This document shows positions 1 through 45,299 of a DNA stretch of 45,299 nucleotides, piece by piece. The notes under the pieces were generated by a model that saw nothing but the letters and a program-made list of their open reading frames with translations, made no database searches and was not told where the DNA came from. Location: assembly GCA_029907475.1 (NCBI GenBank), contig JARYLU010000023.1, positions 1-45,299 of the forward strand. Reading direction: 5' to 3'. How positions within the stretch are numbered: position 1 is the first letter of the stretch; every line of letters starts with the position of its first letter. This DNA is from Bacillota bacterium (GTDB lineage Bacteria; Bacillota; DSM-12270; Thermacetogeniales; Thermacetogeniaceae). Made by a program: the position numbers and the translations under genes.

Positions 1-1001
1 GCAGCGGGGCCTGGGCGCTGATTCCGCCCCCCGACGACTGGGCACGGGTTATGGCCGAAAACGGAAAAGACGTCATCGCGGACCTCTGGAACAGGGGAAT
101 CTGGCAGGTCAACCTGAGAAGAGAGAGCCCCGAAACAGGGGAAGCCGCCCCTCCGGGCTGGACCGCAACTCTACACTTCCTTCCCCCGGACCTCCAGGTG
201 ACCAAACTCACTTCGGGAACCGCCCGGGTAGGGAAGCAGGCGACGGCCAGCGCGGAGTTTTACAATCACAGCGCGGTCGGCGGCACCACAAAGGTCTACC
301 TGTACCAGGTCTTCAAGGACGGGAGAACGGCCCTGCTCAAGGAGCAGGAGGTTTATCTGGGGCCCTCCGGAGCGGCGACCCTTTCCGCCGACTGGACCAT
401 GACCCAGGACACGGCGGCCATCGCCGCCTCCATCGCCAGGCCCTACGAGAACGGGAATTGGGGCTACGGCCACTTTACGGCCAGCAACGACCTCTTCCGC
501 CTGGAGGGCTACGCGGTGGAGACTGGAAGCGGGGCATATCCCCCCGAAGTGGCGGACCTCCTGAAGCAGAAGTGGGCGAACAACGTCAAGCAGGTCGAAG
601 TGAAGCCCCAGGCAGTCGACATCGCGGTAACGGCAAGCACGACCATGCCCAAATACATCATCCCCTTCTACAGCAATAATCCGGTCAAGTGTACGGTTAA
701 CTTCGTAGTCACCAGGAAAGACAACGGGGATCCCGTTCCGGTGAGAGTGACCGTCGAGAGCCCCCTGGGCAGCAGGACCTTCGACGCCACCCTGAAGCCG
801 GGCGGCACCTGGAAGAATTACGTATCCTACACCGTGAGCAAAGCGGGAACATACCCCGTCAAGGTCCAGGCCTGGCCGGTCGGTGTTGAAGACGTAAACC
901 CGAAGGACAACACCGCTTCGCTGAACATCGTGGTCGAAAAGCAGAAGCCGCCGGAGGTGCCGAGAGAATCTAAAATTCACAGCGAGCTCATAGGAAACTA
1001 G
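1..1001 (+). CDS. CARDB-type surface protein, 5' end outside window
   Basis: The reading frame is open from the left edge (first full codon at base 3), so the N-terminus is missing and the internal ATG at 51 is not necessarily a start. The visible part holds two beta-sandwich modules of the CARDB/Ig-like kind. One covers roughly residues 45-130 (starts DLQVTKLTSG) and the other about 200-300 (starts VDIAVTASTT, ends DNTASLNIVVEK). No membrane anchor or sorting motif is visible at the C-terminus (ends SKIHSELIGN). Such modules are typical of extracellular adhesion or stalk proteins, which fits the pilus and surface-protein genes downstream. Substrate or partner cannot be told. An intrinsic terminator follows directly. 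Confidence 0.6.
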   Translation, partial: SGAWALIPPPDDWARVMAENGKDVIADLWNRGIWQVNLRRESPETGEAAPPGWTATLHFLPPDLQVTKLTSGTARVGKQATASAEFYNHSAVGGTTKVYLYQVFKDGRTALLKEQEVYLGPSGAATLSADWTMTQDTAAIAASIARPYENGNWGYGHFTASNDLFRLEGYAVETGSGAYPPEVADLLKQKWANNVKQVEVKPQAVDIAVTASTTMPKYIIPFYSNNPVKCTVNFVVTRKDNGDPVPVRVTVESPLGSRTFDATLKPGGTWKNYVSYTVSKAGTYPVKVQAWPVGVEDVNPKDNTASLNIVVEKQKPPEVPRESKIHSELIGN

Positions 1002-1039
1002 CCGGAAAGAAGCTATCTGGGTTAACAAGAGAAAATCTA

Positions 1040-1074
1040 CCCCGGGCACGGTTCACGCCCGGGGTTTTCTTTTT
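1040..1074 (+). terminator. Rho-independent terminator
   Basis: Perfect 8-bp stem CCCCGGGC/GCCCGGGG with a 9-base loop, followed by a T-rich run (TTTTCTTTTT). It ends the CARDB-protein transcript. Confidence 0.85.
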
Positions 1075-1091
1075 GAGGGGGGTGTGCCGGA

Positions 1092-1877
1092 ATGGGTTTG
1101 TTCAGCCTCTGGGAAGAGTTTGTTTGGAAAAAAGTTTTGTCGACGCCAAAAGAGTTCAAATACCCCTGGTTTATCTTCTTTTTCGGGAGCCTGTGGGGAG
1201 GCCTTCGGGGAATCAGGGTTGTGTTTGAAAACTCCCCTTTAGGGTTGGAAAGAATTCATCCCGCGGTTGGGTTGACGTGGGCGCTTGGTTCATTACTGTT
1301 TGTTCCTCTGCAGGTTTTCATTTTGAGGGTTCTAGTTTCTCTTTCAGAAAAAAATATTCGACCAGCTGCGGATGTTGTTTGCCGCTTCCTGAATCACGTC
1401 TGTATACGTCAAGAAGAAACAAAAAAGGGAAACGAAACCGGTAGCAGTGTAAACAGTGCGGGTCAGAGTGTGGTTCAGCTGGATGCGCGGAAAAAAGAGC
1501 ATTTTACTGTCATTATTACCTGCAGGGATGGCGTTAAAAAGGACCAGGTGAACGTTGAACCAAAAAAGGAACCTCAAATCGAGACCGGGTGCAATTTGCC
1601 CTGTTCGGTACCACAGTATGTAAGACAACAACCCAATGAAAATATTTGCTGCGATTCCGCTTCCGAAAACCGCCAGGCGAGCGGGCAAAGCAAGGAAGCG
1701 GCAGTGTTGAATGGGATTGCAGGAGCCGCCGTAAGGAATCAAATGCAGGATGAAGTTAACTCTCTGCAAAACGAACCTTCCCATTATATCCGCGTCAGGC
1801 ACCTTTCGCTCTCCTTCATTCAAAAAGTCCTGATAATCTCTGCGTCTCCTGTGTGCAGGACTATTGCTACTTTTTAG
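1092..1877 (+). CDS. Putative membrane protein, possibly rearranged (strand of middle uncertain)
   Basis: ATG at 1092 follows a good SD (GAGGGGGG). The first ~88 residues look natural: a short amphipathic start (MGLFSLWEEFVWKKVLS) and two hydrophobic stretches near residues 25-45 and 60-88. This resembles the N-terminus of YIP1-family membrane proteins (weak call). From about residue 90 the plus-strand product becomes hydrophilic and low in character. Here the codon-aligned minus strand (1344-1916) is open for 190 codons. It reads as a polytopic membrane protein with a motif like those of M50 or YIP1 proteins (LFNAIPAGNNDSKML). The minus frame has no SD or sensible start. Either the plus product is a real two-domain protein, or an internal piece of the gene has been inverted. 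Function unknown. Confidence 0.4.
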   Translation: MGLFSLWEEFVWKKVLSTPKEFKYPWFIFFFGSLWGGLRGIRVVFENSPLGLERIHPAVGLTWALGSLLFVPLQVFILRVLVSLSEKNIRPAADVVCRFLNHVCIRQEETKKGNETGSSVNSAGQSVVQLDARKKEHFTVIITCRDGVKKDQVNVEPKKEPQIETGCNLPCSVPQYVRQQPNENICCDSASENRQASGQSKEAAVLNGIAGAAVRNQMQDEVNSLQNEPSHYIRVRHLSLSFIQKVLIISASPVCRTIATF

Positions 1878-1885
1878 GCGGCGAA

Positions 1886-1966
1886 ATGTGGATGTTTTTC
1901 TATGCCTATCTGGCAAGCACGCTGTTTGCCGGGTTTTTTGCTTCGGTGCTCTGCAGTTTTTTCTAA
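1886..1966 (+). CDS. Tiny hydrophobic ORF, possible displaced C-terminus of the upstream gene
   Basis: A 26-codon plus-strand frame (MWMFFYAYLASTL...) that is essentially one transmembrane helix ending CSFF. It starts nine bases after the stop of the preceding gene, with only a weak GGCGGCG before its ATG. If the middle of the upstream gene was inverted, this would be the final transmembrane helix of the original protein. It could equally be chance. Confidence 0.2.
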   Translation: MWMFFYAYLASTLFAGFFASVLCSFF

Positions 1967-2089
1967 ATAAAAAATGTGGCGTTTAGGTTGGCCCGTAGGG
2001 CCTGCCAGGGTTTCTGGTAGCTTCCGCGGCGATCTTGACGTTTGTTTCCTTCCTCAAATCAAAAAAGTATACGAGGGGGTTTTTCGGAG

Positions 2090-3397
2090 ATGGACAGTCT
2101 CGCTATACAGGTCATTGCCATGATGCCTTTGATGTTTTCTGTGCTATGCTTTTTCTTTGATGGCCTCTACGGGTTGGGCGAAGACCCATGTGAGTTTGTA
2201 CCACTTGGCGGTGAGCGGGCGAAAGTCGGGGAATTTTCCAAGAAAAAGATTAGCTGGAATGGTACCTATGAAGGCCGTAAATCGGGAGAAGAAGGATTCG
2301 GAGAGGCCGATTATCTCTATTTTAGGAGGCAATGTAAAATCCTCCCTTTTAGAAGTCAGCCAAGTCTTAACGAAAACTTTCCTTGTGCCGGGCAGGGCGG
2401 CCAATCCAAGGACAAGACGATCCAGCTCGGTTATCAAGTATTGCCGTCTATTTTTGTAAGCAGAGTTATAAACCCTGAAAGCAGTAAATTTCAAATGGAT
2501 ACTCCACTTTCCAGAACCGTAGAAAACAGCGTAAGACATTCGCCCAATTGGGTGCATCATTATAGAGAAAAGGTTTGTGATCAGGCCGGCGGAAATTGCA
2601 GAACTCCAAAAAAAGAGGAAGCTATTCCAGTATATACCGAAGGAAATTCCAAGAAGATCTCCAGCGGTAATGGACATAAAGGAGATAAACCAATAGAACG
2701 TATAGAAAGAGCAAAGCAGCAGCACAAACCTAACAGTGCCATAAATGAGTGCAAGATAAAAAGGCACAACACCCAGGAATGGCTCCCGAAAGATCTTGCA
2801 TTTTGGGCTACCGAGAAGCCTCGATTGAATGTCTGGCGCCTTATTGTTGAGGTTGCTTTCTCCGTGGTGTACTGTCTTTGGTTTTGGGTTTCCATGGTTG
2901 TTTTGCATGACGCACCCTTCTTTCCTTTAAACGTTAATTTTTTGCTTGCTGTAGCAATCTGCCCGGCGGGTGTAGCTGCCGGGCTGTTGTGGTACCTGGT
3001 AGTAAAATATTGGGCGTCAAGGATACCAGGTTGGAAAGCCGTTAAGGCCGTGCCGGGAAAGTGGGGCTACTACTGGTCGCCCGACGAGCACCGCGGCGCG
3101 CCGGTGCCAGGCTATTTTGTGTACCCGTCTCCTTTTCTGTACACCATAGGGAGGCTGTTGGTGCTATATCTTCCTGTAGCAACTACGGTTTTGTTCTGGA
3201 GTAGGGGAATCGGTTTTCTCTGGTGCTCTCCAGAATCGGGTTCTTCTTATTGCTGGATACCTGCCTTGTTGCTCTCTTTGGTCTGTAGTTATGCCTTGAT
3301 ATTTTTGAAAAAACTTTCGTGGAGCAAAGATAGCGGTTTCTGGCTCTATCTGTTAATCCCTAAAGATAGGATCATTGTGACGTCCTCCCCTCAATAA
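2090..3397 (+). CDS. Putative multi-span membrane protein truncated by an IS element
   Basis: ATG at 2090 after CGGAG, with a GAGGGGG tract further upstream. The N-terminal ~25 residues form a transmembrane helix (IQVIAMMPLMFSVLCFFF). The C-terminal ~190 residues contain about four more helices and a Trp/Tyr/Pro-rich loop (KWGYYWSPDEHRG). The middle (about 2160-2850) is hydrophilic on this strand, while the codon-aligned minus strand (2144-2908) is open for 254 codons and reads as a membrane protein, the same oddity as in the gene at 1092. The stop codon TAA (3395-3397) lies inside the terminal hairpin of the IS200/IS605 element, so the native C-terminus was cut off. A possible continuation lies beyond the element near 5150. 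Function unknown. Confidence 0.4.
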   Translation: MDSLAIQVIAMMPLMFSVLCFFFDGLYGLGEDPCEFVPLGGERAKVGEFSKKKISWNGTYEGRKSGEEGFGEADYLYFRRQCKILPFRSQPSLNENFPCAGQGGQSKDKTIQLGYQVLPSIFVSRVINPESSKFQMDTPLSRTVENSVRHSPNWVHHYREKVCDQAGGNCRTPKKEEAIPVYTEGNSKKISSGNGHKGDKPIERIERAKQQHKPNSAINECKIKRHNTQEWLPKDLAFWATEKPRLNVWRLIVEVAFSVVYCLWFWVSMVVLHDAPFFPLNVNFLLAVAICPAGVAAGLLWYLVVKYWASRIPGWKAVKAVPGKWGYYWSPDEHRGAPVPGYFVYPSPFLYTIGRLLVLYLPVATTVLFWSRGIGFLWCSPESGSSYCWIPALLLSLVCSYALIFLKKLSWSKDSGFWLYLLIPKDRIIVTSSPQ

Positions 3398-3406
3398 ATT
3401 GAGGGG
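3387..3406. repeat. IS end hairpin (tnpB side)
   Basis: Palindrome CCCCTCAATAAATTGAGGGG: 9-bp stem, AA loop. It lies five bases beyond the tnpB stop codon and supplies the stop of the interrupted upstream gene. Confidence 0.85.
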
Positions 3407-3411
3407 CATCC

Positions 3412-4644
3412 TCAAGCGGATGCGCGCAAAAATTTATTCTTGCGCTTCGGTTCGGCGACGCCGTGCCATCCCAACAGGTATGACACGACCGCGGGCCGCG
3501 CCACACGGCCACTACTCCCCTTCACGGGAGATACCTGGAAAGCTCTTTCAAAGATGTTTAGAGCACCGTTTGCGTCCGCCTGCGCCCTCCAGCCGCAGGA
3601 GCAGGCGTACAGTCCCCGACGCTTTCGATTGGATGTTTTGATTGCCCCGCAACTGTGGCAGGTCTTGGAGGTGTTATCTTCGTCTACGTCGTCTCGGACT
3701 ATAATTCCCACCAGTGCCCCTTTGTACTTGAGCATGTTGACCAGCTTGCGGTACGGCCAGGCGTGAAGACGCTGGTTCAACCGGTCTCCATAGTCGATGC
3801 TCTCACGGATTCCATTAAGGTTTCCTACAACTATCTCCTTCACACCCCGCCTTATGCACTCGGCGATAAAGTGGGACGTGGCTACATGCAGTAACTGCTC
3901 TACCTGCTTCTTCTCCCGGTGCGCTACCTGCTTCCATCTGCAGGAGTTCCGCTGAAGGTTTGCCCGCATCTTCTGCCAGTAGCGCCTTATAGCCTTGATC
4001 AGCCTGCCGGAGTAGAGCGTTACCGTGCCATCGTCAAAGGCGCAGGCCATGAGGATCGTCTCCCCGAGGTCTACTGCCGCCTTCCCCGTCCCGTTGTTTT
4101 CACGGGCCTTGACTTCCACCACTAGACGGGCCTCACAGCGCCCGGATATCTTGTCGTAGGTGATGGAGAGTTCCCGCACCCGCTCGTATTCAACATCAGG
4201 ACGGTGAGATATGCGGAAAGAAACCTGTTTTACACCGTCTTCCCGGCCGGTGCCCAGGCTCAGTGTAACCCTGTCTCCATCTATCCTGAACCCGCTCTGG
4301 ACATACTTGAGCGGGGAAAGACAGTTCTTCCGGCGGAAGCCGGGAGCTTCGTGCCGCGTAAGACCCTTTTTCTTGAGGGCAAAGAAAGACTTATACGCTT
4401 CCCGCACTTCGTCCCGCGTGAGTTGGACTGACATCGAGTAGTACCCTTTAGCCCTGGGCAGCTCCTTTAAGATGCGGTTGAGATTCTTTCGAGAAATATT
4501 TACCCTTCCGGTTTCTTTGTACTCTTTCCGCAGATGCCACAGAAGGCCGTTGTAGACCTTGGTGGCACAGAACATGGCATCCTTCAGAACAGCTTCAATC
4601 CGCGAATCCGCATGGATTTGGGCTTTGAGTGTGATTAGGGGCAC
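3412..4644 (-). CDS. tnpB: TnpB, RNA-guided RuvC-type nuclease of IS200/IS605
   Basis: 410 residues, GTG start at 4644 one base after the tnpA TGA (TGAGTG), with SD GGAGGAGGTGA. The N-terminal WED/REC-like half is followed by a RuvC core. The first Asp is in AAVDLGE (about residue 192). A Cys4 zinc ribbon (CHSCG...CSCG) lies near residue 335, and the last Asp is in QADANGALN near 360. The usual RuvC-II Glu motif (IVxEDL) reads IVVGNLNGIRE, so the canonical Glu is absent and a Glu sits seven residues on (GIRE). This matches a known subgroup with a displaced catalytic Glu, or it could be an inactivated copy. The family cleaves DNA using an RNA from the element's 3' end; the guide here would come from sequence just left of 3387. 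Full length for the family. Confidence 0.9.
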   Translation of the reverse strand: MPLITLKAQIHADSRIEAVLKDAMFCATKVYNGLLWHLRKEYKETGRVNISRKNLNRILKELPRAKGYYSMSVQLTRDEVREAYKSFFALKKKGLTRHEAPGFRRKNCLSPLKYVQSGFRIDGDRVTLSLGTGREDGVKQVSFRISHRPDVEYERVRELSITYDKISGRCEARLVVEVKARENNGTGKAAVDLGETILMACAFDDGTVTLYSGRLIKAIRRYWQKMRANLQRNSCRWKQVAHREKKQVEQLLHVATSHFIAECIRRGVKEIVVGNLNGIRESIDYGDRLNQRLHAWPYRKLVNMLKYKGALVGIIVRDDVDEDNTSKTCHSCGAIKTSNRKRRGLYACSCGWRAQADANGALNIFERAFQVSPVKGSSGRVARPAVVSYLLGWHGVAEPKRKNKFLRASA

Positions 4645-5064
4645 TCAATCACCTCCTCCCTCTGTTTTTTGAGCTTCGATGTACCGCCTGATAGTATCAC
4701 TAGAAACCTCTCCGGCTGTGCCCACGTAGTAGCTCGGGTTCCATAGATGGCCGCCCCAGAGTTTCTTCTTGAGTTCCGGATGCTTCACAAAAAGCATGCG
4801 GGCCGTGGAACCTTTTAACACCTTGGCGATTACTGCCGGAGCTATTTTGGGAGGGGCGGAAAGAAAAACGTGTACGTGGTCGGGCATGACTTCCAAGGCC
4901 AGCAGCTCGTAGCCATGTTCCATGCAGAGAGCAGTAATTGCTCCCTTCAGGGTTTCGTCTACTGGTGAGAACAATACCTTACGGCGGTACTTCGTTGACC
5001 ATACAAAGTGGTAGTTGATGTTGTAAACTGCTGTTCCAGTTGATTTCCAAGCATCCTTCTTCAT
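4645..5064 (-). CDS. tnpA: TnpA, Y1 HUH transposase of IS200/IS605
   Basis: 139 residues from ATG 5064 (MKKDAWKSTG), the usual size for IS200 transposases. A longer upstream extension is open but unlike the family. The HUH metal-binding motif is visible (PDHVHVFL) and the catalytic Tyr lies in the C-terminal helix (IRRYIEAQ). The core NYHFVWSTKYRRKVL is characteristic. It nicks and joins the single-stranded element ends. It is translationally coupled to tnpB downstream, and both genes look intact, so the element could be active. Confidence 0.93.
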   Translation of the reverse strand: MKKDAWKSTGTAVYNINYHFVWSTKYRRKVLFSPVDETLKGAITALCMEHGYELLALEVMPDHVHVFLSAPPKIAPAVIAKVLKGSTARMLFVKHPELKKKLWGGHLWNPSYYVGTAGEVSSDTIRRYIEAQKTEGGGD

Positions 5065-5125
5065 ACCATTATGGTAACATACCGCAAAACAGTTGTAAAT
5101 GCTAGAGCGAGGGGGTCCGTGTATT

Positions 5126-5143
5126 CCCTCAATAAATTGAGGG
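5126..5143. repeat. IS end hairpin (tnpA side)
   Basis: CCCTCAATAAATTGAGGG, the same stem-loop as at 3387-3406 and in the same inverted form. It marks the 5' end of the element relative to tnpA. Confidence 0.85.
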
Positions 5144-5243
5144 GGATTACTGCCCCCTCGCACTCCCCCATTTCGCTAAAACCAAGATAGCATAAACAGG
5201 CTCATGAGGGTTGTCGAATTTTGGCGTTTCAGTAAGGATGGTG

Positions 5244-5648
5244 ATGGATTTGTTTGACGAGCGCGGAACCGTTCTAATTGAGTTTGTTTTTGCAATAATC
5301 ATCTTCGCTGCTTTTGCCTACGGCCTGTTTACTACATCCCTGTGGGGCATCGGGGCGTTCTTCATCCAGGAAGCAGCCCATGAAGCTGCCGAGAGGTATG
5401 CCGTCACCATGGACGAGTCTTCCGCCGAATCGAGGGCCCTGGGCCGTCTGGGCAAGTGGGCGTACGTGTTCGTGAAGCCGGAAAGCGTCTCTGCCAGTGT
5501 CTGGAAGGACGGGGACTCGGCCCGCGCCAGGGTCGTGGCCGAACCCAGGATAAAAAGACTTTATTTCTACGAGTTGCCTCAAATCGAGAAAACATCTTCG
5601 TGCGTGTTCGAGTACAGGTTCAGGAGGTCGGGTGAATTTCTATGGTGA
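5244..5648 (+). CDS. TadE-like pseudopilin
   Basis: Start taken as ATG 5244, preceded by AAGGATGGTG; ATG 5238 and TTG 5211 are in frame but worse placed. Near the N-terminus is a class III prepilin-type segment: charged DERG, then a Glu five residues into the hydrophobic helix (TVLIEFVFAIIIFAAFAYGLF). This is the signature cleaved by Tad prepilin peptidases. The rest (~100 residues) is a small extracytoplasmic domain with few recognisable motifs. First gene of the pilus operon; overlaps the next gene by 7 bases. Presumed minor pilin or initiator of fibre assembly at the membrane. Confidence 0.75.
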   Translation: MDLFDERGTVLIEFVFAIIIFAAFAYGLFTTSLWGIGAFFIQEAAHEAAERYAVTMDESSAESRALGRLGKWAYVFVKPESVSASVWKDGDSARARVVAEPRIKRLYFYELPQIEKTSSCVFEYRFRRSGEFLW

Positions 5649-6064
5649 AAAAGCTCAAATCGGAAAGAGGGGCCGTTTTGATCGAGCTCGTTTTTTCTTG
5701 TCTTATCCTCGTAATCTTCTTTTATGCCTGCACCGAAACCTTCCTTCTCGTCAGAGACAAGCTTTATCTCCAGCGCATCGCCCGCGACGGGGCGAGAGAG
5801 GCGGTTATTGTCGGGGGGAGCGAGAGCGCCGGCGAAGCCAAGGCCCGCGCCCGCGCCCAGCAGTTCTTCGGCAACCGTTCCTCAAAGGTAAGTGTGAGCA
5901 TAGAAAGGTACGACGCCTACCGCATCCACACGAGGACGTGCGTTGTGAGCTACCCGCACCCCGTCTTCGGCCCGCTCTCTGAAAAGATTTTCGGCTCAAG
6001 GGAGGTGACGCTCAGTGCCCGGGCGACTTTCGGCTGGAGAGACCTGGCAACCGGTTACGAATGA
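5642..6064 (+). CDS. TadE-like pseudopilin
   Basis: 140 residues with a class III prepilin N-terminus: SERGAVLIELVFSCLILVIF, with Glu after ERGAVLI and a ~20-residue helix. The globular part is basic and ends GWRDLATGYE. ATG 5642 lies inside the end of the preceding gene, and the stop overlaps the next gene, whose own SD is inside this reading frame. The tight overlaps indicate coordinated, stoichiometric production of several pseudopilins. Its partner is the Tad inner-membrane platform; specific role unknown. Confidence 0.8.
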   Translation: MVKKLKSERGAVLIELVFSCLILVIFFYACTETFLLVRDKLYLQRIARDGAREAVIVGGSESAGEAKARARAQQFFGNRSSKVSVSIERYDAYRIHTRTCVVSYPHPVFGPLSEKIFGSREVTLSARATFGWRDLATGYE

Positions 6065-6731
6065 GCGGGGGGCATTCTTCCCCATCATGGCGGTGCTCGT
6101 AATAGTATTGACGCTGCTCTTCGCCGGTCTCGTCGAGTTCGGGAGGTTTCTCATCCTCAAAGAGCAGACTCAGACCGCCTCGGATGCCGCAGCTCTGGCC
6201 GCCTCTTATTCCGGCGTCAAGAAGTGGGTGAACATCGACGTTATCACCGATAGGGGCAATAAAACAGTTTACTGCTGCGATGAAGACGGGTGCTATCCCT
6301 GCGGGTGCGAGCCGTGCGGCATCCGTACCGAAAACGTTACCGGTTTGGAGAAGGACCTCATTAACGGAGGAGAGTGGGAGGACTACTGTGTGCCCCCTTG
6401 CTCCTGCGGCGGCGGCTCCTGCTGGTACGTCATCAAGAAGAGGTGGGTGGAGTATTCTCAACAACACTCTCAGGACGCGGCTGAAGCGTTTGCCCTGGTC
6501 AACCTCCCGGATCAGGCAGAAGATGTCTGGCTGAACAGGGGCAGCCCGAAGATCCGCCATGACGTGGCCTCGGTTGTTGTTTACCTCAAAAGCAGGGCAA
6601 GGAGTCTTTTTCCGAATGTATTTGGGGCAAGTTACGAAACAGAAACCTGCTCCGAAGCGGCTACGTTCTACTACGATCCCAAGACGGGTAAGTGGAGAAA
6701 GGCGCCTGAAGACGCCTGCTGGAAGAATTAG
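6015..6731 (+). CDS. TadG-like pilus protein with Cys-rich domain
   Basis: GTG start 6015 follows SD GGGAGGTGA and overlaps the previous gene by 50 bases. Residues ~17-60 match the TadG N-terminal type: ERGAFFPIMAVLVIVLTLLF, then a Leu/Ala helix ending QTASDAAALAAS. The exposed domain is unusual. It carries twelve cysteines: six between about residues 81 and 95 (CCDEDGCYPCGCEPCG), four near 115-125 (CVPPCSCGGGSC), and two near the C-terminus. The even number suggests disulfide bonding outside the membrane. A VKOR/thioredoxin-like gene (8755) is in the same cluster and could catalyse this. A terminator follows. Confidence 0.72.
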   Translation: MPGRLSAGETWQPVTNERGAFFPIMAVLVIVLTLLFAGLVEFGRFLILKEQTQTASDAAALAASYSGVKKWVNIDVITDRGNKTVYCCDEDGCYPCGCEPCGIRTENVTGLEKDLINGGEWEDYCVPPCSCGGGSCWYVIKKRWVEYSQQHSQDAAEAFALVNLPDQAEDVWLNRGSPKIRHDVASVVVYLKSRARSLFPNVFGASYETETCSEAATFYYDPKTGKWRKAPEDACWKN

Positions 6732-6738
6732 CGATTGA

Positions 6739-6768
6739 CCCGGTAAAACGCCGGGCTTTCTTTTTTTT
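6739..6768 (+). terminator. Rho-independent terminator
   Basis: Stem CCCGG/CCGGG with 7-base loop, then CTTTCTTTTTTTT. It closes the first pseudopilin unit. Confidence 0.75.
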
Positions 6769-6783
6769 GGGGGGTGCTTTTCT

Positions 6784-7104
6784 GTGGACCGCCTTAACTT
6801 CAGGACGCTTACCGACTTTCTCTTGTCTTTTCTGGCGGGACGAGGTTTTTGCTTTTTCTTCGTCCTGATCGTAGGGGCCCCGTTCCTGCTCGCCGGGGTT
6901 TGCCTTCTGGCGGCCGGCGTCTTCGAAGCGTGCGGGTTCCCGCCGAGAGTGTCGCTTTTGACGACAGACCTGGTCGTCTTTTTCCTGGCTTCACTGCTGC
7001 TCTTCAGCTTCCTGAACGGGCGCTGCGTCCTTCCGGATTTCGCGAGCATTGCAACGCCGTTCGAGACGCTCGCCGAGGCTCTCCGGACGGCGGGGCTGCA
7101 CTGA
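6784..7104 (+). CDS. Small membrane protein of unknown function
   Basis: 106 residues from GTG 6784, eight bases after a GGGGGG stretch. Two or three hydrophobic helices (GFCFFFVLIVGAPFLLAGV; LVVFFLASLLLFSFL) and no catalytic motif. It lies between the terminator of the pseudopilin unit and the DUF192 gene. A similar small hydrophobic protein occurs at 33971 next to the second TM2 copy, so the arrangement small membrane protein plus TM2 protein recurs. Not assigned to a family. Confidence 0.55.
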   Translation: MDRLNFRTLTDFLLSFLAGRGFCFFFVLIVGAPFLLAGVCLLAAGVFEACGFPPRVSLLTTDLVVFFLASLLLFSFLNGRCVLPDFASIATPFETLAEALRTAGLH

Positions 7105-7130
7105 AAGAAGGAAAAGGAGGTGAAAAAGCT

Positions 7131-7478
7131 TTACGGGTCTTCAACCTGACGCGCGGAACTGTGCTGGCGGAAAACGTAGAGATTGCCGGCACTCCATTCA
7201 AGCGCCTGCGCGGTCTTTTGGGAAAGAGCAGTCTTCCTTTGAGCGAAGGTCTGCTTATCGTTCCCTGCCGGGCGGTCCACACCTGGTTCATGCGTTTTCC
7301 CATCGACGCTGTTTTTCTCGATGAGGATTTTGTGGTTGCCGGATTCGTGGAAAATATGTCTCCCTTCCGGTTCTCCCCTTACTTGCGGGGCGCCCGGGCG
7401 GTTCTTGAACTCCCCGCGGGCGCCGCGCGGAGGACGGGAACCCAAACCGGAGACAAAATCAGGCTGGAAAGGAGCTGA
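7131..7478 (+). CDS. DUF192 family protein
   Basis: 115 residues matching the DUF192 pattern: RLRGLLGKSSLP, then the signature VHTWFMRFPIDAVFLDED, and a C-terminal VLELPAG with the Gly-Asp-Lys-Ile tail. The function of the family is unknown; members are small beta-barrel proteins often exported. The start is puzzling. A perfect SD (AAGGAGGTG, 7113-7121) has no ATG, GTG or TTG in frame after it. The homology-consistent start is TTA at 7131 (LRVFNLTRG), nine bases downstream. The frame is also open upstream, with a CTG at 7101. No signal peptide is visible. Confidence 0.72.
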   Translation, partial: LRVFNLTRGTVLAENVEIAGTPFKRLRGLLGKSSLPLSEGLLIVPCRAVHTWFMRFPIDAVFLDEDFVVAGFVENMSPFRFSPYLRGARAVLELPAGAARRTGTQTGDKIRLERS

Positions 7479-7484
7479 TACATC

Positions 7485-7724
7485 ATTGCCGCGAAAAACC
7501 CCGGTCTCGCCGCGATTTTAAGTTTCTTCATTGTCGGTCTCGGCCAGATCTACAACGGCCAGATAGGGAAGGGAATCGCTCTCATGGTCGCCGCCGTAAT
7601 ATCTGGATTGCTCTGTACGATCTTAATAGGTTTTATCCTGCTTCCTGTTGTCTGGATCTACGGGATCTGGGACGCCTACAAGACCGCTGAAAGGATCAAT
7701 CGGGGAGGTGGTGCCGCTGCCTGA
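7485..7724 (+). CDS. TM2-domain membrane protein (copy 1)
   Basis: About 79 residues with a TM2 domain: KNPGLAAILSFFIVGLGQIY, then a GxGKGI turn and a second helix pair ending WDAYKTAERINRGG. An in-frame TGA at 7476-7478 means translation must begin between 7479 and the conserved KNPGL. The only start-like codons are ATC 7482 and ATT 7485, 7-10 bases after AAGGAG. A close paralogue at 33611 has ATG near this position. TM2 proteins are small membrane proteins of unclear function. The gene overlaps tadC by 14 bases. Confidence 0.75.
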   Translation: MAAKNPGLAAILSFFIVGLGQIYNGQIGKGIALMVAAVISGLLCTILIGFILLPVVWIYGIWDAYKTAERINRGGGAAA

Positions 7725-8520
7725 CGTAGCTGCTGTTGCCGCTCTTTTGGCGGGAGGAGCCGTTCTCCTTCCTTCGCTGAGCAAGATCGCTCCTGCGAAC
7801 AGGGTGCAGGTCTCCGAAGTCTTCTGCCGGACGGGGGTCAGGTTTTCGTCTCCTGAAGAGCGGGGCCGGCTTTCAAGGAAGCTGGCCCAGGCCGGAGTCA
7901 GAGAGAAGCCAGAATGGTTTCTGGGTCTCCGGCTCTCCCTGGTCGGGGGCTTTTTGGTGCTCTTCATTCCCCTGCTCCTGGCGGGCACCGACATCTTCTG
8001 GCCGGTCCTGTTAGCTCCCCTGCTGTACCTCGCTCCCAACATCTGGCTCAGCGGCAGGGTTTCGAAGAGAAAGAGCGAGATTCGACTTGCCCTGGCGGAC
8101 TTCACCCTGTTCCTTTCGACCGCTCTCTCTGCCGGGTCGGACATACGGCTCGCCCTTCGGGAGGCCGCAGAAGGAGTAGGAGGAGCCTTACGGGAGGAGG
8201 TGAAGCGCGCCCTTCTGGAAAGCGGCACCGGAAAGAGGCTTGCCGACGCACTCGACGAGATGGCCGACAGGTGCGACGTTGACGAATTGAGAACGCTGGC
8301 GCGGGTCTTGAACCAGGCCCTGCGCTACGGGAGCAGCCTTGCCGATGTCATGCAGGCGTACTCGGAGCAGATGAGGACGGTTCGCAGGTTTGAGATCATG
8401 GAGGCCGCCAACAAGCTAAGCGTAAAGCTGGTCGTGCCGGTTCTCTTGTTCATCCTGGGGCCCTGCATGCTCGCGCTGGGCTATCCTGCGATAGTTGGCC
8501 TGCTTAAAGCCCTTAAGTAA
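7711..8520 (+). CDS. tadC: TadC/TadB-like platform protein (engine 1)
   Basis: About 269 residues from GTG 7711 (SD GGGGAGGTG). It has N-terminal helices, then a cytoplasmic T2SSF-type domain with the typical pattern LADFTLFLSTALSAGSDI...AL...LADALDEMADRCDVDEL, and two C-terminal helices (LVVPVLLFILGPCMLALGYP). Type II secretion/Tad platform proteins of this sort sit in the inner membrane and transmit TadA ATPase motion to the growing fibre. The partner ATPase is probably the TadA at 10866, with TadB at 12200. Confidence 0.8.
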   Translation: MPLPDVAAVAALLAGGAVLLPSLSKIAPANRVQVSEVFCRTGVRFSSPEERGRLSRKLAQAGVREKPEWFLGLRLSLVGGFLVLFIPLLLAGTDIFWPVLLAPLLYLAPNIWLSGRVSKRKSEIRLALADFTLFLSTALSAGSDIRLALREAAEGVGGALREEVKRALLESGTGKRLADALDEMADRCDVDELRTLARVLNQALRYGSSLADVMQAYSEQMRTVRRFEIMEAANKLSVKLVVPVLLFILGPCMLALGYPAIVGLLKALK

Positions 8521-8564
8521 GAATTTCTAACTAAAACTTTAACTAAAAAGGAGGTTAACAAAGC

Positions 8565-8750
8565 TTGAAACTCATGAATCTACTGAAGAAAATCTTCAAA
8601 GGCGAGGATGGGCAGACGCTTTCGGAGTACGGTCTGCTTCTTGCCCTGATCGCAGTAGCTTGCATTCTCGTCATGATTTTCCTGGGTGATCAGCTTGCCG
8701 CAAAGTTCCGCGATGTAGCATCCCAAATTCAGCAAGCGGCGCCCAGGTGA
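8565..8750 (+). CDS. flp: Flp-type major pilin
   Basis: 61 residues from TTG 8565 (ATG 8574 is also possible); SD AAGGAGG at 8549. It has the Flp/Fap hallmark: short basic leader (LLKKIFKGEDG), then Q-T-L-S-E-Y-G before a hydrophobic helix (LLLALIAVACILVMIF) and a short tail. The prepilin peptidase at 17308 is expected to cut after the Gly of DG. The size and motif are those of the structural subunit of Tad fibres. It stands alone downstream of a 44-base gap, with its own strong SD, consistent with high expression. Confidence 0.93.
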   Translation: MKLMNLLKKIFKGEDGQTLSEYGLLLALIAVACILVMIFLGDQLAAKFRDVASQIQQAAPR

Positions 8751-8754
8751 GATT

Positions 8755-9531
8755 ATGGGCAGGTCGCTGAAAGCCTTAAAAGGGAGCTTGGGTGCTCCCT
8801 TTTTTCTGGCTGCGTTAATTGTGCTCTTGACGACCAAGCACGGACCTTTAACCCTGCCTGGCGCCGCCGCGGCCGTGGCCGGAGCTGTTTTTTCGCTTTT
8901 GGGTTTAAATCTCCCGGCTGCGGCCGCGGGGACCCTTTCTGCAACAATTAGCTTCACCGCCCAGGCGATGGTGGGAATCTGCCCGAGCTGCACCCTGGCG
9001 GCCGTCTTTTTCGCGCTCGCCGGGATCGTCTCGTCTCTGCGTCTTGTGGAAGATGGCAGGACCGCCTGGGCGATTGTGCTCGCCCTTTTCCTGGCGTGCA
9101 GTTTATCTTTTTTCGGTTTCCGGCTTCGCCCAGAACCTACCGAGAAAACCGGGGGCGGTCTAAAAGCCGGCCTTCAACCTCTTGCGCCTGTTTCGTCTTC
9201 CATGCAGGGCACAAAACAGGTACAGGCGCAGGAGGTCCCCCTTCTTTACTATTCTCCCTGGTGCGAATACTGCGACGAACCATTAAGAGCCTTCATCGAA
9301 AAGGACCCCGAAGGGAGAAGTTGGAAGCCGGTTGTCGTTCCTTACTCCGCGATATCTGAAGGGGAGATGGAGGCCCGGGAGATAGGTTACATGGGCGAGG
9401 TGCTATCCGCTCCGGAATCGCCCGGCCGCGGTCTTCCCTGTCTCCGGCTTCCCGACGGGAGCGCGTTTGTTGGGAAGAAGAAAATACTCGATTTTCTGGA
9501 AAGGAGTGATCCCTCATCAACATATCGCTGA
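8755..9531 (+). CDS. Membrane thiol oxidoreductase: VKOR-like domain plus thioredoxin fold
   Basis: 258 residues. The N-terminal half has about five helices, with a membrane-embedded CxxC (VGICPSCTLAAVFFALAGI) resembling the active site of VKOR/DsbB-type quinone-linked oxidases. The C-terminal ~95 residues form a thioredoxin-like domain with YSPWCEYCDEPL (second CxxC) and a downstream cis-Pro-like GLPCLRLPDG. Such fusions relay electrons from a thioredoxin-like partner to the membrane and so make disulfides in exported proteins. The other VKOR loop cysteines are not obvious, so the family call is tentative. The natural client here is the Cys-rich TadG-like protein at 6015. Overlaps cpaB by 16 bases. 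Confidence 0.62.
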   Translation: MGRSLKALKGSLGAPFFLAALIVLLTTKHGPLTLPGAAAAVAGAVFSLLGLNLPAAAAGTLSATISFTAQAMVGICPSCTLAAVFFALAGIVSSLRLVEDGRTAWAIVLALFLACSLSFFGFRLRPEPTEKTGGGLKAGLQPLAPVSSSMQGTKQVQAQEVPLLYYSPWCEYCDEPLRAFIEKDPEGRSWKPVVVPYSAISEGEMEAREIGYMGEVLSAPESPGRGLPCLRLPDGSAFVGKKKILDFLERSDPSSTYR

Positions 9532-10166
9532 AGAAAAACCTCCCGCTGGCGGCATCCTTCGTCCTGGCGCTCGCGGCGGCGCTGCTCGTTTACGTTTCGC
9601 TTAAAACCATGCAGCCTTCGGTTCCCGTCCTGGTGGCCGCCCGGAACCTTTCCGTCGGTGCGACCATCGGCGCGGGGGATCTTGCGGTTCGAAACGTTCC
9701 TCCGTCCGTCGTTCCGGATTCTGCCGCCAGCAGAAGCGAGGCGGAAGGAAAAACGGTCGCTTTTGGTCCCATCCTTGCGGGGGAAATCATCAGGAAGGAA
9801 CACCTGGCCGTCTCCGGCTCGCTCCTCGCCGCGCTCCGGACGTACGCTCCAGAGGGCTGGTCGGCGGTTGAGCTTCCCCCTGACACCGCACCGGGGATGG
9901 AGGGTTTGCGCCGCGGCGACAGGGTTGAACTCTACGGAGAGATTCCTTACGGGGAGAAGGGAACTGTCGTGGGCTTAATCGCTCGCGCTGTAATTCTCCA
10001 GACGCCGGAGACGGCGAAAGAGGGCTCCAAACAGTTTGTCGTGGCCGTCCCGGCAAACTCCGCGCCCGCGGTGGCCGAGGCGGTGGTGCGCGGCAAGAAG
10101 CTTGCAGTTGTTCTGCCCTCGGAGGAGGCGAAGCCGGTTGAGGTTTCCGTTTCCGACCAGTCCTGA
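9516..10166 (+). CDS. cpaB: CpaB/RcpC-like SAF-domain pilus assembly protein (engine 1)
   Basis: About 216 residues: an N-terminal helix (LAASFVLALAAALLVYVSL) and an SAF domain (VPVLVAARNLSVGATIGAGDL), then a beta-rich region with GDRVELYGEIPYG. CpaB/RcpC proteins act in the envelope near the Tad secretin or wall channel. The in-frame TGA at 9507 forces a start between 9510 and the helix. No ATG, GTG or TTG occurs there. ATC 9516 is nine bases after AAGGAG and gives M-NISLKKNLPL. The internal ATG 9609 would delete the helix. Confidence 0.78.
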   Translation: MNISLKKNLPLAASFVLALAAALLVYVSLKTMQPSVPVLVAARNLSVGATIGAGDLAVRNVPPSVVPDSAASRSEAEGKTVAFGPILAGEIIRKEHLAVSGSLLAALRTYAPEGWSAVELPPDTAPGMEGLRRGDRVELYGEIPYGEKGTVVGLIARAVILQTPETAKEGSKQFVVAVPANSAPAVAEAVVRGKKLAVVLPSEEAKPVEVSVSDQS

Positions 10167-10869
10167 AGAAGCGGGCGGCGGCTTTGCCGCAGGCTTTCTG
10201 TCCCTTTTCCCCGGGGCGGGGGCAACGACTCTCGCCTGTCTGGCTGCACTCTCGCTTGTTGAGAGCGGAAGGCAAGTCGCCCTGGTGGACTTTTCTCCCT
10301 TCGGGAAGGCCAGGTCGTACATGGGGCTGACGCCGGACGTCTGCCCTGCAAGCGTCCTGGACGCGGCGGGCGTAAGCGGCCCGGGCGAGATCCGGAGGGC
10401 GGGGGTCGTGCACCCGCGCTCCGTGTTCGTGATTCCCGGCGCCGCCAGGCCCCTGGATGCGCCGCAGGTGGACAGCAGGCTCGTGTCCCGGACCCTGGCC
10501 TATCTCCGCCGGGAGTTCGACTGCGCCGTGGCGGTTCTCCCCTCCATCTGGGAAGCCGGTTGGGCGGGAGCAATCGTCTGCGACGTGATCTGCCTCGTCC
10601 TGAGGCCCGACCGGGCCGACCTGGACCGCTGCCGGGATGAGGTCGAACTCCTCTCCCGCCTGGGCTGCGGCGGCAGAGTGAAGATCGTCCTCAACCAGAG
10701 CAGGGCGCCGGGCGCTCTCCGGGACGAGGAGGTCAGGGAGGCTTTGAGGCCGGATTGCGTGCTGCCGTTCGACCCCGGGGTGCGCGCCATGTGCAATAAA
10801 AGGTATCTGGAAACAGGGCGTTTCAAAAAACAAGTTCTGAGTCTTCTCGAAAGGGGGGACGGGGGTTGA
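10138..10869 (+). CDS. MinD/ParA-like TadZ (CpaE-type) protein with degenerate P-loop (engine 1)
   Basis: 243 residues from TTG 10138 (SD GGAGGAGG, nine bases away), overlapping cpaB. The P-loop region reads LFPGAGATTLACLAALSL, i.e. G-A-T-T in place of G-K-T-T, so the signature Lys is missing. The rest follows the SIMIBI fold (QVALVDFSPFGKARSYMGL; DCAVAVLPSIWEAGWAGAIV; VKIVLNQSRAPGAL). TadZ/CpaE proteins place the Tad machine in the cell, and several have such altered P-loops. It may bind nucleotide weakly or not at all. Overlaps tadA by 4 bases. Confidence 0.7.
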   Translation: MRFPFPTSPEEAGGGFAAGFLSLFPGAGATTLACLAALSLVESGRQVALVDFSPFGKARSYMGLTPDVCPASVLDAAGVSGPGEIRRAGVVHPRSVFVIPGAARPLDAPQVDSRLVSRTLAYLRREFDCAVAVLPSIWEAGWAGAIVCDVICLVLRPDRADLDRCRDEVELLSRLGCGGRVKIVLNQSRAPGALRDEEVREALRPDCVLPFDPGVRAMCNKRYLETGRFKKQVLSLLERGDGG

Positions 10870-12212
10870 ACGAATGCGACGTTGCTCTTTTGGGGATGTT
10901 CGCCGCCCGGGACGGGCTCATCAGCGCTGCGGTCGAGCCCTGTTCGGAAGAGCCTGACAAGGAAGAAATTATCTCTCCCGAGGTTTATTCCCAGCTTAAG
11001 AACCATGTTCAGGAAATCGTGCGCCAGCAGTTCAGGCTTGAGGAGACGGTGCGCTCCCGGGACCCCGTGGTCCGCTCGAAGTTTAAAGCCATTGCTCTCA
11101 ACTGCATGCGGTACCTGGACATCCGCGTGAGCACTCCGGACGTGTCCGCAGTGGTCCAGCGCCTTTTCGACGACATCATGGGCTACGGCCCCCTGGAGAG
11201 GTACTTCTGGGATCCCGAAGTGACGGAGATCATCGTGAACAATACGAAGATTACCGTTGAGAAAAACGGCATCGAGTTCGACGCCGAGGAGCAGTTCGAA
11301 AGCGTCGAGCAGGCGCGGGACGTGGTCCAGCGGATGATCGCCCCAACGGGGAAGCGGCTGGACTACGCCGAACCCGAGGTCAACGCCAGGCTCTTTGATG
11401 GTTCGCGCTTGATCGCCCAGATCGTTCCCATCGCCGTGGACGGGATCTTGGTCGCGATCCGCCGCTTCCGACAGGACCTCACTGTAGCCGAGCTTTTGAA
11501 AAACGGGGCGTTTTCCCGCGCCCTCCTGGACTTTTTGCGGGCGGCTGTCGTGAGCAGGCAGAACATCGTCGTCAGCGGGGGCACCGGAAGCGGGAAGACG
11601 ACTCTGCTGAATGTTTTGGGCTCCTTTATTCCCGAGAGCGACCGCATCATCACCATCGAAGACCCCGCGGAGCTCCGGCTCCAGCACCCGAAGGTGCGCC
11701 GGCTCGAGGCCCGGCCGCCTAACATCGAGGGGAAGGGGGAAATTCCCATCCGCAGGCTGGTCAAAAGCGCTCTGCGGATGGCTCCAAAAAGAATCATCGT
11801 CGGGGAGTGCCGGGGCGCGGAAGCCTTCGATATGCTCCAGGCGATGAACACGGGGCATCTCGGGTCGCTCACGACGCTGCACGCCAACTCCGCGGCGGAC
11901 TCCATCACGCGCCTCGTGGGGATGGTCCTGCAAACGGGGATGGACCTGAACGAGAGCGCCATCTGCAACATGATCGCATCTGCTGTTGATCTCATCGTCC
12001 ACATCGAGATGGATAGGACCGGGCGCAGGCGGGTCGACCACGTGGTGGAGGTTGCTGGAATACGGAGAAACGAGGCGGGTGCCGTTTCCGGCGTGGAGCT
12101 CAACCCGCTCTGGGCGTTCAGCGGGGAGAAAAACGACTGGGTCTGGGTTGGCAGGAAGTTCCTTCGGAGGGAGAAGCTCGTGCGGGAGGGGGGCTGGAGG
12201 TGCTCGCTTTAG
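10866..12212 (+). CDS. tadA: TadA, pilus assembly ATPase (engine 1)
   Basis: 448 residues from TTG 10866. It has an N-terminal helical domain, then the VirB11/TadA ATPase core: Walker A GGTGSGKTT (about residue 239), Asp box TIEDPAELRL, Walker B region RIIVGECRGAEAFDMLQAMN, and His box GSLTTLHANS. Usual TadA length. It is a hexameric cytoplasmic motor that powers fibre extension with the TadB/TadC platform. It directly follows the TadZ-like gene and overlaps tadB by 13 bases. Confidence 0.95.
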   Translation: MNECDVALLGMFAARDGLISAAVEPCSEEPDKEEIISPEVYSQLKNHVQEIVRQQFRLEETVRSRDPVVRSKFKAIALNCMRYLDIRVSTPDVSAVVQRLFDDIMGYGPLERYFWDPEVTEIIVNNTKITVEKNGIEFDAEEQFESVEQARDVVQRMIAPTGKRLDYAEPEVNARLFDGSRLIAQIVPIAVDGILVAIRRFRQDLTVAELLKNGAFSRALLDFLRAAVVSRQNIVVSGGTGSGKTTLLNVLGSFIPESDRIITIEDPAELRLQHPKVRRLEARPPNIEGKGEIPIRRLVKSALRMAPKRIIVGECRGAEAFDMLQAMNTGHLGSLTTLHANSAADSITRLVGMVLQTGMDLNESAICNMIASAVDLIVHIEMDRTGRRRVDHVVEVAGIRRNEAGAVSGVELNPLWAFSGEKNDWVWVGRKFLRREKLVREGGWRCSL

Positions 12213-13018
12213 CCTGTCTTCTGGTTTTCCTTGCTGTTTACCTGTTTGCCTGGCACGTCTTGCGCCCGCGCGGGGTATCGCTCCAGGAGGAGTGGAAGCT
12301 AGAGCACGAGCGGGGCACCTTCGGCCAGCGGCTTTTCTACGTGGTCCTGTGCGGCTTTGCCTGCGCCCTCGCCGCCTATGGGGTAACCGGACAGCTTCAT
12401 TTCGCCGCTCTGGGCCTCTTTGGGGGGTACTTTGCTGCCAACGCACTCATCCGGAGAAGGGAAAAGGCGCGGGAGGACGCGCTTCGCGCCCAGTACGGGC
12501 GAATTCTGACCGCTCTTGCCTCCGCCCTCCAGGGCGGGCTCGGGCTTTATCAGGCGCTGGAGGACATTACTCCCTCCCTCCCTGAGCCCGGCAGGAACAT
12601 ATTCGTTGAAATTCTTTCCCGCGCCCGGACGGGTTCCACCGTGCTTCAGGCCGTGAGGGACGTTGCCCGGGTCACCGGGTGGAGGGACCTGGACTCCCTG
12701 GCGATGGCGGTCAGGCTCTACGAAACCACTGGCTGCGACCTGGTACGCGTGTTCAACTACCTGTCGGACGCCGTGAGGGAGCGCGAGAGCGACAGGAAGT
12801 ACGTGAGCGCCGTGACCGCAGAAATCCGGACGACGGCCTCGGTCCTGAGCGTTCTACCCTTTGTCTTGATCGGGGCCGCCCGGGTGCTTGCTCCGGAGTT
12901 CGCGAGCCCTTTGTTTACGACCACCGGAGGGAACCTGGTTGTGCTCTTCTGCGCCGGGATGGTGTTCCTGGGCAACAAGTTCATAAGAGGGATGGTGGAG
13001 AAAGCTGTCGGAGCTTGA
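12200..13018 (+). CDS. tadB: TadB-like platform protein (engine 1)
   Basis: About 272 residues from GTG 12200 with SD GGAGG immediately upstream. N-terminal helices (LALACLLVFLAVYLFAWHV), then the T2SSF pattern ILTALASALQGGLGLYQALE...DLDSLAMAVRLYETTGCDLV and C-terminal helices. It partners TadC (7711) and TadA (10866) in the inner membrane. Overlap with TadA and the downstream SpoIIM-like gene indicates one transcript. Confidence 0.85.
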   Translation: MLALACLLVFLAVYLFAWHVLRPRGVSLQEEWKLEHERGTFGQRLFYVVLCGFACALAAYGVTGQLHFAALGLFGGYFAANALIRRREKAREDALRAQYGRILTALASALQGGLGLYQALEDITPSLPEPGRNIFVEILSRARTGSTVLQAVRDVARVTGWRDLDSLAMAVRLYETTGCDLVRVFNYLSDAVRERESDRKYVSAVTAEIRTTASVLSVLPFVLIGAARVLAPEFASPLFTTTGGNLVVLFCAGMVFLGNKFIRGMVEKAVGA

Positions 13019-13535
13019 AAAACTCTTCAACAAAAAGCTGTTCGTATGGGGCGGAATCTTCGCCCTGGGCGCGGCCTGCGGGGCTCTGGGGCACAAAGCG
13101 ATTTTGCCGCACATGGTTTCTCTTATCGACGTAGGGCTTCGGGCAAGCGGGCGTCTCAGCGCGGGGAGCGGGATTGAGGCCGCTCTGTTCATCTTTTTAA
13201 AGAATTTTTCCGTCGTTTTCTTATGCGCCCTGCTGGGGCGCGGCACGAGGGGGGTCTTTCCTGCTCTTGTCTGCTTCATCAACGGGGGCATTCTGGGCTT
13301 TCTGGGCGCCGTAATGCGCGCCTACGGGGACGTTTCCTGGTGGAGGTATGTTGCTGTGCTTTCACCGCACGGTGTCATCGAACTCGTGGCGGTCTTCGCG
13401 GCGTGCACCGTCGGGATGCTTAAAGCGCCGGTGAAGAAAAAACTCCGCCTGCTTGGAGCGCCGCTTGCCATGCTCGTTGTAGCGGCGTACGTGGAAACAT
13501 GGATTTCGTCGGGACTGGCGGGCAGAATCCTTTGA
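13005..13535 (+). CDS. SpoIIM-like integral membrane protein
   Basis: About 176 residues with five hydrophobic segments and the SpoIIM/DUF95 pattern: FLKNFSVVFLCALLGRGTRG, FINGGILGFLGAVM and the signature SPHGVIELVAVFAACTVGM. In spore-formers SpoIIM belongs to the septal peptidoglycan-remodelling complex; stand-alone relatives are of unknown role. Here it sits inside the Tad operon. The first helix (LFVWGGIFALGAACGALG) needs a start upstream of TTG 13104. The only candidate after SD GGTGGAG is CTG 13005, because an in-frame TAA lies at 12984. Could relate to letting the fibre through the wall (inference). Confidence 0.7.
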   Translation: MSELEKLFNKKLFVWGGIFALGAACGALGHKAILPHMVSLIDVGLRASGRLSAGSGIEAALFIFLKNFSVVFLCALLGRGTRGVFPALVCFINGGILGFLGAVMRAYGDVSWWRYVAVLSPHGVIELVAVFAACTVGMLKAPVKKKLRLLGAPLAMLVVAAYVETWISSGLAGRIL

Positions 13536-13551
13536 GAGCAAAGCTGAGAGT

Positions 13552-13583
13552 AAAGCGCGGATTTTTCCCGCGCTTTCTTTTTT
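13552..13583 (+). terminator. Rho-independent terminator
   Basis: 9-bp stem AAAGCGCGG/CCGCGCTTT, 7-base loop, followed by CTTTTTT. Nearly the same stem recurs at 22273. Confidence 0.88.
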
Positions 13584-13617
13584 GAAAGCAAACACCGGCA
13601 AAAGGGGGTCTCTAGTT

Positions 13618-14658
13618 TTGCAGGTTTTCATCAACGCAGGACCCGATAAAATCGAGTCCTTCGTAAAAGCTACGAACGTTTCTTTTAAACCCTTGAACGA
13701 AGCCGGGCCCGCCGGCGATGCCGTCGCGGTGGTGGTGCAGGGGGCGTCGTTTAAAAACGACCTTTCGGTCTCCATCGGGCTCGGCGTTCCCGTCGTCGTC
13801 GTTGCAGGAAACGAGAGCGCCGGAGAATTTATCGAAGATGCTCTAAAGTTCGGGGTTCCCGAGCCCTGCATACTGGTCAAGCGCGGCGACAGGGTTTGCG
13901 GGCTGGACGGAAGGGAAATCGCTCCAGCGGTGGGGAGGGGGATCGGAATCAGGGCAGTGGTGAAGGCCGCGGAGCATGCCCTGAAGAACGGCCTCTATCC
14001 GGAGCCCCTCGTCTGGGTCGAAGAGGAAGAGCCTGTAGTCTTCCAGGAGCCGGAGCCGCCCGGTGAGGGGCGCCCGGAAGCAAAGCCGCCCGAGCCGTCC
14101 GCGAAAGAGGCCAGGCCGAAAGTCGTCCCGCTGGCGCGGGAGGCGGGCGTAGAGGCCAGGCTTGAGGGAATCCTGGAGATGGCAGAAAGAATCCTTGCGG
14201 TGTTCCGGTCCACGTCGGACGCGGAGAGCGGCCCGGTGGCGCGGGATCTGGCGGCCAGGCTTGACGGAGTGCACCTCGAGCTTTCGCCCAAGCCGTCTTC
14301 TTACGCTTTCTACGGGAAGACCCTGGAGGAGGCCTTGCGCTCAGGTAAATACCTGTACGCAAGCTCCAGTGCGTTTGCGGGCAACGGGTACGCGGGCGCG
14401 AAGTGGCTGATCGTCGAGATCGATGTGGAGATCATGCCCTCCCTGCCTGAACTCGTGGACAGGATCTACAAGAGGGCGGAAAAGATAATCCACGCTGTAG
14501 GGGAGAAGGAAGGGCAGGCCGCGCTGAAGACCTGGTTGGAGTCCGGCTGGAAGCTGGAAGCCATTGTCCCCAACCGCTCCGCGTTTGACTCCATCAAGCG
14601 CGCCTTCGGAAAGATCGTCTTCCCCGACGCTTCCGCCCTTGTTGCCCAGTTCACCTGA
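13618..14658 (+). CDS. Unrecognised protein with receiver-like N-terminus, in the tadZ group
   Basis: 346 residues from TTG 13618. The N-terminal ~120 residues alternate strands and helices (LQVFINAGPDKIESF; GVPVVVVAGNESAGEFIEDAL) like the atypical receiver domains of CpaE/TadZ. A Glu/Pro-rich linker follows (about 135-175, EEEEPVVFQEPEPPGEGRPE), then an alpha/beta C-terminal domain (LEEALRSGKYLYASSSAFA; GAKWLIVEIDVEIM). No ATPase motif is present. It could be the receiver half that the two following ATPases lack in full. Possibly a scaffold for machine placement; this is inference. Confidence 0.5.
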   Translation: MQVFINAGPDKIESFVKATNVSFKPLNEAGPAGDAVAVVVQGASFKNDLSVSIGLGVPVVVVAGNESAGEFIEDALKFGVPEPCILVKRGDRVCGLDGREIAPAVGRGIGIRAVVKAAEHALKNGLYPEPLVWVEEEEPVVFQEPEPPGEGRPEAKPPEPSAKEARPKVVPLAREAGVEARLEGILEMAERILAVFRSTSDAESGPVARDLAARLDGVHLELSPKPSSYAFYGKTLEEALRSGKYLYASSSAFAGNGYAGAKWLIVEIDVEIMPSLPELVDRIYKRAEKIIHAVGEKEGQAALKTWLESGWKLEAIVPNRSAFDSIKRAFGKIVFPDASALVAQFT

Positions 14659-14671
14659 GGAGATGGGGCCG

Positions 14672-15757
14672 GTGAAAGTCTTGCTGTTGGGGGAGGCGCG
14701 CCGGTTGGCGCCCGGGGTCGCGGAGCGCGGCTTCAGGGTTACCCTGGACCCTGGTGATAAGCCGGGTGCGGCGGTTTCTGACGTTGCCGCTTGTCAGTTC
14801 GCCCCGGAAGGGATTCCCCTGATCGTCCTGGGCACCGGAACGGTGGCGGACTGGGCGGCCCGCCGAAAAAGGCCGGACGCCTGCATCGTGGATGCCCCGG
14901 AAAAAGCACTTGACAAGCTCACCGAGCTTGTCAAGCCGGTCAGCGCGCCGGAGCGGAGGGCTGTAAAGAGAAGCGGGAGAGTTTTCGTGCTCACGTACTC
15001 AAACAAGGGTGGGGTGGGGAAGACCACCGCGGCGGTCAGCCTCGCCTTAACTCTCGCGGAAGGGGGCATTCCGACCGTTCTCTGCGACTTTGACCTTGCT
15101 GCCCCCGATATTGCCTCATACTTCGATCTCAAGCCGAAGCAAGGGATTGAGAAGCTGGCGGAAGGTGTAGGCGCCAGATCGCTCCTCTTGGGAGTTTCGG
15201 GAAAACTCTACGTTCTGCCCGGCCCCGTGGGGACGGGCATTTCCTGCTTTACGGGGAAAGAGCTGGTAAGAGCGGTTGAAGAGCTTTTGAATGAGTTCCC
15301 CGTGGTGGTTGGAGACACTCCTCCTGCGCCCTGGGAGAAGGAGTTCCTGCACGGCATTTTCGCGTCAGCCGATCTTGTCTACGCGGTGGTGGACCAGTCG
15401 AAGTTCAGCGTCAGGGAAACCGAGACTTACGCCCCCACGCTTCTCCTGATGGGGGTCAGGCCGGAGGCGATCCGGATCATCGTGAACAGGTACAGCCCCA
15501 AGCTGGCCGCGCTGCACGAAATCGAGCGCGCTTTTTGTTCGGGATTCAAAAAAGGGGCGCGCTCTCTGCCGAAGGTAGTAGCTGTAATCCCCGAAGGGTG
15601 GGAGGAGCAGGTGAGAGCCGGCTACCGGGGAAGCGTCCTGCACAGAGAGGAGTGGCTGAAGCTGGCGAGGGAGGTAGCCGGGCTTGCAGGTTGCGCGCTG
15701 GAACCGGAGAGAAAAGAACACAAGCAAGGAGGGTTGCTTGGGTGGCTGAAAAGATAG
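14672..15757 (+). CDS. tadZ: TadZ/CpaE-like MinD-family ATPase
   Basis: 361 residues. GTG 14672 is nine bases after GAGGAG, while ATG 14663 is too close to it. A short N-terminal receiver-like domain (VKVLLLGEARRLAPGV...) precedes a MinD/ParA domain with an intact deviant Walker A (YSNKGGVGKTT, about residue 113), Walker A' (VLCDFDLAAPDIASYF) and switch region (VVVGDTPPAPWEKEFL). The domain order is that of CpaE/TadZ, which sets the polar or focal site of Tad pili. Overlaps the next ATPase gene by 16 bases. Confidence 0.8.
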   Translation: MKVLLLGEARRLAPGVAERGFRVTLDPGDKPGAAVSDVAACQFAPEGIPLIVLGTGTVADWAARRKRPDACIVDAPEKALDKLTELVKPVSAPERRAVKRSGRVFVLTYSNKGGVGKTTAAVSLALTLAEGGIPTVLCDFDLAAPDIASYFDLKPKQGIEKLAEGVGARSLLLGVSGKLYVLPGPVGTGISCFTGKELVRAVEELLNEFPVVVGDTPPAPWEKEFLHGIFASADLVYAVVDQSKFSVRETETYAPTLLLMGVRPEAIRIIVNRYSPKLAALHEIERAFCSGFKKGARSLPKVVAVIPEGWEEQVRAGYRGSVLHREEWLKLAREVAGLAGCALEPERKEHKQGGLLGWLKR

Positions 15758-16719
15758 CAGAAAAGATCAGGGAGTTGGCCGAGCTGCTCGACGAAGAACA
15801 CATCGCCCGGGCACTGGGGCTTCCCGTTGAGGTCGTGCGGGGCGTTCTTTCGGGAGAAGTTCCAGACGAGGCATTGGACGACTTCGACCCGAAAAGGCCC
15901 CCGGATGTGCGCCTGGTCGAGCGAAAAAAATTCGTGCGAACAAAAATCATCGGGGTTGCTTCCACCGGGGGCTGCGGGGCGACGACGTTAACGGCGGTTC
16001 TGGCTGTCCTTTCGGCGAAGAAGTCCGGGCTCCCCGTGGCCGCCGTGGATTTAAACGAATTCGCGGGCCTGGGGTCCGCTCTGGGGCTGGATACGGCGGG
16101 GGAGCAGGCGGCGTTCTACCCCGGCATTTCGTGGTGGGGCGGCGGGGACGCCGGTGACAGCGTCGTCCGGCACCCTGCACTGGAGAACCTCTCCCTCGTG
16201 CTGGGGGCGGCGACCACCGAGAGGTGGCTGGAGCTGAAATTTGAAACCCTGCCCGTTCTGCTCGACAAACTGGCGGGGGCGCACGCCGCCGTCTGGGTCG
16301 ACTGCCCGGTGTCTCCCGCCCTGTGTGAGATGCTCCTTTCTTCTCTTGACGTTTCGATCTTCGTTCTAAGGTGCGACACGGCATCCGTCGGCTCCTTCTG
16401 GCGGGCGCTTTCCCTGATCAGAAAGCACGGAGCTGAGGAAAAAACTGCTGTTGTCTTGAACTTCGAGGGGGCATCCGGAGGGCTTTCCGTTTCGGAGTGC
16501 CGCAGGGCGCTTAGGAAGTTTACGGATGTTCCCGTGATTGCCGTGATTCCCGAAGACCTCGAAGCGAGAGAAGCGGCAAGGGACGGGCGCTGTCTTGCTT
16601 TAGATAGTCCCCGCGCTCCATTTGTCTTAGGGGCCGAAGAGGCATTGAACGTTCTCTGGCCCGAGACTTCTCCTGCGAAGAAAAAGCGCGGCCTCCTGGC
16701 GGGCCTCTTCGGGAGGTGA
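15742..16719 (+). CDS. Second MinD-like protein with altered P-loop
   Basis: 325 residues from GTG 15742. The N-terminal segment LLDEEHIARALGLPVEVVRG looks like a helix-turn-helix. The SIMIBI domain has GVASTGGCGATTL in the P-loop position, again with the signature Lys replaced, then VAAVDLNEFAGLGSALGL and VWVDCPVSPALCEML. It ends with a basic tail (KKKRGLLAGLFGR) that could touch membrane. Together with 10138 and 14672 this makes three MinD-type proteins for two Tad engines; only the one at 14672 keeps the Lys. Confidence 0.7.
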   Translation: MAEKIAEKIRELAELLDEEHIARALGLPVEVVRGVLSGEVPDEALDDFDPKRPPDVRLVERKKFVRTKIIGVASTGGCGATTLTAVLAVLSAKKSGLPVAAVDLNEFAGLGSALGLDTAGEQAAFYPGISWWGGGDAGDSVVRHPALENLSLVLGAATTERWLELKFETLPVLLDKLAGAHAAVWVDCPVSPALCEMLLSSLDVSIFVLRCDTASVGSFWRALSLIRKHGAEEKTAVVLNFEGASGGLSVSECRRALRKFTDVPVIAVIPEDLEAREAARDGRCLALDSPRAPFVLGAEEALNVLWPETSPAKKKRGLLAGLFGR

Positions 16720-16724
16720 TACCC

Positions 16725-17321
16725 TTGAAAACCTTCGAAGCAATCTGTTCACGGCCCGAGCTCTGGGAGGCGGCGAACATTTTGCGGACATGGGACGAGG
16801 GTCTTTTTCAGCACTCCGTGGCCGTTGCCGACCTCGCGGTTCTGGTCGCGAGGGAGCTGGGGTTTTCCGGGGAAGAAATCGGAGCCGTCCAGCTGGGAGG
16901 CTTTCTTCACGACTTCGGGAAGACCGCCTGGCCGAAGTATTTAATCTCTAAGCAAGGGCTGAACTCTGACGATTACAAAATAATTCAGGTGCACCCCCTC
17001 ACAGGCGCGGCCCTTGTGAAAGAGCATCTTCCTGATGTTGACGAGCTTGTGCTCAGAATTATCGAAGAGCACCACGAGCGTCTGGGCGGAAGGGGTTACC
17101 CCAGGGGGCTTAAGGAGATCGGCTCCCTGAGCCAAGTAGTTTCGGCAGTCGAGTGCTTCGTTGCCCTGACCGAGGAGAGGCCGTACAGAAACAAGGCGTA
17201 TGCCCCCGGGGAAGCTGTGAAGATCGCTTTTTCGGATGGGTTCGACAAAAAGACCCTGGACGTGGTGCGGAAGCTGTTCAAAAAGAAAAAAGAAAGGGTG
17301 GTCGGTATTGTTGGCGCATAA
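16725..17321 (+). CDS. HD-GYP-type protein, likely cyclic-di-GMP hydrolase or sensor
   Basis: 198 residues from TTG 16725 (SD GGGAGGTGA). Metal ligands are in order: QHSVAVADLAVLVA, LHDFGKTAWP (HD), VHPLTGAALV and IIEEHHERLGGRGYP. The canonical HHExxDGxGYP lacks its Asp here (LGG), so activity may be altered. HD-GYP enzymes hydrolyse cyclic di-GMP. The short single-domain form placed between the TadZ genes and the prepilin peptidase suggests control of pilus assembly by this second messenger. Overlaps the peptidase gene. Confidence 0.82.
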   Translation: MKTFEAICSRPELWEAANILRTWDEGLFQHSVAVADLAVLVARELGFSGEEIGAVQLGGFLHDFGKTAWPKYLISKQGLNSDDYKIIQVHPLTGAALVKEHLPDVDELVLRIIEEHHERLGGRGYPRGLKEIGSLSQVVSAVECFVALTEERPYRNKAYAPGEAVKIAFSDGFDKKTLDVVRKLFKKKKERVVGIVGA

Positions 17322-17853
17322 ACTATTTATTTTCTTTGGCTGCCTCATCCCGGCCCTGGCCTGCGCCGTAACGGACTTCAGGTCGCGCATCATCCCAAAC
17401 AGAATCACCCTCCCGATGCTGGCGGCGGGATTTTTTTATGCAGTTTACGCCAAGAACCTGCCCGATGGTCTGCTGGGGTTCGCTTTTGCCGGCGGAGTGC
17501 TCCTTGTCTGCGCCCTCATGGGCGGGGCGGGCGGAGGAGACTTGAAGCTTGCCGCCGCGCTCGGCGCGTGGTTCGGATTTCGGAATGCGCTCTGGATTCT
17601 CTTTATCGGGAGCTTCATCGGGGTCGTGTGGGGTTCCTGGAACCTGGCAAGGCAGGGCAGGCTGAAGGCCCGGATGCTCCTGTTTTTCCGGGGTCTCTTT
17701 TTGGAAACAGTCTACGGAATGAAGGGCACGGCGATTCTCCCGAAGCTCCCGGAAGACCCGGAGGCCCCGGTGCCCCCTGAAGCCGTTCCTTTTGGAACCT
17801 GCCTGGCTGCGGCGGCCTGGGCGGTGTGGGGAGTGCGGTTGCTGGTCGGGTGA
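17308..17853 (+). CDS. tadV: A24 prepilin peptidase (TadV/CpaA type)
   Basis: 181 residues from TTG 17308 (TTG 17311 also possible). It has five or six helices with both catalytic Asp sites: TDFRSRIIPN and GGAGGGDLKLAAALGAW. It lacks the N-terminal methylase domain of PilD, as is usual for Tad peptidases. It should cut the Flp pilins (8565, 22047, 22333) and the TadE/TadG-like pseudopilins. It is the only such enzyme in the window, so both engines probably share it. Confidence 0.92.
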   Translation: MLAHKLFIFFGCLIPALACAVTDFRSRIIPNRITLPMLAAGFFYAVYAKNLPDGLLGFAFAGGVLLVCALMGGAGGGDLKLAAALGAWFGFRNALWILFIGSFIGVVWGSWNLARQGRLKARMLLFFRGLFLETVYGMKGTAILPKLPEDPEAPVPPEAVPFGTCLAAAAWAVWGVRLLVG

Positions 17854-17858
17854 ACGCT

Positions 17859-18347
17859 ATGAGGAGGCATAACAGGCAGGTGGAGGAAGACGCAAAGGTA
17901 AATTTTTTGCGACCGTCCGTAAAAGAATTAATTGCAGACTTAGCTGTGGCGGTCTTTTTTCTTCTTATGGGCGCTGCCGGGTGCTATTTTGTGGACTGGT
18001 TGTTGCTCCGACACCCCTTGAAAATTACTGAATACGTGGCGGCACTCCTTCATCCTTACACTTTACCCGGAAAGATATTTGACAGGGTACTTTGCGGGTA
18101 TTTTATTTCCATTACCGGATGGATAATAGGTGTGAAATATCTCTCGGATTTGTCGGTGCATGTATCCGGCAGGGCGCGAGGCATCCTGGACGCATTTATC
18201 ATGTTGAGCTTTTTCGCGCCGGTGTTGGTGGCGTTGATTTTCCGGCCGTTTGGCTTTCATCCCTTTAGTTTCAATTTCAAGGCATTCGGTGGCGGACTGC
18301 TTTTTACCTGCTATTACTTTATCTTGGCCGCGATGTTCCTGAGATGA
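17859..18347 (+). CDS. Hypothetical four-helix membrane protein
   Basis: 162 residues from ATG 17859 (GTG 17850 overlaps the stop of the peptidase gene). A charged N-terminus precedes four hydrophobic segments (LAVAVFFLLMGAAGCYFVDW; YFISITGWIIGVKYL; IMLSFFAPVLVALIF; GGGLLFTCYYFILAAMFL). No motif recognised. It is AT-richer than the neighbouring pilus genes and lies between the shared peptidase and engine 2. Confidence 0.5.
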   Translation: MRRHNRQVEEDAKVNFLRPSVKELIADLAVAVFFLLMGAAGCYFVDWLLLRHPLKITEYVAALLHPYTLPGKIFDRVLCGYFISITGWIIGVKYLSDLSVHVSGRARGILDAFIMLSFFAPVLVALIFRPFGFHPFSFNFKAFGGGLLFTCYYFILAAMFLR

Positions 18348-18399
18348 AGTATGGAAAAACCGGCGCTCCTTAAAAGGATAAAAGGAGGTTGAGAAAGAC

Positions 18400-19206
18400 A
18401 TGAAATTTCATTTCTCTCGCCGCAACTGGCCCGTTTACCTGGCCGTCTTTGTCGGGCTGGTGGTGGCTCTACTGTCCTGGAACAAGTTGAGCGCGGAAAC
18501 CAGGCGGGCGCAGGAAACCGTCGCCGTAGTAGTGCCCGTCCGGGACGTCCAGGCGTACAGCACCCTATCGCAAGAGGACCTGATGCTTGCCCGAATACCT
18601 GCAAGAGCAGCAGATGCCTATACCGCAAAGAACGCTTCAGAAGTGGCAGGGAAGGTGACGACCGCGCCGCTCTATAGAGGGAAACCCGTCGATGTGAGAT
18701 TCTTGGTCGAGCCCTCGGAGAACGCGGGGAACTATCAGGTCGTAGGGGTGAACGTCAACGCCGCCCGGGCGGCCGGGGTAAAGCCCGGGGACCTGGTCGA
18801 CGTTTACTGGCTGCGCCCCGAGCAGGGGTGGGTTCCCGAACAGTCTTCCCTTTTGCTCGCACAAGACGTGAGGGTGCTTCGCGTCTGCGACGAACGCGGA
18901 ACGCCCGTCGGGGAAGAGCCGAAGACGGTTCAGGGAGCAGTCGTTTCGGCCGTTGGGCCCGCGCGCGAGCCGCGCATCGTCTATCTTCTTGTGAAACCCG
19001 AGGACGTATCTAAAATCATTGCGGGATCGGCGGATAAAAGCAGCTTCATTGCCCTGGCCCGCAAGTCTGCCCCTTCAGGAGGTGAAAATGTTGCTCAATA
19101 TCCTCAAGCAGAAACAACAGGAGCCGGAGGTCAAGCAGCCCCGCAGGGTGAGTCTCCGGGAGGCGGCGGAGCTGGTTCAGGAGGTGCTGTCAAAACAGGC
19201 GGATGA
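18400..19206 (+). CDS. cpaB: CpaB/RcpC-like SAF-domain pilus assembly protein (engine 2)
   Basis: 268 residues from ATG 18400 with SD AAAGGAGG. N-terminal helix (WPVYLAVFVGLVVALLSW), SAF domain (VVVPVRDVQAYSTLSQEDL), and a second beta domain with AAGVKPGDLVDVYWLRP. The last ~40 residues are Gly/Ser/Gln-rich (GESPGGGGAGSGGAVKTGG). This tail is translated from the same DNA as the start of tadA2 in another frame (119-base overlap). Role as for the protein at 9516. Confidence 0.85.
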   Translation: MKFHFSRRNWPVYLAVFVGLVVALLSWNKLSAETRRAQETVAVVVPVRDVQAYSTLSQEDLMLARIPARAADAYTAKNASEVAGKVTTAPLYRGKPVDVRFLVEPSENAGNYQVVGVNVNAARAAGVKPGDLVDVYWLRPEQGWVPEQSSLLLAQDVRVLRVCDERGTPVGEEPKTVQGAVVSAVGPAREPRIVYLLVKPEDVSKIIAGSADKSSFIALARKSAPSGGENVAQYPQAETTGAGGQAAPQGESPGGGGAGSGGAVKTGG

Positions 19207-20425
19207 AAACCGGCTTCGAGTCTTTCAAGAGGCGGCGGCCGGCAGCTCCAAAGCCATTGCGGAAGCCGAGGGGATAATCGAAGGCGTTCTTAGAGAAGAA
19301 AAGCTGCACGTGTACGGGATGGACGGCCGCGCTGCCGCCGCCGAGATCCGCCGGCTGGTTTGGGGCCTGGGGCCCCTGGAGGACATCTACCGCGACCCTA
19401 CTGTTGACGAGATCCGCGTCCTGCCCTCGGGCAGGGTTTACGTGTCCCGCCGGGGCAAAAACGAAGCGGTGGATGTAAGCCTTTCCCAGCCCGAAATCGA
19501 AACCCTTATTCAGCGCATGATTCCGTACGAGGAAACGGGATCCGCGCTGAACGAAAGCTCGCCGATGATGGAACTGGTGCGGGCAGATGTTTCCCGTTTG
19601 ACCGCGCTCTGCAAGCCTGTTGCAAAGGGCCACCTGTTCGTTCTGCGGAAGCACGGGACGATTGAAATGCGCCCCGAGGCTTTAATAAAACTCGGCACTT
19701 TTGATGAAAAGGTCTGGCAGGTTCTGAGCCTGCTGGTGAGAGGAAGGAGAAACATACTCATATCCGGCCCGACGAAATCGGGTAAGACCACTCTCTTGAA
19801 GCTGCTCATCGGAGAGCTCCACCCCAAGCTCGCGATCAGAATCCTGGATACCGATAACGAACTGCGGGCCGCGGAGTTCTACCCCGAGCGGGACATAATC
19901 GAAGTCGAGGCCCACCCCGAACGTGGGGCGGACATGAAGAGGCTCTTCGAGAAGATTTTGCGCCTTTCGCCCGATGTCATCATCGTGGGCGAGTTCCGCG
20001 GCTACGGCGAGGCCATGGAAGCAATGCGCGCCTGCACCCGCGGCCACGACGGGTCGATGGCCACCGCTCACTTCTCGGACCCCGAAGAGGCGGTGCGCGA
20101 CACGGCCACGATGATGCTGGAGGAGGGGCTCAATCTTTCCCTGCGCCTCGCGATGGAGCGCGTTGCAAGAGCCTTCAACATTGTAGTACAGATGTTCACC
20201 GATTCTGTGTGCGGGGTTAAAAAGGTAACGGGCATTACTGAGATCTTCCCGGCGGACGGGAAAATCGAGTACCGGAAGCTGGTGGAGTGGAGGCCTCACA
20301 CCGAAGAAGACTACCTTGGGCCCGGGGAATGGGTCGTGCTCGGCGCTCCCGGCGAGAAGAGCATCAGAAAAATGCTCATGCACGGTGTACGAAGGAGCGA
20401 GATCGAGGAGGTGTTCGGCCATTGA
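19088..20425 (+). CDS. tadA: TadA, pilus assembly ATPase (engine 2)
   Basis: 445 residues from ATG 19088 with SD AGGAGGTGAAA, starting well inside cpaB. ATPase core: Walker A SGPTKSGKTTLLKLL, Asp box RILDTDNELRAAEF, Walker B region DVIIVGEFRGYGEAMEAM, and His box GSMATAHFSDPEE. It is clearly divergent from the engine-1 TadA (GPTKSGKTT against GGTGSGKTT), so this is an old duplication or separate acquisition, not a recent copy. It works with 20427 and 21254. Confidence 0.93.
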   Translation: MLLNILKQKQQEPEVKQPRRVSLREAAELVQEVLSKQADENRLRVFQEAAAGSSKAIAEAEGIIEGVLREEKLHVYGMDGRAAAAEIRRLVWGLGPLEDIYRDPTVDEIRVLPSGRVYVSRRGKNEAVDVSLSQPEIETLIQRMIPYEETGSALNESSPMMELVRADVSRLTALCKPVAKGHLFVLRKHGTIEMRPEALIKLGTFDEKVWQVLSLLVRGRRNILISGPTKSGKTTLLKLLIGELHPKLAIRILDTDNELRAAEFYPERDIIEVEAHPERGADMKRLFEKILRLSPDVIIVGEFRGYGEAMEAMRACTRGHDGSMATAHFSDPEEAVRDTATMMLEEGLNLSLRLAMERVARAFNIVVQMFTDSVCGVKKVTGITEIFPADGKIEYRKLVEWRPHTEEDYLGPGEWVVLGAPGEKSIRKMLMHGVRRSEIEEVFGH

Positions 20426-20426
20426 A

Positions 20427-21254
20427 TTGAAACTCCTGTCTCTGCTGACCGCGCTTAGCCTCGGGGTGTTTGCCGCGGGGCTTTTTGCTCTCATATTTTA
20501 CCGGTTGGATGCTTTAGGACGGAGGCGCTCTCTCGACCTCCACCTTTACGGTCTGGGAAGAATCGGGAGGCTGCGTGTCCCGCTGCCCGCATTGGCCGCA
20601 GGCTTACTGGTTTTCGCCGTGTGCATGCATCTGTTTAAAAACCCCGCTCCGGCGACATTCGGCGCCGCTCTCTGCGCGCTTCTTCCCGGTTATCTCTCTT
20701 ACTGGAGGCAAGCGCGGCACCGGGATGCGGTCTTGAACCAGCTCGCGGCTGCGGTCCGGCTCTTCGCCGCGGAATTCACGGTCTCGTCCCAGCTCGGAAA
20801 GTGCCTTGCGGTCGTCGGGCAGAGGACGCCTGACCCCGTCGGGGGCGTCTTCAAGCGGGCCTGCTTCAGACTCGCCTACGGGGGCGATGCGGATGCGGTC
20901 TTCAGGCAGATGGAGGAGGAACTCGACTCCCCCTACGGGAGAATGTTTGTCCAGATCATCAGGGCGGCACGAGAGAAAGGGCATGCGGTTGCCCCGCTCC
21001 TTCATGATCTGGTCTCCCGGATCACGGTCGCTCAGGAACTGGCGAGGAGCAACAGGAGCGAGGTATCGGGGGAGAGGTGGGTCGGTCTCCTTTTCGCCGT
21101 GCTTCCGCTGCCTCTCTACTTCCTCCTGCAGGCCTGGATTCCCGAGGCCGGAGCATTTCTAACGGGCACGGCCGCCGGACACGTCGTGGTTTTCGCCAGC
21201 TTCCTGTCGGCGATCGCCTGGTTCTACGTTGACAGGGTGGTGAACGAGACTTGA
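20427..21254 (+). CDS. tadB: TadB-like platform protein (engine 2)
   Basis: About 275 residues from TTG 20427; ATT 20421 is better spaced (7 bases) from the SD GAGGAGGTG at 20405-20413. N-terminal helices (LSLLTALSLGVFAAGLFALI), then the T2SSF pattern (LNQLAAAVRLFAAEFTVSSQ...MFVQIIRAAREKGHAVAPL) and C-terminal helices. It overlaps tadA2 and the next gene by a few bases, so is translationally coupled. Confidence 0.82.
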   Translation: MKLLSLLTALSLGVFAAGLFALIFYRLDALGRRRSLDLHLYGLGRIGRLRVPLPALAAGLLVFAVCMHLFKNPAPATFGAALCALLPGYLSYWRQARHRDAVLNQLAAAVRLFAAEFTVSSQLGKCLAVVGQRTPDPVGGVFKRACFRLAYGGDADAVFRQMEEELDSPYGRMFVQIIRAAREKGHAVAPLLHDLVSRITVAQELARSNRSEVSGERWVGLLFAVLPLPLYFLLQAWIPEAGAFLTGTAAGHVVVFASFLSAIAWFYVDRVVNET

Positions 21255-22018
21255 TGCTGTACGCGCTTATCACTGTCCTGGGTTTGGGACTGGCGGCAGG
21301 CGGCGCTGCTTGCCTTGCTTTCCGGGCTTCGGAAAGCTTTTTGGCGCAGGCTCCGGTTAGCCGGTTCTTCGAAGAAATCGGGCAAAGAGGTAGCGGGTTG
21401 GCCCGGGAAGATAAGATTGTTCTTATAGGGGGGATTGCCGGGCTTGCTACTGCAGGGACGCTTGCCTGGGGCACCGGGTACCTCTCCCTGGCCCTGATGA
21501 TCGGTCTGGGAGCAGGCACGGGAGGGGTTAAAGCCTTTCTGAAGTTCCGCGAAAGGAGGGATGCGGACGAAAAAAGAAAAGAAATAGCTTTGTTTTTCGA
21601 CGCCGTGGAGCTCTACATTCGGGCGGGCATGTCCGTTCAGCACGCCCTGGACAGCGCAAAGCTCCTGGCTCCCAGGCTCCGACAGGCGGTAAACAAGGCG
21701 CTCGTCTACTGGCCTTCGGGGCCGGCCCGTGCGCTTGAAGTGCTGAGAAAAGAAATCGCTCTCCCGGAGGGCGATATTCTGGTTTCCCTCTTATCCCAGA
21801 TCAGCCAGGCGGGGATTGAGAACCTTCAAGGAGTCATCAGCCGCGAGGCCCAGAGGCTTGAGCAGATGAGGGAGGCGGCGGAACGGGCCAGGGTTGCCCT
21901 GAAGCCTCTGTATCTCGTTCTCTACCGCACTCTGCCGCTTGTCGCCGTTCTCGGCATGGTGGCGGGCGCGCTGTTCATGAGAACAATGTCGATACTTAAA
22001 GAAACCGGCCTTTTTTGA
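21254..22018 (+). CDS. tadC: TadC-like platform protein (engine 2)
   Basis: 254 residues from ATG 21254. Two N-terminal helices, a cytoplasmic T2SSF domain (IALFFDAVELYIRAGMSVQ; LLSQISQAGIENLQGVIS) and two C-terminal helices (LVLYRTLPLVAVLGMVAGAL). It completes the second TadA/B/C engine. A pilin gene follows 28 bases later. Confidence 0.84.
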   Translation: MLYALITVLGLGLAAGGAACLAFRASESFLAQAPVSRFFEEIGQRGSGLAREDKIVLIGGIAGLATAGTLAWGTGYLSLALMIGLGAGTGGVKAFLKFRERRDADEKRKEIALFFDAVELYIRAGMSVQHALDSAKLLAPRLRQAVNKALVYWPSGPARALEVLRKEIALPEGDILVSLLSQISQAGIENLQGVISREAQRLEQMREAAERARVALKPLYLVLYRTLPLVAVLGMVAGALFMRTMSILKETGLF

Positions 22019-22046
22019 GAAAGTTTCATGAAAGGAGGGTCGCAAG

Positions 22047-22265
22047 ATGCTCGGACAGATCAGACGTATTTTTAAGGATGAGCGAGGCGCCTACGGCGGA
22101 GTCGAGCTTGCCGTCATCATCGGTATCGTTCTCACGGTGACAATGGCGATTCTGAACGCCTTCAAGGGAGACGGAACTACAACCGGGCTCCCGGGAGCGG
22201 CAAACAACGTTGTGGATACGGTTACAAGCACGATAAACAATGCAGCCGGATCGGGCACGCCGTAA
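22047..22265 (+). CDS. Flp-like pilin (engine 2)
   Basis: 72 residues from ATG 22047 with SD AAAGGAGGG. It has a basic leader (IRRIFKDERGA), then YGGVELAVIIGIVLTVTMAI: class III cleavage after Gly, Glu in the helix, and a short Thr/Asn/Gly-rich tail. It differs from the pilin at 8565 (no SEYG), so engine 2 probably builds a different fibre. A strong terminator follows directly, setting this gene as the end of an engine-2 unit. Confidence 0.8.
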   Translation: MLGQIRRIFKDERGAYGGVELAVIIGIVLTVTMAILNAFKGDGTTTGLPGAANNVVDTVTSTINNAAGSGTP

Positions 22266-22272
22266 GAAGCAG

Positions 22273-22315
22273 AAAGCGCGGGTTGAAATTGACATCCCGC
22301 GCTTTTCTATTTTTT
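22273..22315 (+). terminator. Rho-independent terminator
   Basis: Stem AAAGCGCGGG/CCCGCGCTTT (10 bp) with a 13-base loop and TTCTATTTTTT tail. The stem is nearly that of 13552-13576. Confidence 0.87.
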
Positions 22316-22332
22316 AAAACACGTTTGAGGAG

Positions 22333-22527
22333 GTGCTGAAAACGAGAAAATGGTTTTTTCTCATCAAAGACGAGCGCGGCGGGGTCACCGGGGCGGAACT
22401 TGCCCTGATCGTCGGCGTGGCGGCCCTGATAGCCTTTGCGGTGGTTTCCGCGCTCCTGCCGGCTTTCCGGGACCTGCACACCCGGGCGCAGAACAGCGTG
22501 ACGGGCATATCGGAAACAGGATTTTGA
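22333..22527 (+). CDS. Flp-like pilin or pseudopilin
   Basis: 64 residues as drawn from GTG 22333, which lies within the SD GAGGAGGTG itself; the true start may be a codon just after it. Class III prepilin segment: IKDERGGVTGAELALIVGVA followed by a hydrophobic helix and a short tail ending ISETGF. Third small pilin of the window. It overlaps the next pseudopilin by 4 bases. Confidence 0.72.
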   Translation: MLKTRKWFFLIKDERGGVTGAELALIVGVAALIAFAVVSALLPAFRDLHTRAQNSVTGISETGF

Positions 22528-22946
22528 GCAACGAGCAGGGCGCGGTTTTGGGCGTCGAGTTCCTGATCGTCGCCTGCCTCGTCGTCTTTCTCATTTTCGG
22601 CGCAACCGACTACTGGCTCGCCCAGGTGAAGCTCCAGCAGGCGGAGCACATCAAGAACTACTACCTGGACAGGGTGAGAGTCGAGGGGTGCCTGACTTCC
22701 CGGGACGAAGCGGAAATGCTCGGCCGCTTTGACCAGGCGGGGTTCACGGTGAAAAGCATCGATGCTCCCGCGACGCGCGTCCTCCGCAATGTTGAGGACC
22801 CGACTCTGTCTGAGGTCTGGCTTCGCGTTGAGCTTGAACCGGACCGGCGGTTCTTCGTGCTGGGGAGGTTGCTCGGTACCGCAGAGCCGGAAGGATTGAC
22901 GATGCGGGTGGCCGGAAGGGGGTTGAGCGAGCGTGTTGAGCCATGA
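22524..22946 (+). CDS. TadE-like pseudopilin
   Basis: 140 residues from TTG 22524, overlapping the pilin stop (TTGA). The N-terminus SNEQGAVLGVEFLIVACLVV has the prepilin Glu and helix. The globular part (residues ~35-140) is acidic to neutral with one Cys. It overlaps the following TadG-like gene. By order it is the counterpart of the pseudopilins at 5244 and 5642. Confidence 0.75.
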   Translation: MSNEQGAVLGVEFLIVACLVVFLIFGATDYWLAQVKLQQAEHIKNYYLDRVRVEGCLTSRDEAEMLGRFDQAGFTVKSIDAPATRVLRNVEDPTLSEVWLRVELEPDRRFFVLGRLLGTAEPEGLTMRVAGRGLSERVEP

Positions 22947-23532
22947 CGAGCGAGGGGCCGTTGTCACCGTTATCCTTCTAATTCTGGCGCCTTTACTGCT
23001 GGCCGGTATTCTTCTGGTCAGCGAACACCCCCGTCTTGTTCACGGGTCGGACGTAGACCTCGGCCAGGCGGTAGCGGAAGCCGTCCGGGCCGCGGCAATG
23101 TGCGTGGACGATGCAAGCCAGGCGAGCGGCCAGCCCCGGATTGAACCCGACCGGGCGCATCTTACATTCCGGCGTATTCTGGCAAGAAATCTGGGTTTGT
23201 CCGAAGCGACGCTTGAGCCTCTTCCCGGGTCCGGGATGAAGTCCGCGCCGTCCTACGTCCTTCTGATCTACAACGGGGACGACACGTATATGCCGGCGGC
23301 GCGGGAATATTCCCTTTTAAACGGATCCTACAGCCAGGCTGACCTTTTGCTGACGGGCTTTCCGCAGGATTTTGCCGTGAACAACGACAGTATAACACCG
23401 GGAACAGAGGGGATAACGACGACTCTCAGCACTCCCGGGTGCGTTGCGGTCGTGAGGGGCAAGACAACGCCTATCTTGAGCGGGGATGCAGAACCCGTAA
23501 GATGGGCGGCGGCAAGAATCGTGACAAAGTAA
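22933..23532 (+). CDS. TadG-like or minor pilin protein
   Basis: 199 residues from GTG 22933 (TTG 22936 also possible). The N-terminus HDERGAVVTVILLILAPLLL has the same ERG-hydrophobic start as the other Tad exported proteins, but the Glu at the +5 position is replaced (AVVTV). The rest is an exported domain with two cysteines (AAMCVDDASQ and TPGCVAVV). Last gene of the Tad block; AT-rich sequence begins right after it. Confidence 0.65.
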   Translation: MLSHDERGAVVTVILLILAPLLLAGILLVSEHPRLVHGSDVDLGQAVAEAVRAAAMCVDDASQASGQPRIEPDRAHLTFRRILARNLGLSEATLEPLPGSGMKSAPSYVLLIYNGDDTYMPAAREYSLLNGSYSQADLLLTGFPQDFAVNNDSITPGTEGITTTLSTPGCVAVVRGKTTPILSGDAEPVRWAAARIVTK

Positions 23533-23658
23533 AGAGGATGGTGACTTATTATTTTAAGAAACCAGAATGGAGCTGTTAGCGATATTCAATTTTTAGGTTT
23601 TTTAAAATATAAGCCGAGTTCAAGTAACGATGAAGGAATGAGAGAGGAGGAAGGTTAT

Positions 23659-23730
23659 ATGAAAATACCAATACAGTTCTTAGCAGGGCCGAGAGAGAGA
23701 GAGAGAGAGACAAAGGAGGCGCCTGGTTAG
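23659..23730 (+). CDS. Out-of-frame leader ORF of the phase-variable surface gene
   Basis: ATG 23659 has the best SD of the region (GAGGAGGAAGG, 23645-23654). It opens MKIPIQFLAGPRERERE, passes through the GA tract and stops at 23728-23730 with the present ten GA units. Loss of one unit, or gain of two, would carry it into the signal peptide and the 23754 reading frame. This appears to be the genuine start of that gene in an OFF state. Confidence 0.7.
   Translation: MKIPIQFLAGPRERERETKEAPG
23691..23710 (+). repeat. (GA)10 dinucleotide tract, phase-variation switch
   Basis: Ten perfect GA units between ATG 23659 and the signal peptide of the surface protein. The unit is 2 bp, so each slip changes the frame. 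Ten units: the start is out of frame; nine or twelve: in frame. Confidence 0.85.
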
Positions 23731-23753
23731 TAAAAAACTGCGCCCTACAGGCT

Positions 23754-26579
23754 TTGTTCCGACCTCTTGAGCAGACATTTCTTGTACTGCTCTTATTACT
23801 GTTGGGGTTTCTTGGTTTGGAGTTTAATGTTTGTGAGGCTGGAACCTGGCAGTATGTTGATACTTCAACTGTAACTAACCGTACAAGAATAATGTGCGCG
23901 GGGTTGGATGGAGAAAGTTATTATGTCGCACGGGGAAGCGTTGTCTCAAAATATACATCAAGCGGCAAAACGTATTTACCTGCAATCCCCAGTACTTTAG
24001 AAATTACAGGCATTACCTTAGCTCCTGACGGCAGCCTTTGGGTTGGAGATAGAAACTGCAACATTTACAGATATAACGGAAGTGCTTGGGAGAATAAGGG
24101 ACGGCCGCTGTCACAGAGCAACGTAACATGTATTCCGGCTGTGACAAGTGCTGGTGAAGTATGGGTTGCTGCTCAGGATAGGGTATACCGCTGGACCGGA
24201 TCTTCCTGGCAGTACGTCTCGACCGGATATAGCGGAGATAGTTCAGTTATCGACTTTCTGGCCTCGCGTGATGGTAAGCTATTTTATCAAGTCGGTGCTG
24301 GTATTGGTACAAGTGTATGGAACAACGTTTCATGGACAAGCCATATCACTGAAACGGGAGCAAAATTCGCGTTAGATAACAATGGGGATGTATGGTTTGC
24401 GGGATATGATTACGAACACGCCGAGCTTAAGGTGGGAAAATACATAAATGGTTCTTTTCAAGTTAATGTTATTCGTAGTTTTTTTGGAGGAAACATAAGA
24501 AGTCTTACTTTCGGTAGGGGAAACTTGCTCTTTTTAGGATGTGATAACGGGATTTATGTTCTAACTTGCGACAATAATCTAGTGCAATTAAGTTCTGAAG
24601 ATAGCTCTCCATTCGTAGCACTTAAAGACGGAAGCCTGATTGTAAACCGTGGTGGTCTCGGGCTTTACAAGTACAACTACGATTTCCAAGCAGCACCGGC
24701 GCCAAACGGCCCCACTGGCCAGCTGGTAGTTGATCCGCGGTCCGGCGATGGATTTGAATTACGGCATACTGTTGTAGAAGGCAGCAATGACGGTTCAAAC
24801 TTTTCAGAAGTTGGTATTTCTAGTAACGGAAGTAATGTCGTAGTAACTCCGACCGGAACAACGTACTGGGTTAGGACGCGAGAAAGCTATGTACCCGGGC
24901 CAGTTGGGCCAGTATATACACGCTACAGCAATGTGGTGCAGATACCCACGGTACAGGCTCCCTCCGTTGTAGTGGAAACGGGGAGGGTTACCTGGGACGC
25001 TGCCCGCGGTCGCTCCTGGACGAAGCTGACCTTCCCGACCACGAATGCCACGGGGTATAAACTCCACATCTTCGACGGCAATGCCTACCGCACTAAAGAC
25101 TTGGGCAACGTCACCTCCTGGGACAGCAGGACGGCAAAGATTTTTCCGTACCCGGGGGATCTCCCGGAGAACAATACCATTTCAACCGATCCTTTTCGCT
25201 GGAACGGCTCCGGCCTCGACTTCGAGGATACTGCAAGGCGCCTTTACCGGAGCACTGTAGGTACTTACTACGATGATCGTGACAACTACTGGTTCCGTGT
25301 AACCGCATACAATCAGTGGATGGAAACGGACTTCAACGCGTCGTCTGCGATAAAGGCACCGACATTTTCCAACGCCACCGACGCCCAGCAGCCGACTGGC
25401 TCTTGCGGTGCTACGTCGCGGGAGGGCCTGGAGAAGACCTATGACCCGAACATCAGGGTGGCCGTTTCGGCGCAGGACGCCCTCTCCGGCGTGTGGAAGG
25501 TGGAGCTCTCCAACGACGGGGTTTCTTATACCCAGGTGTACACGGCTAACAAGACTGCCGACGGCGGCACCGGGGTCTCGAGTTACTCCAACACTTTCGA
25601 TTGGACCGTACCGCTCGGTGCCGGGACCAAGGTCGTCTACGTCCGGATAACGGACGCCGTTGACAACCAGAAGGTGGTTACGGACACCGTAGCTCTGGCG
25701 GAGGACATGCTTTCCCCGTCCGTGACCCTCTCCATCAACGGCGGCGCGGAGTCGACGACCAGCGCGACCGTCACCCTGACGCTGACCGCGCAGGACAACA
25801 CTTCCACCACTTCGCAGATGCAGATGAGATTCAGCAACGACGGCAACATCTGGTCCCCGTGGGAGCCGTTCCAGCAGACGAAGAGCTGGAACCTGACAGA
25901 TGCTACCTACGGCGGCACCTCCTCCGCCGGGATCAAGAAGGTCTACGCCCAGGTGTGCGACCAGGCCCAGAACGTGGCCCTGGCCGTGGACGACATCGGC
26001 TACAACCCGACACCCCCGAGCGGGAGCGTAAGCATTGTCGGCGGTTCCTCTGGCACCTGGAACGGTCAGCCCGCGCTGTTCACGAACCAGGACGCTCCGA
26101 CCTTGAGCCTCAGCTACTCCGGCGCTTCCCAGGTGCGGTTCGACCCGGGGACGGGCGTCTGGGGCGACTGGGAGAGCTACGCCAGCCAGAAGACCGTCTA
26201 TCTGGTGAAATCCCAGGGGGCCTGCCGTCTGCGCGTGCAGGTGAAGGACAGCTACGGCGTGGCCGCGGCCCTGCAGGAGTTCATTGTCGTGGTTGACCCG
26301 GCGCCGTCGGTGATCACCACTCTGCGCGGTCTGAACGGAGCCACGGCAACCAGAACATCCTCGGCCATGCTGGAAATCACTGCTTCCGACAACCTGCCCG
26401 GCACCTTGCAGTATAGATACCAGGTAAACGGCGGAACCTGGTCTTCCTGGGCCAACCTGACCGGAAGCACCATCTCCGTTTCCGGCCTGGCGTCTGGAGC
26501 GAACCGGATTACGGTCGAGGTAAAGGATGCGGCAGGAAACGCCGCACAAAAGAGCCTGACGATGTTTAAAGTAGCGTGA
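23754..26579 (+). CDS. Large secreted propeller/Ig-like surface protein, phase-variable
   Basis: 941 residues counting from TTG 23754; the frame has no other start upstream, and the true start is probably ATG 23659 in another phase. A signal peptide is clear (LVLLLLLLGFLGLEFNVCEA). Residues ~30-310 look like a beta-propeller (repeated DGSLWVGDRNCNIYRYNGS-like units). After ~390 come Ig/fibronectin-like modules with DNTS..QMQMRFSNDG and a last module starting VITTLRGLNGATATR. The first ~1.2 kb is AT-richer than the rest, suggesting an exchanged N-terminal region. No sorting signal seen. Likely an adhesin or pilus-associated protein (inference from place and fold). A terminator follows. Confidence 0.72.
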   Translation: MFRPLEQTFLVLLLLLLGFLGLEFNVCEAGTWQYVDTSTVTNRTRIMCAGLDGESYYVARGSVVSKYTSSGKTYLPAIPSTLEITGITLAPDGSLWVGDRNCNIYRYNGSAWENKGRPLSQSNVTCIPAVTSAGEVWVAAQDRVYRWTGSSWQYVSTGYSGDSSVIDFLASRDGKLFYQVGAGIGTSVWNNVSWTSHITETGAKFALDNNGDVWFAGYDYEHAELKVGKYINGSFQVNVIRSFFGGNIRSLTFGRGNLLFLGCDNGIYVLTCDNNLVQLSSEDSSPFVALKDGSLIVNRGGLGLYKYNYDFQAAPAPNGPTGQLVVDPRSGDGFELRHTVVEGSNDGSNFSEVGISSNGSNVVVTPTGTTYWVRTRESYVPGPVGPVYTRYSNVVQIPTVQAPSVVVETGRVTWDAARGRSWTKLTFPTTNATGYKLHIFDGNAYRTKDLGNVTSWDSRTAKIFPYPGDLPENNTISTDPFRWNGSGLDFEDTARRLYRSTVGTYYDDRDNYWFRVTAYNQWMETDFNASSAIKAPTFSNATDAQQPTGSCGATSREGLEKTYDPNIRVAVSAQDALSGVWKVELSNDGVSYTQVYTANKTADGGTGVSSYSNTFDWTVPLGAGTKVVYVRITDAVDNQKVVTDTVALAEDMLSPSVTLSINGGAESTTSATVTLTLTAQDNTSTTSQMQMRFSNDGNIWSPWEPFQQTKSWNLTDATYGGTSSAGIKKVYAQVCDQAQNVALAVDDIGYNPTPPSGSVSIVGGSSGTWNGQPALFTNQDAPTLSLSYSGASQVRFDPGTGVWGDWESYASQKTVYLVKSQGACRLRVQVKDSYGVAAALQEFIVVVDPAPSVITTLRGLNGATATRTSSAMLEITASDNLPGTLQYRYQVNGGTWSSWANLTGSTISVSGLASGANRITVEVKDAAGNAAQKSLTMFKVA

Positions 26580-26600
26580 CAGTTTGCGAACTATGAAAAA

Positions 26601-26637
26601 CCCCGGCTTCTTACAAGAGCCGGGGCTTCTTTTTTTT
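26601..26637 (+). terminator. Rho-independent terminator
   Basis: Stem CCCCGGCT/AGCCGGGG (8 bp), 9-base loop, then CTTCTTTTTTTT. Confidence 0.88.
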
Positions 26638-26664
26638 AAAAAGAAACCGAAAGGAGTGGTTGCC

Positions 26665-26913
26665 ATCCAGCCGTTGCCGGAGAATATTCCCGGACCAAAT
26701 ACTGATTTCGGAAACCTTCGTGTCGGAGACTTTGTAACCGTCCGCTGGAACAAGAAAGAAAGAAAGGAATCGCAGTTTTATAGTTACGGACGGGAGGGGA
26801 TCATTGTCCAGATAACTAAGAAGTTTATGGTTGTCAGAAGCCCAAACGGGTATAAGTTCTGCGTGGGGGTCCATCATCTCAGGTCGGGGACCGTTCTGAA
26901 GAAGGCGAGGTAG
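26665..26913 (+). CDS. Small hypothetical protein
   Basis: About 82 residues: beta-rich and basic, with a KOW/SH3-like feel (NLRVGDFVTVRWNKKERKE; REGIIVQITKKFMVVRSPNG), which would suit a small barrel. No family recognised. SD AAGGAG (26651-26656) overlaps the only canonical start (GTG 26656). The well-spaced codon is ATC 26665, another candidate near-cognate start. Lies just beyond the terminator of the surface-protein gene. Confidence 0.5.
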   Translation: MQPLPENIPGPNTDFGNLRVGDFVTVRWNKKERKESQFYSYGREGIIVQITKKFMVVRSPNGYKFCVGVHHLRSGTVLKKAR

Positions 26914-27089
26914 AGGTGCGCCGGCTCAAAGGCGTTCTTCTTTCTTCTTCTCTGCTCGACCTTCTTATGCTCAACTTTCGCCTGTGCCCGGTCCCTGCCC
27001 CTGCTCGGTACAGGACGTGCCCGCCTTGACCGAACGCTTTCTAGAATCGACCGGGGCGTTCTCAATGAAAAAGCACAAGGTTAACGAAG

Positions 27090-27116
27090 GCCCCGGCCTG
27101 TACTGTACCGGGGCTT
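27090..27116. terminator. Hairpin between convergent genes, possible weak terminator
   Basis: 7-bp stem GCCCCGG/CCGGGGC with 11-base loop, no good T tract on either side. It lies between the rightward gene ending at 26913 and the leftward toxin gene ending at 27124. The stretch 26914-27090 between them holds no convincing gene, only a pyrimidine-rich hydrophobic frame without a start. Confidence 0.4.
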
Positions 27117-27123
27117 ATCTGCT

Positions 27124-27348
27124 TCAAAGAGACTCCCAAAATTCTTTTTCAGTTATCTTCAGTTGTTTTTTGAGAATCCTCTGCCACAACTGCTTCGGAA
27201 TTTCTTTGTGAACAGCGCGGCTCACCTTCGTCATGAGCACGGTTCCGTCGGCCAGGACCTTCTCGTAGTACCAGTGGTCGGTACTCCTGACCAGCACCCA
27301 GCCGTTCTTTTCGCAGTACCGCTTCAGATCTCCGAACTTGGGAGGCAT
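27124..27348 (-). CDS. HicA-like toxin of a toxin-antitoxin pair
   Basis: 74 residues from ATG 27348. It matches small double-stranded-RNA-binding-fold toxins: FGDLKRYCEKNGWVLVRSTD, then HWYYEKVLADGTVLMTKVS and a C-terminal basic helix (IPKQLWQRILKKQLKI). The usual HicA Gly-x-His is RSTDHWYY here. HicA proteins cleave mRNA. The start codon lies one base after the antitoxin stop (TAA-A-ATG), so translation is coupled. The antitoxin gene comes first, unlike classic hicAB. Confidence 0.65.
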   Translation of the reverse strand: MPPKFGDLKRYCEKNGWVLVRSTDHWYYEKVLADGTVLMTKVSRAVHKEIPKQLWQRILKKQLKITEKEFWESL

Positions 27349-27349
27349 T

Positions 27350-27769
27350 TTAGATCTCCAGCAGGCTCCGAATTTCTTCGTCGCTGTTGCAGAGCAGTAC
27401 GCGCAGGATATACGGGAAGTGCGCCCGCCGGTTGGGAGCGTTAATAAAAAGTTGCGAGCGTTCGAGATAGTCCAGGGCATAGAACTTCAGGTCCCGAACC
27501 AGTTCCTGCGCGGCTTCTTCCACCGTCCGGCCGTTGGCGTAAAGTTCAAGCTCATCCAGGGCCAGGGTGACAGATCCGTCCTCTTCCTGGATGACCTCCG
27601 GTTTAAGCTTGTACTTTTCCAGGAGCAGCTTCTGGAGATCGGCCCGCAGGACCAGGACTTCTTCCGCCTGCCTGCGCCTGATGATCACCGGCCGGTAGTG
27701 ATTGAAAACCTTGCTGTACAGAGTCGAAAAGTCGCCGCGAGCTTCGGTAAACTTCAATTCTTCCAGCAT
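27350..27769 (-). CDS. Antitoxin, Phd/YefM-like N-terminus
   Basis: 139 residues from ATG 27769, six bases after AAGAGGTG (ATG 27775 and GTG 27778 also in frame). The first ~50 residues resemble prevent-host-death antitoxins: TEARGDFSTLYSKVFNHYRP then VIIRRRQAEEVLVLRADLQ. The C-terminal half has a HicB-like strand-helix pattern (GSVTLALDELELYANGRTVE EAAQELVRDL). Such antitoxins bind their promoter and neutralise the toxin. Its start region overlaps that of the divergent gene at 27846, so any autoregulation would also cover that promoter. Confidence 0.65.
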   Translation of the reverse strand: MLEELKFTEARGDFSTLYSKVFNHYRPVIIRRRQAEEVLVLRADLQKLLLEKYKLKPEVIQEEDGSVTLALDELELYANGRTVEEAAQELVRDLKFYALDYLERSQLFINAPNRRAHFPYILRVLLCNSDEEIRSLLEI

Positions 27770-27845
27770 CAGCATCACCTCTTACCTTCATGATAGCACA
27801 ACTGTGCAGAATGTGCAGATTGAATTTTCAAGGGAGTGGTTTCTT

Positions 27846-28568
27846 CTGAACAAAAAGCTGTTCGTCGTGGTACTCTGCGCCGTCTTGCTTCCGGTTGTCT
27901 TTGCCGCCTGGCAGGCGAGCAGGCGCGTTCCCATCGCCCGGACAGCCGGAAACTTTCTGGGCGCCGTTGTCTCGGGGGACGCGGAGCGGGCGGGCAAACT
28001 CTCTGCCGGTTCCGCCGCCTGGCGCGCGAAAAACGCCGGGCAGCCCGTCGCCGCCGAAGTTGCCGATATCCGGATTTCCGTTCCCAACGTGGGAAGAGAT
28101 TGGGCTGAGGCGTCGGCGTTCGTCGAGTTCGTTCTGCGGGACGGATCTCACGACGCCGGATGGTACAAGCTTGAACTGGTGCGCAAAAACGGCTGGAAGG
28201 TTGCGTCGGTATCAGAAGCAACCCCCTGGCCGTCCGGGCTGTGGAGCTTCGCTGGAAAAAAGGACGCGCAGGAGGCGAAAGAAACGCTTGCTTCGTATCT
28301 GAGGAACCTGGCTGAAAACCGCTACCAGGAGGCCGGAAAATATCTGTGCGGCCCTGCCCGGCAGGCGCACGAAAAGGGCGCTGGTGTTCTCGAAAAGGCT
28401 CCGTTGTTCAGGCGTATCGAGAGCGTCAACGTCGCCCCGGTCTGGCGAAAAGGAAACATAATGGTCTGCCGGGCGGAGTACAAAATCGACGGCAGGCAGG
28501 TAAGCGTGCTGGTAAGGTTTTTGAAGCTGCAGGATGGCTGGCATATACTTGGTGTTTCACAGGGCTGA
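27846..28568 (+). CDS. Exported or membrane-anchored protein of unknown function
   Basis: 240 residues from CTG 27846, six bases after AAGGGAGTGG; this gives M-NKKLFVVVLCAVLLPVVF, a textbook signal/anchor start. The alternative GTG 27813 has no SD and adds a poor leader. Two similar ~90-residue modules follow, each with a helix then strands (ARTAGNFLGAVVSGDAERAG...DGSHDAGWYKLELVRKNGWK; LASYLRNLAENRYQEAGKYL...VLVRFLKLQDGWHILGVS), resembling DUF4878/NTF2-like lumenal folds. It probably acts outside the cytoplasm. Confidence 0.55.
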   Translation: MNKKLFVVVLCAVLLPVVFAAWQASRRVPIARTAGNFLGAVVSGDAERAGKLSAGSAAWRAKNAGQPVAAEVADIRISVPNVGRDWAEASAFVEFVLRDGSHDAGWYKLELVRKNGWKVASVSEATPWPSGLWSFAGKKDAQEAKETLASYLRNLAENRYQEAGKYLCGPARQAHEKGAGVLEKAPLFRRIESVNVAPVWRKGNIMVCRAEYKIDGRQVSVLVRFLKLQDGWHILGVSQG

Positions 28569-28597
28569 ACATTTTCAGGAAAGAGGGGGAAATTTTC

Positions 28598-28843
28598 TTG
28601 CTTGACAGCGAAACAATCGATTTGCTTCCGCAATTCCTATCGACTGTTGCTGATTTAGGTTTTTCGCAAGAACATACGGAAGAAGAAGATTGTTTGGTGT
28701 TTACAAAAAAACAGCCGATAAAAATGGAACTTTTGGTTTTCCCGAAGCTGGGTATCTGGCTGTTATCGGGCGACGATGACCTAGACGGCGATGGAAACTT
28801 TAATGACTGGAACGTTCTGGAGGCGATTGTGACAGAGGCGTAA
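28598..28843 (+). CDS. Small acidic hypothetical protein
   Basis: 81 residues from TTG 28598 with AAAGAGGGGG upstream. Acidic C-terminus (SGDDDLDGDGNFNDWNV) that could bind calcium; no transmembrane segment. No family recognised. Lies between the exported protein at 27846 and the GA-tract surface protein. Confidence 0.45.
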   Translation: MLDSETIDLLPQFLSTVADLGFSQEHTEEEDCLVFTKKQPIKMELLVFPKLGIWLLSGDDDLDGDGNFNDWNVLEAIVTEA

Positions 28844-28900
28844 CAAGGTTTCCCTGGATAAGGAACGCCCTGGTATAAATCAAAAACTAAAGGAGAGTGA

Positions 28901-30478
<1,578 letters not shown>

Positions 30479-30548
30479 AAAGTTATATAAAGTTTCTGAT
30501 AACTTCTCTTCTGATTATTCATCTGATTATTCAAAGGAGGGCATTCCG

Positions 30549-30791
30549 TTGCGCTTGACAGATCTGATAAATACTTTGCAGACCGTCAGGAACGCAGGCT
30601 TTGACGGGAGGGCAGTCTACGGAGCATTCATGGTCACCGCCCCCTCGGGGAAAATCGAAGTATTTTCGCTAGATGATTTAACCGAACTGGCCGGCTTCAT
30701 CCGGCAGAAACCGAACAACCCTGGCATAATCCTTGAGGACAAATGGCGCGCCAGAAAAACGGCTCCGGCAGCCGCGAGAACAGGGGGCTGA
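30549..30791 (+). CDS. Small hypothetical protein
   Basis: 80 residues from TTG 30549 with SD AAAGGAGGG. Short alpha/beta protein (LTDLINTLQTVRNAGFDGRA; KIEVFSLDDLTELAGFIRQK) with a basic Ala-rich tail. No family recognised. It lies three bases upstream of the next surface-protein gene, probably in the same transcript. Confidence 0.5.
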   Translation: MRLTDLINTLQTVRNAGFDGRAVYGAFMVTAPSGKIEVFSLDDLTELAGFIRQKPNNPGIILEDKWRARKTAPAAARTGG

Positions 30792-30794
30792 GCT

Positions 30795-33035
30795 GTGCAA
30801 AATTGCTTTAAAAAGGGTTGGAAAAAGCCGAGGGATAGATTGATATGTCCCCCAAAATTTTCACTGGTTCTAGGTGCATTTTTGGCGCTTTTGGGAGTAT
30901 TTGTCGCAGCCGGGTATGTGCTTGCGGCTTCCTGGGGCTACAAAATTACCGTCTCCGATACCCCCTCCACAATCGACTTCACGAAAACATCCGCAGTTAT
31001 CGACACCACCTTAAACGAGATCCGGCTCCCGAAGTATGCTCCCAAAGTGGCCGCCTTCTGGAACGACGAATATTTAGATTATATTGTGCTTACGCAGGAC
31101 GGTGTAATTCATTACTCTTTTGATGGAAGCCAGATGGTCGCCAATCCAGTTGCGAGCGTATCCGGTGTGTCAAATCCCCTGGCCGCATTCACTTCCGGTG
31201 ATTATCCCGACGTGATTGTAGCCGATGGAAGCCGGAACCAAATAACTCACTATTCCTTCACCGGATCGGAGATGGCCGAAAACCCGGCCCTTTCTGTTAC
31301 CGGACTCACGGGGGTTGTAAGCGTTGGATCTCGTGATGTTGACTTGGCCGCCCTGACCGGCGGCAAAATCGAATACTACGGCTGGGACGGGTCCAGCATG
31401 GTCAATATCCCGGCTCTGTCCGTAGAGACGGGGTTAACCAACCCGATAGACTTCGCTCTCTTCGACAGCTACGACATGATCGTACTGGACGGGAACCAGG
31501 CCCGGTATTACAACTCGGGAACTGAGAATCCGGCTCTGGCGATCACCGGCCTGACCGCTCCGAAGGCCGTGGCCGTGGCGGACGGGAGAAACGTTGCCAT
31601 CGTGGACGGCACTCAGGTGAAACACTATACTTTCGACGGCTCAGGCTTCAGTTATAATTCTGCTCTTTCGGTAACTTCCGGCCTCAGCGCCCCCACGTGC
31701 GTCGCCCTGCGCCCGGGAACTTACGACCGGCTCATCGTGGACGAGGATAATGTCCGCTACTACATGTGGGACGGCTCGCAACTGGTCTACAACGCCCAGC
31801 TTTCGGTTACGGTATCGGGTCTTCAGAACATGGGGAGCTACGCTTCAAGCGCATCTGCTCAATCCTTGGGCAGGGACCCGGGCAGCAGCGTTACCTACGT
31901 CCGGGTACGCGCGTACCACGTCCTGCCTGACGGAACATCTGTAACTTGGTCGGTCACGGCGGACGGGACGAACTGGGTCAAGAAGTGGCGCGTCCGGGGG
32001 GTTCCTGGAGGCGCGACCGCGTGCGAAATCTCGAACGACAACGGCCAGACCTGGAACTCCATCGGGAATGCTTCGCAGGCTTCCCCGGCGGTCAGCAGGG
32101 AGGAGCTATGGGTCCAGGTTCCTGCCGGCAGGTCCGTGAGGTGGAAGGCGGAGCTTGCGACAACCAATCCGAACTACACTCCGAAAATCAAAGCTCCAAA
32201 TCCCGGAGTTGACAATGCGGTCGTTCTGGAAACTGACAACAAACCCATTCCGCCGGTCATTTCGACGCCGGGCACGTGCTACACCACGACGACCCCCACG
32301 TTCACCTGGACGTTTTCGGACCCCGACCCGGGAGACTATCAAACCGCCTACCAGGTGCTCATCAAGCGCAAGTCCGATGGGGCGCTGGTTTATGACTCTG
32401 GGAAAGTTTTATCTTCCCAGACTCAGTTCAAGGTGCCGACCAGCGCGGACCCGGCCGTTCCAGGACCGCTCTGGAGCTCGGGCGCGTACCAGTTCACCGT
32501 TCAGGCGCGGGTCTGGGACAGCATGGGGCTTCCCTCTGACTGGGGTCCGGCTGCCGACTTCTGCGTTATCGGCTTCGAGCGGCCCAGGATTAGGGAAATC
32601 GTCTCCGCTCCCGCAGGGCAGGCCAAACCTAACCCTGACGACCCGGCGACGCATATTATGATAACCGAAGGAATGGCGCAGACTCAGCTTCCCAAGACCA
32701 AGGCCGGGGGCAAAGTCGGCGTCCTGCTCGACTCGGTGGGGCCGCTTTCCACGTTCACGGCGCGGTTTCCGTACCTTTCGACCGAGGCCACCGTCGGCTC
32801 CGTCTCCGTCGTGGCGACGAACGGAACGAACCAGAGAAGGCTTATCGAGTTCTGGACGGACGCCAGCCTAGAGGTTTGCCCTTCCGGAACGCTCGTAAAA
32901 GGCGAATTCTCCGGCTCCGGAGCGGCAGGAGCGACGAACTTAAATCTCCCCCCGTACGCGGCGGGGGTGGTGGTAACGGAGGGGTCGGTATATTCGGACT
33001 GGTTTGTTGTACTGCAGGGGAGAAAAACCAATTAA
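30795..33035 (+). CDS. Secreted beta-propeller plus Ig-like surface protein
   Basis: 746 residues from GTG 30795. Basic N-terminus then a signal peptide (FSLVLGAFLALLGVFVAAGY, cleavage near LAAS). Residues ~60-350 contain about six ~45-residue blades with the pattern YSFDGSQMVANPVASVSG ... DVIVADGSRN. Residues ~355-470 have a discoidin/Ig-like look (VTWSVTADGTNWVKKWRV), followed by a fibronectin-III-like module (TPTFTWTFSDPDPGDYQTAY) and a final beta domain. No GA tract, so not switched like its neighbours. Probably exported and surface-located; no anchor motif visible. Confidence 0.7.
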   Translation: MQNCFKKGWKKPRDRLICPPKFSLVLGAFLALLGVFVAAGYVLAASWGYKITVSDTPSTIDFTKTSAVIDTTLNEIRLPKYAPKVAAFWNDEYLDYIVLTQDGVIHYSFDGSQMVANPVASVSGVSNPLAAFTSGDYPDVIVADGSRNQITHYSFTGSEMAENPALSVTGLTGVVSVGSRDVDLAALTGGKIEYYGWDGSSMVNIPALSVETGLTNPIDFALFDSYDMIVLDGNQARYYNSGTENPALAITGLTAPKAVAVADGRNVAIVDGTQVKHYTFDGSGFSYNSALSVTSGLSAPTCVALRPGTYDRLIVDEDNVRYYMWDGSQLVYNAQLSVTVSGLQNMGSYASSASAQSLGRDPGSSVTYVRVRAYHVLPDGTSVTWSVTADGTNWVKKWRVRGVPGGATACEISNDNGQTWNSIGNASQASPAVSREELWVQVPAGRSVRWKAELATTNPNYTPKIKAPNPGVDNAVVLETDNKPIPPVISTPGTCYTTTTPTFTWTFSDPDPGDYQTAYQVLIKRKSDGALVYDSGKVLSSQTQFKVPTSADPAVPGPLWSSGAYQFTVQARVWDSMGLPSDWGPAADFCVIGFERPRIREIVSAPAGQAKPNPDDPATHIMITEGMAQTQLPKTKAGGKVGVLLDSVGPLSTFTARFPYLSTEATVGSVSVVATNGTNQRRLIEFWTDASLEVCPSGTLVKGEFSGSGAAGATNLNLPPYAAGVVVTEGSVYSDWFVVLQGRKTN

Positions 33036-33213
33036 GAGGACACCGGCAGGGACGTGGCGGTTCTGGGCTGCCTCACCAGGTCCCGCCCTGCCGGACCGTC
33101 AGACGTGCTTCGGGTGATTTGCATTGTTCCGCTTGGGCCGTCCGCCCCGCGTCCTGCCATGTACTGATAAGCGAAGAGCTGCAGGTTGTATCTGCGGCTC
33201 TTTATTTTTTTTT
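33036..33213 (+). ncRNA. Structured intergenic segment with two hairpins
   Basis: A 9-bp perfect stem CCGGCAGGG (33043-33051) / CCCTGCCGG (33086-33094) sits right after the surface-protein stop. Downstream is the terminator at 33175. It could be a 3' UTR or a small RNA; no known family recognised. Confidence 0.3.
33175..33213 (+). terminator. Rho-independent terminator
   Basis: Stem AGAGCTGCAG/CTGCGGCTCT (one wobble), 7-base loop, then TTATTTTTTTTT. Confidence 0.85.
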
Positions 33214-33248
33214 GGTGCCAAAATTTTCTTGGAAAGGAAGGTTGCAAA

Positions 33249-33525
33249 GTGCGCAAGAAGGGTCTTGTTCTGGTTGTCGCCGCCGTCCTGGCACTTGCCT
33301 TAACCTTTCAGGCCGGATCGGTACGTTCTGCTAGTGCCCGGAAGCGACTATAAGCCTATAGCCAGTGTGGTAAAGCCTGGTAAGGGCGGTTACGCGCCGT
33401 TGGTTAGGGTCAAAGGCGCGCTGGTGTACATCCCGAGCCTGCGCGGGTTGGCGAAGGCCATTGTCGTGAAGGATGTAGAAATCGTGAAGCCGGGACCGAT
33501 AGTGCCGCTTCCGGCGCCCAAGTAG
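33249..33525 (+). pseudogene. Small secreted protein, apparently frameshifted
   Basis: GTG 33249 (SD GGAAAGGAAGG) opens a signal peptide (LVLVVAAVLALALTFQAGSV) that stops at 33353. A second frame, open from 33304 to 33525, carries a plausible mature part (YVLLVPGSDYKPIASVVKPG; GYAPLVRVKGALVYIPSLRG) but has no SD at its GTG 33334. Joining them near 33315-33325 with a one-base shift gives a ~90-residue secreted protein. Either a frameshift mutation, a sequencing error, or two small ORFs. Confidence 0.4.
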
Positions 33526-33532
33526 GTTCTCC

Positions 33533-33569
33533 GAAAGGCCACGGAAAAATCCGCGGCTTTTTCTTTTTA
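33533..33569 (+). terminator. Possible terminator
   Basis: Imperfect stem GCCACGG/CCGCGGC with loop AAAAAT and a TTTTTCTTTTT tail. Confidence 0.5.
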
Positions 33570-33596
33570 GACAGAATCAGACTGGAAAGGATGTAA
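33570..33596 (+). pseudogene. Relic of the DUF192 gene 3' end
   Basis: 27 bases that align with 7452-7478, the end of the DUF192 gene: both read Asp-(Lys/Arg)-Ile-Arg-Leu-Glu-Arg before a stop. It lies directly upstream of the second TM2 copy, just as in the first locus, showing that a block including both was duplicated. Confidence 0.7.
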
Positions 33597-33610
33597 CGCG
33601 TTCTCAGGCT

Positions 33611-33832
33611 ATGAAAAACCCTGGTCTTGCTGCAATCTTGAGCTTCTTTTTCACTGGTCTCGGCCAAATCTACAACGGCCAAATAGGAAAGGGAATCGCT
33701 CTCCTGGTTGCCGCCGTGATATCTGGGTTGCTCTGTACGGTTCTGATAGGTTTCATCCTGCTTCCTATCGTCTGGATTTACGCGATCTGGGACGCCTACA
33801 GGACCGCCGAAATGATCAATCGGGGAGGTTAA
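33611..33832 (+). CDS. TM2-domain membrane protein (copy 2)
   Basis: 73 residues from ATG 33611: MKNPGLAAILSFFFTGLGQI and the same GKGIALLVAAVISGLLCT and WDAYRTAEMINRGG pattern as copy 1 at 7485, with only a handful of substitutions. TM2 proteins have two close helices with a tight turn; function unknown. The AAAGG upstream is farther from the start than in copy 1. Confidence 0.8.
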   Translation: MKNPGLAAILSFFFTGLGQIYNGQIGKGIALLVAAVISGLLCTVLIGFILLPIVWIYAIWDAYRTAEMINRGG

Positions 33833-33835
33833 AAA

Positions 33836-33956
33836 CCCAGCTAAGTTGCTGGAGGTGAAGAAGCTGGGGTCCCCAGCAGCTGCGGGCTGACGCGCTTCCG
33901 GCGCTCGAATGAAGGACGCTCGAGTGAAGGAGTGTCGCAGCTGCCACAGTTTTTTA
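33836..33956 (+). ncRNA. Candidate structured RNA or attenuator
   Basis: Dense pairing with no good ORF: CCAGC/GCTGG near 33838; GCTGGGG/CCCCAGC at 33862-33877; and a long-range 9-bp pair GCAGCTGCG (33876-33884) / CGCAGCTGC (33936-33944) enclosing a GCGC/GCGC hairpin and a tandem 15-mer (33902-33916 and 33917-33931). It ends in CACAGTTTTTT. It could be a small RNA, or a leader of the gene at 33971. No known class recognised. Confidence 0.4.
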
Positions 33957-33970
33957 CAAGGGGTGGTTTT

Positions 33971-34207
33971 GTGCTTTTCCGCAATCTGGCTCTGGTTATT
34001 GCTGCCTACGCTGCTTTTTTGGGCTTCGCCCGCCTTCTGCTGCCTTTTCCTAAACTTCTCGTTTTTGCCTGCCTCGCTCTGCCGGGCGTGGCTTGGGCGT
34101 CATGCGATGCTGCGGACCTCTCCGGTGTGGGGAAGAACCGGGATGTGGTCGTTTGGAGCGGAATTGCGGCAGCCGCGGCCGTTGCGCTTCTCTTTTTGGT
34201 TTTTTGA
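33971..34207 (+). CDS. Small membrane protein
   Basis: 78 residues from GTG 33971 after AAGGGGTGG. Three hydrophobic segments (FRNLALVIAAYAAFLGFARL; KLLVFACLALPGVAWA; VVWSGIAAAAAVALLFLVF) with two polar residues groups between. No motif. It resembles the small protein at 6784 in size and in lying near a TM2 gene. Its 3' two thirds overlap the tail of the opposite-strand gene 34050-34721; one of the two tails may be non-functional. Confidence 0.45.
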   Translation: MLFRNLALVIAAYAAFLGFARLLLPFPKLLVFACLALPGVAWASCDAADLSGVGKNRDVVVWSGIAAAAAVALLFLVF

Positions 34208-34721
34208 GAGGCGCGGGCGTGTGCCTGTCGTTCTGCGACCTGTTAGTGTCAGGTTTCGGGGTGTAGTCTTTGCACTCACCCTTTGGCATCCTGTGTCCCA
34301 GTCGGCACCGTCTCCGCCAGTCGTCTTGATAATAATAGGCGCAACTTTGGCGGCGGCACAGCGGCACCGGCTCTTTTTTCCTGACCTGGTATTCTGGGCA
34401 ATCTCCAGAAGTCCGACGCAGGCCTATTGTGCATAAACGTTTGAGCGGGTGGTGGTGCAGGCAGGATGCGAGAGCGCAAAAGGGTTTTCGTGTGCTTCTC
34501 TGGACAGGCCCTTGCTTCACGCTCACCACTTCCCGGGCGTACCGCACCAGCTCCGCATCCGGCACTCTGGGTGCGTGCTGACCGGTGTACCTTAGAAGCC
34601 GGCGCCGCAGCGCGTTCCGGGTACAGCCGAGGGCTTGTGCCTGGGTGTGCGGGTGAGGGTGCGGGTGCGCCAGCCGGTATTCCAGCCGTTCTGCCAGGCG
34701 CAGGATGTGTTGGTCTATCAC
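34050..34721 (-). CDS. HTH and Cys-rich protein, possibly mobile-element regulator
   Basis: 223 residues from GTG 34721, seven bases after AAAGGAGCG. Residues ~1-55 contain a helix-turn-helix-like segment (TQAQALGCTRNALRRRLLRY) preceded by a His-Pro repeat. The middle has Cys/His ligands suited to zinc (LCTIGLRRTSGDCPEY; LCRRQSCAYYYQDDWRRRC; GHRMPKGECKDY). The last ~70 residues are Pro/Arg-rich and overlap the opposite gene at 33971, so they may be read-through. Family not recognised; DNA binding likely. Confidence 0.5.
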   Translation of the reverse strand: MIDQHILRLAERLEYRLAHPHPHPHTQAQALGCTRNALRRRLLRYTGQHAPRVPDAELVRYAREVVSVKQGPVQRSTRKPFCALASCLHHHPLKRLCTIGLRRTSGDCPEYQVRKKEPVPLCRRQSCAYYYQDDWRRRCRLGHRMPKGECKDYTPKPDTNRSQNDRHTPAPLKKPKREAQRPRLPQFRSKRPHPGSSPHRRGPQHRMTPKPRPAERGRQKREV

Positions 34722-35128
34722 TGTTTTTCGCTCCTTTCATTAAGCACATACGCCAGCAAGCTGCCCGGTTGGTAGCTGCCGAAGGTGGCAGCCCACCTGC
34801 ATCGAATAGGCGTGTTTTCGCCTTTTCGCTATACAGTTTACCATACTAGAGCACGCCGAAAAATCCGTATCGCGCGTTCGTGCGGGCGGTGACGGGCGCC
34901 GAAGGCAGTATCCGGTTGAATAACTCTGAAAAAGGCGCGCACCGGCACCTTTTTTAACTATACGGTTTGTTTGTGTAGGAGGAAATTCCTGCCGGATGTC
35001 GAAAATCTTAACCATAAGTTGTAGATTTCTGTTGGTTTCAGGCTGCTTTATTTGCAGGGATGACCTCTGTTTAAGCTTTCATTCTCATTATCTTATTAAG
35101 GATTTTATTTGCAGGGAGATGAGTCGGT
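34722..35128. promoter_or_regulatory. Intergenic region with paired CTATAC(A/G)GTTT motifs and a hairpin
   Basis: About 400 bases without a convincing gene. Two copies of an 11-mer, CTATACAGTTT (34829-34839) and CTATACGGTTT (34958-34968), could be operators or promoter elements for the leftward gene at 34721. A bidirectional terminator-like hairpin with AAAAAGG/CCTTTTTT arms lies at about 34929-34956. A 14-base direct repeat TTTATTTGCAGGGA occurs at 35047 and 35104, just before the DUF3006 gene. Confidence 0.35.
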
Positions 35129-35329
35129 ATGTTGATTATCGACCGCTTTGAAGGGGATTGGGCTGTTATTGAATTCGGTAAGAAAACATTCAACTTCCCG
35201 AAAAGCCTGCTTCCCAAAGAAGTAAAAGAAGGAGATGTTATTGTGATAAGCGTTTCCATAGACAGAAAAGCAACTACAAAAAGAGAGAGAAACATCAAAA
35301 AGCTGGCCGACCAGCTTTTTGAAGATTGA
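35129..35329 (+). CDS. DUF3006 family protein
   Basis: 66 residues from ATG 35129. Typical for the family: MLIIDRFEGDWAVIEFGKKT then FNFPKSLLPKEVKEGDVI, with a basic helical tail. DUF3006 genes commonly precede ComEC-like metallo-beta-lactamase genes, as here. Function unknown. The stop overlaps the leader of the next gene by 4 bases. Confidence 0.85.
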   Translation: MLIIDRFEGDWAVIEFGKKTFNFPKSLLPKEVKEGDVIVISVSIDRKATTKRERNIKKLADQLFED

Positions 35330-35343
35330 AAGGGGAGCGCTTC

Positions 35344-36618
35344 ATGAGACGAAACTCTATTTTGTCTCTTATTCTGGCCTTTTTGTTGGCCGTTATTGCC
35401 GGCTGCGGCAGCCAGAATGTTTCGGAAATCAACGAATCACCAGCGCAGGTAAGTGCTTCTGAAATATCGTCTCAGACTGTAACAGCCCAACAGCCCAACA
35501 CTCAGCCTGCTCTCTCAGGAAAACTATCCGTTCGCTCCATCAACGTCGGCCAGGGAGATTCCATTCTGCTCCAGCTCCCCAACAGCCAGACAATGCTTAT
35601 TGACGCCGGGCCGAACGAAGCCGGCTCTACCGTGGTCTCTTATCTCCAGAAGCAGGGAATCAAGAAAATCGACTACCTTGTAGCCACTCACCCTCACGCC
35701 GACCACATCGGCGGAATGGACGCGGTCATCCAGGCGTTTGAAATAGGGAAAGTCTACATGCCCCGGGTGACAACCACAACCGAGAGTTTCGAGAGCGTCC
35801 TTCGTTCTCTCCAGGCGAAAGGTTTGAAGATAACCACGGCTAAGTGCTTTAAAAAATTACGGTGACATATTTAAACAGATACATGAACCAATATTTCCCC
35901 GAAGAGCAACATACCACACCTACAAATAAATTTACGTAAATAATACGTCACCGAATTTATGTTAAGGAGTACTAAGGCGGATTTAACTGTACTTGACCGG
36001 AACGGCTTGAAAATAAGTTTTATTGCTCCATGTGGTTCCGGTTACGAAGACCTGAACAACTGGTCCGCGGTACTTAAAGTCCACTATGGCGACACTTCCT
36101 TCTTGCTCACCGGAGACGCTGAAGCAGAATCCGAGCAGGAAATGCTTGCGTCAGGCGTAAGTTTAAAGGCCGACGTGCTCAAAGTCGGCCACCACGGGAG
36201 CCACAGCTCCACGACACCGGCTTTTCTGAAGGCTGTTTCCCCCAAGTACGCTGTCATCTCCGTGGGGGCGGGGAACGACTACGGGCACCCCCATCAGGAG
36301 ACTCTGGCAAAGCTGGCCGGCGCCGGGGTCAAGGTCTACCGGACCGACAGAGACGGGACGGTTGTCTTTGTGAGCGACGGCAAGACGCTCACTGTGAGAA
36401 CGCTGGGCAGCACGATTATGACACGGGCGCCGAACGGGGCAACGGCGGCTCCGGTTGTTCCTGCGGCCAGTGGGGGATATATCGGGAACAAAAATACCCA
36501 TAAGTTTCACCGACTTACTTGTTCAAGTCTACCTGCGCCGCAAAACAGGGTTTATTTTCAAACCAGAGATGAAGCGATAAGAGCAGGATTTGTACCGTGT
36601 AAGATATGTAAACCATAA
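35344..36618 (+). pseudogene. ComEC/Rec2-like metallo-beta-lactamase lipoprotein, split by an insertion
   Basis: ATG 35344 with SD AAAGGGGAG. A lipoprotein signal peptide (LILAFLLAVIAGC, Cys at the lipobox), a Ser/Thr/Gln-rich linker, then the hydrolase fold: INVGQGDSILLQL and ATHPHADHIGGM (HxHxDH metal site). Translation stops at 35865 inside an insertion. The rest resumes at about 35973 with DRNGLKISFIAP, LLTGDAEAES and LKVGHHGSHSSTT. The C-terminus is an Ada-type metal-binding module (FHRLTCSSLP...FVPCKICKP). Deleting one CTAAG plus the insert restores one frame exactly (TTAK-ADLTVLD). Probably inactive as it stands. Confidence 0.85.
35845..35971. mobile_element. MITE-like insertion with imperfect terminal inverted repeats
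   Basis: 127 bases between two CTAAG copies (35840-35844 and 35972-35976), AT-rich, no coding capacity. The ends are related inverted repeats: AAAATTACGGTGACATATTT near the left and, on the opposite strand at the right, AAATTCGGTGACGTATTA. The parent transposase is not in the window. The target duplication may be CTAA (YTAR-type, as used by IS5-group elements) or up to 5 bp. Confidence 0.75.
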
Positions 36619-36644
36619 ACAAGGATTAAAAGGAGAATGTATTG

Positions 36645-39600
36645 ATGTCTAATAACGAAAATTTCTTAAAAAAACTTCAATCTCTCTTCCGAGAGCTTTT
36701 CCAATTCGATTTTGCCGACTTGGATTTTGGCCTTTACCGTATATTTCATCTGAAACGGGCCGAAATTGAAACTTTTATAAGCGAACAATTGCCAAGTGAA
36801 GTAGATGTAGCTTTTAAGACTGTTACTGGCGAGGAGCAACAACGATTGCAAGAAGACTTAAATATATTAGCTCAACAGGTGCGGGAACAGATTGCAGATG
36901 ACGCTATTTTACCTACTGGTGAACTCCAGCCGAAGTATCTAGAAAGTAACATTAAAGTTGTGCGCGAGTTGGTGGAACGATATGAAAACGTCCGTCAGAA
37001 AGTAGCTGCCAACGAAGTTGCCGAGGCACACAAGGTTGAAGTTTTTAATCATCTATACAACTTCTTCAGTCGTTATTACGAAGACGGTGACTTTATTTCT
37101 AAACGTCGATATGGAGCAAAAGAATCCTATGCCATACCCTACAGCGGCGAAGAGGTTTTCTTCACATGGGCCAACCGTAACCAGCACTATGTAAAAACCG
37201 CTGAAACCTTTAAAGACTATACTTTTAAAGTATCCAACCTGTTTACCGAGTACCATGTACGCTTCACAATGGTCGAAGCAAGCATCCCCAAGGACAATAC
37301 CAAAGGAAATACACGCTACTTTATTCCGCGCCTTGACCTATTGACCTACGATGATCAAGTTTGTGAGTTAATTCTTTCATTTGAGTACCGTTTGCTCACG
37401 CCGGAAGAAGCTGAGCGCTATGGCTCAAATAGCAAGGCACAAGAGGCAATCATTCAGGAAGCTTTACCCCAAATTTTAGAAACTGTTGCCAATGAAGACT
37501 TGTGCGCTCTACTTAAGCAGGATCAAAGAAATGAAAAAGAAATTGTAGACGGTAAACCCGAATTACCGCTTCTTCTTAAGCGTCTGCGTCACTTTTGCCG
37601 TAAGAACACCAGTGATTACTTTATTCATAAAGACTTGCGGGGATTTTTAAAACGCGAATTAGAGTTTTACATTAAGGAGCAGGTTATTCATTTAATGGAT
37701 CTTGAAGCAAACGAAGCTGACCTAAACGTTAAACGCCGTATACTACGCGTGTTTCGGAGACTGGCCGAAAATGTTATTGAGTTTTTAGCGAATATAGAAG
37801 ATGCTCAGAAAATCCTGTTTGAAAAGAAAAAATTTATCTTAGGCGTGGACTACCTTATTCCTATCCAGCACATTCCGCGGGTATTCTGGCAGGAGATTCT
37901 ACGAAACGAAGGACAGTTGAAAGAGTGGCAGAACTGGCTGACCTTGAAACCAGAAGAAGTAAACGAGGTTTTTCTGGAAAACCGCCCCACCTTGACAGTG
38001 CATACTAAGTATTTTGACCGTGTTTTTGTACAGCGCTTGTTGGAAGCGTTACCTTTCGAGGACCTGGACGAAGCTACTGACGGTCTGTTGGTGCACGGTG
38101 AGAACTACCAGGCCCTATGCCTGCTTATGCAGTGTTACTTGAAGCAAGTGAAGTGCATTTACATCGACCCGCCGTACAATGCAGCAGAGAGTGAAATCTT
38201 ATATAAAAACTCGTACAAGCACTCTTCCTGGGCAAGCCTTATGCATCCACGGCTCTCTGTTGCAAAAGAAATTCAGGCACCAGACGGCTTGATTTGTGTC
38301 ACAATAGATGACTATGAGTTGCAATACCTTAAGTTCATCATAGATGAAGTCTTTGGAGCGAATAATCACTTTGCCACTGTGGTGATTCGAAATAATCCCT
38401 CTGGGCGTTCCACAGTAGCTGGGTTCGCTGTTAACCACGAATACGCCTTGTTTTACGCCAAGTCAGCCCAACTCGCACATGTGGGACGCCTTCCGCACAG
38501 CGAAGGGCAAATATCCAGGTATGACCAAATCGATGAAAATGGTAAACGATTTGAGTGGGAAAATTTGAGAAAAAGCAGCAGAGGGTCCTTGAGAAGTGAT
38601 AGGCCAAAGCAGTTTTTCCCTCTGTACTACAACAAGAGAACTGGCGGTTTACGAGTGCCGTCAATGATGTGGAGAGAGTCTATACAGTTGTGGGAAATTT
38701 CAGAACCGCCTGACGACGATGAGATTGCTTTATACCCCGTTGATGAAAGCGGAGTAGAGAGGGTTTGGAATTACGGCGTGGAGCGAGCAAAAAAAGAAGC
38801 GGCACAGATGATAGTAGTAGAAAACGGAGAGAGACATGAAGTATATAAACGGAAGTACCTTCATCAGGAAGGAATGCTGCCTCGAACTTGGTGGGATAAG
38901 CCCGCGTATTCGGCCCGTGACAATGGAGCTCGAACGTTGAAAAACCTCTTTGGACAGATTCGCACGTTTGATTTTCCAAAAGCGGTTCAAGCAGTTAGTG
39001 ATGCTATTCGTATATGCTTAGGACCATCCACCTCTGATGCCGTCAATTACATCTTCGACTTCTTCGCCGGCTCCGGTACTACCGGCCACGCCGTCATCAA
39101 CCTCAACCGTGAAGACGGCGGGCAGCGTAAATTTATCCTGGTGGAAATGGGCGAATATTTCGACACCGTCCTCTTGCCTCGCATTACCAAAGTGATGTAC
39201 ACGCCGGAGTGGAAGGACGGAAAGCCCAAACGGGAGGCCACGCCGGAGGAGGTCGAGTGTACGCCGTGTCTGGTTAAAATCCTGCGTATTGAATCCTACG
39301 AAGATACCCTGCATAACCTGGCGGCGACGGCGGAACGATTTTCCAGTTCCGGAGAAGCCCGAAAGCGCGAGGAAGCCATCAAGACCCTGGCTGGGGAAGA
39401 CACCTACCGCCTGCGCTACTGGATCGAATTACCACTGCGCGAGGCCGAGACCTGTCTGCGGGCTCTGGACTTAGTCCATCCATTCGCTTACACCCTGGAA
39501 ATCCTTACCGAAGACGGTCCCGTACGTAAGCCTGTGGACGTGGTGGAAACTTTCAACTACCTGTACGGCCTGCGCGTCCGGCGTTACGAAACATGGTCCA

Positions 39601-39863
39601 ACTCGGATAACGGTGGTCGCGAGTATCGTGTGGTCAAGGCCACCGATCGAGATGGGAAACGCCGGATACTGGTTCTTTGGCGGGACGTAACCGACCTAAA
39701 TTCGGAAACTGAGCGCGCTTTCCTGGAAGTGAAAATCGCTGAGATGGAGGCAAACGGCGAGACCTGGAACGAGATTCTGATCAACGGCGACAGCCCCACG
39801 CCTGCCGTCGTCTCACTCGATCCGATCTTTAAGCGGCTGATGATGCAAGGGGAGGAAGCTTGA
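36645..39863 (+). CDS. mod: Type III-like DNA methyltransferase (Mod)
   Basis: 1072 residues from ATG 36645. A long N-terminal region (~470 residues, FDFADLDFGLYRIFHLKRAE) precedes the beta-class amino-methyltransferase core. Motif IV is YIDPPYNAAE (about residue 506) and motif I is FDFFAGSGTTGHAVINLN (about 803), with the target-recognition region between them. It is much longer than classical Mod proteins (~650), so it belongs to the large-Mod subgroup. It should methylate adenine in a short asymmetric site. DNA from ~38280 to 39040 (the recognition region) is AT-richer than the flanks, a sign of domain exchange. Followed one base later by res. Confidence 0.9.
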   Translation: MSNNENFLKKLQSLFRELFQFDFADLDFGLYRIFHLKRAEIETFISEQLPSEVDVAFKTVTGEEQQRLQEDLNILAQQVREQIADDAILPTGELQPKYLESNIKVVRELVERYENVRQKVAANEVAEAHKVEVFNHLYNFFSRYYEDGDFISKRRYGAKESYAIPYSGEEVFFTWANRNQHYVKTAETFKDYTFKVSNLFTEYHVRFTMVEASIPKDNTKGNTRYFIPRLDLLTYDDQVCELILSFEYRLLTPEEAERYGSNSKAQEAIIQEALPQILETVANEDLCALLKQDQRNEKEIVDGKPELPLLLKRLRHFCRKNTSDYFIHKDLRGFLKRELEFYIKEQVIHLMDLEANEADLNVKRRILRVFRRLAENVIEFLANIEDAQKILFEKKKFILGVDYLIPIQHIPRVFWQEILRNEGQLKEWQNWLTLKPEEVNEVFLENRPTLTVHTKYFDRVFVQRLLEALPFEDLDEATDGLLVHGENYQALCLLMQCYLKQVKCIYIDPPYNAAESEILYKNSYKHSSWASLMHPRLSVAKEIQAPDGLICVTIDDYELQYLKFIIDEVFGANNHFATVVIRNNPSGRSTVAGFAVNHEYALFYAKSAQLAHVGRLPHSEGQISRYDQIDENGKRFEWENLRKSSRGSLRSDRPKQFFPLYYNKRTGGLRVPSMMWRESIQLWEISEPPDDDEIALYPVDESGVERVWNYGVERAKKEAAQMIVVENGERHEVYKRKYLHQEGMLPRTWWDKPAYSARDNGARTLKNLFGQIRTFDFPKAVQAVSDAIRICLGPSTSDAVNYIFDFFAGSGTTGHAVINLNREDGGQRKFILVEMGEYFDTVLLPRITKVMYTPEWKDGKPKREATPEEVECTPCLVKILRIESYEDTLHNLAATAERFSSSGEARKREEAIKTLAGEDTYRLRYWIELPLREAETCLRALDLVHPFAYTLEILTEDGPVRKPVDVVETFNYLYGLRVRRYETWSNSDNGGREYRVVKATDRDGKRRILVLWRDVTDLNSETERAFLEVKIAEMEANGETWNEILINGDSPTPAVVSLDPIFKRLMMQGEEA

Positions 39864-39864
39864 G

Positions 39865-42800
39865 GTGCCACGTTTAGAAGATTATCTTGTCCTCAACCGT
39901 TACATGCATTATCTCTTAGGTGTTGAAGACTTCGAAACCCTCAAAAATCTGTTGCATCCTCTGCCTGAGGGGCCGGACAGCAATGGGCAGAGTTATTTTT
40001 TCGGGCGGCTGGTTACTCAACCCAACCTGCAAATCGACCGCAGCCGACTGGAGCAGTACGACCTTCGGATTATGAGTTACGAAGACCGTTTGCGGAAAAC
40101 CCGTCGGGACTTCCGGGCTTTCCGCTACTTTCAGTACCTGGCCTTGCTGTACACTGAAATTTTCTTTGACTACCTGACAGAGGATCCCGTACTTTTCACG
40201 GCAGAACTCAACGAGTTTCTAAACGACCTGCGCCAGCAAGAATCTGAACTGGCCGACTTCCCTGACTTCAAGGCTGGGAACCTGCGCCGATTGGCTTTCT
40301 TTATGGCGACCGGGAGTGGGAAAACGTTTCTCATGCACGTCAACATCTGGCAGGTACTCTATTACCTCCAGCACGGCCTCCATCCAGAGGCCATCCTACC
40401 TGGAAAGACGCAGAACCGTCAATACGACAACATTCTGCTTATCACCCCCAATGAGGGCCTTTCCGCCCAGCACTTGGCGGAGCTGCGAGAAAGCGGCTTG
40501 TATGCGGTTTTGTTTATTGAAGACCCACACGGGAACGGCGGCCTCTTTGGTTCGGAAGTGAAAGTTATCGAAATCCATAAGCTGGCCGAGGAGCCTTCCC
40601 GGGATGGCGTGAGCGTGGTGCTGGACGAGATCGGCGGCAACAACTTAATTATCGTGGATGAGGGGCACAAGGGCACTGGCAGCGAGGCCCAAACCTGGAA
40701 GAACCGTCAGAAGCACCTGAGCAAAGAGGGGTTTCTGCTGGAGTACAGTGCCACGTTTACCCAGGCTATTGCCACCGCTGGAAAAAAGGCCCAGAAGCAA
40801 CTCTTACATGAGTATGGGCAAGCTATACTGTTCGACTACTCTTACGCTCATTTCTACGGCGATGGCTACGGTAAGGACTTCCGCGTTCTCAACCTTAGTT
40901 CGAAAGATTCCCGGCCCGAGCACGCCCACGAGTTGCTGGTAGGAGGACTTTTGGCTTTTTACCAGCAGGTTTATTTGTACCGTCAAAAGAGTGCAGATTG
41001 CCGCCTCTACAACATAGAAAAGCCGCTTTGGGTGCTCTTAGGTACGAGCGTGAGCAAGAAAAAAGGTGATTCGTCGAAGGACGCAGCGCAAGAGCGGACA
41101 GACGTGGCCGAAGTGGTGGCCTTCTTGCGCCGTTTTGTCGAAGATCGTACCTGGGCCGTTTCGGTGATTAATCGTATCTTGCGGGGCGAAAGTGGTTTTC
41201 AGGATGCCGAGACAGGAGATGATTTGTTCGAGCCCTATTTTAAGTACCTGCGTGACCAATACAAACAAGCCGACGAAATATATCTCCGCTTGTTGGCCGA
41301 GGTGTTTCGTGGTAATGGGGGGCTTGAGATATGGGAGATCAAACAGGTTAAAGATGAAGTCGGTCTGCGTCTCTCCACGGCGGGCGAAGCCAACCCTTAC
41401 TTCGGCGTGATCAACATCGGAGACGTTCCCGCCTTCAAGAAGTACCTGGCCGGGCATCTGGGTATCGAAGTGCGGGAAGATAACTTCCGCAGTTCTCAAT
41501 TCGACCTGGTGGATGCACCCGATTCGCCCATTTACCTGCTCATCGGAGCCAAGAAATTCATTGAGGGCTGGTCCTCATACCGGGTGTCGTCCATGGGCCT
41601 GCTCAACGTGGGCAAGGGGGCCGGTTCACAGATCATTCAGCTTTTTGGCCGCGGCGTGCGCCTTAAGGGCAAGAATATGTGCCTGAAGCGTAGCGCAGCT
41701 TTGCGTAACGAAACCCCGCCGCCGGGTATTAACATCCTAGAGACGCTCACCATTTTTGGCTGGAACGCCAACTACATTCAGAGCTTCCGTGCCATCCTGG
41801 AAAACGAAGACCTGGGCAAGGGATTTACTCTGCGCGTTCGGAAGATGGACCCATGGCCAGCAGACAAACTACCGGTACCCCAGAGAAAAGCTGGCTTCAA
41901 CCCATCGACGCTCACCTGGGTGCTGGATTCGAGCGGCCCAGAGGTTGGCCTGGACCTTACGCCCCGCCTGGCGGCACTGGCTACAGGTGGGCAGCAAAAC
42001 CCCGTCCAGCAGGTGGTAGGGCGGATGCATGGCGCGGTACAGGTGGATTTTTCTCAACCGCCATACGCCCAAGTGGTGGATACGGAGGCTCTCTACCTGG
42101 AGGTACTAGATTATAAACAGATGCGCGGCTACGCTAACCTGCACATTACTCCGCAGGGCGTGGAACAGGCTTTGAAGGGCCGCTGCCGTGTCACGTTACT
42201 ACAGAGCGACCTTCGCCCGGAACTTTTACAGCGGGCTGCCGTTAGAGCTCTCAAGACTTACATGGACCGCTTTGTTTGTATGAAGGAACGGGAAGCCGAA
42301 AGTCGCAATGCAGAACCGTACTACCTGACTGCCGGTGATCCACGTGTCCTGGACGAGTACCGCATCCGGGTGAAGAGCGGGCAATTGCTGGCTCAGATTG
42401 AGAATTTGTTGAAGAACGACCTCCCTGCTTGTGATGACGGCGAGCCATTGCCCCGTCTTCACTTTGACTACAGCCTTTTCAATCCCCTTTTAAGGGAAGG
42501 TAGTCGGCAGTGGCGGCAGCATGTTTCCGTCCATCCCCCGGCGCTCAACCGGGGCGAGCAACAGTTTCTCAAGGATTTGCGTAGCTTCTGGGAGGAACAC
42601 TATGACACGCCAGCATTTCGGTACCGCGAGCTGTACGTTTTGCGCAATCTGGCCCGGGTGGGTATCGGCCTGTTTCACCGCAGCGGCTTCTACCCGGACT
42701 TCATCTTGTGGCTCCGTGACAATCGAACCAGTGTTACTCGGGTCTGCTTCATCGATCCTCACGGTCTGCACCATGATGGTTTGAGCGGCAGTGAAGATAA

Positions 42801-43017
42801 ATTTGCTGCTCTGAAATCCTTGAGCACCTTGAACCAGCGTCGAAAATTTCAGGAGAGGCAGATCCATCTGAGTGGGTTTATACTCACTGACACTCCGCTT
42901 GAACAGATTAGAGATGGTAGGGGTAGGTCGAAGGAAGATCTAGAGAAAGAGTATCCCTTAATCTTTCAGGAAGGGGAGTACGTAGGAAAAATTTTACAGA
43001 GTTTGGAATTATGCTGA
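39865..43017 (+). CDS. res: Type III-like restriction subunit (Res), helicase-nuclease
   Basis: 1050 residues from GTG 39865, immediately after mod. SF2 helicase motifs: Walker A ATGSGKTFLMHV (about residue 150), Walker B IIVDEGHKGTG (DEGH, about 264), SATFTQAIA, and a C-terminal helicase part with IIQLFGRGVRLKGKN (QxxGRGxR). A PD-(D/E)xK-like nuclease motif lies near residue 945 (YPDFILWLRD...VCFIDPHG), with His in place of the usual Lys. Together with Mod it would cleave unmethylated invading DNA. Reading frame intact; slightly shorter spacing than average for Res. Confidence 0.9.
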   Translation: MPRLEDYLVLNRYMHYLLGVEDFETLKNLLHPLPEGPDSNGQSYFFGRLVTQPNLQIDRSRLEQYDLRIMSYEDRLRKTRRDFRAFRYFQYLALLYTEIFFDYLTEDPVLFTAELNEFLNDLRQQESELADFPDFKAGNLRRLAFFMATGSGKTFLMHVNIWQVLYYLQHGLHPEAILPGKTQNRQYDNILLITPNEGLSAQHLAELRESGLYAVLFIEDPHGNGGLFGSEVKVIEIHKLAEEPSRDGVSVVLDEIGGNNLIIVDEGHKGTGSEAQTWKNRQKHLSKEGFLLEYSATFTQAIATAGKKAQKQLLHEYGQAILFDYSYAHFYGDGYGKDFRVLNLSSKDSRPEHAHELLVGGLLAFYQQVYLYRQKSADCRLYNIEKPLWVLLGTSVSKKKGDSSKDAAQERTDVAEVVAFLRRFVEDRTWAVSVINRILRGESGFQDAETGDDLFEPYFKYLRDQYKQADEIYLRLLAEVFRGNGGLEIWEIKQVKDEVGLRLSTAGEANPYFGVINIGDVPAFKKYLAGHLGIEVREDNFRSSQFDLVDAPDSPIYLLIGAKKFIEGWSSYRVSSMGLLNVGKGAGSQIIQLFGRGVRLKGKNMCLKRSAALRNETPPPGINILETLTIFGWNANYIQSFRAILENEDLGKGFTLRVRKMDPWPADKLPVPQRKAGFNPSTLTWVLDSSGPEVGLDLTPRLAALATGGQQNPVQQVVGRMHGAVQVDFSQPPYAQVVDTEALYLEVLDYKQMRGYANLHITPQGVEQALKGRCRVTLLQSDLRPELLQRAAVRALKTYMDRFVCMKEREAESRNAEPYYLTAGDPRVLDEYRIRVKSGQLLAQIENLLKNDLPACDDGEPLPRLHFDYSLFNPLLREGSRQWRQHVSVHPPALNRGEQQFLKDLRSFWEEHYDTPAFRYRELYVLRNLARVGIGLFHRSGFYPDFILWLRDNRTSVTRVCFIDPHGLHHDGLSGSEDKFAALKSLSTLNQRRKFQERQIHLSGFILTDTPLEQIRDGRGRSKEDLEKEYPLIFQEGEYVGKILQSLELC

Positions 43018-43365
43018 TTTCTTAGTTGACCTAGAAAAGAGGTGAAATTTGAGCTTGAGTAGATAATGCCTACAGAGCAAGACTTGTCAATTGCTTTGAC
43101 CATTTCGTGATAAAACTCCATGAGGCCACGCTACAGCTGCGTCCTTCTAAATAGGTCGACTCAGGCGTTATGACGTCAATCGGTTAGGTCCCCTTTTCCC
43201 GCGGGAGCCTTGGTTTGGCTCACCCCTTGGCGTACCAGCTCCTTAGAGAAGGTATGTTTCCTTTTCGATAGTGAGAAAACCGAGTTAAAACCACCAAAGT
43301 AATTTTGAGAGTCAATTTAAGGCTCTTTTTTTTATTATCAAATCCAAGAGGAGAGTGAGAATATT
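43018..43365 (+). other. Intergenic region between res and parM
   Basis: 348 bases with no ORF of note. The only clear structure is the terminator at 43308-43333. The middle (43180-43240) is GC-richer, with a short CCCGCGGG palindrome and some self-pairing, but no RNA family is recognised. It separates the restriction-modification unit from the partition unit. Confidence 0.4.
43308..43333 (+). terminator. Possible Rho-independent terminator
   Basis: 6-bp stem AGAGTC/GGCTCT (one wobble), 7-base loop, then TTTTTTT, shortly before parM. Confidence 0.6.
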
Positions 43366-44364
43366 TTGAACATTGCCATGGATGTCGGTACTGTTAAACT
43401 GAAGGGAGTTAACAGCGAAGGAAAGAGAGTGATTTTCGATTCCCAGGTTTCCCCGGCCACAGATCTGGTTTTGGCGGACATTTCACCTGACGGAGACGAC
43501 GGTTACACAACACAAATCAAGGCACCCGGAAGTGATCTTGAGCATTTCTTCGTGGGAGAAAAGGCAATCAGAGAGGGGCGCAACGCAGGTTTCAACCTGG
43601 AGCGGGACAAATATTTGCACCAAAACCATGATGTGCTTTTGCTAACGGCTGCCAGGTTGTTGTTGGGCCAAACCCAGAAGCCCGAGCCGGTTTCTCTTGC
43701 AATCGGACTGCCCATTGGCTATTACAGACAGTATAAAAATGAGCTTAAAAGAAGAGTTTCAAACATCTCGGCTTATGTAAGCGTAAACAGCCTGGAATCT
43801 GTCATGATAGAGTTTCATGACGTTCAAGTTTACCCGCAAGGGGTGGGCGCTCTGTTTGCGTTGGACGAAGATCTCCCCGACTCGGGTTTGGTCGGGGTCG
43901 CGGATCCGGGCGGTGGAACGACCGAGTATCTATTGGTGGAAATTCGCAACGGGAAAGCGTATCCGATATCGAACCTTTCCGGTTCCATTGAGATAGGTAC
44001 GTACTCGATTTTGAGCAGCGTTTCGGACGAATACCGCAAAGTAACCGGAGGCTTCCTCGATACGGTCAGAGCGGAGGATGTGGTCCGAACCGGAAGGGCA
44101 TATTTCCGTGGTAAAGAGATCGACATGTCTTACGCAGTCGAGAGAGCCCGGCAGAATACAGCCAAAGAGATAGCAGACAACATCCTCGCGGAGTGGAAAA
44201 AAGTCGCCGATGTGCTCCGGAGGGTTTATCTCGTTGGCGGCGGAACACTGGAAATGAAGTGCCTGACGGAGTTGCTGCCTGCGGCGGTGGCCGTTCCGGA
44301 GCCCCAATGGTCCAATGTCTCTGGTTTCTTAAACATGTTAACGCAACAAGGTGTAACACCTTAA
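43366..44364 (+). CDS. parM: ParM/StbA-like actin-type partition ATPase
   Basis: 332 residues from TTG 43366 with GAGGAGAG upstream. Actin-fold motifs: phosphate 1 IAMDVGTVKLKGV, a connector IGLPIGYYRQYK, phosphate 2 GVADPGGGTTEYLLVEI and the adenosine motif VYLVGGGTLEMKCL. Length is right for ParM/Alp proteins of Gram-positive plasmids. It should form filaments that push DNA copies apart via an adaptor bound to centromere repeats. The last codons (QQGVTP) are encoded by one of the palindromic repeats, so the gene ends inside the centromere-like region. Confidence 0.85.
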   Translation: MNIAMDVGTVKLKGVNSEGKRVIFDSQVSPATDLVLADISPDGDDGYTTQIKAPGSDLEHFFVGEKAIREGRNAGFNLERDKYLHQNHDVLLLTAARLLLGQTQKPEPVSLAIGLPIGYYRQYKNELKRRVSNISAYVSVNSLESVMIEFHDVQVYPQGVGALFALDEDLPDSGLVGVADPGGGTTEYLLVEIRNGKAYPISNLSGSIEIGTYSILSSVSDEYRKVTGGFLDTVRAEDVVRTGRAYFRGKEIDMSYAVERARQNTAKEIADNILAEWKKVADVLRRVYLVGGGTLEMKCLTELLPAAVAVPEPQWSNVSGFLNMLTQQGVTP

Positions 44365-44460
44365 ACTGCTTGCGCTGTCTGTGTTTGAGGCTATTTAATG
44401 TTTATAGGTGTAACACCTAACGCAACTCCTGTTATTCAAGTATGAGGGGTGTTACACCTT
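44348..44460. repeat. parC-like array of three palindromes
   Basis: AAGGTGTAACACCTT (44348-44362), TAGGTGTAACACCTA (44405-44419) and GGTGTTACACC (44448-44458), centres 57 and 41 bases apart. They lie between parM and the ParR-like gene, where an adaptor would bind as centromere and as operator. Confidence 0.8.
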
Positions 44461-44514
44461 TATCTTTAAATATGCCTAAAATACAGATATATCAAGGGAC
44501 AGAAGGTGATTCAC

Positions 44515-44775
44515 CTGGCATCACGCGATAAAAGGATCCCGGTCGGTTTCCCCAAAGAGCATCCAATCTGGTCATATCCAAACGGTCAGCGGGCAGCAAG
44601 GGTCAAGGAACTCGTAGACATAGGATTAAGCTTCGAAGAAAAATTCTTAATTATACTGGAAAAACTGGAGCGGATGGAGGAGTTTATAAAATTAATAGCG
44701 AACGGGAATCATTGTGAACAACAGAGGAAAAAGCCGAGGGTTACTTTGGACCCGAGAGACTTTGCTGACATATGA
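44515..44775 (+). CDS. parR: ParR/StbB-like small DNA-binding adaptor
   Basis: About 86 residues. The canonical GTG 44506 lies inside the SD AGAAGGTG, so the well-spaced start is CTG 44515 (six bases away). The N-terminal part is basic and strand-forming (KRIPVGFPKEHPIWSYPNGQ), followed by helices (RAARVKELVDIGLSFEEKFL), as in the small ribbon-helix-helix adaptors that follow parM. The C-terminus is charged. It should bind the three palindromes upstream, link them to ParM filaments, and repress its own expression. Not matched to a named subfamily. Confidence 0.65.
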   Translation: MASRDKRIPVGFPKEHPIWSYPNGQRAARVKELVDIGLSFEEKFLIILEKLERMEEFIKLIANGNHCEQQRKKPRVTLDPRDFADI

Positions 44776-44837
44776 GTCCATCTTGATGCGGCAGGAGGCA
44801 AAGCCTCTGTTATATAAAATACTTTTTGGGGAGGGTT

Positions 44838-45092
44838 GTATGAGTCAACCACCCCCGGCACAAGGCCGGGGGCTTGCGGAAGCAGACCGTAAGTCCCGGG
44901 TTGACTAGCCCGAGCCTGTATTAATGCAGGCTACGTTGATAGGGCCATCACACCCCGGAGTGTAGCCCGAGCTCCGGGCACTGTGGCCCGGGATTAAAAG
45001 CCCCGCGGGGTAGGGGCGGTGTCCCGGCTGAGACAAACCCTTTCAACATGGGCGACGGGCACAATCACTCCAGCGTAGAGGAGGTCATCTAA
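44838..45092 (+). ncRNA. HEARO RNA (omega RNA) of an IscB element
   Basis: About 255 bases of dense, GC-rich structure directly before an iscB start. Outer stem GTCAACC (44844-44850) / GGTTGAC (44899-44905) encloses CCCCCGG/CCGGGGG (44852-44872). Then come AGCCTG/CAGGCT (44913-44932), a CCCGGAG/CTCCGGG hairpin (~44956-44980) and a GCCCC/GGGGC hairpin (~45000-45018). The layout matches HEARO/omega RNAs, which guide the IscB nuclease. The SD for iscB (GAGGAGG, 45078) is inside its 3' end. In known systems the guide lies at its 5' end, here around 44815-44840. Confidence 0.8.
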
Positions 45093-45235
45093 GTGACGCA
45101 TGTCTACGTGCTTTCCAAGAGCGGCAACCCCCTGATGCCGACCAATCCGGCCAGGGCAAGGCATCTCCTGAAAGCGGGCGAAGCAAGGGTGGTAAGGAAA
45201 CGCCGTTCACCATTCAGCTAACTAGATTCCGCTGA
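45093..45235 (+). pseudogene. iscB: IscB N-terminus (PLMP domain), frameshifted and truncated
   Basis: GTG 45093 starts MTHVYVLSKSGNPLMPTNPA then RARHLLKAGEARVVRKR, the PLMP domain that begins IscB proteins. The frame stops at 45219. The expected continuation PFTIQL appears in another frame from 45203, as if one C was lost from a CCC run, and that frame stops at 45233. No RuvC motif (DPGSKTTG-type) follows before the window ends. So the nuclease is broken here by a frameshift and probably by insertion of other DNA near 45222; downstream parts may lie outside the window. Confidence 0.85.
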
Positions 45236-45299
45236 AAAAGTCAGCCAAAAAGTTCCTTGAAAATGCATATAAATCAAGGGATTCCGGCTCCTGTGGCGA
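45222..45299. mobile_element. Possible end of another insertion element
   Basis: Sequence from about 45224 (GATTCCGCTGAAAAAGTCAG) is unrelated to iscB and starts abruptly after a CTAACTAG. It has the look of a transposon terminus. Only 75 bases are visible, so this is tentative. Confidence 0.3.

Follow-up and report, generated by a model that had tools for sequence, protein, structure and literature searches.

How a large, predicted secreted protein encoded beside a Tad-like pilus cluster of an environmental Bacillota bacterium is expressed is a question raised by the 5′ end of its gene, where a well-placed start codon leads through a run of GA dinucleotides into an early stop. The tract may be a slipped-strand switch, or it may reflect an assembly error, neutral repeat growth or a frame that is bypassed during expression. 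We analyzed a stretch of 45,299 nucleotides (the window), in which the following features bear on this question.

17236–23532, + strand: Tad-like pilus cluster upstream of gene 1 (prepilin peptidase, RcpC/CpaB, TadA-like ATPase, TadB/C-like and TadE/F-like proteins)
23644–23654, + strand: Shine-Dalgarno sequence of gene 1, GAGGAGGAAGG, read directly from the sequence
23659–23730, + strand: gene 1 as assembled, an ATG, 23 codons across the GA tract and a TAG (OFF)
23691–23710, + strand: (GA)10 tract of gene 1; predicted ON lengths, 3k units (9, 12 ...)
23754–26579, + strand: body of gene 1, 941 codons, out of frame with ATG 23659
26601–26625, + strand: terminator-like hairpin and T run directly 3′ of gene 1
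28890–28897, + strand: Shine-Dalgarno sequence of gene 2, AAGGAGAG, read directly from the sequence
28901–30478, + strand: gene 2, 525 aa, in frame across its tract (ON)
28917–28954, + strand: (GA)19 tract of gene 2; predicted ON lengths, 3k+1 units (16, 19, 22 ...)
30795–33035, + strand: 746-aa exported protein without a tract, conserved with the locus in the related genomes G001 and G115

The original prediction described a strong start at ATG 23659 that runs through ten GA units into a stop at 23728, and each of these elements was read back in the sequence. The tract of gene 1 consists of ten perfect, uninterrupted units (23691–23710), and the frame of ATG 23659 crosses it to reach the TAG at 23728–23730, giving the peptide MKIPIQFLAGPRERERETKEAPG. 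Codon 23754 of the large frame lies 95 bases from ATG 23659 (23754 − 23659), from which it had been calculated that removal of one unit or addition of two would restore the frame. This arithmetic was correct: in the computed frames, 6, 9, 12, 15 and so on GA units fuse the leader to LVLLLLLLGFLG, and the full-length product has 972 aa with nine units and 974 aa with twelve. Ten or 11 units bring a stop after 23 or 37 codons, and the out-of-frame tract lengths as a whole give peptides of 19–43 residues when the unit number alone is varied.

A repeat scan revealed a second tract, (AG)19.5 at 28916–28954, directly 3′ of ATG 28901 and ATG 28907 and 5.2 kb downstream of that of gene 1. The frame of gene 2 is open through it (MTMFFRERERERERERERRKACFSSLAGVRKILTLVLLVSLISGVFPNTSDAA...), being ON at 19 units and OFF at 18 or 20 in the computed frames. 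The gene 2 product comprises a leader, RE repeats, a signal peptide, a propeller-like region with weak propeller-like repeats, an Ala-rich helix and a C-terminal domain, a layout that rests partly on a low-confidence model; a model of P0001 folded alone had a pLDDT of 40, was unusable and was not used for function. The C-terminal domain is common to genes 1 and 2 (30% identity over 92 residues, E 5e-4, in a single comparison). In both genes the repeat is perfect, has a short unit that is not a multiple of three and lies within the 5′ coding region, and a change in its length toggles the computed product between full-length and truncated forms. The gene 2 tract, which was absent from the original prediction, is the strongest support for reading the locus as a switch.

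We consider it very probable that genes 1 and 2 are paired slipped-strand contingency loci resembling sabA of Helicobacter. In each gene a well-placed ATG is followed by a perfect GA tract within the first 25 codons and then by the predicted signal peptide of a multi-domain, presumably secreted protein belonging to the Tad-like pilus locus. Replication slippage would add or remove GA units and so shift the frame, each gene being full length at one in three tract lengths and otherwise yielding no more than a short leader. Because the tracts would vary independently of each other, four surface states may be possible per clone, the assembled genome representing gene 1 OFF (10 units) and gene 2 ON (19 units). 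By inference, cells differ in tract length, selection maintains the switching, and the two products are adhesive proteins exposed at the surface.

As in the present genus, where MutS and MutL were not detected, Helicobacter pylori is not known to have canonical mismatch repair, and its outer-membrane adhesin genes other than sabA also carry CT repeats in their 5′ coding regions. The sabA gene itself carries its CT repeats near the 5′ end of the reading frame, which is open with 7 or 10 of them (PMC2715451). The present genes resemble it in having a dinucleotide tract near the 5′ end, one third of lengths in frame and a short peptide in the OFF state. Unlike those of the sabA adhesin gene, however, the repeats here are GA on the coding strand (Arg-Glu repeats), and they occur in a Bacillota host, in unrelated protein families and at a Tad-like locus; moreover, switching is predicted here from the sequence of one genome. 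In our literature search, no close parallel emerged among Firmicutes for a slippage switch that uses GA repeats or is linked to a Tad locus.

The best-surviving alternative, though an unlikely one, is an assembly or amplification error, in which case the tract of gene 1 would really have 9 (or 12) units and gene 1 would simply be ON. The genome is a draft of 114 contigs, and the units of a long dinucleotide tract may have been counted wrongly; for sabA of H. pylori J99, the annotation gave 9 repeats but resequencing gave 10 (PMC2715451). However, the 20 bases of the tract lie well within a single short read, the longer second tract came out in frame, and an error of one unit would alter the state but leave the tract and the frame design intact. 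The claim of a phase switch is supported by the frames, the signal peptide, the Tad-like neighborhood and the rarity of the tracts, and is strengthened by the second tract, by sequence conservation and by the apparent lack of MutS/MutL; that it was caught OFF may still reflect a tract assembled with one unit too many or too few.

Loops of two nucleotides are a classic target of mismatch repair. Neither MutS_I nor the MutL domain was found in this genome (G000, a draft 99.65% complete), in the other two genomes of its genus (g1) or in the three genomes of a second genus (g2), and NucS_C was likewise not found in the two genera. Both MutS_I and MutL are present in 14 of 20 genomes of the family, all of them outside g1 and g2. 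Because two separate proteins are missing in all members, the pattern argues for a true loss. Since MutS/MutL were undetected and such loops are their substrates, the lengths of the GA tracts should change often and the tracts should be hypermutable; slippage loops would stay unrepaired, and fast switching would be kept up. Slippage in Campylobacter has been ascribed to absent mismatch repair, and the contingency loci of Campylobacter jejuni are similar in that slippage switches surface structures, at a high rate, in such a background (PMC3928116). They differ in comprising mononucleotide tracts at many loci, compared with two GA tracts here, our genome-wide count being of the GA class.

Across the 3,013,107 bases of the genome (114 contigs), only two tracts of at least six GA units occur, (GA)10 and (GA)19, both on the coding strand between a start codon and a signal peptide at a single locus. 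The other GA sites number seven, each exactly (GA)5, with none of 6–9 units. Under a Markov model with the composition of the window, the expected counts in 3.01 Mb are about 8.5 for (GA)5, about 1e-5 for (GA)10 and 3e-16 for (GA)19. Because seven (GA)5 sites compare with 8.5 expected, short GA runs follow chance, and only (GA)10 and (GA)19 exceed it. Tracts of at least ten units were found in 3 of the 398 genomes searched, including this one; those of G146, where the DNA is pyrimidine-rich, and of G316 are intergenic and were ruled out as 5′ coding switches, leaving the two 5′ coding tracts in one genome only among those searched. The assertion that such a switch is unusual for a Firmicute therefore holds for GA tracts alone. 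A (GA)8 run was also observed in G003, which belongs to another genus without MutS/MutL; it sits immediately upstream of the ribosome site that serves an MBL-fold gene (L040 1501–1516).

The body of gene 1 is open across all 941 codons, with no stop and no second frameshift. It encodes a signal peptide, a propeller-like head, several FN3/Ig-like stalk domains and a C-terminal Y_Y_Y/OmpL47-like domain, the Y_Y_Y and OmpL47-like family scores both being slightly under the curated cut-offs. Signal peptides were judged by eye and hydropathy, and the model of the gene 1 protein (P0003, pLDDT 63) was used for domain types alone. No sequence match for the protein was found in the PDB. In fold comparison it showed domain-level likeness to BT4663-type sensor ectodomains and to the Aureispira grappling-hook protein GhpA (propeller, Y_Y_Y and Ig-repeat types), with low whole-chain TM-scores of about 0.15–0.23 at which function is not transferable. 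Gene 1 shares 75% identity with its Moorella stamsii homologue over 480 codons (dN/dS 0.12, with dS saturated) and 91% with G001 over 259 codons, the last 259 (dN/dS 0.21). Conservation is far lower in the head (31%), a pattern often seen in exposed domains. The OFF frame of gene 1 is conserved, and its conserved part is under purifying selection. Since the body is open and dN/dS is low, this conservation fits a gene that would be in use at least part of the time.

These data bear on the possibility, which we regard as quite improbable, that the tracts are neutral microsatellites grown by chance without mismatch repair and that gene 1 is a fresh pseudogene. A lineage in which MutS/MutL were not found may indeed grow microsatellites non-adaptively, and the (GA)8 of G003 is a case from another such genus. 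However, the remainder of the genome stays at the chance level for GA runs, and the long tracts occupy the same functional position in two genes with a common domain at one locus; decay of gene 1 is also countered by its uninterrupted body and by the purifying selection on its conserved part.

It is similarly improbable that gene 1 is expressed despite its frame, by reinitiation at TTG 23754 after TAG 23728 or by polymerase or ribosome slippage, so that control is not all-or-none. Between codon 23754 and the nearest stop before it, at 23631, the large frame contains no ATG, GTG, CTG, ATT, ATC, ATA or other TTG, and TTG 23754, its sole start-type codon, has no Shine-Dalgarno sequence, which agrees with the earlier statement that this frame has no good start. 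The TTG is only 24 bases past the leader stop and its product would keep the signal peptide (MFRPLEQTFLVLLLLLLGFLG), so weak expression could occur; however, the AAGGAGG at 23713–23719 has no start codon at a usable distance in the body frame, no start codon preceded by a ribosome site was found in the stretch from tract to hydrophobic core of either gene, gene 2 has no comparable fallback ahead of its core, and transcript slippage is minor in H. pylori sabA, where cDNA tract lengths match the genomic ones (PMC2715451).

Returning to the paired-switch reading, homologous loci occur in Moorella and Fervidicola. In G115 (L037) the gene order is the same and GA tracts are absent: Tad-like genes, TadE/F-like proteins, an Rv0361-like protein, a 983-aa homologue and a 307-aa homologue bearing the C-terminal domain common to genes 1 and 2 are followed by a counterpart of the 746-aa protein and then by an actin-like protein. 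Gene order is likewise kept in the Tad-like locus of Moorella stamsii DSM 26217; in these two relatives the C-terminal half is 59–75% identical and no GA tract is present. Tract-free homologues open with an ordinary leader and signal peptide. G001 has a rearranged remnant of the locus. Because these nearest relatives have no tracts, the switch appears to be young or lineage-specific. The original prediction had proposed comparing related strains; the comparison found homologues in G001, G115 and M. stamsii and no length variants to compare. Several further observations were made in these genomes. G001 (L036 5762–6240) has a duplicate of the 5′ end of the 746-aa gene, joined to a dockerin-like tail, the counterpart of the tail preceding gene 2 in the window, and the switch gene is missing there. 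The M. stamsii homologue (L043 8942–11446) lacks its 3′ end, and a transposase-like gene lies downstream of the truncation; a T6 run near its start was rejected as a switch, there being by eye no in-frame leader at 5–7 T.

The predicted signal peptide and the Tad-like neighborhood that had been claimed for gene 1 are both present. Within the cluster, RcpC, Peptidase_A24 and T2SSE scored above the family cut-off and the TadB-like T2SSF below it, and the TadC and TadE/F proteins had no family match in the profile search. Because of the domain types and the conservation of the Tad-like neighborhood in G115, the products of genes 1 and 2 may have a secreted adhesin or pilus-associated role. Other genes of the window were also recorded. 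Genes 1 and 2 are separated by, among other genes, a minus-strand toxin-antitoxin-like pair (27124–27778), a PHD_like antitoxin and a HicA-like toxin that scored below the cut-off. At 35326–36618 lies a split gene for a metallo-beta-lactamase (ComEC-like) protein that includes an Ada-type zinc domain; it has a stop at 35865 and a frame that resumes at 35959, and gives two Pfam pieces in order. At 36642–43017 there is a type III-like restriction-modification pair, an N6_N4 methylase and a ResIII protein; with no repeat tract in the gene, the mod gene was ruled out as a phase-variable methylase.

Simple-repeat switches have been described mainly from host-adapted pathogens (PMC9990875). The mechanism is known, and what is new and notable is the Bacillota host, the Tad-like setting, the OFF/ON pairing and the fact that they coincide with a loss of mismatch repair. 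The broader proposition, that an environmental Bacillota genus having lost MutS/MutL independently evolved a Helicobacter-like combinatorial two-gene GA switch at a Tad locus, seems to us somewhat more plausible than its negation. If it is true, host-adapted Gram-negative pathogens are not the only bacteria in which slippage switches can arise, and defense against phage or a part in attachment might be the use of such switches here. Automated annotation would label an intact, switched-off gene of this kind a pseudogene or misplace its start. Paired switches in a Bacillota lineage with no mismatch repair detected would also offer a natural test of whether repair loss precedes the recruitment of repeats, and of what selects repeat switches without an animal host.
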